NCBI GenBank assembly: GCA_011033025.1
Contig: WFMF01000401.1
Span: 1-64,000 of the forward strand
Source: Beroe forskalii
Lineage: Eukaryota > Ctenophora > Nuda > Beroida > Beroidae
Direction: 5' to 3'
DNA: 64,000 nucleotides
Shown piece by piece: positions 1-64,000 of the stretch; the stretch's first letter is position 1, and every line of letters starts with the position of its first letter. A model generated the notes under the pieces. It saw nothing but the letters and a program-made list of their open reading frames with translations, was not told where the DNA came from and did no database searches. Both the position numbers and the translations under genes were made by a program.

Positions 1-2629
1 GGACTATTTCAATTTTCCAGTATATTTTTTCCATTTTCAACAATTTTAACCATTTTTTCGTAAAATTTCATAAATTTACGACGAAATATCACAATTTTTA
101 GCTAATTTTTCATGTTAATTTTCCGTTAATTTATTTATTTTTAAAGAAAGGTATTATTTTCACATTTTCTAAAGGAGTAATCGGTGTTTTTGCGAAAATT
201 GGTTACAAATAGTTAGCGATGCTGATGATTGGTGTAACAGCCATGAAACAAATTGTTCGTCACTAAAGTGTTGTATCATTGTGTATAACTCGCTCCTTAT
301 CCCATAAGTCGAGCACTCTCGCGGGATTGTATCCCCTGAACTTGTATTATAACGCTCCCTTACTCGTAACGGTTGAGCACTTTCATACAACTTCTACTTC
401 ACCCTGCAACACACTACTTGTCACCGATGGAAAAGCATTTTGACCTCGGTTACTCCCCTCAAAGAATGTCCCAATACCTGCCAAAGACAGCTACCTAAAG
501 ACCCTTATTGCCAAAACAGAGCATTTTCTGTAGTTTGTGTTGGAAAGTGTTTTGGGCCCAAAAACAAAGACGAAACTGTAGAGGAACTCGATGTGAAGGA
601 ATCGTTTGGTTTCAAAACCAGCAAAACGCCTCCAAAAACATCAAGATCTTGACAAGTTCGAAGAAGATGCCCACAATCTTATAAATTCAATTGAATTTTT
701 CAGAGGAAAGACAAACTTCCAAAAAGAAATTGGACAAAGATCTGGAAACTCTGAGAAAGTCCCAATAAAGTTATTGTCCCTGCCGACAAGACGAATAACT
801 TGTATCTACTCGGCAGAGATGAATACACGAAAAATTCTCACAGAAAACATCACCAAAACGTACAAGAAGTGTGATGCTACTGCAGTTGACAACATCAACA
901 AGACCTCAGCTGTAATAGTTAAGAAACTTGAGCTTGATGACAAAGGGAGATGTTCACCACGGACACTTGCTTTGTCACACTCAAAGACCACAAGGCAGAC
1001 TTCAGAAACTCCCCAAAATGTCGTCTCATCAACCCAGCCAAAATCAAATTGGGCGAGTCAGTAAACGATCCTGGAAACCGTGATTAACGACATGAAACGA
1101 AAAGCATGTCTTAATCTGTGGAAGAGTACCAAAGACGTGATAGAGTGGTTCAAAGTACTACGTCATGAGCATAAGCCAAAGTTCATTAAATTTGACATAG
1201 TCGAATTCTACCCTCCATCACCGCATCATTGTTAACGAGAGCAATTAACTTCGCCAAACTCCACGCAGATATCAGTGAAGAGGACCAACATCATAATGCA
1301 CCCAAGAACTCTCTCTTGTTTAGCGAGGGTAGTGCATGGGAGAAAAAGGATGGACGGTTTGACGACAATGGGCTCATACGACGGTGCTGGAAACGTGCGA
1401 ATTGGTCGGTTTTGTACTACTACAATAAAATTAATCAGTTCGTACCAGCCAACCAAATCGGCCTTCTACAGGGATGATGGCTTAGCCATCATACCCAACG
1501 CCACAGGCCATAAGGTAGACCAGATACGAAAACGTATCATCCAGATCTTCAAGGACGAGGGCCTGAAGATCACGGTTGAACCCAACTTTTTGAGGATTGC
1601 TGATTTTCTAGACATCACCATGAATTGGAAAACGGCAAATACTTTGCCCTTCAAGAAGCCGAACAGCACGCTCCTGTACGTTAATGCCCAGTCAAACCAC
1701 CCACCTAACATCATAAAGAACCTCCCAACGATGATTGAGCGACGAATCTCTGATATTTCCTGTAATGAAGAGGAGTTCGACAAAGCTAAAGCCCCTACAA
1801 TGAGGCACTTGAGAAGAGTGGGTATATTCATGAGCTCAAATATCAAGAAAACCCGCCAGTCACAACCAGCAGAAGGAGGAAAAAGACGGAGGAACGTGTT
1901 ATGGTTCAACCCCCCTTATAATGGAAACGTGAAAACGGACATTGGCCGTAAATTCTTCAAGTTACTCCACAAGCACTTCCCCCCTGGTCACAGCCTACAC
2001 AAACTCATCAATAGGAACTCGGTGAAGCTCTCATACAGTTGTATGCCCAACGTGCAACGTGACTTATCAAGAGCATTAACCAGAGGGCTTTGAATGAGGA
2101 CAAGGTGGGTACATCCCAAAGAACATGCAACTGTAGAAACCCGTCAGAGTGCCCCTTACAAAACAAGTGCCTGGAAAATCACTTGTTTATAAGGCGTCGG
2201 TCAAAACTGACGGACAAAATTTCTCTTACTACGGCACATCAGAAGGAGAATTTAAGAGCAGGTACAGCAACCACACAAGCTCCTTCCGCCATGAGAGTAA
2301 GAGAAACAGTACAGAGCTGTCGAAGAAGATCTGGGAAATCAAGGAAGCAGGAAAGGAGTACTCCTTAACGTGGGAAATAGGGAAGAAAGCGTTTCCATAT
2401 CAGGGTGGCAAGACCAAATGCGACCTCTGTCTCACCGAGAAACTGCTGATTGTGACAAATCAATCACCATTTTTGTTAAATAAAAGGACAGAAATGATTT
2501 CTAAATGCCGACATAAGAACAAATTTTTATTAAGTAAATGCTTTTAATCATTCATGTCTGTCTGAGGTAAATTTCCCGTTATCCAGCCGTTCAATTTTTA
2601 AATTTTTCACAATTTTACGAATTTTTCAG
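1..2629 (+). mobile_element. Penelope-like retroelement, unit 1 (frameshifted; runs off the window's left edge)
   Basis: First of two head-to-tail units; the 3' neighbour at 2630 repeats the same start sequence (GGACTATTTCAATTTTCCAG). It holds a pseudo-LTR (about 1-420) with a hammerhead ribozyme, then a coding region for reverse transcriptase plus GIY-YIG endonuclease, broken into several frames between about 440 and 2547. Nucleotide identity to unit 2 is very high. Most differences are single-base insertions or losses, often in short homopolymers (for example near 434, 1213 and 1588). Unit 1 keeps about 232 bp (550-781) of N-terminal coding sequence that unit 2 has lost. The reading frame cannot be translated through as it stands. 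It is either a dead copy or a poorly polished part of the assembly. Confidence 0.88.
213..266 (+). ncRNA. Hammerhead ribozyme (type I-like), pseudo-LTR of unit 1
   Basis: The conserved core is visible in order: a 9-nt helix I strand (TTAGCGATG), CTGATGA at 222-228, a short helix II closed by TGG/CCA, GAAA at 245-248, a very short helix III (AC..GT type), then the complementary helix I strand CGTCACTAA. Helix I pairs over nine positions with one C-A mismatch and one G-U pair. Predicted self-cleavage is after position 257. Hammerheads with minimal helix III are known from terminal repeats of Penelope-like elements. The 10.1-11.1 pair of helix II is U-U instead of the usual G-C. Confidence 0.75.
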
Positions 2630-2871
2630 GGACTATTTCAATTTTCCAGTATATTTTTTCCATTTTCACCAATTTTAACCATTTTTTCGTAAAATTTCAT
2701 AAATTTACGAAGAAATATCAATAATTTTTAGCTAATTTTTTGTTAATTTTCCGTTAATTTTCCGTTAATTTTCCGTTAATTTTCCGTTAATTTATTTTTT
2801 AAAGAAAGGTATTATTTTCACATTTTCTAAAGGAGTAATCGGTGTTTTTTGCGAAAATTGGTTACAAATAG

Positions 2872-2925
2872 TTAGCGATGCTGATGATTGGTGTAACAGC
2901 CATGAAACAAATTGTTCGTCACTAA
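2872..2925 (+). ncRNA. Hammerhead ribozyme, pseudo-LTR of unit 2
   Basis: Same 54-nt sequence as at 213-266, with CTGATGA at 2881-2887 and GAAA at 2904-2907. Predicted cleavage is after 2916, which is 2,659 nt downstream of the cleavage site in unit 1. A read-through transcript of the array could therefore be cut into unit-length RNAs. Confidence 0.75.
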
Positions 2926-3205
2926 AGTGTTGTATCATTGTGTATAACTCGCTCCTTATCCCATAAGTCGAGCACTCTCAAGTGGATTGTATCCCCTGAA
3001 CTTGTATTATAACGCTCCCTTACTCGTAACGGTTGAGCACTTTCATACAACTTCTACTTCACTCCTGCAACACACTACTTGTCACCGATGGAAGCATTTG
3101 ACCTCGGTTACTCCCCAAAGAATGTCCCAATACCTGCCAAAGACAGCTACCTAAAGACCCTTATTGCCAAAACAGAGCATTTTCTGAAGCGTTTGCGTTT
3201 GGAAA

Positions 3206-4975
3206 GTGGCCGACAAGACGAATAACTTGTATCTACTCGGCAGAGATGAATACACGAAAATTCTCACAGAAAACATCACCAAAACGTACAAGAAGTGCGA
3301 TGCTACTGCAGTTGACAACATCAACAAGACCTCAGCTGTATTAGCTAAGAAACTTGAGCTTGATGACAAAGTGGAGATGTTCACCACGGACACTTGCTTT
3401 GTCACACTCAAAGACCACAAGGCAGACTTCAGAAACTCCCCAAAATGTCGTCTCATCAACCCAGCCAAAAATCAAATTGGGCGAGTCAGTAAAACGATCC
3501 TGGAAACCGTGATTAACGACATGAAACGAAAAGCATGTCTTAATCTGTGGAAGAGTACCAAAGACGTGATAGAGTGGTTCAAAGTACTACGTCATGAGCA
3601 TAAGCCAAAGTTCATTAAATTTGACATAGTCGAATTCTACCCCTCCATCACCGCATCATTGTTAACGAGAGCAATTAACTTCGCCAAACTCCACGCAGAT
3701 ATCAGTGAAGAGGACCTCAACATCATAATGCACTCCAAGAACTCTCTCTTGTTTAGCGAGGGTAGTGCATGGGAGAAAAAGGATGGACGGTTTGACGTGA
3801 CAATGGGCTCATACGACGGTGCTGAAACGTGCGAATTGGTCGGCTTGTACTTACTACACAAAATTAATCAGTTCGTACCAGCCAACCAAATCGGCCTCTA
3901 CAGGGATGATGGCTTAGCCATCATACCCAACGCCACAGGCCATAAGGTAGACCAGATACGAAAACGTATCATCCAGATCTTCAAGGACGAGGGCCTGAAG
4001 ATCACGGTTGAACCCAACTTGAGGATTGCTGATTTTCTAGACATCACCATGAATCTGGAAAACGGCAAATACTTGCCCTTCAAGAAGCCGAACAGCACGC
4101 TCCTGTACGTTAATGCCCAGTCAAACCACCCACCTAACATCATAAAGAACCTCCCAACGATGATTGAGCGACGAATCTCTGATATTTCCTGTAATGAAGA
4201 GGAGTTCGACAAAGCTAAAGCCCCCTACAATGAGGCACTTGAGAAGAGTGGGTATATTCATGAGCTCAAATATCAAGAAAACCCGCCAGTCACAACCAGC
4301 AGAAGGAGGAAAAGACGGAGGAACGTGTTATGGTTCAACCCCCCTTATAATGGAAACGTGAAAACGGACATTGGCCGTAAATTCTTCAAGTTACTCCACA
4401 AGCACTTCCCCCCTGGTCACAGCCTACACAAACTCATCAATAGGAACTCGGTGAAGCTCTCATACAGTTGTATGCCCAACGTGCAACGACTTATCAAGAG
4501 CATTAACCAGAGGGCTTTGAATGAGGACAAGGTGGGTACACCCCAAAGAACATGCAACTGTAGAAACCCGTCAGAGTGCCCCTTACAAAACAAGTGCCTG
4601 GAAAAATCACTTGTTTATAAGGCGTCGGTCAAAACTGACGGACAAAATTTCTCTTACTACGGCACATCAGAAGGAGAATTTAAGAGCAGGTACAGCAACC
4701 ACACAAGCTCCTTCCGCCATGAGAGTAAGAGAAACAGTACAGAGCTGTCGAAGAAGATCTGGGAAATCAAGGAAGCAGGAAAGGAGTACTCCTTAACGTG
4801 GGAAATAGGGAAGAAAGCGTTTCCATATCAGGGTGGCAAGACCAAATGCGACCTCTGTCTCACCGAGAAACTGCTGATTGTGACAAATCAATCACCATTT
4901 TTGTTAAATAAAAGGACAGAAATGATTTCTAAATGCCGACATAAGAACAAATTTTTATTAAGTAAATGCTTTTAA
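3206..4975 (+). CDS. Penelope-like reverse transcriptase with C-terminal GIY-YIG endonuclease (N-terminus lost)
   Basis: About 589 codons of retroelement polyprotein. Visible in order: an ADKTNN motif at residues 2-7 (the DKG-type motif typical of Penelope RTs), RT motif A FDIVEFYPS (D140), motif B-like GSYDGAETCE (201-210), motif C YRDD (232-235), a basic linker RRRKRRR (366-372), a Cys cluster CNCRNPSECPLQNKC (450-464) that looks zinc-binding, and a GIY-YIG-type nuclease (Y471, YYG 484-486, R495, H499). The frame opens at a GTG, not an ATG, because about 232 bp of upstream coding present in unit 1 is deleted here. The true start (ATG at 3088) is out of frame. C-terminal nuclease placement fits canonical endonuclease-bearing Penelope-like elements, not the permuted Naiad type. 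The subgroup is not assigned. Confidence 0.9.
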   Translation: MADKTNNLYLLGRDEYTKILTENITKTYKKCDATAVDNINKTSAVLAKKLELDDKVEMFTTDTCFVTLKDHKADFRNSPKCRLINPAKNQIGRVSKTILETVINDMKRKACLNLWKSTKDVIEWFKVLRHEHKPKFIKFDIVEFYPSITASLLTRAINFAKLHADISEEDLNIIMHSKNSLLFSEGSAWEKKDGRFDVTMGSYDGAETCELVGLYLLHKINQFVPANQIGLYRDDGLAIIPNATGHKVDQIRKRIIQIFKDEGLKITVEPNLRIADFLDITMNLENGKYLPFKKPNSTLLYVNAQSNHPPNIIKNLPTMIERRISDISCNEEEFDKAKAPYNEALEKSGYIHELKYQENPPVTTSRRRKRRRNVLWFNPPYNGNVKTDIGRKFFKLLHKHFPPGHSLHKLINRNSVKLSYSCMPNVQRLIKSINQRALNEDKVGTPQRTCNCRNPSECPLQNKCLEKSLVYKASVKTDGQNFSYYGTSEGEFKSRYSNHTSSFRHESKRNSTELSKKIWEIKEAGKEYSLTWEIGKKAFPYQGGKTKCDLCLTEKLLIVTNQSPFLLNKRTEMISKCRHKNKFLLSKCF

Positions 4976-5057
4976 TCATTCATGTCTGTCTGAGGTAAAT
5001 TTCCCGTTATCCAGCCGTTCAATTTTTAAATTTTTCACAATTTTACGAATTTTTCAG

Positions 5058-5420
5058 GGACTATTTCAATTTTCCAGTATATTTTTTCCATTTTCACCAA
5101 TTTTAACCATTTTTTCGTAAAATTTCATAAATTTACGACGAAATATCAATAATTTTTAGCTAATTTTTCGTTAATTTTCCGTTAATTTTCCGTTAATTTA
5201 TTTATTTTTAAAGAAAGGTATTATTTTCACATTTTCTAAAGGAGTAATCGGTGTTTTTTGCGAAAATTGGTTACAAATAGTTAGCGATGCTGATGATTGG
5301 TGTAACAGCCATGAAACAAATTGTTCGTCACTAAAGTGTTGTATCATTGTGTATAACTCGCTCCTTATCCCATAAGTCGAGCACTCTCAAGTGGATTGTA
5401 TCCCCTGAACTTGTATTATA
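5058..5420 (+). mobile_element. Penelope-like element, terminal partial unit (pseudo-LTR only)
   Basis: Repeats the first about 360 bp of the units, including the ribozyme, then stops at CTTGTATTA and runs into a (TA)n tract at 5418-5440. Units 1 and 2 continue past that point with ACGCTCCCTTACTCG. This is the downstream pseudo-LTR that closes the array. Confidence 0.85.
5281..5334 (+). ncRNA. Hammerhead ribozyme, terminal pseudo-LTR
   Basis: Third identical 54-nt copy; core CTGATGA at 5290-5296 and GAAA at 5313-5316, predicted cleavage after 5325. Its spacing from the second copy (2,409 nt) equals that unit's length less slippage-repeat differences. Confidence 0.75.
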
Positions 5421-5934
5421 TATATATATATATATATATAGTCCACAAGATGACACTATATAGTACTACTAGAACATATAAAACAAGCACAAACAGCATT
5501 TGTCATCAAGACCGTAGAGAGTTACAAATTAACGTTAAAAGAGTTTTAAAAGTACAGTAACAGACATTCAAAGTCCTCCATATATATATATATAAATATA
5601 TAACTGTTATATGTTACTACAAGCGAAACACTAAGAACAGTTAGTTTATGCTATACGTCGTATGAAACGCAGGGCCAGAAGTTCGACGGTACGAGTCGAA
5701 GCAACGTCTAAATTGAGAGGGAAAGTTACGTTAACCTATGGATGGTATAAACGTAACATATTATATTAATATAGCAAAACATATAATAAAACCTGCTCAA
5801 TATGTTATAACAAGTACTTGGTGTGTGGGAAGGATCATTACAGAAAATAGCCATGACACACAACCAGACACACAATCACGGGAGATAAGAAAGCCGCTAC
5901 TTAGCACGGGGTAAGAACGCCACCAATACGTGTT
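5418..5934. other. Non-coding tract after the Penelope array
   Basis: Begins with a (TA)n microsatellite (5418-5440) and has a second (TA)n at 5580-5600. No coding frame or recognisable RNA gene is seen. Confidence 0.5.
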
Positions 5935-6238
5935 GATGGCACTCAGCCGTAGACTGCTTTACCTAGATGTCACGTGATAAGAGATTAGAGACCAGCCTAT
6001 GGGAGAGAGAGATGGCACTCAGCCGTAGACTGCTTTACCTAGATGTCACGTGATAAGAGATTAGAGACCAGCCTATGGGAGAGAGAGATGGCACTCAGCC
6101 GTAGACTGCTTTACCTAGATGTCACGTGATAAGAGATTAGAGACCAGCCTATGGGAGAGAGAGATGGCACTCAGCCGTAGACTGCTTTACCTAGATGTCA
6201 CGTGATAAGAGATTAGAGACCAGCCTATGGGAGAGAGA
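5935..6238. repeat. Minisatellite, four copies of a 76-bp unit
   Basis: Starts of the unit GATGGCACTCAGCCGTAGAC fall at 5935, 6011, 6087 and 6163, exactly 76 bp apart, and the copies look identical. Each unit contains GTCACGTGAT, an E-box-type palindrome, and a GAGAGA end. Downstream (6250-6430) a second, degenerate repeat of about 60 bp carries CAAGCGTGAAGGAAG-like segments. Confidence 0.95.
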
Positions 6239-6439
6239 GAGATGTGTGAATATAGCCAGAACTCAAGAGTTACTCGACAAAATCAAGCGTGAAGGAAGGA
6301 CTACAGCAAAGAAAGGGGGGTAACTCGACAATATCAAGCATGAAGGAAGGGCTGAAGATAACAAAGGGGGGACTCAAGAAAATCAAGCGTGAATGAAGTC
6401 CCTAACTCATTCACGCCCTGAGCTAACAAAGGGCGGAGT

Positions 6440-8640
6440 CAGTTGACCAATAAAATCAAGGAAGGGAGCTCCGGAAACAGTCAGATTCAGTTGTCTGAGA
6501 CAAATATCTCCGACAACAGGAAACAGGGAATCGGTCAAGCGAAGATTATGTAAGCACATTCGGCCAAGTGTGAAATATCATACAGAGATATAGAGACACA
6601 CTGGAAATGAGATAACAAGTCTGAGATTGACATTGAGATGATCTCTGATATCAGTCATAAAATACAGCTCATATCTCAGATAATACAGAATAACAGAGAG
6701 AAGAGGAAGAAGAGGAAGTATGCAAGTGAGTGGCGGTAACCAAGTACTGCTAGGGTTAATAATAAACCGTACTACCTAGTCATGGTATATTAGGATCGGT
6801 GTGAAGCGCTAGGGATCATTGACTCTCTCCGTTCTAGACACAACCACCAGCCAGGGGCTCACATTCACAAGGCACCAAGAATGTGCTCCTCAAATTGGAT
6901 TAGTAGAGGCCAAATGTTGCTTTCCCCAACAAGCGCTTAGAGGACCATGGATAATTGAATTTGGAGGACAATTAAAGGAATTTCAACACATCTCTCTTGG
7001 AGTCTGAGACAAATGAGGGAAGAATAAGAATATAACCGCGGCCGCTCGCTCTCTCACTCCCGAGCAGGAAAGCCCCCGTACTCGTGAAAACTTTACTGGT
7101 ATTGAATGGCAAAGCAGAATTAGAACATTATTAGCCGGGCACCCTCTTAAATTGCATTGGGAGACGATCTCTTTATCAATAGGTAGAATTTGGCAGCACT
7201 CCCGGGTGCCCGGGCAGCAGGGAAATCGAATCAGGACCAAAGCAAAGATTATATAAGTACAGGGAGAGGGGGCCACCTTAAATGAGGTTAACGAGGGGGC
7301 ATCGTATATTTTGTTGAGCAGGCTCGCTCCTGACGAACGTGGGGGAAACTCTTGCTACCGGGAGTAGGGCAAATTACATGGCAAAACACGTGACAGAGCA
7401 TGATCTTGAGTGAGTGAGCCACAACTACTACTTCTACTACTATACTAAGCAGAGGACAGAGGGAAGTGTAGTTAGCACTTAAAACACGTAGCACAAACAG
7501 CTTAAAAAACAGGGTTTTAGGCTCACGCACCGCCATTATCAGCCAGTAAACAGGTACTAGATATACTCGAGCTGATCGTAGTGCGTTAAAACAATAGGAG
7601 AGGAATGCAGAACAATAGATACAGGAATGCGGGTTATATGACGATGTAGAGAGAGCTTGACGCTGAACAGGATGATAACAGTCTTTTGAAGGTATAAAAA
7701 CAAAGAGTGACGCAAGAAGGCGTTATTTTATAGCCGGAAGCTTAAGATAACAGCTGTAAAGCAAGTAGGTGAGAGCATGGCAGGGTGAAGGGTGGAGATA
7801 AGCTAGACTAGGTGGCGCTAGGATTGGTGGCTCCAAGTCAATGCCGTTTTAAGAGTTGGGATGCCGTCATGATGAGAAAAAAACGTCTGGATGCGAACTT
7901 AACGATAAATCATGAATTTAATTGGTAATTTCGGATCGGAACGAGCATTCGTAAAATGGTTATACCGAGGAAAGAATCATCAATCTGTTAGTAACAACAT
8001 TCAAAACAAGCAAATGTAATTTCACAATATTCCACATTGAACTAAATGATGACACAATAGTAAACTAACAACAGCGCAGCACTGAGCAACCGGCCGTAAC
8101 ACATAGGATTGTACACACAATAGCAAAGCAAATTTGGAATTACAAGCAGCACACAGGTATATACTTATATAATATATTCACTGCAATAAGTAACAGTCAC
8201 GCCGCAAGTTTCACTGATTTCACGTGCGGAATCTTGAAACTTTGAAAGACTGAAAGATGGTGATCTGTATGTCTATGTTAACCGGGATCCCGGATCATGC
8301 TTTTCTGATTCCAGCATTAGGTTCAACCTTCGTGATATATATAATTGATTTTCACTCCTTTTCTTCCGCAAGAAAAGCTTCGCCATACATCGGAAGAATG
8401 TCACACTTGTGCCGAGGAAAGTAAGTGATAATGGAAGTATTACTTAATGCCGTGTCAGTCTATGGCTGGAGAACCAGCATTGCTCACAATGGTGTGCAGG
8501 GATGCGCTACCAGCACGAACTAAATCTCTAGATCAGGTGAACAGATCTGATTCCCGCCCTGGCCAGGGCGGTAACCCCCCGCGGTAAAAAGAAAACTGGC
8601 CAGGGGTATAAGTTAGAGATTTGAGTGTCACAGGGTGATA
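6440..8640. other. Gene-free region
   Basis: No open frame above about 100 codons and nothing recognisable as a protein family on either strand. Short hairpins occur near 8553 (GCCCTGGCCAGGGC). No function proposed. Confidence 0.5.
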
Positions 8641-8658
8641 TAATATATAATAATATAT

Positions 8659-8967
8659 ATTATATAACGATCGTTATATAATTTTTGCTCCGTTAATTTT
8701 TGTTATATAACGGCTTCAAAAATGGAGTTTAGGGGTCAATTAATAATTTTCATAAGATTTTAAAATTTTCGAAATTTTGGGGTGTGATAATTTTTTTGAT
8801 AACTGTGTGTTGATAACTAAAAAAGAACAGTTATCCACCTTTGAAAAATTATCACACCCCAAAAATTAAAACTTTTGAATTTTGTGATTAGTATTTATCT
8901 ACTATGTAAAAATTATCACACCCCAAAAATTAAAACTTTTGAATTTTGTGATTAGTATTTATCTACT
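8659..8967. repeat. Perfect 24-bp AT-rich palindrome followed by a hairpin with tandem duplication
   Basis: A perfect 24-bp palindrome centred on CGATCG lies at 8659-8682. TTTTGGGGTGTGATAATTTT near 8775-8797 is repeated in inverted form at 8844-8866. The inverted arm plus flank (about 60 bp, containing CACACCCCAAAAATTAAAAC) is then repeated directly from about 8906. This is MITE- or satellite-like; no coding. Confidence 0.7.
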
Positions 8968-9010
8968 ATGTAAAATCATTTAAATCTGACTTTTTAGAGT
9001 TTTAGTTAAT

Positions 9011-9245
9011 GCTCTCACTCCCTTGCGATACACCGGTGTATACATATTACGTTATCTTGTTTTCGTTTCATGCGTCCACTTTAGTCGTTATATGAGCCGC
9101 GCACGCACGTGCCAGTTAAACTTGAAGACCACTTGCTCTCACTCATTACAATACATCAGTGTATACATTATCATGTTATCTTGTTTTGATTTAATGAGTA
9201 TATGTATACTCAGTAGTCGTTATATGAGCCGCGCACGCACGTGCC
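9011..9245. repeat. Imperfect direct duplication of about 105-112 bp
   Basis: Copy A (9011-9114) and copy B (9134-9245) both run from GCTCTCACTC through GTATACAT and TATCTTGTTTT to the shared end GTCGTTATATGAGCCGCGCA. Copy B has a small insertion before that end. No function is evident. Confidence 0.75.
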
Positions 9246-9838
9246 ACAAGGACCAAGGACCACTACTTGAGTACTTGTATGAATAGCGATACACGAGCTA
9301 CCTATACAAATTTATCCTCTTGCTTTGGCGTAAAGGTTTCTTGTTTTGGTGTTTTGTATACTTGTTGTACTCGTTGGTGAAATTTCGCTTGTTTGAATCA
9401 TGTTTCCCTTCTTACATCTTTACATTTTAAACAAATGCCACCGACCGCAATTTGCCGATACATTTGCGTCCGTTACGATGTTGCACACTTGTCACTTACA
9501 CGGAAATGTCCTTTCTATTTTGTTGTTGTACATTTCAATCGACAATCACTTTATAGTACCTTGTTGAATCAAAAGATACGATCAAAGTTTATGAATACTC
9601 CGGACTTGCGTTTTTATTCATACTTTCTTAGGCAAATTCAAATATACATAGCCACTCTTCACCATCTAATGTAAAATTCCCGGCCACTTCGAAGCTTGAT
9701 ATTTTCAAGATTCAATTTCAGGCCCTGTAGTTTGAAGGATTTTTATATCTAAAGGCTTCTAAATTTGCTTTCTTATTGGAAAACCAGTGTAAATATCCGC
9801 CCGTTTCTCACGTTATATAATAGATTAATCAAACACCC

Positions 9839-9981
9839 TTAGGATACGTTTATATCAATTATCACACTCGCCTTCGGCTCGAGTGATAATTGGAATTATT
9901 GCACTCGCTTTCGGCTCGTGCAATAATTCGAATTATCACACTCGCTTCGCTCGTGTGATAATTCATATAAACGTATCCTAA
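9839..9981. repeat. Cloverleaf MITE-like element: 17-bp outer stem and three flush hairpins
   Basis: A perfect 17-bp inverted repeat (TTAGGATACGTTTATAT, 9839-9855, with its complement at 9965-9981) encloses three hairpins with no spacer between them: 9856-9892 (10-bp stem), 9893-9929 (12-bp stem GAATTATTGCAC) and 9930-9964 (12-bp stem GAATTATCACAC). Each loop carries a TTCG-type core (CTTCGG in the first). Folded, either strand gives a flush four-way junction. Likely a short inverted-repeat element; its class is unknown. Confidence 0.85.
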
Positions 9982-11900
9982 CTCGAGTTATCACCTTTTC
10001 AAAAAACCTTACCAAGTGATTCAGAATCTCATTGCGCACCCGTGAGTGAAATTTTGAAGTGATTTGAGCAAAATCAGCAACAAAATTTTTTAGAAAGTTT
10101 TGCCAAAAGTTATAACCCGAGTTATTACCTCCTAAAAATAATTTGAAATAATAAAATAAATTTTATAGGGCTATAACTCAACATATCACCTTTAGTAACG
10201 AATAAAACAGTCCAAAATTCCGAAAAAAGGTTATAACTCCAGTTATAACCCTATTTTTGAAAGATTGTTTGCTTTTTCTATTAATTTTCAGGTTATAACT
10301 TGAGTTATAACCCAGTTTGAAAGTAATTTTTCACATATTTAGGGTTCTCAATTTGAGAAATAAGAAATTGTAAGAATGTTTTAAGTACTATAATGTGCCT
10401 CTGTTGTATCAAAGATTCGTCTAGGAAATCTAAAAATACCTATTATAGTAATTTCAGAGTAGGTACTAACAGTATATGGAAGTTTTTGACGTGCTTTCGT
10501 GAGCATTGGTCAGCAATAATATAGAGAAGTATCGAGGTGAAACATTTCTTTTCAGTGCCAACAGTTCATTTTTGACAACTTGGAGTATGACATAGTTATG
10601 CATTTTCCAAATTATTTCCATTATTATGTCACCCATTTGTTTTAAAATTGAGTACCTGTAAACAATGCTGTAGTGATTGATGATTAGGGTACTATTGCTC
10701 TATTACTAAAATATTTTTTGCCTTATTTGGAATCTGCAAGTTAGGAAATTACTAATAGGAAATTCAAGGAGCCACGATTTCATTTCTACGATGAATGGAT
10801 GATTTGCTGATTTGGAGGATTTTTTTCTGATTTAATCAATTGGAATGACATATAGGTTGTAATAATAAGATGACCACAGTGGTATTAACCATGATCAGAA
10901 CCACATATCTGACCGAAAACACACGATTTTATCCCTATGGTTGTCAGTTTGTTAAATAAAATAAAATGTTAATTTCTGGCCATTCTTCACAAAAAACAAA
11001 GTAACAAGTAAAACTTGATAGATGTAAAGTGGTATTTTTGTGACTGATAAAAGGAATGTGTAAATCCTCAATAAAGCACGGAGTTTGCTCAAGACGTCAT
11101 GATGATATTGTTAATTTAGATGGTGTTTAGTGTTTCTACTTCCATACTTTCTGAATAGTTTGAAATATGTAATTTCAAGCAGACATGACATGTCAAAGCT
11201 TTATGCTAGTATGGTACATAGTACTACCGAAAAGTAGTTTGATGAACTCACACAAATAGCTAAATAGCAGCCACAATTTGAGTTGAAACTTAATACTTTA
11301 ATAAGGATTTTAGGGTACAAAATAATTGTGAACAGTATCATGAAAGGGGCTAAATGAAAATTAATAGGGCTTTCTTTTCTTAAAATCACTACAAAGGCGC
11401 TAAAAATCGTGAAATTTCGTAATGATGTCATTAAATTTCATGAAACTTTATAATTTTAGTGTTTTTGAAAATAAAATAAGAACCGAAGAAAATAACAAAA
11501 AAATGTCGTCTTCAAATATCAGTTTTTAAATAATTCAAGAACATTTTGATATCTTGAAATTATGGAATTTAAGGCAATAAGGTGATAACTCAATATAATA
11601 TGTGATAATACTGCTGTCTTTAGTAGGAGAAAAAAGTAATTCAAAAGGTTATAATTAGAGATATCACCTCTTCAAATCATTTTTAAAATTAAAGTTTCGA
11701 CCAAAGGTGATAACTGTCAACTTTTCAATTAATTAATTAATTGTAATTAATTGGGTGGACATCGGGAGGAGTGAAAACATTATCTGATCATACTACATTA
11801 TTACATACTATTCAAAAACCATAAGTTGAGAACATTTGACCATTAGTTTTGAAGAAAATTAGTTTTTTCGATTATCTCAAAACTATACTTTTCAAGTTAT
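9979..11900. repeat. Field of recurring palindromic dyads (GGTTATAACT / GGTGATAACT type)
   Basis: Variants of a dyad with half-site GGT(T/G)ATAACT recur near 9981, 10111, 10170, 10228, 10291, 11580, 11648, 11704 and 11888, several as near-complete palindromes with a GAGTTATAACC partner. Between 10330 and 11570 the DNA is plain AT-rich sequence with no gene seen. Confidence 0.6.
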
Positions 11901-12207
11901 CACCTTTTGATTTGAAGGTGAAAATGTTATAGGCTATAAGAGAAGTTCTGGTGACGTCATTTTCACGTCACTATGACGTCATCAACTTAGCGAAATTTTA
12001 TTTCTTTTTTAGCGACAATAGGTCGTTTTCGAGCGCATTTTTCACCAAGAAGGAAAGGAGATAGCTCAAAAATTTTGAAAAATCGTTAGTTGGAAATTTA
12101 ATGAGCTTTCAGAAAATCATATGGATCATTGGGCTATCTCGTTTTTTCATCGAGATATACGCGGTTTTCTAAGGTACGGTGAAAAATCAATTTCAAAATT
12201 ATAGGAT

Positions 12208-12340
12208 ATGGGGGTCCGAATAACGGGGGTCCGAATAACGGGGGTCCGAATAAAGGGGGTCCGAATAACGGGGTTCCGAATAACGGGGGTCCGAATAACG
12301 GGGGTCCGAATAACGGGGGTTCGAAAAACGGGGGTCCGGA
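12208..12340. repeat. 15-bp minisatellite (GGGGGTCCGAATAAC)n, left block
   Basis: About nine copies with small variants (AAAGGG, GGGTTCG). The open frame through it (repeating GVRIT) is a by-product of the 15-bp period, not a gene. The array is interrupted at 12341 by an LTR element and resumes at 14196. Confidence 0.95.
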
Positions 12341-12558
12341 TGTTGATATTCGTTTTTATTATTATTTTATATTATTATTCAGATTATTATATTTCCTCTT
12401 ATATCCCTTTACTTTGATATAGTTATTCCCCCGTGAATATAACTTTCCCTTATATCTGAATATAAACTCAACATACTCTTCCTTCCTAGGCTAGATGGTT
12501 CGTTACCCCTGAAAACTGTCTCTTCATTTGGGTTCTGGGTTCCACTATAAATATCTCA
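12341..12558 (+). repeat. 5' long terminal repeat of the TRIM-like element
   Basis: 218 bp, TG...CA ends, with ACTATAAATA near its 3' end as a TATA-like string. Matches the copy at 13978-14195. Confidence 0.9.
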
Positions 12559-13977
12559 TGGTAGCAGGAAGTGGTTACTAGCTTGTTCATCTCAGTGTAC
12601 TCAACGAAGTGTGCACAAGACACAATCTTGTGTTTGAGGACAACCTTGTGTTTGAGGACTCTACAAGTCATAGTACTGAAGAGCTTGTGTTCAGGGATAC
12701 TACAAACTGTAGAGGTGTCTTCTTGTAACTGGGTCTTGAGTAGTACGCACAACTGGAATCCTTGAAGGGTCTTGAACTACAATCAATTCCTATTAGAATT
12801 GATTGTATCCGCAGTTACTAACACCCTTTATTTCAGGAAGTTACTTGTCAAATTTCCACTGCTGCACAGTAATCACACACTCAGTTAGCTCACAGTTCTA
12901 GTAAGTACCGCTAATCACCGCACACTACCACATTTCACCTTGATCCAGGCTAATTGCTTAGTTAATTGAGGCTTTAGGGTAATTAAGAACTTAAATATCG
13001 TAGTGAGATTGCCGTCTATTAACAATGTGAATGAATTAGATCAGTGAATAATTAACAATGTTTTTGTGTATCAGTGATCATGAACAATATTACTGGACTG
13101 ATAAACTCTCGTAATTAATTACTTGGAAGCTACGTGCTTAACAGAACAATAAACTTTTCGCGATGGAAATTGTAATTTAAAGTCAAAATAGATCAAATCA
13201 ATAGTCATTAAATTGTATTTAAGTCAAAATAGATCAAATCATTTGTCATTCATTTGTGCCCGATTTTATCCGTATTTTAAAGATTGTTTGATAATAACCG
13301 TCCGTATGTGTGTTTCATGTCTGAAGAACACGTTTCATGATGCGTTGCCACTTTGGTACATTTAACGCAAATTTGTTGTGTTTGTGTACGGCGCAGTGCA
13401 TTCCACAGGTGCACATTCTTGCGCACAACATTCCTGCGTAGTGTTTTTTCGGATTTTAGTATTCGTACGGCGTGTTCTTCAAACATTGTTGATCCAGGAT
13501 TTTGGCTGTGTGCCATTACTAAAAGTACTAGCAAGATTTGCGTTGCGCGCACAGAAAGTAGTTATTTTTCAGTAATCTTGTGTAAATTTTAGACGCGCGC
13601 ACGTATAGTTTTATTTCCGAGAGTTCTGCTTTAATTTAAATTTGCGTATTAATTATTTCTGTCCGATTATTTCCGTTTTTAAAGACCGCAAATCATAATT
13701 TAGTTTTATTTATTATCAAGGGTTAAATGAGTCCGTTTTTTTAAATGATTGTAAGTATCTTCTAGAATTTGTATTGGTGAACCATCTAGTCTCAGTATTT
13801 AGTTGATAGTATTTGATTGTATTTAGTAGCTTCATGTAGTGTCTTCAGTATTGATAAATTAGTACAAATTGAAACAATTGTGTTGTAACAATGAAATTAT
13901 TTGTGTATTTTGAAATATGTTTGACAATTTATTATAAGTTTATATCTCAAAAAAATTTAGTCTGGGCGGGGAGAGTA

Positions 13978-14195
13978 TGTTGATATTCGTTTTTATTATT
14001 ATTTTATATTATTATTCAGATTATTATATTTCCTCTTATATCCCTTTACTTTGATATAGTTATTCCCCCGTGAATATAACTTTCCCTTATATCTGAATAT
14101 AAACTCAACATACTCTTCCTTCCTAGGCTAGATGGTTCGTTACCCCTGATAAAGATCTTTTCATTTGGGTTCTGGGTTCCACTATAAATATCTCA
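13978..14195 (+). repeat. 3' long terminal repeat of the TRIM-like element
   Basis: Second LTR; differs from the first mainly by GATAAAGATCTTTTC in place of GAAAACTGTCTCTTC after CGTTACCCCT. Followed by the CCGGA target duplication and the right half of the minisatellite. Confidence 0.9.
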
Positions 14196-14345
14196 CCGGA
14201 TAACGGAGGTCCGAATAACAGGGGTCCGAATAACGGGGGTCCGAATGACGGGAGTCCGAATAAATGGGGTCAGAATAACGGGGGTCCGAATAATGGCGGT
14301 CCGAATAACGGGGGTCCAAATAACGGGGGTCCGAATAACGGGGAA
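14196..14345. repeat. 15-bp minisatellite, right block
   Basis: Continuation of the (GGGGGTCCGAATAAC)n array beyond the LTR element, with more base changes than the left block. Confidence 0.95.
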
Positions 14346-14728
14346 ATATACGATGGACTAGTGAAGCACGTGAGTTCACGCGGACGTTTTGTAGAAATTA
14401 GGGGATTTGAAGAAATTGATATTTACACGGGATTTTCGAGTTGATTACGTTGAAATGAGTTTAAATACGACTATTGCACGTGAAATTAGAACTGGCTACT
14501 ATATTTCAGCACGCGAGTTCACGTGGACGATTTGTAGAAATTATGAAATATATCAATTCTAGTAATTCCAAGTTAGAATAACGTAGTTTTGGGCTTCGTA
14601 AGGGTGAGTTACTTGGGTTAGACTTTCGTGTGGGCAAGTAACGTGGGTTTGGACTACGTGAGGGCAAGTTACATGGGTTCAAACTGCGTTTGGGCAAGTT
14701 ACATGGGTTCAAACATAAATCTGTCAAG

Positions 14729-14881
14729 ATATCACCACCAAAACCGTTGGACGGTTGGTCTAGTAACCCCCCGCGGGTTTGGATGTGACAACGGAACCTG
14801 AAAAGGTCCAAAATGGACTGACCACATCCAAACCAGCGGGGGGTTACTAGACCAACCGTCCAACGGTTTTGGTGGTGATAT
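14729..14881. mobile_element. Palindromic MITE, about 153 bp
   Basis: Two arms of about 60 bp form an inverted repeat: ATATCACCACCAAAACCGTT (14729) against its complement ending at 14881. The arms continue through GGACGGTTGGTCTAGTAACC and a TTTGGATGTG core, and are separated by about 30 bp. A diverged relative lies at 41557-41713. The target duplication is not clear. Confidence 0.8.
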
Positions 14882-14929
14882 AATACGATGTAGTAGGGAT
14901 ATTCCGTATACGCTCAATCAACCGAACAA

Positions 14930-17900
14930 TGGCCTTTACTCGCTGAAATCCGTATTATTTACTACTTTAATAATAAACGGGATGTTAAGTCAAGACTATT
15001 CGAAATTGTTGCGAAATCTGAAAAGTAGATCATAACGTCCAGACAGTCACATTTCAGAAGTAATTGTAGAGAATCATGTTGGTGATTCCTGGGCCTGCAA
15101 TTAGTGCATATGGAGCACGAAAGATAACAAATTTATTTTGTGAGAAATGAATACTATTTGACAAAAAAGCTAAAGATACGAACAAATTACAAATACTTAG
15201 GCCTTTTAGAGTAAGGCCTTTTGGAGTAAGCAAAATCGACCAACCGCAACGCGTAGTATTTCTGAAGCCTTCAAAGCAACAAAATATTTTTCAAATCGTA
15301 CGAGAGACGTTGCGTATAACGCAAGGTACCCAACGCTTCTCCAACGTTCAAACTTTCGGACAATTAGCAACTGGAAAATCTGGCGACCACGACGGATCTC
15401 ATTGCATCCTTCAGAAGCTGTAAAAGATGCTTCTTATCCCCTCCTTGGCTGCAAGACACGCAGTTCTTATCGATCATATTATATAAGAACAAATGAGTTG
15501 GTGAAGGATGTATCTATATTTAATGTTTCAAATGAGAAGTGAAAGGCAGTGTCAGAGAGCCACGCATCAGGAGAGCTGACAACAAGTACTCCAGTGTTCC
15601 AAAAAATACTGAAACTATTGACACAAATGAAGTTATAATGAGTCTCGGCACGCACTTAAAGAGCAGTGTTTAAAACACACTCTCTCTCGTATATTAGGGT
15701 GGATATTGCGGAACAGAGCTTGACTTTTCAGCACGATTTAACACCAGAAGAATGCTCTCTGTAAGAGAGATATCTTTATCTCACCTCGTGATGGGGGGAA
15801 GCAACGCACGAACCAGCGTGGGAGGGTAGAACTATCAAATTAGCTGGAAATCAAATAACAAAACGTGAAGGACGCATTAGATACCTTTCCTGAATTGCTT
15901 TATCTTAATAAGTTTAATAAAGGGCAATTAAAGTCACACTAACTAAGTTAGCAACTCTCTCTCCCTCCCTGACACAGTAACACAAGACAAGGTTCTCAGA
16001 GCAAAGCAGTTTAAAAGCAAGAACAATAACCTCTCTCTTACGGACAAGTGCATCTGTAACATATATATAGGTATATATATATAATCACTCTCAGGACACA
16101 TATAAATATGTTATTATAGGGCATCCTCAGCGCCAAAGTGCGGAACACGCAGCTCCACGCTCGAGCAGTCACAGTGTGGCAGAGAGAACAGGCAGCTCTC
16201 CCTAACTAGCTCTCTTTCTACTTCTCTTTCTACCTCTCTTTCTAAGTCTCTTTCTAACTCTCTTTCTAACTCTCTTTCTACCTCTCTCACTCTCTTTCTA
16301 ACTCTCTTTCTACATCTCTTTCTCTTGGTTAGCGTGGACTTCATTTCGTGACTCCTCCACCGGACTCTTCCATCGGAGAAAGTATATAACGTTTGCGGAG
16401 TGAAAGGAGGGGTGAAAGGAGTTAAAGGCAGTGGAGGGGTGGCTCGCACACACGCATAACGAAAGCAGGTACTACTCGAACACATAACATATATTCCGAG
16501 CAGGGAGGACTGGTGTTACAGGAAGACTCAGGAAGCGAGGGAATATATGTTATATGTTGTTATATCAACCAAGCAGTGCGATGCCAGTAACTGGCTGATC
16601 GGGTTACTCCATCCTCTAAATTACTGGTTGTCAAGTCGGGGTGTGTCACGTGATATTACGAGTCATGTGACCCTCCTCCCAAGCAAGGGAGGAGAGAGAG
16701 GAGGGAAATATAGAGAGACTACCGGACACACCTCGATGACATGTGTGCACAAGCTCAATACCAGGGCAGTTAGACGGCTTGCTAGGAGAGGAGGAGGACA
16801 GGGCAAGCAGTGGACAAGTGTGTAATCGTTACGGGCGCTAATCAGAGCATTGTCTCTTAGGGGAGCCAATCAGAGCACAGGACGCAGGTCACGTGATTTA
16901 CAATCATTTGGGAAGGGGAGATAAGGGAATTTGATTAGACACTTACATTTCATCATCGATCTTAGGATTCCAGACTTGGGTTATAATATACAAAACACAG
17001 TGCACCTTTTCAATAAATAATCGTGGCTCCGCATCGGAATTTAACAGCTATATGAATATTATTTAACATTGTTACGATATCTCAAATACATATATTCAGA
17101 CTTCTTGCAAGGTAAATTAAATGTAAGGCACACCGGCCTCTTGACCCGCGTACTTGGTTGTGCTTGCGCTTTTGTGACCGGTATCACGTGAGGCATGATT
17201 CCTGATCACGTGACCCATGATTCTACGTCATGTGACCACTCACCGGGGTTTTCCTTGGCTTCCGACATAGCACTTGCTTTACTTCAAATTGTCTGAGAGT
17301 TTAGTTGTGTCGGTAGTTGTTTTGTCATGCAAATGCATTGTTGCGTTAGATAGTGTCGCCACTTTTGGGGAAGCATCGCAAAGAATCCGAAAGGAGAGAA
17401 TCACCAGACTGAGACTTGTGTGTGTGACGAAAAACACTTTAAAAGTGTCAGGTGATGGGAACGAAGCAAATGTTTCAGGATACTTGGGAACATTTTATAA
17501 TTAGCTTGTTTACAGGGACTGGTACTGAAGTACTAACAAGGGTGATGCACCAAACCTTGAGACACATTTAAAAACTTTCCGTCAACTGGCACGACCTTTC
17601 ACAGTCCGAGATACCATCGTATTAAAATTTATCATTTACTAATATCCCGCAATTGAACGATTAATGATAAATACTGGATCAAATATCTAAAATATTTCAC
17701 CGTCGTCTACCGTGACAATTAGGCGAGCCTTGTCGACCAAGTATGTGAAAAGTATACGGGAAAAAACTTAACGCACTCTTGACAGTACAGAGTAATTGTC
17801 AAAAACAATCTAAGACTGATATTAAGACTAGCAACAAACGGTACGTCAAGTTTATTGATAAGCTAGATAAAAGGATAGATAAGCAAGATGTCAAAAGATA

Positions 17901-18430
17901 AGAAATCTACAAACTTCCCCTCGTAAAAATAATCTGGTCGAGTAAAAGCGTATTTGATTTGAAAAGGCATGTTCTCGGGACTAGGATTCATGGGGAAAAA
18001 AAATCAAAAATCAGGCACAGACGGATATAAGGATTTATCAAATCGTTTGCCGAAGTACTGAAGGACATAACATCCAAGAAGGGATGGAAATCTAAAATGC
18101 AGAAAATCAGTAGTTTACATCGGTGAAACATATACTAGTCTTTGTTACATTTAATTAAACGATAATTAATTGGACCAAACGAAAAGTTAGCTGAGTGAAT
18201 CGGTAGACCCATTGTTGCGCAATGCTCCATCACAAAACAAGCAATCACCGCAAACACAAGAGGGGGCCATTTATAGTCCTTTATAAAACCAGAGAGGAGT
18301 TTTCTAACCTTTGTTCAACACAAAAACAATTGAGAATACCCCGCCCCGCAATTTACACTCTAGTACACTCTAGAAAAAGTGCCACTTTTTATGTTCTATT
18401 TTATCTACCATTACTGCAAACATATGTTTA
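14930..18430. other. Gene-free region with a pyrimidine-rich repeat
   Basis: No supportable gene. 16195-16325 is a degenerate (TCTCTTTCTAAC)n repeat that makes a spurious arginine/glutamate-rich frame on the minus strand. Several TCACGTGA palindromes occur at 16620-17210. Confidence 0.5.
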
Positions 18431-18431
18431 G

Positions 18432-20049
18432 TGAAATCCCTGTGTTTCTAAGTTACTCTGATCGCGAGAAATCGCACCTTTATGTTATGGCGCGATGACG
18501 TCACGTGGGCACATCACCGCAACAAACGCTATCAGATACGCTATGTGAAAGGTAATATATGTGTTTTTCCTGCCGAAAGTTTTGTGTATTTTTGTTTTTC
18601 ATTATTGAAATGAAACTTTCTCTCAACCCATGATGTAATGTAAGTACTTATTAACACAAGCAATAAAGAGGTAACAGGATTCAGGGTAGAAAAAAAGGCA
18701 CCTGAATATATGTCACAACTCACAATACTGAATAATATTGTATTTTACATCCTGTATTGCACGTATGATCATGATTCATGTTAACTTTTAAATAAATATC
18801 TGTGGACACAGTGAATGTGTAAATGTAGATCACAGGAATGATACTGTAGTACCACTCACGCTTAGTAATTCAGCTTTCACAACACCCATAAATGTATCTG
18901 ACAGTAATTTATGGCACTTTAATAGAGTTTATACAAAAAACCACAACACAATGTCAACTATGATTAAACTGTGATGATGACCTATAAGCTATTGTTGTAA
19001 GTAAGCAGGTAAAATAGTATAATGATTTCTGAAAGCTGCGACGGTCACTCCCTTTCAAGCTGCTCAAAAGAAGATAAACCTGACAACTTTACAAGATTCA
19101 AATGGCTCAAATATTATAGCAGGAAGTGAGTTTGAAGATAGGACAGCAAGGAACACGGCAGTACTAACTACTGGTTGCTACGACAATATTATTAGATTCA
19201 AGTCTCAACCAAGGGCAAGCTGCTGACGAAAAGCCGGCTTCAGTTGATCAGTTGGATATGAATGTTAAAACGACAGTTCAGAGAATGAGGGGACTAACAC
19301 AAGTGTAAGAAACAGTAAAGACAATCTTCCGACGATCTTCCGCCTGAAGATGGCTACTGTTGTCGTGTCAGCGATTCTTACCACATTTTTATGGGCTAGA
19401 ATCCTACAACAGACACTAAGCTTTATTTAGACGTGGTAGAAAAACAGGGCAATTTGATAGTACTACGATTCTCACAGTAAAGGTAGTGCACATACATGAC
19501 CAAAGGGCAGAGATGGACAATAAAGGTATTTCCATACAATCAAATTTTTGCTTTTCTGATATATTGTCAGTCTACACTACTATGCACTGTTGGATGAAAA
19601 TTTATCAGAAAAACAAAAACATTGTTGAATGATGAATCTACGGTACATATTATGACTCGATAGGTAGGTACAGTCTACACATATCATGATTCAAGAAGTA
19701 TACTATATAGCGTGTAATCATTTTGCAACTAAATATGTGTGTAATACTAATCATAATGATTGGTCAATATTACTCTTTTCTTGCATACGACTACTTGAAA
19801 TTTATAGTTCAATACAATTGCAAACATTGAAGAAAACAAAATTTTAAACGATCAACTGAAATTCCGACAGTTGTACCCAATTTAACACCTCTATACTTCT
19901 ATATTATATCAGCACAATACATAGATTTCACACGTATTGTAACGCTGCGCGGCAACCTGTTGTGCCCACGTGACGTCATCGCGCTGAAATCTATAAACCG
20001 CAATAACTCGCGACCTAATTGAGATAGAGGCATGGGGATTTCACCATTG
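18432..20049. mobile_element. Non-autonomous inverted-repeat element, about 1.6 kb
   Basis: GTGAAATCCC at the left (18432) is mirrored by GGGATTTCAC ending near 20049. About 60 bp inward, GCGCGATGACGTCACGTGGG (18489-18508) is mirrored by its exact complement near 19964-19983. The arms are diverged elsewhere over about 100 bp. No transposase frame. The inner arm order resembles that of the TTAA-flanked element at 44617-46386. Outer boundaries and target duplication are uncertain. Confidence 0.6.
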
Positions 20050-20326
20050 TATAACATGCAACGTGAGAAGTGATAAAATAATAACCATTTTAATTTTCTT
20101 AAAAGTCAATTCTATAGTGAACTACCCCTTTATTAAGTGTACGAAAAGTAGCGGTATTTATTACTTGAGTGATATCATTAGGAGGGTTCAGACTTTCAAA
20201 GGGGGTGAGAAACACAATCTGTATAAACTAAAATTAAACACAATAGCTGATGACGTCAAAAAGTCTATTTTAGTTGCATCAGAGAGTAGAACGAATGGAT
20301 ATCGGCGAATATTATAGTGTTAGAGA

Positions 20327-20490
20327 ACAGATATGGAACAGATATGGAAATAACAGACATGGAAATAACAGATATGGAAATAACATAATATATGGAAATA
20401 CCAGATATGGAAATAACAGATATGGAAGTAACAGAAATGGAAATAACAGATATGTTAATAACAGATATGGAAATAACAGTTATGGAAATG
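20327..20490. repeat. 15-bp minisatellite (ATATGGAAATAACAG)n
   Basis: About ten imperfect copies. The frame reading NNRYG repeats is a by-product of the 15-bp period. Confidence 0.9.
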
Positions 20491-20539
20491 AAGAACGGAT
20501 ATCCGTTTTAATTCTGATACTATATTCGCGGATATAGCA

Positions 20540-23500
20540 TCAGAATAACGTGATTTCCACATGGAATAGGAGATGTTCCTTTTAATCGAAAATAATTACC
20601 TTGAGCAATTAGAACCACATTTACGCGAGTCTTTCCGGTACATTGAAAAAGTATATTCTAAAACGTCGCTTCAACCAAAAAAGAAACTCTTGACAGATAG
20701 GTTCAGTATATAAAACAAGAACAATCGCAGAACTCCCAGGCTAAGCAGATTACTTGTCCTTGGTAGCTCGATATGCATCACTAGGATAGGTTGCCGAGTA
20801 AAAGCTGTTATTTTAACACCCGCAAGAAATTTAGAAAAACGTCCGAGAGAGAGAGAGAGACTTGTCAAGAGAGATATACCCCGTCAAATTAAATGATTAT
20901 ATGCAATATATTTGAGTAGCAAATGAAAATATTCATTATGTAGCGTGAACGAGTAACACGGGATTCACAGTGTCAAATCAACGCTGAGAGATAGAGAGAT
21001 AATTTGCTTTTTGAACAGCATATATCGATATGTCAAACACCAAGACGTGTCATACGACGATTGAACGGACAGGCAGGATAAATATTAAATAGGTAGTCAA
21101 ATCGTCATCAGCAACTCACTCTAAACCGTGATAATGACGTCACTTGTGAGCTACCAAGACTTCACTTGGCACAGAGGAATGTGAGCTATTTGGGGGGGAA
21201 GCAAGCAGCACGCCACAGAATGAACCGAACACCACCCCACTCCGCTTATAAACGTGTGGGTGAAAGGCGAGAGAAGACAGGCTAAAGGGTCGTACGCGGA
21301 GTGGTGGCGTGTAAACCTCACTAATTAACAGTGTTAAACTCTGATAATGACGTCATCCTGGGAAACCTACCACTCAGAGGGTGCATAATCCGTGTTCATA
21401 TCCAGTTAGGTAATAATACCCTCCCTGAAGCCTCTTATCAGGCCGTGTATTGGGTGTCAGGAAAGCGAATTAGCCGGCCACCCGACAAGCAGATATGAAG
21501 CAAGTGACAGGGTCACATAATCACAGCAGAATACAAGTGACAGGGTCACATAGCAGATGAGAACACAAGTCTGAGTGACAGGTTGTGAAAGCAGGTAATG
21601 TAAGCAGATTAAACCGGAGAGAATGACTGGGAGAGTGGGAATAAAGCTGGATTTAAAAGGGAGCACAGCTCGAGGGGTACTGGGGGACACACACACACTG
21701 GATCTAACATAATTATAATTAACGTAATTATTTGATCTGTCAAAGGGAACTTCATGCACTTCAGTGTCTTTCAAAGCTCGTTAATTGGAATATCAGCGAC
21801 ACTCTGACGTTCAAAATGGCCTCCGAGAACAATTAAAACCCCTGCGTTACCTATAGAATATATTCCACAGGGCATTCAACAGTTCAAGCAAAGTTAATAT
21901 TATCATTATTATCCGAGGCAGGACAGCCAATTCACACGACAGTGCACGCGCAGTACCCAGCCTACTCTGAAATATACTAGGTGATGACGTCATCAACTCA
22001 CCACTCTAAACCATGATCATGACGTCACTCTCAACCGCCCAAGACATAACTTGCTCGGTGCAGTTATCAAGTGCAACAATGGGCTGCAGTTGCAATTATA
22101 AGGCAGTCTTTGACAACAAAACCATTTAAACTGTTTGTATGCGCTCGCTCGCTCTCTCTCTCTCTTGAGATGGCGATTGTTGTTTCATATTTTAAAAGAG
22201 AGTTGATGAACGATGGTCTTTACAGTTGGTGTGATGAAATTAAAGTTTAGAAGTTTAGAACCTGACACAGAAAGGTTTTGTTTGTTATAACGACAAAAAG
22301 ATGGTAATTTTAAATTATAACAAAAAAGTGCTTTAGAAAAGCATCGCAATTACAGACTTATATAATGAGCGGATGAAAGTAATTAAAGAAAGATGAACGG
22401 TCTAAAAATATATTTTAATTATTTAATGACAAATTTCATTGTTTGAAATGATAACTTTAACACGATCAAGCTTGATAAAGCTAAATGATAGAATATTTTT
22501 GATCTTTTGATAATTTGATAAATATGACGAACTTATTTATCTCTTATATAACTCGATGTTAATTGAACGGAAAAGAAAAGGTCAGTATTATCAGCTTTCG
22601 ACTATAATTTCACCACACTAATGCAAGACGCATCTAGATTAAGACATTTTCCTAGATTTTCAGTCTCCCGAACTGGTTGCCAGAGGGATATCACATCTTG
22701 TGGTTCTACCTATTTAGTCTCACATTTGGTGCTATCACCTATTAGTGACACATTTTGTGTTACCACCTATCATGCGGTACCACCTATCAAACTCCAGAAT
22801 GAAAGCTGCAATAACTCAATAATAATTTAACATTTACAAAGCAAGACTTAGGAGCAAGTAGCATTTACTTCTTGCGCAATCACACAAACAGAAAACACAC
22901 TACAAAACTCAACTGGAGACTAAACGTTTAGATCATAATATCTCTCCCTCTCTTGTGACTAACAACACTCAAATCAAGATCATATGGTGGCTGCTGTGCG
23001 AACGAAAAGAAGAAGATTTACTCGCAAAAATAATTATAACGCTACTGAAGTACGTTAAATATTAAAGAAATTTTCATTTTTCAAACATGCATGGATGCAT
23101 TTAGGTAAGTGCTTTTCAAAGAAAAGCTATCATAGCCTCATGAGATTAGTGCGCGGAGTAAAAACTAGCGAGTCTGGTAAAATTCGCGGGGTGACGTCAT
23201 CAAATTGCTACTTGAAGCATGGGGAATGACGGAACTCCGAATCACTTGCTGTTGCTTCGTGGCTCAGAACTTTAGAACCAGCCGGTTTGGATGCGAAATT
23301 AAATAATTAAAGTTGTGTTTTCAAAGTTATTTTACGAATCAAAACACGGCTAGTTTGGTGTACCTAGAAATGGTGTGTTAGCTGCGTAGACATTTCAAGA
23401 ACACGCAGCACTAGAACACCATGAGGAGGACAGTATAGAGTTTAGAGGAGGATTAAATAATCAAAAATAAAATGAGTTCAAATATTGATCGAAATACGTG

Positions 23501-23940
23501 ACTAAAGTTTGCCTGAAAATATAAATGTGGCGTACCGCGTATATTTAATGAAAATAATAATAAACAAGTGGCTTATTGTCAATATAATGACTTCGATCAG
23601 CTCAGGTCAATTGAAGTGCAAGTGAAAGGAAAATAATTTGGTGCTATTTCATCATCAATTCACCAAGAAAAACCATTGATAATTGATGAGATTCATGCAT
23701 ACATGTTGACATATTCTGTGAACTAAATCATTAGATCATCTTCGGCAAAACCCTATTCAGCTTGTCAACAACAATTGATCTCAATAATTTAGGGGATAGA
23801 TTAATCCAAAACAGCTTGACCGTCGCTCGCACTGCTTCAATTAACTTCAGTGAAAGGAACTGAAATTATCATGTCACGATTAAAATAATAAATCAGGCGA
23901 GTTGTGACCAAATTCGGCTAGAATTAACAGTATTCCGTCT
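20540..23940. other. Gene-free region with repeated TGACGTCA segments
   Basis: No gene supported. A block of about 65 bp (CTCTAAACC..GTGATAATGACGTCAC..CAAGAC) near 21120 recurs, diverged, near 22005. TGACGTCA also occurs near 21347 and 21987. A (TC)n tract lies near 22150. Confidence 0.45.
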
Positions 23941-23943
23941 TCC

Positions 23944-24495
23944 GTGCCTCGATTTGCTCCAGCGGAAAGCATTCGGTCACGCAAATTCTCTGAATTGTTG
24001 ACATTGCTGATTCTAATCAATCTGTCTCTAATTTGTAAACAGGCACTCCGGACGCGCCCAATGTCTGCTATATTGGCGTGTCTGGCGTCGAAGCCAAAAA
24101 GTCCTAATTTTCCTGAAAATATGTCAGAACATTTCGATTACGCAAGTTCGGCGAAACTCAATTTTTACAATCGACCACGGAATTTTATGCAGCACAAGAA
24201 ACAATATCTCAAGTTGGAAACGCAACTCAAAACTCACTACGATTTAAGATTAGTGCAGTTGAAAAAAGGCTCAAAGGCAAAGAACGTACCGCACGTTACA
24301 CATCGAAATATAGGAGCTACGAAATATATCAAAGTCAAAGTACACATTTCAAAGCTTCCTGGAAAACGCTCGCGTGTGTGTGAAAACCCCGGAAAAGCAG
24401 GACTGAAGTGTGTCGTAAAACCCATCGCACAACACACACCCCCTCAGCTACACACAAAAGAGAAGCCGGTCAAGCAAGAGAAAAGAGAGAGATGA
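23944..24495 (+). CDS. Unassigned lysine-rich open frame (145-183 codons)
   Basis: The longest open frame in the 14-31 kb desert that is not a repeat by-product. It opens at GTG; the first ATG is at 24061, giving 145 residues (MSAILACLAS...), basic and without recognised motifs, signal or membrane segment. It could be chance, a decayed element or an exon fragment. No neighbour suggests a role. Confidence 0.15.
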   Translation: MPRFAPAESIRSRKFSELLTLLILINLSLICKQALRTRPMSAILACLASKPKSPNFPENMSEHFDYASSAKLNFYNRPRNFMQHKKQYLKLETQLKTHYDLRLVQLKKGSKAKNVPHVTHRNIGATKYIKVKVHISKLPGKRSRVCENPGKAGLKCVVKPIAQHTPPQLHTKEKPVKQEKRER

Positions 24496-24499
24496 CCGA

Positions 24500-27400
24500 G
24501 AGAGGAGAGCGTGTAATTAGCTACCACGCCACAGAGAGAGAGAGAGGACGCGATCTTCCTGAGAGAGAGCACTACACCACGCCGTATCGTGTTACATGCT
24601 TGTAGAGCCATGTGGGGTGCGGGACCCTCAATCACCCACCAGATTCACATTCTGTGAGGGGGTAGAGTCACGTGGGAGGAGAGCATGTTGGGGGGGTGTG
24701 AGGGGCGGGGGCGCAACCCCCCTGACGGGGATAGGGTTATTTTGGGGGGAGGAAAGAGGAGGCAGAGAGGTGGTCTATAGTGCGCGCAGACGTCAGCGAT
24801 CTCCTGCTACAGTTCTTTAGCTCACCCAGAGAATTAGCCTAGGTCAGGTGTTACTTGCTTTGAAGATAGCTTATTGAGTTTAACACCTGCTACCCCTCAG
24901 ATGATCGTCCAAAATGCACGGTGTCCAATGAGCGAGGAGTATAGGACGGCTCAGCCAATGGGATGCGAGCACGCAGGTCAGGTGACCTGCTCAAGCAGTG
25001 CCTACAGTGTCCACATTTGAGTCACGGAATCTTGTGTATAATATATACCGGTGGTTTCAGGTGGTTCCTAAACCGGCTTAACTTTCACAAAAGTGTACAT
25101 TTTCCTGCAAATTGCCTGCGTATTGATTATAATGTGAAAATTAAACGATTTTTGCCGCGTGAAAGCAAGTGTCGTGGAGGACATTCGATCCGGCCGGTAA
25201 ATTACTCTTGTCTTCGGCTAGGTGGCATTTGCTGCCCAGCTAATGAAATGACCACTTTTATGAAGGTTGGGTTACCGAGATGATGGACTTGATGGAATTT
25301 ACAATCTTTTGAAAACCATTGTTTTCCGTCTAGTTTTGATGATGATCGAAGGTAAGAGGTTGAGGTATATTACGCATATATTTGTGGAAGGGGGAAGTGT
25401 GCTGATAACATAAGCACTCCTGCCAGGTACTGTAGAGTGACGGTGTAATGACGGTATTTAAGCTCACAATAACGGGGGACCTGGTAAATACCTCCGCAGG
25501 ATTCCACCCAGACAACAGAGGATGCAAGAAGAACACCTGCAGATCGGAGGACGCCCATTGGTCGAGGCAGATCCCAGCCCTGCGATTGGTCGAGGCAGAT
25601 CCGAGCCCTGCGATTGGTCAATGCAGATCTGAGCCCTGTGATTGGTGGCAGTGATGTGCGTGAGGTGGCCTGTGGGAAATCAAAATCTATTACTGGGGCT
25701 GCACAGAGCAGGCTGGAAGAGGGATGGTACTCGAATAGGGCGTGATCGCACTTTACAGAGCGAAGGAGGGCGTGGGCACTTTAGAGGGACTTATGGCACT
25801 TTAGAGGGAACTGAAGGCACTAAAGAGCTTTAGAGCTAGATAGTGCACTTAAGATGTCGCAATGTTACCGTAGACTATAGAGGCCGTGATGGCACTTCAG
25901 GGACCGTGATGGGCATTGGCAACCCAACATATTCATAAGTAAGAGCGCAAAATCTGACAACGTAGCGAATGTCAATCAACCATAATTAGGAAGAATGAAT
26001 GAAGATTATGACAGATGCGCCATTACAAGACGAATATTGATTGAGCAAATATTATAAAATAACAATCATTTATGTTTATACTTTATTGTTTGTTATAACT
26101 TATAATATAAACAAAATAAATTACAAGTAAAACAACTACGCAGCGTTAATCAAGTTGCGCTGTTGAGAATCGCCCGACGGACTGTTCAACTGTCGGAGAA
26201 TGTTACTTTGCTTGACCGCAATAAAGCAAATCCCATTACAAGTAAATCGGTATAAGGGGTCGAGCAGACAAGCAAATTTATCGCTATTGCTATTTACTGA
26301 CAAAAATTACAATATCACATTACTCTTTACATTAGCCTGAGTCAATTATATTGGTCTGTTAGGGTTGTCGAGATGAGCCATGAATATGTCTGAGGAAGGC
26401 AGTGTGAGATAGTGACAGTTGACACGTTCAATCAATTGAAATTTGTTCAACCTATGATATTTATTTTACAAAGGCTTTTTTCAGTTGTTTTGCGTTATTT
26501 TCATTTTTGGACAGGAAATGTTTGTTGTCATCGGACGAGCTGAAATTAATTGGCAGCCAGTTTTCTCTGGCAGAACGGAACGTTTACAGAATAGTCGCAA
26601 TTATAGATTCCCTGAATTTCATCGAAAAACACAACTAAACTTATTAAAGCATATGACTTTATTCTTTTTCGTTATATTATTTTTACGATGACGGCTAAGC
26701 TAAACGGGACGGAGAATTCTCCTGCCAAGCCCCCGGAGACTGGCTTAAGTCCACGTGAGGTTTTGGAGTTGTTGTGGGTGACCCCCCGGACATATCTCAA
26801 ACATATATCCCTCTCCCTTGAGTCAGAGAAAATGTGGTGGAAAGGAATTACCAACAGGCTGCAGGTTGCGGGTGGATCGTACCCGAAACATTAGGCGGGT
26901 AGGGCGGGAATCGGGGGGAGCGTCAACATAATTTACAACCATGATGATAAAGTAATGAGTGTAGTTCATACATACGCCTATTTGTCTTGGGATATTCTCA
27001 GATGGAGGTCACATCTCAGATAGAATTTACACTCTAAGATGGACAGAGGACAACTCAACACAGGATTGATCGAAAGTGCCTTGTTTTCGTGGACCCCTGC
27101 TACCCCAATAAGAGTTGTTTCGGTGAAAATCGTAGCTAGGAATCTACGAACCTCTCGAGTCTTGTTGAATTATTCGCAGTGATTTAAAGGATAGATTCAG
27201 CGTGTCAACCGTCGGTTTCAAGGAATTATTAATCAGATTGTATATTACGAACACTCGAAATTAAAAATTTGAAAAATATTAAAGAGTTCACAATTCACAG
27301 TCGGAAAAAAATCATTTGAAACAGCAATAGGGTGATATATGGGACAGCGGGACACCGTGAATCTTAATTACTATTCATCTCTACGTGAGGAGTTTTAGCA

Positions 27401-28150
27401 TGCATGCCAAGAAACCCTCGCTGAAAGGTGCGATTTTTAAGACGACACGTCTGATAATGCAGACGTAAAACGAAATGTCACCAAAACGATTATCTATCAT
27501 GCATGCAAACATGTGAATTTCACAGGGTTTCGATAGTTTTCTCCAAAGTTTATGAAATTACATACCACGCCGTCGTTGATCACCGTGACACTTTCAATGA
27601 TAAGTGTTAATAGGATCATTCTTTTAAAACTTCTACCTTATGATAATAATTGTACGGAAGAAACTCTCCGCTCTTATCAAAACCTCAATTTCTAACCTAA
27701 ACATCCATAAATGGTTTGGTGACAAAGGACACACATGGTTCCCAATTTGGAATAATATTGGACACCACGTGAGCAAATCGGTAGCTGTTTTCAGGACAGA
27801 CACGAGTTTTAAAAGGTAGCAGTGATTGAGAATGACGATTCCCATTATACCACTTAATTATTTTTACGATTTACTATTGATTGATTGAGTGATCGGAATT
27901 TCAAAAACTCCAAGCAAGGCTAGTTAACACGTATGCTATCGTTTGTGCCAATTCAAACACTCATTCTGGCACACAGATCAACTGTTAATAATAATTGAAG
28001 GTAATTGACAGAACTCTTATAATCTGTACGACTGGGAATTTAGGAATGTGATATCGTACATATCACATTGTAATTGATTGATTAATTTATTGAATGTTAA
28101 ACTAATTGTTTGATTAGTTGAATTGACTAAAATTTATGAATTGACTCATT
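24500..28150. other. Gene-free region
   Basis: No family recognised on either strand. 25551-25650 holds three copies of a 34-bp unit, each with GATTGGTC (CCAAT-box-like on the other strand) and CAGATC. 24690-24760 is G-rich. Confidence 0.45.
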
Positions 28151-28154
28151 GACT

Positions 28155-28612
<458 letters not shown>

Positions 28613-28619
28613 TAAGATT

Positions 28620-31240
28620 TAAAGAAAAATAGACCCAAATTGTAACCGGAAGCGAGAGCTGCTGGTCAAATATGGAGACACTCGATCAACGTTTGCAGCA
28701 ACACAAATTTTCGCGGGTAACGCACTAGGTACTCTTACGAAAAAAATGAGAGCTCAGATCAAATATTGATCGCAAAAACATAAAATCAAAATTTGATTAT
28801 CTCACCGAATGGTATTCGCCACCATCACGACGCTACTCAACTTGTTCTTATTTAATCATGATCTGTTTGAGTGAGTCACGCAATTATTCTATTAAAACCA
28901 CGCATTCGCCACGCAGTTGCGTACATTACAAAAGATTCGCGATAGCAGAAGGCAAGATTTCCCCTCCTCCTACTCAACTAGAAGCTTGGTAATGAAACAC
29001 CAAACACACAAGTCAGGGGGGACGAATCAACATTGCTTTGTCCGCTAATCATATCCAAGATCGGGTTACATCACGTGACCTGGCAACGGCGCGTCACGTG
29101 ACGCCCCACGTGACGCGAGATCGGAGGACTTGTTAAAATAACGGCAAGATTGTCTCACACGGTTTATTGCGCGATGATTAGAGCTGATGTGAAGATAAAA
29201 TATATAAAGAGAGGCAAGGAAGCTATCCTGGGTCGTGGGGGATTTGATTGGGTGCCCGTGTGACGCGCTATTCTCTCAGTGCGGAAAATAGGCGGCTAAA
29301 CGTCACAAGTTCACTATTATAAGCGACGAAAATGGCGTTATTTCCATCCACCACTTGCGTGCACACCAAAACAGGGAAAGAGAGTCGAAAGAGGCAGCAA
29401 AAAGTAAAAGTGAAAAGTGAGGGCGTTTCGATTGTGTTAACATCAACGTCAAATCTACTTGTCGGCATATTTCAAATTTCAGTACTCGGAGGAGGAGGAT
29501 CGTGAAATAGTGAGTCACGTGAGAAGAGCGGTCAGGCATGATGCAGCAGGGAAAGTACATAAAATGAGGTTTGGTATTTGATTTGATTGGGATTGAAAAT
29601 GTTGTATCAGATGTCAGGGGGCCACCCCTCTGATTACATTAGACAATGAGTATTTTAATAGCGCGGCAAGGGACGGTCACGTGTCATTGTGCAGCGGCTA
29701 CGTCATTCTCATGAGAGGAATATATTACCCAATTACCACCCAATTAGCGCCCAATTAACAGCAATTAGTAACACCGTCTACTCCATCACACACTTTGTGA
29801 CAAATCCACGGTATCTTTCGAGGAAAAGTCACAGAGAATTGGCGTGAGATATGGGAAACCAAACTACCAAAATACACTAATTAATGACGGTGAGAACTGA
29901 GAAGACAAGACACGGAGAGCTTGTTATAGTAGGACTAGGGTTATTTTCTAATAACCAAAACAAGTAGACAACAGCCGTGCAGGTGCCTCCAACTTTAACG
30001 ATGAAACTTGTGGGAAAGCCACTCGAAGTCTCATTACACAATGAAATAATATATAGAGTTTCTAGGGAGAAGTATGACGAAACAGGAATAGATTCTAGGA
30101 ACACACATTGAAACGGGGTGTGTGATGTCAGCTCAATTAGCGCGTGAATCTCTGCAGTGATACCGGACACCGGATACCATCAGGTTTCATATAAAGCAGG
30201 ATAATACGATAAGCTGAAAACCATGCCTCTGATCCGGATCCATCTGCAGATAATTGCTTTATGGTGACATGATAGAGTCACGTGATAAAAGTCACGTGGT
30301 ATAGAGTATCGTGGTTAAAAGTCACGTGAAATAGAGTCTCGTGATATAGAGTCACGTGATATAGAGTCACGTGCTTTAGAGATAGAGACATTTGCCTCCA
30401 GTCTTCAGAGAGGAAATATGGCTCCAAAAGCTGATAGAAACTTCAAAATGATCCAGATTAAAGTCACGGGATCCATTACTTGAATCAGCGATATCAACTA
30501 TAAATAGTAATTCAACTCAAACGTGTTGATGAAATAAGCAAAAATCTGAAAAGGCTGACAATATCAAATCTCAATGATCAATGGTCATTTTTCGCTTTGT
30601 ACAAAAATGACTCACAAGCGACGCTCCACATGGAGAGAAGTGCCACAAGGGCACACAAACATTGGAAATGTAAAAGCGGATAAGCTTTGAGAAGGACTAA
30701 TGAACAAGAAAGCAGAAAATTCAGATCGCACTTACATCCCTTTTTGCTGATTGAACGAACTATCTTAATAAGGAATACAACAATTTGATGAATAATATAA
30801 CACTTCCTAAAGCAAGCGAACACTTGAAATAATAAGTTGTAACTTGTACACAATTGATAATTGAGTGTATTGGGTACTGTAGTAAACCTAACAGCTTTGC
30901 TTCTCTGCTTGAAATTTGAATACTTGAATAATAACAATAAAGTGAAGCTAAAGCTCGCGTTGACAATAATAAACGTATTCATAATAATTATTCATAATAA
31001 AGTCCTTGAAGTCTTTGAACGGTTGAATTGCAACTCATAATAAGGATGATATCATATCCTTTTCACTATTGAAGTCACGATCCCATGCTGGCTTTACTGT
31101 TTAGAATAGAGCTGGGCATAGAATCGAACATGACACAGGTTAGTCAGGAGGAGAAATTTTAGATTATAGGACAACTTGCTCATAATATGCACTGACAGGG
31201 TATACCAGGGTCCAGGCATTCAAAGTCTCAATTTTAAATT
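28620..31240. other. Gene-free region with a TCACGTGA cluster
   Basis: No gene supported. 30269-30375 is a degenerate repeat of about 17 bp (ATAGAGTCACGTGAT) that places several CACGTG sites in about 100 bp. More lie at 29070-29110. Confidence 0.5.
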
Positions 31241-32139
31241 AAGGTGGCAGAATGGCTGCACGACAACTGCTCCCCCCAGGAAAGGTCACGTGACATGTCA
31301 CATGACCTGAAAACGTGTCACATGACCTGAAATATCACGTGGTGTGTCACGTGTTTACTAAAATGTCAATAATTGGATGTGAATCATGGGCGACAACTGC
31401 TCCCCTTATTATCAAAACATTTTTCGGCAACAAGCGCCAACCATTTCTGGCAACTTTATCAATCAAATCCAGAATAATCTGAATTTAAACTATAATTTTA
31501 GATCCAATTGAAGATAAAATAAATTCAGTGTAAACCAATAAATAACCATGAACCACAAAGCAAATTTTGGTTACCGTCGGGCATCAACATAAAAAATCCT
31601 TTCACGTTTTATAGTTATACATGGTACTCGTGCTTGGTGCTTGGTGTGTATGGATAAACTTGGCCTGATGATCTCCAGCCTACAGCATTCTGGTTCCCCT
31701 TTACACGCAAATGTTAAGGGAGAGCTCTCTCTTCGTCATTGGAATCGGAGAAGGGCTAATTGCCTTTACACGATTGGATACGAGGATCTGATACATGCAT
31801 ACTTATTGACCTGTGGTGACCCTCGGATTGGAAACAAGACCGGCATTTTGCCGATGAAAAGCAATCAGACTCAGCCGAACTAGTTCATGCCGATACTTTG
31901 TAATAAATTTTGGTGTAATGAGGATTAATGAGTCAATTCTCAACACTAAATCGAAAAAATCATCGCTGTCTATTGTTATGAAAACAATCGGCGGAGAATT
32001 TAAGAAATATAAGTCAATTCTGTCTGGCGAGAGGTGTAGGAACGTAGGTATAAAAAGTCATTCTATGAACTTACGATCAGCCCACTATTGACTATTGATA
32101 TTGAGTTATTGCTGCTGAGTTTACAAGATTACAATTGTA

Positions 32140-32515
32140 TGATTCCTCCTCCTGTCCCTCCTACCATCCCTTGTCCTGCCACCCCTCCTACCATCCCTTG
32201 TCCTGCCACCCCTCCTCCTATCCCTTGTCCTGCCACCCCTCCTCCTATCCCTTGTCCTGCTACCCCTCCTCCTATCCCTTGTCCTGCTATCCCTCCTCCT
32301 ATCCCTTGTCCTGCTACCCCTCCTACCATCCCTTGTCCTGCCACCCCTCCTACCATCCCTTGTCCTGCTATCCCTCCTCCTATCCCTTGTCCTGCTATCC
32401 CTCCTCCTATCCCTTGTCCTGCTACCCCTCCTACCATCCCTTGTCCTGCCACCCCTCCTACCATCCCTTGTCCTGCTACCCCTCCTCCTATCCCTTGTCC
32501 TGCTACCCCTGCTAA
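32140..32515 (+). repeat. 27-bp minisatellite fused to the MULE transposase frame
   Basis: About fourteen copies of a 27-bp unit (CCTATCCCTTGTCCTGCTA core) read as PPPIPCPAT in one frame and as G-rich repeats on the other strand. It ends at 32515, where the MULE core begins. Because both strands stay open, the long frames over it are period artefacts. Confidence 0.9.
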
Positions 32516-33188
32516 TGGTAGACTTTGAAAAAGCTGCGATGAATGCATTCAGAAATGTTTTTGAGAACTTTACTTTAATCAACTGTTTTTTCCATTTATG
32601 TCAGAGTGTGCAGAAGAATATATTTAAAAAGTTTAAAATTTTATATTTTAAAGACAAAGATTTTGCTAGAGCAAGTAGGCTTGTTGCATTTTTAGCATTT
32701 GTGCCGATGGGCAAAGTAGATGATGCTTTCGAAGAACTTTCCATATACATTGCCAGCAAGTATCCTACTTTACTTAGCGTTGTTAACTACTGTATTTCGA
32801 GATAACATACTTAGGACTTTCCAGTATTGACAATGATAAGAGGAGTGAGCCTCGATTCCCAATGGTGTTTTGGAATCACTATAACACCATCATGGTTGAC
32901 TTTGATTACCCTCGGACTAGTAACATGGTGGAAGGCTTCCACCGTGGGTTTAGGACGAGGGTGAACAGAGCCAAGCCCTCTGTTCAGGAGTACTTCCGTG
33001 GCATTTCTGAACAACAAGTCGCAACAGACTTCCATCTAGACAGATTGGCTGTGGGGATTTCACCTGCAAAGAAGCGAAAAACCCGCAACCAAGAACTGTA
33101 TGAAATCTGTTGCGCTTTTGATAAGTATGAATGTATTCTGGAATATTTATTTGAAGTAGCTAAGTATTTTGGACATGACATTGAGTAA
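32515..33188 (+). pseudogene. MULE transposase, C-terminal part, frameshifted
   Basis: Two frames continue one protein. 32515-32805 begins MVDFEKAAMNAF, the family's second catalytic-Asp motif, followed by FFHLCQSVQKNI. 32862-33188 has FWNHY and the RTSNMVEGFHRGF motif that carries the catalytic Glu and Trp/His-type signature of MULE transposases. A frameshift near 32795 separates them: the other frame reads LYFEITYLGL straight on to RFPMVFWNHY. The N-terminal part with the first Asp and any zinc finger is missing or replaced by the minisatellite. It is not expected to be active. Confidence 0.8.
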
Positions 33189-33539
33189 GCTGCCGCATTA
33201 GTTTACGAATAACATTTTGATTTCTTGTTTCTGATTTATTTCATTTTAATTTTGATTTTGGTGATTTATATTATAGAAATTACGTGATTGCAATGAATAT
33301 TACCAACATTTTATTACCCTTACAATATGTGTTTTCCTAAGATATACCAAGTTCTCTGCCATGACAGCAGGTATCCACATCACCTAATGACTAATGAGTT
33401 AGTTCTAATATTTCAATCAACTCATCCATCTTACCACGTGATATATCACGTGATAATGTGTACCACGTGACCATGTCACGTGGTATGTCACATGATCAGT
33501 AGGGGGAGCAGTTGTCGGTCAGCGGGCAGAATGAGACTC

Positions 33540-34690
33540 AAATATCACCTGTAAACCATCTTGAATTACAGATCAAGTTCCTCTGGCGATGGAAATCGCA
33601 AAAAGCCTCGGCGGAGCCTGAACTAGTCACCATCATTACTCAATACTCACCCTGGTTTTATTCTCTTGAGTAGTGCCCAGGTTTCTGCTTGTCTGGGACA
33701 AGTGGGGCTTACCAGCCCCAAATAATAATTCTTATAAGGGACTCATTACTGGGGCTTATTCTAGTGGGATATTGGATAACCAGTCCCTGGCTATATAAAA
33801 TCATTCAAGGAACTCACCATGGTATCGAGAAAGAAGAGTCCAAGAGTCCAGCTATTCAATGGTCCGCAGAGTCATCCAGAGTGCTACCTTTTCACAGGCA
33901 ACACTGCAATGCGGGGCGGCTACAGCCCTTCAATCCATAACAAACTACACATCAGAGAAATTTTGATTAAAATTCGAAGAACGATGAAAATATTTCCAAA
34001 ATTGTGGCAAATTCAATAGTCGCAATTTGCTCTAAACCTCAGGCCTCAATTACAATCGTTAACTGCTGTGACCTCGGCATGGATTTATCTGGAATTCCAT
34101 GTTCTGCCTTGATCTTTGATCATATTGTCATCAATAAAAGTTAATTCCCACTTTCCGGTATAACGATATAATCAACAAAATGAACAATTTCAATATGAAA
34201 TAACACACGTTGTAAGTACATATTTGAATAAATCATTACTCGCGATTCCAAAGCTGAGTTTGACGTAAAAACTGATACAAAACCAAAAACTAATACGAAA
34301 CTCCAAAACTATCATGTTTATCTTAAATAAAACTGCTCATCAATTGATATAGCATTGATGTTTAACTAATTACCTCAGCTCATGATGTAATATAAAGTTT
34401 CAGAATTACTAGACAGGAACTCAATAATCACCTCAGTCTTCATATGATATATTTAGTTTAACCATTAAAAATAATAAATAAATTTCAGCTGAAAGATCAC
34501 AAAATATTAGCACTTGATAATTTCATAAGAGCTGGAAGCTGAAAATACTTGAGTGTTATTCACAACACCAACGTGAAAGGACCCTTAGCCTTGACAATTT
34601 GACAAGTAAACAGAGACCATGTCAACTATCCGTCTGAACAAAGCCTGAAGACAATCTTATCATCCGAAATATCACTTCTGAAATTTAGAT
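33540..34690. other. Gene-free region
   Basis: AT-rich sequence with no supportable gene; the 5' part just outside the MULE includes (CC)AGCCCCAAATAATAAT-like short repeats only. Confidence 0.4.
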
Positions 34691-34772
34691 CATAACGACT
34701 CCTACATGAACACATTGGTCACCTATCATCGTCGTCGTCGTCCTCCTTCTTCTTTTCTTGAGTTTTGGCACA

Positions 34773-35024
34773 ATGGTTTTCTGTCCTGCTATCCAGCCAC
34801 CCACAGCACGGACAGACCGCATCATGTCGGGCAGATCGTATGTTTGGGAAATGTGGACTCCGTATGCGAAGCAGACACTAAACGATATCGACACTTTGAA
34901 AAGTTTCCCAGAGCTGGCCATCGTGGGGATGCGACTGTCGGAGGAGGACTTTGTGGAGAAGAGGGGGGTAGAGATGAGTTTCAAGATACCATGGTGCGAT
35001 CCTCAAATTTCAGAAGATATATAA
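34773..35024 (+). CDS. Possible unassigned exon or small gene
   Basis: A plausible acceptor TTTCTGTCCTGCTATCCAG (ending about 34797) precedes an ATG at 34823 (MSGRSYVWEM...) that reads about 67 codons to a stop at 35024, with a good donor-like GGGG/GTAGAGATG inside near 34965. Composition looks more protein-like than its surroundings (acidic, with WEMWTPYAKQ and FPELAIVGMRL). I do not recognise a family and found no partner exon. Confidence 0.25.
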   Translation: MVFCPAIQPPTARTDRIMSGRSYVWEMWTPYAKQTLNDIDTLKSFPELAIVGMRLSEEDFVEKRGVEMSFKIPWCDPQISEDI

Positions 35025-35029
35025 GTTAA

Positions 35030-36060
35030 TTCTACATAAGTAATTGTGATTTTAATAATTTTGAATAAAGCCGAGAAACGTTGCTGAACCGTGGCTAAGT
35101 TTAACCGGCGTTCTGTGGTTATCTTGAAGTTGAACGAATATTCGTCTTTCATTTTTAAATTTCTGGTATAACAATTTCTTTTATTATAATCGCTAACCAA
35201 TCACCGAGTAAATCAATCAAAGAACAAATTTTGAAAGCAAAAAAGTTCAAGGTATAAAATATAAATAATTATTAGAAGCGTGAGAACTGGTGACATAATG
35301 AATACATCAAATTAAATAACAAATCAACTATTCCCATTGATGTTACACATCACTGAAAATCAATAACGAGATAATACCAACTTGTCGTAAACGATTCAAT
35401 TATTAACATTATTAAACAAATAAACCTTTTTTCTAAAAAGAAACTAATGTCCGTAAAAATCACAAGTTCGGGAACTTATAAAATAAATCAGTAAAAGAAA
35501 TAGTTTCAGTAAAAGAAATAGTTTATTTTACATCAACAATCAAATAATATGTCCGATATGTTATATTAGAAAATGTACATGGAGTAGTGGCGGCTATTTG
35601 AAACACGGAAATTTAGTATTTGCTCGAAAATTGACGGCTATTTTGATAACTTAAGACTTGAATTGAGATAAGAGGTAACTCAAGGTGGTTAAAAAGTATA
35701 GGCATTTCCTTATGTGCTGATGAAGGGAAGGAGTACTGGCGTTTGTTCCTCACCGCGGGACACATCATGCCTGGCAATTTAAATCAAAACGTCGTGTCAT
35801 TTGAGCTGAAGTTCAAGGAATGTACCTTCATGTGATTGATTGGTTTCATCAAGCGTAGTATTTATGTAGTATGCAACTTGCATAACTGGAAATGTTGGCT
35901 GGTGTGAAATGTGTTGTGGCTGAGTCCATGATATCACCCACAACGAAAACTTTGATCACATATACCTGCTACCTATAGAACCTTGAACCTTTGCAGCAAG
36001 AGTAAAGACTACAGCAGGCGTGAAAGGTAACTCTGTTTAATGGGCATAGATAATCGTGGA
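35030..36060. other. Gene-free region
   Basis: AT-rich DNA without a supportable frame on either strand. Confidence 0.4.
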
Positions 36061-36092
36061 TAGGCCCTGGCACGTATAATGACGAAAAATTC

Positions 36093-37144
36093 TCATGATG
36101 AGTCAGTGATCTTAAAGTTTACTTCTGGGAACCATTCCTCCTCACTTCCAATATTTTGTCTTCTATTTACGAGACATTTAATTTTGCTTTTCAGAAAGCT
36201 AATTCCAACTGAGAAATCTTTAATGTCACTAGCTTCAGGCAAGGTACGGAAGGTGTTCCACATAATACTAGCCCTAAAGATAAACGAGTCAACTTGTATG
36301 GGCGCTATAATCAGGGTCGGTTTCCGGCGTGATATTTTAAAGTGTGGAAGGAGAGCTATTGGTGTATGATATTTAAGGATAATGCTGATACTGAGTAGAA
36401 CATGATAATTATACAGATTGTGGACAGTTAGAATATTCTGTTCATTAAATAATGGCTTGGTATGTTCTTTTTCAAAGAAGTCGGTCCCAAGAGTTTGAAG
36501 TTCAATAGACCTAGTCCTGGCAGCTGTTCGGTGCTTTTCTAGGTAAGCCTCACTATCACCAAACATTATGCGGATGCAGTGTTTTTGAGCAGTAAATATG
36601 GGTTTCATTTTATTATGTGAAACACCTCCCATACTGTTATACCATAGCTAAGGTGACTTTCAAAAAGAGTATGATAGAGACTTTTGTACAGAGTTTTAGG
36701 GATGTACTTTTTAATGCGATTCAGTTGGCCAGTACAGCATCTCAGTTTTTTGGCAAGAGCAGATATATGCGGTGTCCACAAAAGTTCGTCATCGATTGTT
36801 ACACCAAGGAATTTGATTTCAGCAACCTTCTTTATTTCAAAGTCATTTATTCTAACAGGCGGGCATTGCAATTGGTCTACACTATTTGTGTTTGATTTTG
36901 GTTTGAAATGCATATAGCAAGATTTTTTCATATTTATGTGAAGCTTGTTTGCATGTAACATGTAAGAAGAGACTAAAGTTAAAAGAAAGTTTGCTTTCCT
37001 GATAGCTTCCTCCTTACTATTACCTACGATAAAGATATTTGTATCATCAGCAAATAAAATGAACTTTCCTTGATCAGAACAGTTTGAAAGGTCATTAACA
37101 TATATTAAGAACAGTAATGGTCCAAGGACACTACCCTGAGGCAT
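36093..37144 (-). pseudogene. Truncated non-LTR retrotransposon reverse transcriptase (LINE fragment)
   Basis: Two minus-strand frames join. 37144-36605 opens at MPQGSVLGPLLF (RT motif B) and carries FADDTNIF (motif C, YXDD equivalent) and KLHINMKKSCYM. 36632-36093 continues with the C-terminal region (GGVSHNKMKPIFTAQKHCIR). A single frameshift lies near 36620, where one frame reads LSYGITVW and the other resumes at GGVSHN. Motif A and everything upstream is absent, so this is a 5'-truncated insertion. The RT looks CR1/Jockey-like and is distinct from the pair at 51-58 kb. Confidence 0.85.
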
Positions 37145-37322
37145 AAATTCATATAAATTTATGAACTCTATTATAAAATGGAACCCATGTTACAGAATCG
37201 AAATAAATCATTGGAATTCTTCAAATAATTTTGATATTATAATTGGGCACTGAATCATAAAAGGGCAAAAGCTTTCAAGTATAAATGATTAAATAAGCAG
37301 TATTATACCGATTGCCAATCCT

Positions 37323-38261
37323 CTAAGAAACGAGCCTGCCAATGAACTGACACCTAGAGTGTTGTTCCGCCAGCTGGGGCCACTGAACTAGGATAGAATC
37401 AGCAAACCACAGCAGTATCCTCCCTGAGAGAGACAGAGAGGAGACCCTGCAAATACTCTCCACGTATACAATCCGACCTCTACAGACCCCCAGGAGTCTG
37501 AGCAGGAAGGTCAGGACACAGACAGGAATACATGTTCCGGGTCCGTTAACCAGGAGCAGGTCAGGACGAGCTCTCACCACACACGGGATACAGTAGAGTT
37601 GGGAGTGGAGGGTGGACAGGACGGAGGAGAGGTAGCTCTGTCCGACCTCCCTAGCTCGGGGGATGTGAGATATCACGGAGTTGGAAGGGATGGTGGTTCT
37701 AGACCGGACTGCATCCCTGGAACCTGCTCCAGGGGGTTTGTCATACGATCTATCTGACAGGGTCTTCTCGAAACACTCGATTTTACTTTGACTCATGGTG
37801 TCTGTGGCAGCCACGATGTAGTGCCGCGGACTGTACGTGATGCAGTTTGATAGTGTTGATGAAGGAGCAGTGGTTGATGAAAGAGCAGTGGTTGATGAAG
37901 GAGCAGTGGTTGCTGAAGGAGCAGTGGTTGCTGAAGGAGCAGTGGTTGCTGAAGGAACAGTGGTTGATGAAGGAGCAGTGGTTGCTGAAGGAGCAGTGGT
38001 TGCTGAAGGAGCAGTGGTTGATGAAGGAGCAGTGGTTGCTGAAGGAGCAGTGGTTGCTGAAGGAGCAGTGGTTGCTGAGGTGAGGAGCTGGAGGAGTTCA
38101 GCAGTGTGTCCTCCCGACCCAGCAACGCTCAGTAATCGAGCAGTCTGAGGTTTAGAGGGAGGGGAGAGGGAGCGAGGGTAGTGGATACGATACACAACGT
38201 AGGAGATACGGAGGAGGAGAAGTGTGGAAAGGAGGAGGGGTGAACATAGCAGACATAGCAT
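37323..38261 (-). CDS. ALG14: ALG14, membrane subunit of UDP-GlcNAc transferase, with an internal repeat expansion
   Basis: ALG14 anchors ALG13 at the ER membrane. Together they add the second GlcNAc to dolichol-PP-GlcNAc in N-glycan assembly. The 312-residue single-exon frame starts with a hydrophobic anchor (LLLSTLLLLRISYVVY), then VAGSGGHTAELL, the family's conserved loop, and later YSPRHYIVAATDTMS, HIPRAREVGQSYLSS, LLVNGPGTCIPVC, IVYVESICRVSSLS and ILVQWPQLAEQ, all close to animal ALG14. The human protein is 216 residues. The extra length is mostly a 6-residue repeat (SATTAP/SSTTAP, about twelve copies) between the GGHT loop and YSPRHY, plus a short insert before SVISHIPRAREV. CTCCTCCAG, acceptor-like, ends 5 nt before the ATG. 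It is the last of four minus-strand genes in a compact cluster. Confidence 0.93.
   Translation of the reverse strand: MLCLLCSPLLLSTLLLLRISYVVYRIHYPRSLSPPSKPQTARLLSVAGSGGHTAELLQLLTSATTAPSATTAPSATTAPSSTTAPSATTAPSATTAPSSTTVPSATTAPSATTAPSATTAPSSTTALSSTTAPSSTLSNCITYSPRHYIVAATDTMSQSKIECFEKTLSDRSYDKPPGAGSRDAVRSRTTIPSNSVISHIPRAREVGQSYLSSVLSTLHSQLYCIPCVVRARPDLLLVNGPGTCIPVCVLTFLLRLLGVCRGRIVYVESICRVSSLSLSGRILLWFADSILVQWPQLAEQHSRCQFIGRLVS
37852..38086. repeat. 18-bp coding minisatellite inside ALG14
   Basis: About thirteen copies of (GCT/GAT)GAAGGAGCAGTGGTT on the plus strand, in frame with ALG14 on the minus strand (Ser-Ala/Ser-Thr-Thr-Ala-Pro). All three frames stay open across it. Confidence 0.95.
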
Positions 38262-38901
38262 GCTACCTGGAGGAGGGTTTGAGGGTTATTAACTATCGGC
38301 GGTGTTTTGTGAAAATACTGCCGGTGGATCCCGATATCGGGATAAAATTAATCAATCAGCGTGTTAGTTTATGTTCAACTCACAGGCCGATTGGCAAATA
38401 TGTCAAATGGACTTTTGGGAAAGCTAATACGATTTGAACGAGGGATGTGGCCAAAATTAAAGGCAACACGGGCAACAAGATAACTGATTTATAAAAATAA
38501 AGATGCTTGTGAATGAAGCAAACAGCACATTTTTTTGTGAAAATGTGTTCTAAAATATAATATCAATTTAAGCAAATAATTTACAGAGGGGGATTATCAC
38601 AATTAATGGACGATATAATTCAGAAAAGGAAATGATGATTTATGATTTACAACAGGTCTTTCATCAGATCATTTTCATCAAATTACATCTTACTGAGAAG
38701 CAATAGTTTGAACAAAGTCTACAGAAGCGAGGTCTAGCATTCAGTTGGCATCCATATGAAGAAAAAAAGGACGCCTTCATAAAAAAGGCCTCAACTGCCA
38801 TACCAACTATATACATGTACACGACTGCAGATGCTCTTAGTTCTACTGCTCATCAAAAACACATGAAGTAACACACAAGATTCCCTAGTATCGTACAGTC
38901 T

Positions 38902-39925
38902 CTAGTAGCCGCCTCCGACGCTTTCGTCACGAGGTTTGATAGCACCCTCCTCGTAGTATTTGTCTCCAGGTCCCCAAAGGGGGTGGTGGTGGACGGCGTC
39001 CAGTCGATCCTCCAACATGTTCTGAGGGGAGTGGGGTTACATCATACATGATTTGAGGGGAGTGGGTGAGATTTACTGGGGAATGAGGGGGGGGGGTGGT
39101 CGACGGCGTCCAGTCGATCCTCCAACATGTTAAGATTGTTTGTGTTATAAAGGCATGATATGATGGGGCGAGATGTTTTGAGGGGTGAGATGTTCTGATT
39201 GAATGATTGGACCATCATTGGCGATAAGTTGTTAATTTGGTGACTTTCACTAGGTGTACACAATTAAATCGTCACTAACAACACAATTTTACACAAACCA
39301 TCACCCACCAGGTAATCTGGATGGAGCTGATACGGGGCTGGGTTGAGGAGGAAGGTCTTGATGAGCCAGTAGATGGGGAAGATGGCAGTTAACGTCCAGA
39401 AGAACCCACCCATGACTTGGAACCCGTATGAGGGAGTGTAGCCCATCTCAGCAAACGTTACTTGGTGGTCTGCCCGGTACAGACGGATTCGTTCCTCCTG
39501 AAATCGTGGGTAGTAAGAAATTTAAAGCGATTTGTAGCTCGGGAGTTTTCAGGAATCCCTGAACACAACCGGTCCAAGGAAGTTACCAGTAATAAACTAC
39601 TAACGTCAGTCAGCTCCTTCCAGTCACCCTTAGACTTCTCTTTGATGGCAAGCTGCGTTTCGTCCATGTGAGGATACATCCAGTAGGGCATAGTGGCTGC
39701 AACACTGAGAAAGAGAAAATGAGAAGGAAGATGGATTGAACAATTTAGAAGAAACTTCAAACAGGAATTACAAACAGGAATCGATGAGTGCTGACGTAAA
39801 TCATATTTAAATTGTAGCTCAGAAAATACTCACTCTTGGGGAGGGGGATAGTGAGGTGGGTAGAATCTGAATAATCGCTGAGGGGTGCCTCGTTTAACTA
39901 ACGACAAGATGCCTTGGCTGGCCAT
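38902..39925 (-). CDS. COX4: Cytochrome c oxidase subunit IV (COX4), four exons
   Basis: Nuclear-encoded inner-membrane subunit of respiratory complex IV. Exons on the minus strand: 39925-39834, 39704-39605, 39497-39309 and 39021-38902, joined by GT-AG introns (donors GTGAGT, GTTAGT and GTGGGT; acceptors ending TTTCTCAG, GATTTCAG and CCCCTCAG). The joined frame is 166 residues with no interruption: a basic, aromatic mitochondrial-type leader (MASQGILSLVKRGTPQRLFR), LAIKEKSKGDWKELTDEERI and VTFAEMG as in animal COX4, one membrane span (GFFWTLTAIFPIYWLIKTFLL), then MLEDRLDAV and a tail with PLWGPGDKYYEEG, equivalent to the human MLDMKVNPI..ASKWDYEK end. Length matches the family (about 169). 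The family call rests on motif order and exon joins. The C-terminal tail is divergent. Confidence 0.88.
39095..39131 (-). repeat. Duplicated fragment of COX4 exon 4 inside intron 3
   Basis: About 35 bp (ending GTCCAGTCGATCCTCCAACA on the plus strand) repeats the 5' part of exon 4 (38987-39021). The copy has no AG just before it on the coding strand (TCTTAACATG), so it should not be spliced. Confidence 0.85.
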
Positions 39926-40494
39926 GCTCAATTAGTTAATTTAATTACGTTATCTAAGCATATAACAGGGAAGCAGTGAGATTTTAGTAATGAAATCAAA
40001 TTATCATTTAACTCATTGTCTGAAAATAACACTAACACTTGAATTCAAAAAAACATAACACGCTTGAATATTGTCAAATATCAGAAAAATTTACATCTTC
40101 CTGTGAAAGATAGAAAATGTATGTCGTATTATCCATAGGTCAACAAAATTTCCATTGGCATTGTTAAATCTTCCAATTTCATTGGAAACACATCTAATAC
40201 ATCGCCAGATTAAAAAACATATTTACATAAGTCAAACTTTATGAAGAAGAATATACTTCTTAATTAATAGACTCTAAAGCACTCACTGATTGATCATTAA
40301 TCAGTAGTGGTGGTTACTGCTTATGGCAGTCCAAAAAAACTGAGCAAGATGCCAGCATCGTGCTAAGAACCCAATTCCGGTCAGATTTGAAGAACTGAGA
40401 CATCATCAAATTGATTGTTCAATACCGTAGATGCAATATTAGAATATTTATGCAATTCACATTGAAAAGTCATTATATTCATTGACTTTTGATA

Positions 40495-41499
40495 TCATAA
40501 CCCATCGGTTAAAATTTCTAATTTTAACCCTAAACTATCGACCAAAGACTGAGGAAGGCACAGAACTGGGTTAACATCAGCCAAATGCTGATCACCCATG
40601 AGGGAAAGGCCAGCCAACCCAAACAACGTATGAAAAGGATCAACAACATCACCAGGTCTGTCAGCAAAACCTCCTGTCTCATCATCCTGTGACGCAAGTA
40701 TAAACTTAATCAAGCTGGGTTTGTCCAACCAGTGTGTCCGGCCGATTATTTTAAGTGATGCAAGGACCCACCAACTGTAACACACATCAGGTAACTTTTC
40801 AGGCCTGCCATTCAAGCCACCAGATGGTAACTGTCGTTCACATAACCACCATGCTAGCTGGTCAATTTCCAAAAGGTGTAGTTTATTTGCAATGGACAGA
40901 GCACCAACACAACAAAAAACTTGGCCAGCATGAGATTCAGATCCTGGCACACAGCCAAATGCCCCATCAAAGTTTTTACACTGTAGCACAAACTCAACAG
41001 CTCTGTTAACGTCACATTTATCCAAACTGTCAAGTATAACAAGAGTAGCAAATGCACAAAATGTGAATCGTGTGTCAACTTCGCCCCATTCATCACCCCA
41101 AAAGGATCCATCTGCTTGCTGCAATTTCACAACAAACTGAACAATATCTTCTTTTTCAATGGCATCCAATCTATCAATCATTGCAAGGATCTGCACAGCA
41201 CTTAGAGTGTAAAGCATGTGTGGATCATGGTTGGCACTTGCTCCAAATCCACCAGACTTTTTATCATAACAAGACATGACAAATTCATATAATTCATCCT
41301 CCTTCAATTCATTGTTATTAAGGAGCCTAAGTGCAGTGAGGCACCAATATACACCACTGGCACGAAGCCATTCAGACATAATGAATTCATATGAATCTTG
41401 TTTCTGAGCATAACTAAGTAGAAAATCTTTGTGCTTACTAAACAATAACAGTTGGGGAACATCTTCCTTTAAAATCACATCCTTATGAAACCCTGACAT
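40495..41499 (-). CDS. RABGGTB: Rab geranylgeranyltransferase beta subunit (RABGGTB), intronless
   Basis: Catalytic beta subunit of the cytosolic enzyme that, with the alpha subunit and Rab escort protein, attaches geranylgeranyl groups to Rab GTPase C-termini. The 334-residue uninterrupted frame is the family's normal length (331 in human). Prenyltransferase beta-type repeats are clear: GGFGASANHDPHMLYTLSA, DGSFWGDEWGEVDTRFTFC, FDGAFGCVPGSESHAGQVF, GGLNGRPEKLPDVCYSWW and GGFADRPGDVVDPFHTLFGL. The zinc ligands of the mammalian enzyme are present at the same numbers: D238, C240 and H290. An acceptor-like TTTCTACAG ends 5 nt before the ATG, suggesting a 5'-UTR intron or a trans-splice site. The lack of coding introns could also mean an old retrocopy, but the frame is intact. 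Confidence 0.97.
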   Translation of the reverse strand: MSGFHKDVILKEDVPQLLLFSKHKDFLLSYAQKQDSYEFIMSEWLRASGVYWCLTALRLLNNNELKEDELYEFVMSCYDKKSGGFGASANHDPHMLYTLSAVQILAMIDRLDAIEKEDIVQFVVKLQQADGSFWGDEWGEVDTRFTFCAFATLVILDSLDKCDVNRAVEFVLQCKNFDGAFGCVPGSESHAGQVFCCVGALSIANKLHLLEIDQLAWWLCERQLPSGGLNGRPEKLPDVCYSWWVLASLKIIGRTHWLDKPSLIKFILASQDDETGGFADRPGDVVDPFHTLFGLAGLSLMGDQHLADVNPVLCLPQSLVDSLGLKLEILTDGL

Positions 41500-41556
41500 G
41501 ACCCCTGTAGAAATGGATTGACAGGAAATTGATTAGATGTACTTGATAGTTTAGCA

Positions 41557-41713
41557 CACCTCCAGAACCATTGGATGGTTGGTCAAGTAACCCCTTCCAG
41601 GATTGGATGTGATCATTACATTTTCCTTTTGTTTCAACTTCCTTTATTCATGACATATCCAACCCTGTAAGAGATGAATTGACCAACCATTGAGTGGTTT
41701 TGGCAGTGATATT
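41557..41713. mobile_element. Diverged copy of the 14.7-kb MITE, between RABGGTB and EDEM
   Basis: Imperfect inverted repeat: CCAGAACCATTGGATGGTTG (41562) against ACCAACCATTGAGTGGTTTT (41682), with the GATTGGATGTG inner segment. The order of motifs is the same as in 14729-14881, so the two belong to one family. It lies in the 580-bp gap upstream of the RABGGTB start. Confidence 0.7.
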
Positions 41714-42078
41714 TTCAACAGCTTGAAATTCAAACCAATGTAACTGGCACTTACCCTGACAGTTAGTCTAAACAAGTGAAACAATTGTGTTCTATCTGAG
41801 TATGTGGTATATCTGAAAATCTGAATCAAGCAAAGCATTTAATCCATTAATAAATATAAGAAATACAAAAATTAAAATAGCCTGCACCAAAATTAATGAA
41901 ATGTTTAATAATAATATCCCATAAATTGTTAAAAATTCGATTTGATAATGTGCTATCTAGAAGTTTACACCCACAGAACTAGAATTTAGCTAATCATATA
42001 TAAAACATTTAAATAAACAATGTCAAAAATTCTATTAAACATACACTTGAGTGATTGGGGAGCCATCATTCAATATTT

Positions 42079-45000
42079 CTAAAATTCGAAATCAATAGAC
42101 CTCAATAGTTTCCTCCAAAACTCATCAGAAAATGGTTGGTCCATATGTCTATTTTTAGGAAATGACTCACAAGAATATAAATGAGAAATGTTAGTGTTAT
42201 AAGACTGATCATTATCACTAAATAATGTCATCTTTTCACGAGCAAAACTATCAACCTTCATTAAATGGCCTTCTGTTGTGAAGATAAAGTCACTGCGCTT
42301 ATTTACAGGATTAGTAACATCAAATAAAAGATACAAATATTTACATGTCTCACTAAGGAAGAAGCTTTCCATTCTGTCCTCTTGTTTTTTGCTGATAACA
42401 CTGTTCAGAGTTGCGTAGCCACACTTTGCTTTATTGTACAATTCTATGCTTTCATAAATCTTTTCCCCAACAAATAAATAGAATGGATGGTGTGTTGCCT
42501 GGTATAGGAGATATGTAGCTTCTGCAAATTCAGGGCGTAAAGGATATAAAGCATATTCACACTTTCTTAGATTCCAGTTAAACCTTTCTGGAAGAGCATC
42601 ATATTTGAGCCATAATCCATAAAAAAGGGCATGGTGCAAAACAGCATCATGTATATCTCCATGTAAAATCTGGACTCCAATGAAAGCAGCAGATAAACTA
42701 TCAATCCAGTGGTTTTGTATTTTACCAGTGTTCAGGCTAAAAAATGGGTGGACTTAACTCCGCGGCGGACCCGCTGCCGACCCAGTGGACCCGCTGCGGG
42801 TCCGCCGCGGACTCCACTAAAGTCCACCATAAAAATTTTTTGGTGGACCCGCAGCGGACTTTTTAAAACTCCGCCGCTGGAGTAGTGGATCCGCTGCGGG
42901 TCCGCTCGGGCTCCCGCCAGCGCACTGGTGGACAGTCCGCCAGAAAAGTCCACCAAAAAAGTCCACCAGGGAAAAAAGTCCGCCGCGGATTGGAGTCCAC
43001 CGCGGAGTTTTTTGTCCACAGGTGGACTCCGCAGGTGGACTCCACCAGCGGACTTTGGTCCACCTGCGGAGTCCACAGGTGGAGTCCACCAGCGGAGTAC
43101 ACAAGTGAAGTCCACCTGCGGAGTCCACAGGTGGAGTCCACCGGCGGAGTCGGGGAGTCCACCGGCGGAGCTCACTGGTGCACTAGGTATGTATGTTAAT
43201 GTATGTTTTGGAAATGATGAGGTACTGATGAGGTATAAGTATGTATGTAGGTTTGCAAAATGATGAGCTCATCACTTACGGGCGAAATTTTGACATCAAC
43301 CACTCCTTGTAAAATAAGTGCATTCGCTTATTTGGTGAGGATTTGGAAATGGAAAGGTGGTGGAAAGGATGGCAAATGACCACATTGCAAAATCGCCGAC
43401 TCGGCGCCGATTGGCGCCGGTCCGGCGCTGATCGGCGCCGATCAGCGCCGGCTAGGCGCCGATGGGAAATCGGCGGGGAACGGACAATTCATCTCACGAC
43501 ATTTCATCTCACGACACTTTACCTCGCAATATGTCAGCTCTACGCAAAGGTTAGGGTTAGGGTTAGGGTTAGGGTTAGTGTTTGGGTTAGGGTCAGGGTT
43601 AGGGTTTGGGTAAGGGTTATGGTTAGGGTCAGGACACGGAGATGAAGTGTCCTGAGATGAAATGTCGTGAGATGAGATGTCGCCAACCCAAATCGGCAAC
43701 TTTTCATCGGCGGTCGTCGGCGCTGATCAGCGCCGGCCAGCCCCCGATCGGTGCCGACAGCGCCAATCTGCCGCCGATTAAAAACACCTGTATAACGGAA
43801 GCTGTCTGGTGCATTTTATTTCAGATTTTCCCATGATTTTCCCATCGGCGTCGATCGGCGCTGATCAGCCGCAGCGCCGACGAAAAATAATTAATTTTTG
43901 GCAGATGTTGACTTTGCAATCGGCGCCGATCAGCGCTGATCAGCGCCGATTCACCGCCGATCAGCGCTGATCAGCGCCGATCGGAAATTTTAAAATTCTC
44001 ATCGGCGGTCGATCGGCGCTGATCAGCGCTGATCGGCGCCGATTGCAAAGTCAACATCTGCCTTAATTTTTCGATTCTTAATGCAGTTTTCATATCGGCG
44101 CTGATCAGCACCGATCAGCGCCGACGACCGCCGATGAAAAGTTGCCGATTTCCCATCGGCGCCTAGCCGGCGCTGATTGGCGCCGAGTCGGCGATTTTGC
44201 AATGTGGTCATTTGCCGAAAGGATGAGAACCAAATGAGAACGGGGATTTTGAAGGGTGATAAATGACTCCAAATGCCAAAACTTGTTCAGGGTTGTAGAG
44301 GGCATTGAGGAGATAACTTTTGCAAAGTTTTTGCGACTTTCTGACTTTGGACTTTGGGGGTTGCGGGGCCACGCCCATTTTGTCACAAAAATTTAATATT
44401 GAGTAAAATGACTCAAAATCAGTTGGAACGTGTTTATATAATAGTCCCAAGGAGTGTCCATACAAATTTTTCGCCCGGTGGGCAATTCATAACAGCCACA
44501 ATGGGCCTTTCCTGCTTTCCATAGTAAATTTTCATAGTGAAAAGAATGAGAACCAAATGAGAACAGGGAGAACTCAATTTACTTGCGTTATAATCAGTAA
44601 GAACACATATTATTAAAGGTGTTTGGTCATGAAAAATTCACTTTCCTTAATTATGATCTAGTACATAAAAATATGTGCATTACTATTTTGTTAGTATAAC
44701 GGTGAAATTCCGGTGTTTCTAGCATGTCTGTGTCACTTGATATCCGGGATTATATAAAGTAGCGCATGACGTAATCAAGGTAAGTGATACGACCGCAACA
44801 CCCCTGCAGCTCTGCAGGAGCCCGTATCCTGTGTAATGTATAAGCATAATATCACTATTGTGTGTTTGGGTGCTTGTTTCGTTTTACCGTATCTGACTTA
44901 TTAAATAACGTTTAATTTTGAGAATTAAACTGCAAGTTTTATTCATGGGAGATAGTTCTTTTCTAAAGTTTGAATATTGTAGGTACGAATGCAAGTAAAA

Positions 45001-48000
45001 CTTTGAAAAAAGGTCTGTTTTAAGGGCATTATCTGTGTCGGCTATTTTTGGAGGATTTTCGTATCTGCCACAGTTATCAGTGATCACAAAGTGATCAGTA
45101 ATCAATCCTTGGAATAAAAGTGTCATCTCTACCTTCCTATAACTCCTTACCCTGACCCCTAAAGGCCTAACTTTGGCAAAACGGCTTAATTCCAACGTGG
45201 TGTATGGTTTAATCTTTCACTGGTCACCCAGACAGATCGGAAATCACTCTTGGAGTTAGACCAGTTAATGATAAATCTGATGGTCTTCTCTGATAACTTG
45301 TTAACATTTCACTGGTCAGCCATAAACCAGACTGATGAGAACACTCTCGACCAGTCCAACAATCACCATCTGAAGGCGCGCCCTGACACGGGACACTAAT
45401 TCATTGACCAATCTGATGCCAGGTACTGATCACTCATCACTCTAAAACCATGTCACTGGTTGCCCTGTCTCCAGTTCATTGCTGACCCTGACACCAATTC
45501 ATTGATCATCCTGACACCAATTCACTGATCAATGATGAACCTGACACGAATTCTCTGATCAACCTGGCACCAATTTACTGATTACCCTGAAACCAATTTA
45601 TTGCTCACCCTGACACCAATTCACTGATCAGCCTGACACCAATTCACTGATCACCCCGACACCAGTTCACTGCGCACAGTGACACCAATTCATTACTCAC
45701 CCTGACCCCAATTCACTCAATCTGCTTACGCTGACACCAATTCATCAATTCACTGATCACTCCGATACCTGAATACTGATCATACCGACAACAAATTAAC
45801 TGACCACTGTTCGCTCTGACACCAATTCGCTTAACACTGATACCAGGATACTGATCGCTATGAAACCAGATAATCTAACACTTTGACACTAGTTGCCAAT
45901 AAATCTACTTTTCATTGACGGATCTCTGGATACCATTCTACCAAGAACCTTCAAACCAGGCAGCTGTACAGTGTACACTGTACAGTACGGGAACAGTTGC
46001 TTTATAAGTTTGAAAAATGCTTGTTTATTTAAGTAAAGATTATGATATATACGAAGTAAATGACCTCGATAATACGAGTAAATAATAATTAATGCAACAT
46101 AATAATAATGTGAAATAATTGGGTGAAATTAGCTGGGCGGCAAAACAAACAAAAACACGGAATAACGATGTTATAATACTGCAGATGTAGTGTTTATTCT
46201 GTGCTGTGGATATGTATAGAATATCGCGGTGACCGATCCTACGTCATCAGCAGAAATCTTAACATGCATATATCTTCCGCTATATAGGGCGTAGCGCTAC
46301 CGGAATTTCACCGTGTCGTTTGTTATGATAAGGTGCATCTAATTACGTCGATTAACTTGTACCTTAAAATTGATGACCAAACACCTTTAAGATAAAAGCT
46401 AGAAGAGGACTCTTTAATTCAAAATTAACAACATCTAAGTTAGATAATTGAACTTGAATTGCAGTAGTGACGTCACTCCAGCCCTTCATATTGAATGAGT
46501 GACGTAACAGAAATCTTTAAATGATGAGATGAGGTTGGGATATTTATATATCTTTTCTAAATGATGGGGTAGTGATGAGGTTGTATGTATGTATGTACGT
46601 TCAAAAAAGGCCGATTTTGATGAGCTCATTTCTGGATGGCCCCCTAGGACTCCTGGGTAGTCCCGTAGGACTCCTGGGTACTCATCGAATTCATGGGGTA
46701 CTCCCGTAGGACTCCCAGGGTACTACGTCGGACTCCCGGGGCACACCCGTGGTACTCCCGTAGGACTCCTGGGGTACTCCCGTAGGACTCCCAGGGTACT
46801 CACTGTCGGACTCCCGGGGCACACCTGTGGTACTCCCGTAGGACTCCTGGGGTACTCTCGCAGTACTCCCCAGGAGTCTCCAGCAGTATTATTCGCTCGT
46901 ATGACCCTAGTTCTAATTGTATTGTTAGCCACCCAGTCAGAAGAAATAGACGGGCAACGTCCGTCCATTTTATTCTTAAACGCATAAATGGTTTTAAACG
47001 CACAAGCTCATTACTCCCGAGTTGGTTTTTCAAATATCGACCGAATCTGAGACAGCTTTGTACACATGGCACTCCTTTCCAAAACCAAAAATAAAAGCAT
47101 AACTTATAATATTCATAATGGCGGATTCCGCCAGTGGAGTCTACTGGTGGACTCCACCAATGAACTCCGCCAGTGGAGTCAATCTGCTGGTGGAGTCCAC
47201 CAGTGGAGTCCGCCAGTGGACTCCAAGTGGTGGACTCAACTCCGCCAGTGGACTCCGCCAGTGGAGTCCACTGACTCCGCGGCGGACTAACCTCCACAAT
47301 TATTTTACTCCACGGTGGACTTTTTTGGTGGACTTTTTCGGTGGACTGTCCACCAGTGCGCGGCGGAGCCCGAGCGGACCTGCAGCGGATCCACTACTCC
47401 GCGGCGGAGTTTCGAAAAGTCCGCTGCGGGTCCACCAAAGTCCACCAAAAAAAATTTATGGTGGACTTTAGTGGAGTCCGTGGCGGACCCGCTGCGGGTC
47501 CACCGGGTCCGCAGCGGGTCCGCCGCGGAGTTGAGTCCACCCATTTTTTAGCCAGTGTTCATATTGACATTGGCAAAATAAAATGGATTATCAACATCTA
47601 AATTAGTATCAGTATCAAAATAACGCTTGTTGTATTTACTAATACTTCTGTAAAAGCTATCAAATCTAGACAGATCTTGTTCATTTCCAAATAAAATATA
47701 CGACTTAAGAAGGTATTCATAATATGAATCAATCCCAGCACCAATGCCACTCATTGGATCATCCCAGGCATTAATTTTTGTATTATACACATTCCCTATC
47801 AAACCAGTGTTTTTATCTCTAAGTTCCCAGAGTTTATCCATGGCACGTTCAGCCACAATTTCAAATGTTGGATCACCTATAAGCCTACCAAGCATTTTGA
47901 ATTCCAAAATTAATGTTCCTATTCCTGCAGTACAGGTGGATTCACTGAAAAGCTCTGATTTCCCATTACGAAGATGGACCCTTGGTGAAGGAATTCCTAA

Positions 48001-48822
48001 TGCTGTATCAAAAGCTGGGAGCAATCTTACACCCAAATCATGGGCCAAAGATAGTAGCTCATTGTCATAATTTTCGATTGTTGTATTAAAAATTTCACTC
48101 CATTCAGAGATTAACAAATGGCTACTTAATAATGAACCAAGCATACGTATAGTACTTTCAAAAACCTGGACAGTACTTTCTTGATCAAATGAAACAGCAT
48201 TTATGACATGATCAACTGATTTCCTGAAATACTCTATGTCTCCCATAATAGCTAGTGTGTCAAGTGAATCCACTAGTCCCAGGGAAAAATTTCCCAGAAC
48301 ATCATTGATGTTTATATTATCTGGATTATTGTAGTCAGGACCCCTACCATTACAATCATGAGGATTGAGTTCATCAAGTGGGAATGCATGTTTCATATAG
48401 TTATCAAACCCAAAATAGAACATTTCTTTCACCTGAAAATGATCAATTGCAGCATGTGCAGTTATGGATATTGCCAGAAATAAAACCTTTGCTCAAATTC
48501 ACATTGAGATGCTTAAACTTATAGTTAAGATCACTGTACTTCCAGCCAAGTGGCAGGATTAAGTAATGGCATATAATGAAAAGGGATGCCTGCATTAAAA
48601 TCTAAATGTAGGAAAACTGTTGCATTTTAATTTCCTTAAACACCAAAAGATAATTTCCACATCAAATATGACCAAAGTACAGAATGAAGTGATAATAATG
48701 GCAGATTATATGCTTGAAATTTAAATAAACCCTACCTTCATCATCAGGTTTTGGCTTCTGTCATTAGGGAACTGCAGAGTAAAACACATCAGCAGAAGGT
48801 GGAGAAAGACCCAGTAATACAT
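42079..48822 (-). CDS. EDEM1: EDEM family ER mannosidase-like protein (EDEM1-like), coding exon split by a transposon
   Basis: EDEM proteins (glycoside hydrolase family 47) act in the ER lumen, trimming or recognising mannose on misfolded glycoproteins and sending them to degradation. Exon 1 (48822-48736) encodes a signal peptide ([18 protein letters not shown]). A GTAGGG..TTTTCAG intron follows. Exon 2 starts at 48432 with [20 protein letters not shown] and carries [20 protein letters not shown] and [11 protein letters not shown]. At 47553 the frame meets a DNA transposon whose first bases create a stop (GGC TAA). Coding resumes, in the same frame, after the transposon and its duplicated 8 bp at 42726 ([11 protein letters not shown]), with [44 protein letters not shown] and FTTEGHL (calcium-site Thr of GH47). 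Without the insertion the protein is 537 residues. As assembled it is interrupted; the insertion may be one allele. Confidence 0.93.
43371..44216. mobile_element. 846-bp TIR element nested in the larger transposon
   Basis: Ends are GGCAAATGACCACATTGCAA and its complement. The 8-bp GAAAGGAT lies outside both (43363-43370, 44217-44224). Like its host it has a GGC start, 8-bp duplication and GC-rich self-complementary subterminal repeats (GGCGCCGATCAGCGC type), so it may share the host's transposase. Inside is a second inverted repeat (CATCTCACGACATTTCATCT near 43490-43510 against 43650-43680) around a telomere-like tract. No transposase. Confidence 0.9.
43548..43628. repeat. Interstitial telomere-like tract (TTAGGG)n, degenerate
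   Basis: Four perfect GGTTAG units followed by variants (GTTTGG, GGTCAG, GGTAAG, GGTTAT). It sits at the centre of the 846-bp nested element, between its inner inverted arms. Confidence 0.9.
44617..46386. mobile_element. 1,770-bp TTAA-flanked DNA element nested in the larger transposon
   Basis: Ends read AGGTGTTTGGTCAT inward on both sides, directly bordered by TTAA (44613-44616, 46387-46390), the target of piggyBac and Kolobok groups. Further in, the arms share CGGTGAAATTCCGGT and GATGACGTA/CATGACGTA segments but are otherwise diverged. No transposase. Its interior holds a degenerate repeat of about 21-24 bp, CTGACACCAATTCACTGATC, at about 45400-45870 and a perfect 22-bp palindrome at 45964-45985. 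Confidence 0.85.
45400..45870. repeat. Degenerate tandem repeat (CTGACACCAATTCACTGATC-like)
   Basis: About 18-20 diverged copies of a 20-25-bp unit with the core CTGACACCAATTCA, inside the TTAA-flanked element. Confidence 0.85.
46625..46880. repeat. Minisatellite (CTCCCGTAGGACTCC type)
   Basis: Short units GTAGGACTCCTGGGGTACTC and variants, arranged in a higher-order repeat of about 76 bp seen from about 46707 and again from about 46783. Confidence 0.85.
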
Positions 48823-49380
48823 AAGAATAGTGACAGAACCTGAAGAAATTGCTGATATTTGAATCTTTTTATTAAAACAAGAAATTTTTAATGAAATCAA
48901 AAAGAAAACTTTTTTCAAGACATCAATCTGCAAAACAAACTAATAATTACAATTTTCTGAACAAAATGCACAATGGACCAGTAGTGATGAACACTACTGA
49001 CTGTTGCTGTGTCAACAGTACCAGAATATGAAACAGTATATTATTTCATCATGAGGGATTCAATAAGAGCATGACTAAGAGCAGAGTTTAAGGCACACAT
49101 GGCTCTCTTTACCAAGCCCTTTCATCAGCCTTTTAATGCATTATTTTGTCATTTGACCAATTTGACACCATGGCATGGAACGAGTCTTTAAAAGATCCAA
49201 CAACCGTGTAATAAAACACATACACAGTCATGAAGTAAATAGATGCATTGAATCAACATTTATAATGCAGAATGCTATTTGTTCTAACTTTCTGTGAGCA
49301 TTTTTTACAGAGAAAGAAATCGGCTTTATTAGTCTTCTTTGTAAAACAAATACAGTCATCTGAGAAATACATCGTAATAT
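48823..49380. other. Upstream region of EDEM
   Basis: TTTCTTCAG, an acceptor-like string on the minus strand, ends 17 nt before the EDEM ATG, so a further upstream non-coding exon or a trans-splice leader is possible. No other gene is seen up to 49380. Confidence 0.35.
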
Positions 49381-49385
49381 CTTGT

Positions 49386-50160
49386 CAGACGTTGTCTTGT
49401 CAGACGTTGTCGGACGCGCGCGCTTCGCGCGCGCGCCCGCCGAAGGCGTAGGGGTCAGACAACGTCTGACAAGTAATATCGACTATTGTAGAAATGTTGA
49501 TTTTTCCCATTCAAGTTCGCAACACCCGGAAATTTAAACTTAAACTTAAAGGGCCGTGTTTTTATACCCGCATCGACGCATCGTAGTATGTTACCCAACC
49601 CTCCCGTGCGCGGCGCGATTCCTAAGCCCGCATAGGTGTGTGTACGCGCGCGGCGCAACGCAGACAGGGATATACGTGTTTAGCAAGCGGCGCGACGTTT
49701 TCCACATTTTCACGTCATCTTTGCACCTTTGGCAATTGGTAAATCAGAAAGTAACGGACATCAGCCGTCAAAAGCCCATAAAGGTGTGCATACGCGCGCA
49801 AAGTTCATTTAACTTGATGCTAACGCCGAGGAGTGAAAAGACGGCGCGCGCAGAAGGGTATGTATCATTGTATCCCATACCCTTTTAGGAAAGGTTTCAT
49901 GGATGGACGTTGCTTGCCAGACGTTGCCTGCCCCCAAGCGCGCGCCCCCCGACTCGCAGGCAACGTCTGGCCATTTAAGCCCGCATAGGTGTGCGTACGC
50001 GGTACGCGCGCCGCGTTGCCCTAACCAGGGCCCTGGTTACGCGCACGGAGTGCGCGGCGCGGCAAGCGCTAAACCAGGGCCCTATTTCTCGCTCCGGGTT
50101 GTCGTTTTGACGGTCGGATTTGAACCGTCGGAACTGACGTTAAAAGAAATGACGCCGCGC
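49386..50160. repeat. CpG-rich block of hairpins and repeated AGCCCGCATAGGTGTG segments
   Basis: GC content rises sharply here. Two hairpins: CTTGTCAGACGTTGTC (49402) paired with GACAACGTCTGACAAG (49456), and CCAGACGTTGCCTGC (49918) paired with GCAGGCAACGTCTGG (about 49957). The string AGCCCGCATAGGTGTG, followed by a GTACGCGCG-type run, occurs at about 49625 and 49978, with a diverged copy at 49770. CAGGGCCCTGG palindromes lie at 50026 and 50073. No protein family recognised in the frames across it. Confidence 0.8.
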
Positions 50161-50789
50161 CGTACGTCTTTAGTAGTGTTTGTGGAAAAATCTTCAGAAT
50201 CACTCTTATGACTTATCCCCACTGGATGCAACTTCCATGAATGTTTCATAGGAACTTCTATTTTTAGCAGCATTCTTTTCTTCTACAATCTGTGTAATGT
50301 TTGATGTTGCAGCTTGATTGATTCTCAGAACTTTCAACAATCAATCGGCTGATGCTAAAATTAACCATTTGATGTTCTTTCAAAATGTTCTTTTTGACTC
50401 TGTCTTCATAATTATTTGCAAGCCCATGTTACTCTGCAATGCCAAATGCAAATGCAATACGATTCTTCACATCCAGAAGCCTTATTTTCCATGATAAGAA
50501 TTCATTTTTTTATTTCAATCTGGTAATCTGGTATTCTGGTAATCTGGTATTCTTTACAGCATAATATATAGTTTTTGGGCTGCTCAGTATCCCATACAGG
50601 ATTCCGATCCCTAGTGCTACATCTGGGTGTCATTTTAGATAGTGTGTCTCATTTAAGACCAAATTTTGTCCATTTTTTGATCTCGAATTTCTAGTTTCTA
50701 TGTAAGTCCCATCAGTCAACTCATGGTGCCAACTCATGCAGCTTTGTGGTACATGTTTCCCACTTCTACTCCCAGTCACAGTATGAGCT

Positions 50790-51140
50790 AAACATAGCCC
50801 ACTTTTTTCTTCTCAATGTGAGCATGTATTCCATGTTTATCTAATGTTTTTTACTGACACATTTTACTGAAAATTTCATCTTGTTTCATTTTCTATATTT
50901 GAGTCGAAATGATTTCCATTTATCTATTGTTTGTACTGGCAAGTTTTACTGTGAATTTCATCTTGTTTCTTCGTCTATTTAAGGCAGAATAACTTTCATT
51001 CTATACTTTACAATGTGGACATGCATTTAGGGCTGGTTATTATAATGAAAATTTTACCTAGATTTTGGTGCCACTTGATGTGTCTATTTGAGGCACCAAT
51101 TGACTAATTTTCGGTAGAAGTGTCACATAAGTTGTTGACA
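50790..51140. repeat. Degenerate satellite, left block
   Basis: Loose repeats of phrases such as TTTTACTGAAAATTTCATCT, ATTTTGGTGCCACTTGATGT and GTCTATTTGAGGCA. The same phrases make up 59240-61080 on the far side of the LINE cluster. The stretch 50200-50790 has no gene. Confidence 0.75.
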
Positions 51141-51159
51141 ATGAATATATTTTCTCGAG

Positions 51160-52940
51160 TTTATATGAATGAAGCTTCTATGTTGTGCTGAGGGAAAACA
51201 CTCAGTCAATCTTTAAGACTGTTAACGAGGTTGCCCACTACAGAAATAACTATACTATATCAAAACATATTCCTGAAAAGAATGGTTAAATTAAATAATG
51301 CACTCTCAGAACAGTACATACTGAAAATAATAAGTGGTATTTAATTTAGTTTAGAATAAAATAAGGGCTATTTAACTTATTTACAGAAATAAAGCTGCAT
51401 TTTAATGACTTACCAAGGTCAGGCTGCATTTTAGAGACATTCCCAGGTCTAAATTCAATAATTTAAACATAGAAGTGGAAAAGTAATAACCTTTAAAATT
51501 TAGAAAAGTTCCTCAGCACAATCCAAATTAAAATGTTAAAAAGGTCCATCAACATTACAATATCTTGGCAGTATAAATAATTTAAAACATATTGTTGTAA
51601 TTTGACGGATTTTTATCATTTTGTAATCCAACAGGACTAAGCAACATTCAAGTAGGTAAACATAGCAAAAGTAAACTGTTATAAAGTTATAAGGTATATT
51701 GATACACTTTGGAGTTTTATAATTGCTGATAATGAGTTATTATTATATCATATTTCACTTAAGCTTGTAGATATGATCAAAAGCATTATTCACAACATAA
51801 GTGGGGTCACTAGTTACTGATTCCAATAGACGTTTTTTGTAGCTTAAGCCAAATAATTTAGGATCACTGATATTTCTAAGTTCTGTTGGAACATTATTCC
51901 ATGCCTTTGCACCTAAGTAATAAAAATTCTTAAGACTGTTTGATTTTGGAGTATACAGATTGCAGTGTGCTCCATCCCTACTCCCCCCAGAGATATAACT
52001 AAACTTATTAATAAAGTTAGAGGGACTTTCTCCATTTAATATTTTATACATATAAGATGATAAGTGAACTTGGCGTCTCAGGTGTAGAGGGAGCCATTTC
52101 ATGTCCTGATACACTATTATACTACTTTCTGTTTTTTCAACACCTAGAGCTATTTTTGCTATTTTCTTATATAGAATATCTAATTCATGAAGTTTTGTCT
52201 TTGAAGCTCTGCCATATATGGTATCGAGATAATCAAAATGTGGCAACATAAGCGAGTTGGCAAACATTTTTCTATATTTCACAGGCATTAAGCTACTTCC
52301 CCTATACATAGCACCAATTCGTTTCTGAATTTTTTTCTTAATAAAGTCGATATGAAGATCGAATTTAAGTTTATTATCTACTATTAACCCTAGATATTTG
52401 AAACTCTTACATTCTTTTATGGCATAGTTATCACCTAGTTTTATCTTAACGGAAAAATTGGCTTTGTCAAAAATAAGAATTTTCGTTTTTTCTATGTTAA
52501 GCGATAACTTGTTTACACATAACCACTTAATAATAGTTAGCATTTCTATCCTAATGCTCAAATATGTCTTGCGACAAATATTATCAAATAAGAGTGCTCC
52601 ATCATCCGCAAATAAGTATGGATGGGACAAATTACAAGCATTGACCAGATCATTTATGTAGATACTAAAAAGGAGTGGCCCTAATAGACTGCCTTGTGGA
52701 ACCCCAAATTTAACTGGAAGGATGCCACTTACTCTACCCAAAAATTTCGTTGCCTGTTGACGGTTTGTCAAGTAGTGTTTGATCCACAGGATAACAGTTC
52801 CATCTACTCCATAAAACTTAAGCTTATCAATGAGTAAGTTATGATCTACTGTGTCAAATGCTTTCTTGATATCAAGAAAGATTAGTGCTGGGGTGTTTCC
52901 CTTTGACTTGTTATCAAATAATTTGTCAAACATATCAAGA
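51160..52940 (-). mobile_element. CR1/L2-type LINE, copy A, 5'-truncated
   Basis: Contains the RT half of ORF2 (52933-51755) and a 3' UTR of about 590 bp (51160-51754). The 3' UTR is shared with copy B: AGCTTCT..GTGCTGAGGGAAA, AAGACTGTTAAC and GCCAAGGTCAGGCTGCATTT occur in the same order at both loci. Its 5' end abuts the 3' tail of copy B (AAATTC)n at about 52941-52965, so either copy B inserted at its end or copy A was truncated on insertion. Confidence 0.85.
51755..52933 (-). CDS. LINE ORF2 fragment, reverse transcriptase, copy A
   Basis: 392 codons, intact within the fragment. RT motif A is FLDIKKAFDTVDH, motif B GVPQGSLLGPLLF and motif C LFADDGALLF, followed by the CR1/Jockey-like thumb and C-terminal region (YLGLIVDNKLKFDLHIDF, RGSSLMPVKYRKMF, DMKWLPLHLRRQVHLS, YYLGAKAWNNVP). 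Endonuclease and RT fingers are absent. About 80% or more identical by eye to the 53.6-54.7 kb copy. The frame start is a truncation, not a natural start. Confidence 0.93.
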   Translation of the reverse strand: MFDKLFDNKSKGNTPALIFLDIKKAFDTVDHNLLIDKLKFYGVDGTVILWIKHYLTNRQQATKFLGRVSGILPVKFGVPQGSLLGPLLFSIYINDLVNACNLSHPYLFADDGALLFDNICRKTYLSIRIEMLTIIKWLCVNKLSLNIEKTKILIFDKANFSVKIKLGDNYAIKECKSFKYLGLIVDNKLKFDLHIDFIKKKIQKRIGAMYRGSSLMPVKYRKMFANSLMLPHFDYLDTIYGRASKTKLHELDILYKKIAKIALGVEKTESSIIVYQDMKWLPLHLRRQVHLSSYMYKILNGESPSNFINKFSYISGGSRDGAHCNLYTPKSNSLKNFYYLGAKAWNNVPTELRNISDPKLFGLSYKKRLLESVTSDPTYVVNNAFDHIYKLK

Positions 52941-53585
52941 GCTGAATTTGAATTTGAATTTGAAAATAATTTTTACAGCACAATTACAGTATATATTTTT
53001 CCCATTAATATATTTAAAGAAGCTTCTTGGATGTGCTGAGGGAAAGCACTTAGCCAATCATAAAGACTGTTAACAAGGCTACCTGCTAAGAATATACTCA
53101 TAATATATTAATTCATATTCACAAAAATTTTCATTGCTGGAAATTTTTATGTCAAAAAAACTTAAAATTACACTCTTGAAACAGTGCATACTAAAAACTA
53201 AAAAGAGTTTAAAACGTATTTACAAGCATAAAGCTGCAGATTAGTGACTTGCCAAGGTCAGGCTGCATTTTAATGACAATCCCAGGTCAAAACAAAATAA
53301 TTTAAGTTAAATTTGATATAAAAGTATAAATAAAAGAAAGAAAATTCCCTCAGTCACACAATATCTGCTAACAAGAAAAAAATCTGTTTACATGAATACT
53401 GTAAAAATGAAAAACGGCAAATATCATTATATATAACAAGTATACAAATATTGTGAAACTAGGGTGAGAATAAATAAATTAATTTTTTTGTTCACTGCAA
53501 CATCTCGTGGGGTCGGTCTAAAAAATTTGTGATATCTACCTAATTAAGTTCCAAGGTAATTAAGTTCTAAGCACACTTTAAGAGT

Positions 53586-54713
53586 CTACAAGGTTGGTTT
53601 ATAAATGTGGTCAAATGCATTGTTCACTATATAGTTTGGATTACTGGTCACTGAGTCTAAAAGACAATTCTTATAATTCTTTCCAAATTCTTTTGGATCA
53701 GTTATCTTTCTTAGTTCAGGTGGAACACTATTCCATGCCTTTGCACCTAGGTAATAAAAGTTCTTAAGATTACTTGACTTGGGGGTATATAGATTACATT
53801 GTGCTCCATCCCTGCTTCCTCCAGATATATAGTTGAATTTACTTATGAAGTTTGATGGGCTATGCCCATTGAGTACTTTGAACATATAGGATGATAAGTG
53901 AACCTGGCGTCTAAGATGAAGGGGTAGCCACTTCATGTCTTTATAAACAGTTATGCTGCTTTCTGTTTTTTCTACACCTAGGGCTATTTTAGCTATTTTC
54001 TTATAAAGTATGTCTAATTCTTGAAGCTTGGACTTAGGAGCTCTTCCATAGATAGTATCAAGGTAATCAAAGTGAGGCAACATAAGAGAGTTAGCAAACA
54101 TTTTTCTATATTTTACTGGCATCAAACTGCTTCCTCTATACATGGCTCCTATTCTTTTTTGGATCTTCTTTTTGATGTAATCTATGTGAATATCAAATTT
54201 GAGTTGATTATCTACCATTAAGCCCAGATATTTGAAAGATTTGCATTCTTTTATGAAGTAATCTTTGCCCACTTGGATCTTTACAGAGAAGTTAGCCTTA
54301 TCAAATATTAGGATTTTTGTCTTATCAATATTTAGCGATAACTTATTGACATTAAGCCATTTAATAATTGTCAACATTTCTATCTTTATGCTTAGATATG
54401 TGGTACGACAGATATTGTCAAATAGTAATGCTCCATCATCAGCAAATAAGTATGGGTGAGATAAATTACAAGCATTAATAACAAGATCGTTGATATAGAT
54501 ACTAAAGAGAAGAGGCCCCAATAGACTACCTTGTGGAACTCCAAAGGTTATTGAAAGGAAACCACTCTCTAAACCTAAGAATTTTGTTGCCTGCTTACGG
54601 TTGGTTAAGTAGTTCTTTATCCAAAGAATAACAGTTCCATCAACACCATAGAACTTAAGCTTTTTGATTAATATGTTATGATCTACAGTGTCAAAAGCTT
54701 TCTTTATGTCCAA
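53586..54713 (-). CDS. LINE ORF2, reverse transcriptase core and C-terminus, copy B
   Basis: 375 codons opening at MDIKKAFDTVDHN (motif A region), then GVPQGSLLGPLLF, LFADDGALLF and the same C-terminal landmarks as copy A. Upstream on the minus strand the frame still shows SKGNTPALIF before the foreign segment starts at about 54765, confirming this was continuous with the fingers region at 55381-54968. Confidence 0.93.
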   Translation of the reverse strand: MDIKKAFDTVDHNILIKKLKFYGVDGTVILWIKNYLTNRKQATKFLGLESGFLSITFGVPQGSLLGPLLFSIYINDLVINACNLSHPYLFADDGALLFDNICRTTYLSIKIEMLTIIKWLNVNKLSLNIDKTKILIFDKANFSVKIQVGKDYFIKECKSFKYLGLMVDNQLKFDIHIDYIKKKIQKRIGAMYRGSSLMPVKYRKMFANSLMLPHFDYLDTIYGRAPKSKLQELDILYKKIAKIALGVEKTESSITVYKDMKWLPLHLRRQVHLSSYMFKVLNGHSPSNFISKFNYISGGSRDGAQCNLYTPKSSNLKNFYYLGAKAWNSVPPELRKITDPKEFGKNYKNCLLDSVTSNPNYIVNNAFDHIYKPTL

Positions 54714-54769
54714 AAATATGAGTGCTGGAGTATTTCCTTTTGACTTATAATCAAATATTCAAATAAGCT

Positions 54770-54967
54770 TGCCTGCAGATTAGGTCAGCTATCAGCCGAA
54801 GGTGGCTATGTACCACCTCCCTTCGTCTAGTGGATCACAGGGTGGTCTGACCCAGCCAGACTGTGTAAATCATATTCCCATCGATTGGTATTTAATTGTT
54901 TACCTGTTATATTTGCTGTTGTTGCTGTTTTGTTGATGTTGTTTTGGGCAGAGCATGGGTTCTTTGA
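54770..54967 (-). other. Segment of about 200 bp of unknown origin within LINE ORF2
   Basis: It separates NHQYGFRKNYSTT from the SKGNTPALIF part of RT, which are adjacent in related LINEs. It contains a small hairpin (GGTGGTACATAGCCACC on the minus strand) and CAACAGCAAATATAACAGG. SINE-like size, but no A or B box convinces. Confidence 0.5.
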
Positions 54968-55460
54968 CTATCCTTTGACGTAGGTTGTTGAATAGTTCTT
55001 CCTAAATCCATATTGATGGTTACTTAAGTAGGTTGTTGAATAGTTCTTCCTAAATCCATATTGATGGTTACTTAAAAGCTTATTACTCTCGAAATAGTCT
55101 GATAACTGCCCATTTGCACAAAATTCTATACATTTTGATACAATAGGTAAAATAGAGATTGGTCTATAGTCGTTTGGGTCATTCTTGTCTCCTGTTTTGA
55201 AGATGGGTGAGACAACTGCTAATTTACAAGATTGCGGGAACTGACCAGTTGACAAGCTAAGGTTAACTATATGTGTTAAACTGTGTCCTATGATAGGCAA
55301 AATAGATTTGATAACTCTAAGTGGTAGCTGGTCAGTTATGGCCTTATTTGATGATAATGAGGAGACATACGAATAAATCATATCATAAGAAACTTCAGAA
55401 AATGATGTGAAAGTAGAATCAGTAACATTTGTCAGAAAGTCCCTATGATTTATATATTGT
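54968..55460 (-). CDS. LINE ORF2, RT fingers region, copy B
   Basis: Reads GQFPQSCKLAVVSPIFKTGD, NDYRPISILPIVSKCIE and NHQYGFRKNYSTT, motifs 0-2 of non-LTR RTs. The last motif is present twice because of a 48-bp in-frame duplication. The frame can be followed back from the annotated ATG (55381) to about 55460 (IVQQYINHRDFLTNVTDS), where it meets the endonuclease frame after a 1-nt shift. Confidence 0.88.
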
Positions 55461-56772
55461 TGTACGATGGCACTGCTCCATGTAGCTTAGGACCTACTTC
55501 ACAGAAATGTTTATTCATATCTTCAGCAGTTAAAATATTCTCATCAACTTTAGGCTGAGTATTTGTTTTAGATGGCATATTTGCAGCAAATTTTATTGAC
55601 TTCCATATACCTTTTAGGTCATTTTTAGCACTTTTTGACTTAAGATCATTGACAAGATTTTCACGTTTATTATTCTTAGTTATCTTGTTAGTCAGATTGC
55701 GTTGTTTCCTATATTCATCCCATGCTACATGTGAATTTATACAACTGTTACAGACATTGCAATGTCCACATTTATCTATCTTTTTGAGCTTTGCTTTAAA
55801 TTTTCTGTGGAGTCTCTTTTTCTCTCTAATTGCATTTAAACTTTCTAGAGATGGTTTATAAATAAAATTTTGGTGTTTTTTAATTGTCTTTAGGGGGAAG
55901 AAATGGTCATGATATTTGGTTAGATGGGTCTCTAAGATTGACACAGCATCATCGACTTGGTTACATTCAAAAAGTGGCTGGAGATTCAAATTTGCTAGGT
56001 ACTTCTGAAAGGCCTTAATGTTATTGTTACTATAGTCGTGTAGAGATAGCTTTTCAAACTTAGGAGGTTTCTCTACTTTGAACTGAAGTTCACATTTAAT
56101 AGAGAAATGGTCACCTACCTGCTCAGGGAGTACTGATGAAGTTTTGAAATCTGTATAACAATTCGTTATAATAACATCAATGGTACTGTATGTAAACTTG
56201 TTACCTCTCTTAGCTACTCTAGTGTAGTTTTGGATGGTTTGTACCATATTAAAAGACTTGAGTGCTGAGTCTAGTTTCCTATAATCTGAATCATTAATTT
56301 TATTCTGGTCTACATTTATGTCTCCTATCCAGATTACTTTCTTGCCTTTAAGTTTATTCATGCACTCTGTAAAGTAATCAATAAACTCATCTAACTTACA
56401 ATAACCACTAGATCGATAGAAGCCACATATGTAGAATTGGCTGCTCCTTATCTTGATCCATTTTGCTTCAATTGTTGGTACATTAGTATTTACTTTAACT
56501 TTATCATCATAGGCAACAGTGTTACTTATAAGTAAACCACACCCCCCTCTGGACCCAGTACCCCTGTCCTGACGTAAAAATGTATAATTAGGAGGAATGT
56601 TAAGTGTATTGGTGGCAATAGTTTCATTGAGATTTGTTTCATTGAGAGATAATATATCCATTTTATACTTATTTATCATATCATTAATTTGAGTTGATTT
56701 TGCTATGCCTATTAGCCCACCTTGAATGTTGCAGTGTCCTAAAGTAAGGTCATGGGAGTTATCAACGGTCAT
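55450..56772 (-). CDS. LINE ORF2, AP-type endonuclease domain and Cys-rich linker
   Basis: N-terminal part of ORF2, 440 codons from an ATG. It cuts target DNA to prime reverse transcription. Endonuclease/exonuclease/phosphatase motifs: LGHCNIQGG (N15), LSLNETNLNE (E45), IWIGDINVDQN (D151, N153), STIDVIITN (D199) and VGDHFSI (D221, H222). After the nuclease comes a basic linker with CGHCNVCNSC (C335, C338, C341, C344), a CX2CX2CX2C cluster, then WDEYRKQRNLTNKITK. It ends by frameshift near 55465 (KLHGAVPSYNNI), just before RT motif 0. Confidence 0.92.
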   Translation of the reverse strand: MTVDNSHDLTLGHCNIQGGLIGIAKSTQINDMINKYKMDILSLNETNLNETIATNTLNIPPNYTFLRQDRGTGSRGGCGLLISNTVAYDDKVKVNTNVPTIEAKWIKIRSSQFYICGFYRSSGYCKLDEFIDYFTECMNKLKGKKVIWIGDINVDQNKINDSDYRKLDSALKSFNMVQTIQNYTRVAKRGNKFTYSTIDVIITNCYTDFKTSSVLPEQVGDHFSIKCELQFKVEKPPKFEKLSLHDYSNNNIKAFQKYLANLNLQPLFECNQVDDAVSILETHLTKYHDHFFPLKTIKKHQNFIYKPSLESLNAIREKKRLHRKFKAKLKKIDKCGHCNVCNSCINSHVAWDEYRKQRNLTNKITKNNKRENLVNDLKSKSAKNDLKGIWKSIKFAANMPSKTNTQPKVDENILTAEDMNKHFCEVGPKLHGAVPSYNNI

Positions 56773-56914
56773 AATAACACAATAAAAACAATTAAATACT
56801 ATGGTACTTGTTGGAATGATTAAATATATTTCATGGCTCAGTTTTCACACTGATGCCATTAAAATACCCCTTACAGATGATGAGCATGATATTTGAGATG
56901 TTTAGCAAGTCTGA

Positions 56915-58462
56915 TCAAACCATCTCGAGAGAGATGAACATTATCATCTCCATTCTTACTGAAGAAAACGTTTTTCCTAACTCCATCCTTGAACTAAACA
57001 AATTACGATTTAGCTCAGTGCCAATCATGTTTACATAAGTTAAATTCTGGCTCAGGTAGAAAATAAACTTATTTAGCTCATTAATCACTGAGTTTCTACA
57101 AAAACTTTCCCTTGGCAAAATGTTCACTACATTGATACTACAAAGCTGTGCATGATTATGAAGATATTCAATGAGATTATTCATGTCCATTTTGGCTTCT
57201 TCTAGAAGTTTATTGGAACCTGAATAGCCATCTATAAAATTACTATAGTTATTTTTCTGTATACCAAGTATCTGATCAACATTGTTTGTTCCACAAAGTA
57301 AGATAATTCTCTTTATAGAACAAGGATTGATTTCTAGAAATTTATTGTCCTGCTTGAGCTTATTTAAAATGTTCTTGGTGGTTGCCCCCGGATAGAAAAA
57401 TACCCTGGCTTTCTGATCATGAGAGGACATTTTGTTCTCATCTATCCCCCTGAACATACTTGAACTTATGTAGATGGTGTAATTATCATGGGCAGAAGAG
57501 TCAGTGATATTGTTCTCACCATCCTGGGGAGATGGGTGAGTGCTGGGGATCACGCCAGGGGTGGGTTCAAAAGGGGGGTTCAGAAGACGGAAGGTGATAC
57601 TGATCCGTGGGAGGTCACTTGCCCCAGGGAGAATACAGTGCTCAAAAACATGCTGTGAAGCTTTGCTCATTAGAAAAATGTCTCCATGGTTAACATTGAC
57701 CTCATGGGATATGTTTTGAGGATGTGTCAAGGTTGACCTGAATTTTGCAACTCTTGATTCCCCTAAAGATATGGTGGCAATTTCAGAGTGGGTGACTATT
57801 TCAGCTTCATTGTCACTATGAAAACCAATACTATCAGATGCATTACAGTACTTAGTTATCAGGATACTGTTGTACTGAAATCCAGGAAGTAACTGATGAA
57901 GGTGATCTAAAATTTTGCTCAGATAACTAGTGGGAGGGGGCAGAGGGCATGGTGTGTGGGTTGTGTGTCCATAAGAGTATGGATACTGACCATAGTAGGC
58001 AGTGGACCGATTGGCATGCGATCTTGTGAATGAAGTTTCTATGTCCAATAAATTGAGATCAAAATTCTGAAATGGATGATCTGGCAGGAGATTATAAGGA
58101 AGTTCATCATGTTCAGTGATATGATTAAGTATGCCCTGAGATTCACTTGCCTGGCAGAAAAGGTTGAACAAAGCATCCGATGATGTTGCTGGGGATTCAG
58201 CTAGATCACCATCAGTGCTAGTGAATGTGGAGGTGGTTATCATTGGGTCAGTTTGAACTGCAGATGATGTGTTAGATGGTGGGGTTGCTGGCAGAGACTC
58301 TACATTAGTCTGACAAGGATCTGTTTGGGAAGTTTGATCAGCTTTTTCACGAAATATAAGTTCAATAAGGTCATCAATTTTCTTATTTAACATAGCAACT
58401 TCTGATTTGAGTTGTTTACATTGTTCTGTGAGAGATTCACAGTTAGGGCATTGGGATTCCAT
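56915..58462 (-). CDS. LINE ORF1: coiled-coil, AlkB-like dioxygenase and SGNH hydrolase fusion
   Basis: 515 codons as read. Residues 1-40: CPNC motif and a short coiled coil (LTEQCKQLKSEVAMLNKKID). 41-110: Ser/Thr-rich linker. About 155-295: AlkB-type Fe(II)/2-oxoglutarate dioxygenase; the ALKBH2/3-like string ITKYCNASDSIGFHSDNE carries HxD (H215, D217), QHVFEHCIL the distal His (H275), and RISITFR the RxxxxxR pair (R286, R292), so all iron and cosubstrate ligands are present. About 328-480: SGNH hydrolase/esterase, as in CR1 ORF1: SSSMFRGI (nucleophile block), FFYPGAT and LLCGTNNVD. A 1-nt loss in an A-run near 56975 shifts the end. The other frame reads GDDNVHLSRDGL (catalytic D..H block) to a stop at 56871. 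AlkB enzymes remove methyl lesions from DNA or RNA; a role on element RNA or cDNA is inference. Confidence 0.92.
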   Translation of the reverse strand: MESQCPNCESLTEQCKQLKSEVAMLNKKIDDLIELIFREKADQTSQTDPCQTNVESLPATPPSNTSSAVQTDPMITTSTFTSTDGDLAESPATSSDALFNLFCQASESQGILNHITEHDELPYNLLPDHPFQNFDLNLLDIETSFTRSHANRSTAYYGQYPYSYGHTTHTPCPLPPPTSYLSKILDHLHQLLPGFQYNSILITKYCNASDSIGFHSDNEAEIVTHSEIATISLGESRVAKFRSTLTHPQNISHEVNVNHGDIFLMSKASQHVFEHCILPGASDLPRISITFRLLNPPFEPTPGVIPSTHPSPQDGENNITDSSAHDNYTIYISSSMFRGIDENKMSSHDQKARVFFYPGATTKNILNKLKQDNKFLEINPCSIKRIILLCGTNNVDQILGIQKNNYSNFIDGYSGSNKLLEEAKMDMNNLIEYLHNHAQLCSINVVNILPRESFCRNSVINELNKFIFYLSQNLTYVNMIGTELNRNLFSSRMELGKTFSSVRMEMIMFISLEMV

Positions 58463-58689
58463 AACAAAACAAATATAAAAAAAACAACACCTGACCAGAT
58501 GAGAGAAGTTGAATTTAGGTTCGATGTTGGTGTGGGATGATGAAGATAGGTTTGATGATGAGGTAATCCTTAGGAATAGGTAACTCTAGATTCTGGCTGT
58601 ACTATCATTCCAACTGTACCATCAGCACTTTGTCCCCTTAGGGGGTGTCATTGCACATGCGTCCCTATCTCAGTTAGTTAATTTAATAT

Positions 58690-59225
58690 GTGTTGTGTTG
58701 TAAGTTTAAAACTGGTATTTTTGTTCAATGGATCCATTGTGTCCATTGAATACAATGTGTCCATAGAACACCATTGGACATGTCCATTGCACACTGTTTC
58801 CATTGGATCCAATGGATTAATTTCGTCCATTGGACACAATGGATCCATTGGACACAATGTGCAATGCATCCAATGGATCCAATGGGCATGTTCAATGGTG
58901 TTCAATGAACACAATGGATCCATTGAATCCAATGGAAACAATTGGTCCATTGAACAAAATAATACCAGACTGATGTCCATCTACTAAACCATGTTTGGTG
59001 ATTGTGTCCACCATGGATCCACTCAGATTGATCCATTAAATATCCATTGGATTCATTAAACATGTCCATTGAACATCAAAAATGGATCCATTGGATCCAT
59101 TGAACACCATTGGAAAATTTTACTGATGGACATCATGTTCTGCAATGGATGTCCAATGGACATCCATTGGACATGTACATTGAACATGATAGATCCATGA
59201 ATGGATCCATTGGACAAAATTCACA
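58690..59225. repeat. CCATTGGA / GGATCC palindromic satellite
   Basis: Over forty CCATTG/CAATGG half-sites in about 530 bp, often as TCCATTGGATCCAATGGA with ACA spacers. Unit length is irregular (about 10-20 bp) and orientation alternates. Open frames on both strands are by-products. Confidence 0.9.
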
Positions 59226-59239
59226 ACCCTTGTGACACT

Positions 59240-61080
59240 CTGACCTAATTTTCATGTCAATTTTTATCTAGTTTACTGTAAGTATTCAATGCCAAGTATT
59301 TTACTACAATTTAATCTAGATTTTGTTGTCTTTATTAATGTTCAAACTATCTAAATATTGTATGCTTTATACTTTTCTCTAACAATTTTTAGTTTTGGTG
59401 CCACTTAATAAAATAATAATATTCATGGCAATTGCCCAATTCTGATGTCTAATATATACAGGTATTTTTAATCTATTTTATGGTAAGTTTTCACTGAAAA
59501 TTTTAAAAAGACTTTGGTGCTGCTTATGAAGCATGTCTGATTGAAGCAAACATTGCCTAATTTTCATGTCCAATTAAGCAATATGACCTGATATTTTCTG
59601 TCAAGTTCAATCTAGTCCATTTTAAGTTTTCACTAACAAGTTTTACAGATAATTTCATCTAGTTCTTAGAGGCAAAGTAGCAAAATATTACCCACTTTAT
59701 ACTCCCCAATATGAACATGTATTTATGCTCTTTTCAATCTAGTATATTATAAGTATACAATAGTATATTGTAAGTTTTCACTGAAAGTTGTTGGTGCCAC
59801 TTGATATGTACTTTTGAGGCAGAATATTGCCGAATTTTCATGCCTGATTTGAACAGTTATTTTAGGTCAATTATAGGTACTCAAGTTTATTGTAAGTATC
59901 CCTTGACAAGTTTTACAGACAATTTCTTCCAGTTTTTTTCTGTCAATTCAATTTAATTCAAAATATTGGTCTCTATTATGATATACCCACCAAATGGACA
60001 TGTGTTTACTTGATTTTCAATTTTGTATATTGTATATTTTTTCACTGATTATATAAACTAGAGAAAATATATGCATTGTCATTGTACTGTAAACTTGTTA
60101 TTCAAATTCAAATTCAAAATTTAATCTTATTTTTGTTGTCTATTTGAAGCAAAATAGTTTCCACTTATGAACCCCCCTTAATATGATCATGCATTCATGA
60201 TTTTAATCTTTTTTGTAAGTTTTCACTGACAGTTTCAGCACAATTTCAGTACCAATTGATGTGTCTATTTTAGGCAAAACAATGCCCAAATTTCATGCCC
60301 ATTATGAAAATGTATTCATGTCATTTTCAATCTAATAATTTTGGAATATTTCATCAAGTTTTTGTTGTCCACTTATGTCTATTATGGAAGACAAATTGCC
60401 TACTTTTTACTCCACAATATGAACATCTATCTATGCTACCTATTTAAATTTTTTTCTTATAGCACAGTAGGTATTAGTTTTCATTGAAAATTTCACCTAG
60501 ATTTTGGTGCAGATTGATATCAGGCAAAACTTTGCTCAGGCAACCCTTTTGTCAGGCAAAACTTAACTGAGTAACTGGTATGATCAGGTATTTATGTCAA
60601 TTTCAATCTAGGATTTTTGTAAGATTTCACTGACAAGTTTCACAGAAGATTTCATCTCAAGTCTTTGTCTTTATTTGGGAAAAATAGCAAAATATTGTCC
60701 ACTTTATTCTTCCACTCTATGAACAGGTATCTATTTATTTTCAATTTAGTTTATAATTGTAAGTTTTCACTGAAAACTGAACCAAATTTTTTGTACCAAT
60801 TGATGTGATTGCTTGAGGCACCAATTGCCTAATTTTCATTCACAATATGAACAGCCATTTGATGGGAATTTCAATCTAGTTTATTGTAACTTTAAAAAAG
60901 CAACTTTTTCAGAGAATATAGTCTAGTTTTCGTCTATCTGAGGCTAGATATTGTCCACTTTATTTTCTGCTATATGAAAATTTCATTTTCAATCTAGTTG
61001 CTTAGTTGATTGTAAATTGTTACTGTTTTTGTTATTTATGTCATCAATCTAGTTTTAGCTGGAATTTTCATATAGTGTTG
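59240..61080. repeat. Degenerate satellite, right block
   Basis: Diverged repeats of about 200-300 bp with recurring phrases CTAGTTTATTGTAAGTTTTC, ACTGACAAGTTTTACAGA, TTTGGTGCCACTTGATATGT, GTCTATTTGAGGCA and AATATGAACATGTATTTATG. It matches 50790-51140, so the LINE cluster lies inside one satellite region. Confidence 0.8.
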
Positions 61081-61344
61081 TGTGTTCTTAATTTTACACT
61101 TTTACACTTTTACACACTTTTCTTACGCACTTACACATTTTTTAAACACTTACACTGAGGCGCTGACAAAATACACACTCACACACATGTCCTGACGAAC
61201 TTACAAAGTTACAAGCTTTTTGCACACTATTTATTACACATATCCTGACACATATCCTGACACTCTGACAGGATAAACCCCAACCAATAGAAAATTCGAG
61301 GAAGTTATGAAAAACTTAGGGTCAGGGTTTGAGTTTGGGTTCTG

Positions 61345-61450
61345 GGTTAGGGTGTTTGTAAGTGTGCATACTGCATAATAGACTAATAGACATATCAATT
61401 GTTTGTAAGTGTGCATACTGCATAATAGACTAATAGACATATCAATTGGT
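61345..61450. repeat. Tandem duplication of a 52-bp unit beside a telomere-like stretch
   Basis: GTTTGTAAGTGTGCATACTG (with CATAATAGACTAATAGACAT following) occurs at 61349 and again at 61401. Just before it, 61316-61350 reads as degenerate GGGTTAGGGT-type sequence. Confidence 0.85.
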
Positions 61451-61459
61451 GTCAAGTGA

Positions 61460-62225
61460 TATGTCCATTTAAATGGACATTATCAGTTGAGACCAAAAAG
61501 GGAAAAATTCCGATGAAGTTAAGGAAAAATTTTTCTACTTGTTCCCCTAATTAAATTCTTCATGTAGACATGGGTGCATTGGGCCATACATTGCAGACGA
61601 CTCATTTCAAAGAAAGAAGATACTTTTCATCCAGGATTTCACGCAAGATATATCAGAGCTATGGACTGATGATATTACTTCCTACATCTTGTTATACCGC
61701 GAGTGTTCTACTTTGATATTAATCTATTCCAATGTTTTCGTGGCACAGCTGTGCAATTTAATTTAAGTTGATGTGCCACTATAATTTAAGACGTTAAATT
61801 ATCATATTATAATTATTTCCAACTGGTACGTGATCATGAGGTTTTGATAAAATGATGCATTCACTATCGGCCATTTTCAGGTGACTTGACTAATTGCAAT
61901 ACTCCTTGATCTGGAATCCTTGATGGAATTCATCCTCGCTTCTCTTCTGTCAATTCTCCTCTGTGGACGTTTTGTAAATGGTACGTGATTTATTTTATGT
62001 GTCATAAAGGGGACACTGGTATAGTTCCTGACGCGTCTTTTTAAGCAAAATTATGTTAAACCAATTTCACTCTGCAATTAGAAAAAGGAGGTGTACCAAA
62101 CTCTTTTTGTACTTGCTGCTTTTTTATTTTTCACAGATTTTTAGAGTTGAAAATAATTGGATTTAATTCTAATTTTTCAGTTCTATCTTGCTAGATTAAT
62201 TTGCAAGATACAAATTTCAGCTCTA
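61460..62225. other. Non-coding tract; no gene seen
   Basis: AT-rich sequence. A short frame at 61921-61980 (MEFILASLLSILLCGRFVNG) is signal-peptide-like and is followed by GTACGTGA, a donor-like site. That could be a first coding exon on the plus strand, but no further exon was recognised. Confidence 0.3.
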
Positions 62226-62254
62226 AAAGCCTCTTTTGTCGCTGGATTGTGCCG

Positions 62255-62365
62255 TAACTAGAATCTTGTCACCTCTATTGAGTCACAAGAAAGTAGTAAC
62301 TTCTATTGAGTGACTAGTAAGTAGTCACTTCTATTGAGTCACTAGAAAGTAGTCACACACTTCCA
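62255..62365. repeat. Tandem repeat of about 36 bp, three copies
   Basis: (A)GTCAC..CTATTGAGTCACTAGAAAGT repeats with small changes. Confidence 0.8.
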
Positions 62366-62566
62366 GTGGGTGATTGTCAACATCCTATAAATTATCAACC
62401 GCAAGGCCTTATATGAGTTCCCAACGCAATCGTAAATCCCAAAAATTATTTATCGGCAAAACAGAATTGTTTAAAAACTGAACAAAACTTTTATACAACT
62501 GACCATGTCATAATAAAGTAGAAACTTGGAATTTGAATTGACCAATCAATGATACAGATAGCTAAA

Positions 62567-63690
62567 TGAACATATCTATTCCCCAAACTACATACTTTAT
62601 CTCCCCTTATTTACTTATCAGGAGTGCAAGTTGGGCAACCTTTTCTTTCGTTACGCTGGAGAAGAGAAATACCTAGACCTGCAGAATGCAGATCTTACCT
62701 TGCAAGTGCTTGGGACCTCACCAAACCTCGCTCCCTGAATTCGTGATTTCATGAATGCCTTCATTTCAAATGTGAGTTGAATTTTCATGTTTCGTATGAC
62801 AAAATCTTCATTTTGAACGCCTCCATGAATTCGAATGATATTACAAATGCTTGTATTGGCTATGTACATTCTACAGGGCGTCCCAAAACTAATGAAATCA
62901 CATTTTAATTAACCAAAATTTCGAAATTGTAACAAAAAACCAGCTTGATTCATTTGTAAGATTTAAGATTCTTAGCAGGTACTTGTGTTTCTCAGGTAAA
63001 TGAGGGCTGAGGTTTCCTTGTTACTTGTCACTTATCAGGAAAGAACGGTTTTCCCGCTTAATTAAAGTCAAATTGAAGTTTCATACAAAATATCATATCC
63101 CTGGGGTCTGATTTTAGCTGTCCTGCCTACTGTCCCGTAATGAATGTGACCGTGGGTTCCTCTCTCGGGGATATCATAAAAATTTTCAAACTAAATTCTC
63201 AGAAGAACTGAGCATCTAAAGATAATGTCAGATATGAAGTGATAAAGCTCAAAGTTGTTTTGGCTCACTTTTCCGCCAATTCACTTGAAATCACGGCGAA
63301 TTCAGGTGAACAAAAATCAAGGTTGTCACATTTACGGGCACTTAATAAGGTGAAATTCGACTCATCACCTTAATTCATTATACCTTAACTTTCATGTAAT
63401 AAGGTTGTTTAAATAAATGTTCAACACGTTTGTGTCTATTCCCCAATCCCCATATCATATCTCCCCTCAAATATAATTTGATAAAAAATTGTAATTGCAG
63501 ACGAGCCCCGAACTCCGCGTGCAAATTGCAAGATGCAAGTGGAGAAGTACAAGTTGAGCATCCTTTTCTTTTCTTGGATTCGGTAGAGAAGGGAAATAGA
63601 GACGTGATCCATCGATCTGACCCCACCAAACCTCACTTCCCGAATTAATGATACCATGACACGTGAGTTGAATTTTCAAGTTTCGATTGT
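62567..63690. repeat. Diverged segmental duplication (62567-62800 and 63431-63690)
   Basis: Shared order: TCTATTCCCCAA, ATCTCCCCT, GCAAGTTG..CATCCTTTTCTTT, GAGAAG.GAAATA, CACCAAACCTC.CTTCC, TGAATT and GTGAGTTGAATTTTCA. The copies are about 860 bp apart in the same orientation. After 63690 the sequence is AT-rich with a (T)n run near 63840; no gene is seen. Confidence 0.75.
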
Positions 63691-64000
63691 GACAATATTC
63701 TACACTTCGAATGTTTGTATTGCTTGTATTGACTATCGACTGAAATTATTTATTGAAAACAAATTGAGAAAATGATAACTTTACAAGGTAACCCAAGACA
63801 CGTGTCCAAATTTAAGCAGTCAAAATTTTATTTTATTTTTTTTTTATTTCAAAATTTCAATTAAATAGAATTATCTTACAATATCATCTGGGATAATATC
63901 TGATAAAATATTATAAAATAACCCCCATAATTGAGGCTAAACCTGCAACACAGTATGAAACCGTAATAAAAGCAGGGCCTGACAAACCAACAATCAAAAA

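What the first reader, a model, noticed from the sequence alone, without database searches (positions are those of the whole stretch)
56915..58462. A LINE ORF1 protein carrying a complete AlkB-type dioxygenase domain fused to an SGNH hydrolase
The ORF1 of copy B keeps every AlkB ligand in order: H215xD217, H275 and R286xxxxxR292. It also has the ALKBH2/3-like context IGxHxDxE and RISITFR, followed by the SGNH esterase known from CR1 ORF1 proteins. AlkB domains are known in cellular repair enzymes and in some plant RNA viruses, where they remove methyl lesions. As part of a non-LTR retrotransposon's ORF1 it suggests the element repairs or demethylates its own RNA or cDNA, or counters host methylation. 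I do not know of a characterised example and cannot exclude that one has been reported.
Basis: partly seen in the sequence, partly recalled or inferred. Interest (0 to 1): 0.88.

Follow-up and report, generated by a model that had tools for sequence, protein, structure and literature searches.

The report
LINE retrotransposon carrying an AlkB dioxygenase
The first protein of a LINE-type jumping gene in a eukaryotic genome contains an AlkB dioxygenase domain with its iron-binding residues and key arginines in place, next to an SGNH hydrolase domain, and more than a hundred related proteins keep the pair, so this lineage likely uses it to strip methyl damage from its own RNA or cDNA during copying.

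The parts
56915..58462 (-). ORF1 of the LINE copy, ATG to first in-frame stop, 515 aa
58343..58450 (-). N-terminal CxxC and predicted coiled-coil helix (residues 5-40)
   Evidence: AlphaFold2 helix 6-40, block pLDDT 74-92; CxxC in the first 110 aa of 127 of 170 relatives of 450 aa or more
57575..58111 (-). AlkB-type 2OG-Fe(II) dioxygenase domain (residues 118-296)
57812..57820 (-). iron ligands H215xD217
   Evidence: 111 of 111 rows; coordinates
57638..57640 (-). iron ligand H275
   Evidence: 111 of 111 rows; coordinates
57587..57607 (-). 2OG-binding R286 and second arginine R292 (RISITFR)
   Evidence: R286 111 of 111, R292 110 of 111; coordinates
57971..58009 (-). nucleotide-recognition lid: R152, Y162xY164, aligned to ALKBH2 R110, Y122xF124
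   Evidence: 111, 111 and 110 of 111 rows; alignment; numbering of ALKBH2 checked; roles in ALKBH2 from passages of PMC12295762 and PMC10377887
56871..57481 (-). SGNH/GDSL hydrolase domain; S335, G359 and N393 in frame, DNVHL block in another frame after a frameshift near 56990
55453..56772 (-). ORF2 start (ATG 56772) with APE-type endonuclease
   Evidence: PF03372 E=1e-7; ATG
54971..55486 (-). ORF2 fragment with the start of the reverse transcriptase, in another frame
   Evidence: PF00078 E=6.4e-5, below Pfam's curated cut-off; frame
53589..54758 (-). ORF2 reverse transcriptase of the same copy (copy B), in a third frame
   Evidence: PF00078 E=7e-22; frame
51758..52972 (-). reverse transcriptase of a related, 5'-truncated copy (copy A), lying directly 3' of copy B
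   Evidence: PF00078 E=3.6e-23; 86.8% aa and 78.3% nt identity to copy B over 386 codons

Best explanation
This is the ORF1 protein of a LINE retrotransposon that carries an AlkB dioxygenase domain nearest the ALKBH2/3 type between a predicted coiled-coil helix and an SGNH hydrolase domain, and it likely removes N1-methyladenine and N3-methylcytosine lesions from the element's own RNA or first-strand cDNA so that target-primed reverse transcription would not be blocked. The coiled coil would assemble ORF1 proteins on the RNA. The AlkB domain would supply the contact with nucleic acid that esterase-type ORF1 proteins otherwise lack, and would oxidise methyl groups using Fe(II) and 2-oxoglutarate. 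The SGNH domain would serve membrane or lipid steps, as proposed for ZfL2-1. Shown here: domains, their order, active-site residues, predicted folds, conservation across related proteins. Inferred: substrate, activity and benefit to the element.
Against: No activity was measured. ALKBH2 N159, a 2OG contact, is T203 here and N in only 16 of 111 rows; Y161, another, is F in 19 of 111. The window copy is dead (frameshift in ORF1, ORF2 in three frames). AlkB-ORF1 followed by EN-RT was seen only in this window; relatives are known as proteins without context. Homologues were found by similarity to the whole ORF1, so part of the AlkB conservation is by selection; the SGNH-only search is the partial control. 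Nothing here separates RNA from DNA as substrate. An acidic residue near the base is not unique to m1A/m3C enzymes: PMC3985658 names equivalents in FTO and ALKBH5.
Confidence: 0.5

Rival explanations
1. The AlkB domain is an RNA/DNA-binding module of the RNP; catalysis is incidental.
For: Esterase-type ORF1 proteins were reported to lack other structural RNA-binding domains (PMC3905857); the lid positions that contact nucleic acid in ALKBH2 are conserved here.
Against: The iron and 2OG ligands H215, D217, H275 and R286 are in 111 of 111 rows; a pure binding role would not need them. 14 of 179 AlkB columns are invariant; that these four are all among them has chance 2.4e-5 if columns were independent draws. 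The fifth named residue, R292, misses by one row.
Confidence: 0.15
2. The domain erases m6A (or other host-written marks) from element or host RNA, as an anti-silencing device.
For: Precedent: an ALKBH5-like ORF of an orchid Gypsy element demethylates m6A in vitro (PMC9289625).
Confidence: 0.17
3. The domain repairs alkylated DNA at the integration site or in host DNA.
For: The best structural match is the dsDNA enzyme ALKBH2.
Against: The best sequence match is ALKBH3, described as single-strand selective; an ORF1 protein is expected on the element RNA (general knowledge).
Confidence: 0.13
4. A chance capture in one insertion, or an ORF that only looks like AlkB.
For: The window copy is degenerate; ORF1 occurs once in the window.
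Against: 169 of 170 relatives of 450 aa or more keep the AlkB motif, 169 of 170 have it ahead of the SGNH serine block, 160 of 170 have all four motifs; the LINE-type rows form one clade, SH-aLRT 98.
Confidence: 0.01
5. Most relatives are domesticated host genes rather than transposon ORF1s.
For: Relatives were seen only as proteins; their DNA context was not available.
Against: The window member sits directly ahead of EN and RT ORFs; Mnemiopsis holds several divergent members, three of them 36% identical to one another (P0117, P0159, P0167).
Confidence: 0.04

Closest known systems
Type IV (esterase) ORF1 of CR1, L2, RTEX and Penelope-like elements, e.g. zebrafish ZfL2-1
   Same: Coiled coil followed by an SGNH hydrolase with the Ser, Gly, Asn, Asp, His set; ORF1 ahead of EN-RT (PMC3905857 and PMC4120745, passages read)
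   Different: The words AlkB, dioxygenase and 2OG do not occur in PMC4120745 (448 elements), nor AlkB in PMC3905857. Here an AlkB domain lies between coil and SGNH domain.
ALKBH2 and ALKBH3 (human repair dioxygenases)
   Same: Predicted fold, iron ligands, the two arginines, base-pocket positions
   Different: 26-27% identity over the aligned part; part of a retrotransposon ORF1; ALKBH2 N159 replaced by T203
Orchid Ty3/Gypsy element with an ALKBH5-like ORF (PMC9289625)
   Same: A retrotransposon that captured an AlkB-family enzyme; active on m6A RNA in vitro
   Different: LTR element of plants, separate ORF, ALKBH5-like rather than ALKBH2/3-like, recent by its title (abstract, discussion and passages read)
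AlkB domains in plant RNA virus replicases (Alphaflexiviridae, Betaflexiviridae, Closteroviridae)
   Same: AlkB domain kept by an RNA-copying genetic element, proposed to repair its RNA (as told in PMC9289625); structural matches to plant-virus replicases
   Different: RNA viruses with replicase polyproteins, no reverse transcription; an SGNH fusion there was not looked for
Insect LINEs with a viral SF1 helicase in ORF1 or ORF2 (PMC5563155)
   Same: A LINE that acquired an extra RNA-handling enzyme (passages)
   Different: Helicase, not dioxygenase

Membership tests
AlkB-type 2OG-Fe(II) dioxygenase, ALKBH2/3-like | HxD...H iron triad | tested here: met
   H215, D217, H275; 111 of 111 rows
AlkB-type 2OG-Fe(II) dioxygenase, ALKBH2/3-like | 2OG arginine and second arginine, R(5)R | tested here: met
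   R286 111 of 111, R292 110 of 111
AlkB-type 2OG-Fe(II) dioxygenase, ALKBH2/3-like | double-stranded beta helix with lid | tested here: met
AlkB-type 2OG-Fe(II) dioxygenase, ALKBH2/3-like | YxY/F motif and acidic residue at the E175 position | tested here: met
   Y162xY164, E219; the motif is described in PMC3985658
AlkB-type 2OG-Fe(II) dioxygenase, ALKBH2/3-like | Asn at the ALKBH2 N159 position (2OG contact) | tested here: not met
   T203 in the window; N in 16 of 111 rows. I treat it as a secondary feature: the domain assignment rests on the iron residues, the arginines, the profile score and the predicted fold, so I say 'AlkB-type, nearest ALKBH2/3', not 'an ALKBH2 orthologue'.
AlkB-type 2OG-Fe(II) dioxygenase, ALKBH2/3-like | demethylase activity on m1A/m3C | not testable with these tools
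   needs protein
Type IV (SGNH esterase) LINE ORF1 | catalytic Ser, oxyanion Gly and Asn | tested here: met
   S335 and G359 111 of 111, N393 110 of 111
Type IV (SGNH esterase) LINE ORF1 | catalytic Asp-His (DxxH) in frame | tested here: inconclusive
   Out of frame in the window copy; D in 107 and H in 107 of 111 rows
Type IV (SGNH esterase) LINE ORF1 | SGNH fold | tested here: met
Type IV (SGNH esterase) LINE ORF1 | N-terminal coiled coil, no RRM | tested here: met
   Helix 6-40 predicted, coiled coil itself inferred; no RRM in the Pfam scan at E<=1
Non-LTR retrotransposon (LINE) | ORF1 followed by APE endonuclease and RT on one strand | tested here: met
   PF03372 and PF00078 downstream, minus strand
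Non-LTR retrotransposon (LINE) | 5'-truncated sibling copies | tested here: met
   Copy A holds RT but no EN or ORF1
CR1/L2/Jockey clade membership | RT phylogeny | not tested
   No reference set of LINE RTs at hand; PDB sequence hits are weak (3e-5 to 6e-3) and to R2, L1, retron/group II intron-type and other RTs
Orchid AlkB-Gypsy lineage | LTR retrotransposon with a separate ALKBH5-like ORF | tested here: not met
   AlkB is inside ORF1 of an APE-EN/RT element and is nearer ALKBH2/3

The most novel reading that the evidence does not exclude
One ancient LINE lineage captured an ALKBH2/3-type enzyme once, fused it to its esterase ORF1, and has kept it as an on-board eraser that proofreads the element's template RNA and cDNA by direct reversal of base methylation: the first non-LTR retrotransposon with its own nucleic-acid repair enzyme, and an answer to how esterase-type ORF1 proteins handle nucleic acid.
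Probability: 0.42. Interest if true: 0.92.

Novelty: new variant of a known kind. Interest (0 to 1): 0.82.

Why it matters
LINE reverse transcription is expected to stall at m1A and m3C (established chemistry, recalled). A LINE that brings its own demethylase would make base methylation of transposon RNA a testable point of conflict between element and host, and would supply the nucleic-acid-handling domain whose absence in esterase ORF1 proteins was raised as an open question in 2013 (PMC3905857). It would add non-LTR retrotransposons to the genetic parasites that carry AlkB, beside plant RNA viruses and an orchid LTR element (PMC9289625) and the giant viruses and phage named.

Tried and rejected
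Chance match or one-off capture: rejected by conservation across relatives and a single clade. Loss of AlkB in relatives: the SGNH-only search (query P0001 residues 305-520) found 162 proteins and listed 120; 112 of these 120 carry PF13532. Of the 8 without it, 7 begin inside the AlkB domain (truncated ORFs), and 1 (P0167, a Mnemiopsis gene model) has the N-terminus and SGNH but no AlkB; gene-model error or real loss is open.

Scans of viral contigs with the family alignment, the RT and the AlkB domain, and of genome contigs with the alignment and the RT, confirmed no relative. These collections hold viruses, bacteria and archaea, so this is expected for a eukaryotic LINE, and the peptide patterns were few. 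The start of Mnemiopsis P0120 showed no similarity to the window's endonuclease ORF, so it is no evidence for ORF2 linkage. A shared 3' UTR motif does not fold better than shuffles. A dN/dS ratio for the two RT copies cannot be given: pS is 0.777, saturated, so the script's ratio and its bootstrap mean nothing; only dN 0.077 and codon-position differences 40/21/190 are usable. The AlkB-domain-alone protein search gave 15 hits, 10 of them LINE-like by eye, so few outgroups. A chance figure for six residues is not used, because two of them were picked after seeing that they are invariant.

Literature: nine searches (PMC open licences only) listed no AlkB in a non-LTR element, as judged from titles and starts of abstracts. 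Four further papers that hold both words were opened for passages; their AlkB mentions are host ALKBH1 or ALKBH5. The other papers of those lists were not opened, and one search listed 15 of 385. Repbase entries, preprints and subscription papers were not searched.

Full report
What is there. The finding's interval is an ORF on the minus strand, ATG at 58462 and stop at 56915, 515 aa. It encodes, in order, an N-terminal CxxC and a predicted long helix (residues 6-40), a low-confidence linker, an AlkB domain (118-296), a short linker and an SGNH domain from 328. Downstream on the same strand follow ORF2 pieces: an APE-type endonuclease from ATG 56772 (PF03372, E=1e-7) and a reverse transcriptase (PF00078, E=7e-22). 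Directly 3' of this copy lies a related copy that holds only the RT. The two RTs are 86.8% identical in protein and differ at 190 third, 40 first and 21 second codon positions over 386 codons; dN is 0.077 and synonymous sites are saturated. I infer that they stem from long-diverged lineages whose RT stayed under purifying selection.

State of this copy. It is not intact. ORF1 is frameshifted near residue 491 (about 56990), so the DNVHL block of the SGNH domain stands in another frame, whose reading ends at 56871. The three ORF2 pieces lie in three different frames. The AlkB domain is uninterrupted.

Active site. Among 111 rows (the window plus 110 of the 120 listed homologues; 10 shorter ones left out), H215, D217, H275 and R286 are invariant, R292 and E219 are kept in 110 each. 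The ALKBH2 alignment printed, numbered from R110 (the letters fit at all 15 positions checked), maps R152, Y162, Y164, D217 and E219 to R110, Y122, F124, D173 and E175. These contact the damaged base or the DNA in ALKBH2 (PMC12295762 and PMC10377887, passages read) and are kept in 111, 111, 110, 111 and 110 rows. Median pairwise identity is 35% over the whole alignment and 40% in the AlkB region. Only 14 of 179 AlkB columns are invariant; that the four ligands are all among them has chance 2.4e-5 if columns were independent draws. Against: N159 of ALKBH2, a 2OG contact, is T203 here and N in only 16 of 111 rows, and Y205 (ALKBH2 Y161, another) is F in 19.

Distribution. The ORF1 search found 140 proteins at E<=1e-3 and listed 120, all 120 with PF13532 in the precomputed column. 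119 of the 120 carry HxD...H...R(5)R; P0037 does not. Over all 204 proteins listed in three searches, 170 have 450 aa or more; 169 of these keep the AlkB motif, 169 have it ahead of the SGNH serine block, 160 keep all four motifs. Because the query itself holds AlkB, part of this is by selection. As a partial control, a search scored on the SGNH part alone found 162 and listed 120, 112 with PF13532; 7 of the 8 others begin inside the AlkB domain and one Mnemiopsis gene model lacks it. The only host named in these lists is the ctenophore Mnemiopsis leidyi (P0117, P0120, P0159, P0167); P0117, P0159 and P0167 are 36% identical to one another. The window is eukaryotic by its genes (prenyltransferase, GH47 mannosidase, Alg14) but I do not know its host. 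A quick tree of 128 AlkB domains puts 121 LINE-type rows on one side of a branch with SH-aLRT 98 against 7 stand-alone AlkBs. The stand-alone set is human ALKBH2 and ALKBH3 and five short proteins classed by eye; two short rows, P0127 and P0132, were counted as LINE-type by eye. With so few outgroups a single capture is suggested, not proven.

Mechanism. Esterase-type ORF1 proteins in RepBase were found to lack RRM or any other structural RNA-binding domain (PMC3905857). In this lineage an AlkB domain nearest ALKBH2/3 is present, with iron site and base pocket conserved. The simplest reading is an enzyme acting on the nucleic acid that ORF1 handles: the element RNA in the RNP, or the cDNA during target-primed reverse transcription, where m1A and m3C would stop the polymerase (recalled chemistry). 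The SGNH domain would serve membrane steps as proposed for ZfL2-1. Substrate, activity and benefit are inferred.

Comparison and novelty. The nearest system is the Type IV ORF1 of CR1/L2-like elements; the words AlkB, dioxygenase and 2OG are absent from the survey of 448 Jockey-superfamily elements (PMC4120745). The nearest captured AlkB is the ALKBH5-like ORF of an orchid Gypsy element with m6A demethylase activity in vitro (PMC9289625), and AlkB domains in plant RNA viruses (told there; structural matches). Nine searches of the open-licence library listed no AlkB in a non-LTR element, judged from titles and abstract starts; four more papers opened for passages speak of host ALKBH1 or ALKBH5. 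I call it a new variant of a known kind.

What is missing. The genome search did not complete (12 tries), so copies in the host genome, ORF2 linkage of relatives, and dN/dS of ORF1 were not tested. The clade of the RT was not tested.

Noticed in passing
1-5420: Near-identical tandem units of about 2.43 kb with long ORFs (1236-2093, 3188-4975) that give no Pfam hit; they look Penelope-like from memory, untested.
   Followed up: partly
36608-37189 (-): Fragment of another LINE RT, about 30% identical to the RTs of copies A and B.
   Followed up: partly
42082-42753 and 47551-48492 (-): Two parts of what looks like one GH47 mannosidase gene (profile positions 272-455 and 1-252), with 114-nt inverted repeats, 94% complementary, at 42735-42848 and 47440-47553, at or near an end of each part.
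   Followed up: no
32093-32595: 27-nt minisatellite that is open in two plus-strand frames and one minus-strand frame, giving long but probably meaningless ORFs.
   Followed up: no
54780-54968: By eye, ORF2 of copy B is interrupted here by a stretch that does not look like RT, next to a short tandem duplication near 55020-55090; no tRNA or Rfam match anywhere in the window.
   Followed up: partly
about 53045 and 51190 (-): A motif GTGYTTTCCCTCAGCAC is shared by the 3' UTRs of both copies; its predicted fold is no better than shuffles.
   Followed up: yes
proteins P0171, P0177-P0183, P0185, P0187, P0191: Eleven 552-aa relatives, 98.6-99.8% identical, listed apart with different longest contigs: either recent copies of an active element or the same locus in several assemblies; odd for a database said to be clustered at 90%.
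   Followed up: partly
P0167 (Mnemiopsis leidyi): The one relative seen with the N-terminus and SGNH domain but no AlkB domain: gene-model error or true loss.
   Followed up: no
residue 145 of ORF1 (58028-58030, -): An aromatic residue (F 74, Y 34 of 111) seven positions before R152, near where ALKBH2 has its intercalating F102 (eight before R110); not shown to be equivalent.
   Followed up: no
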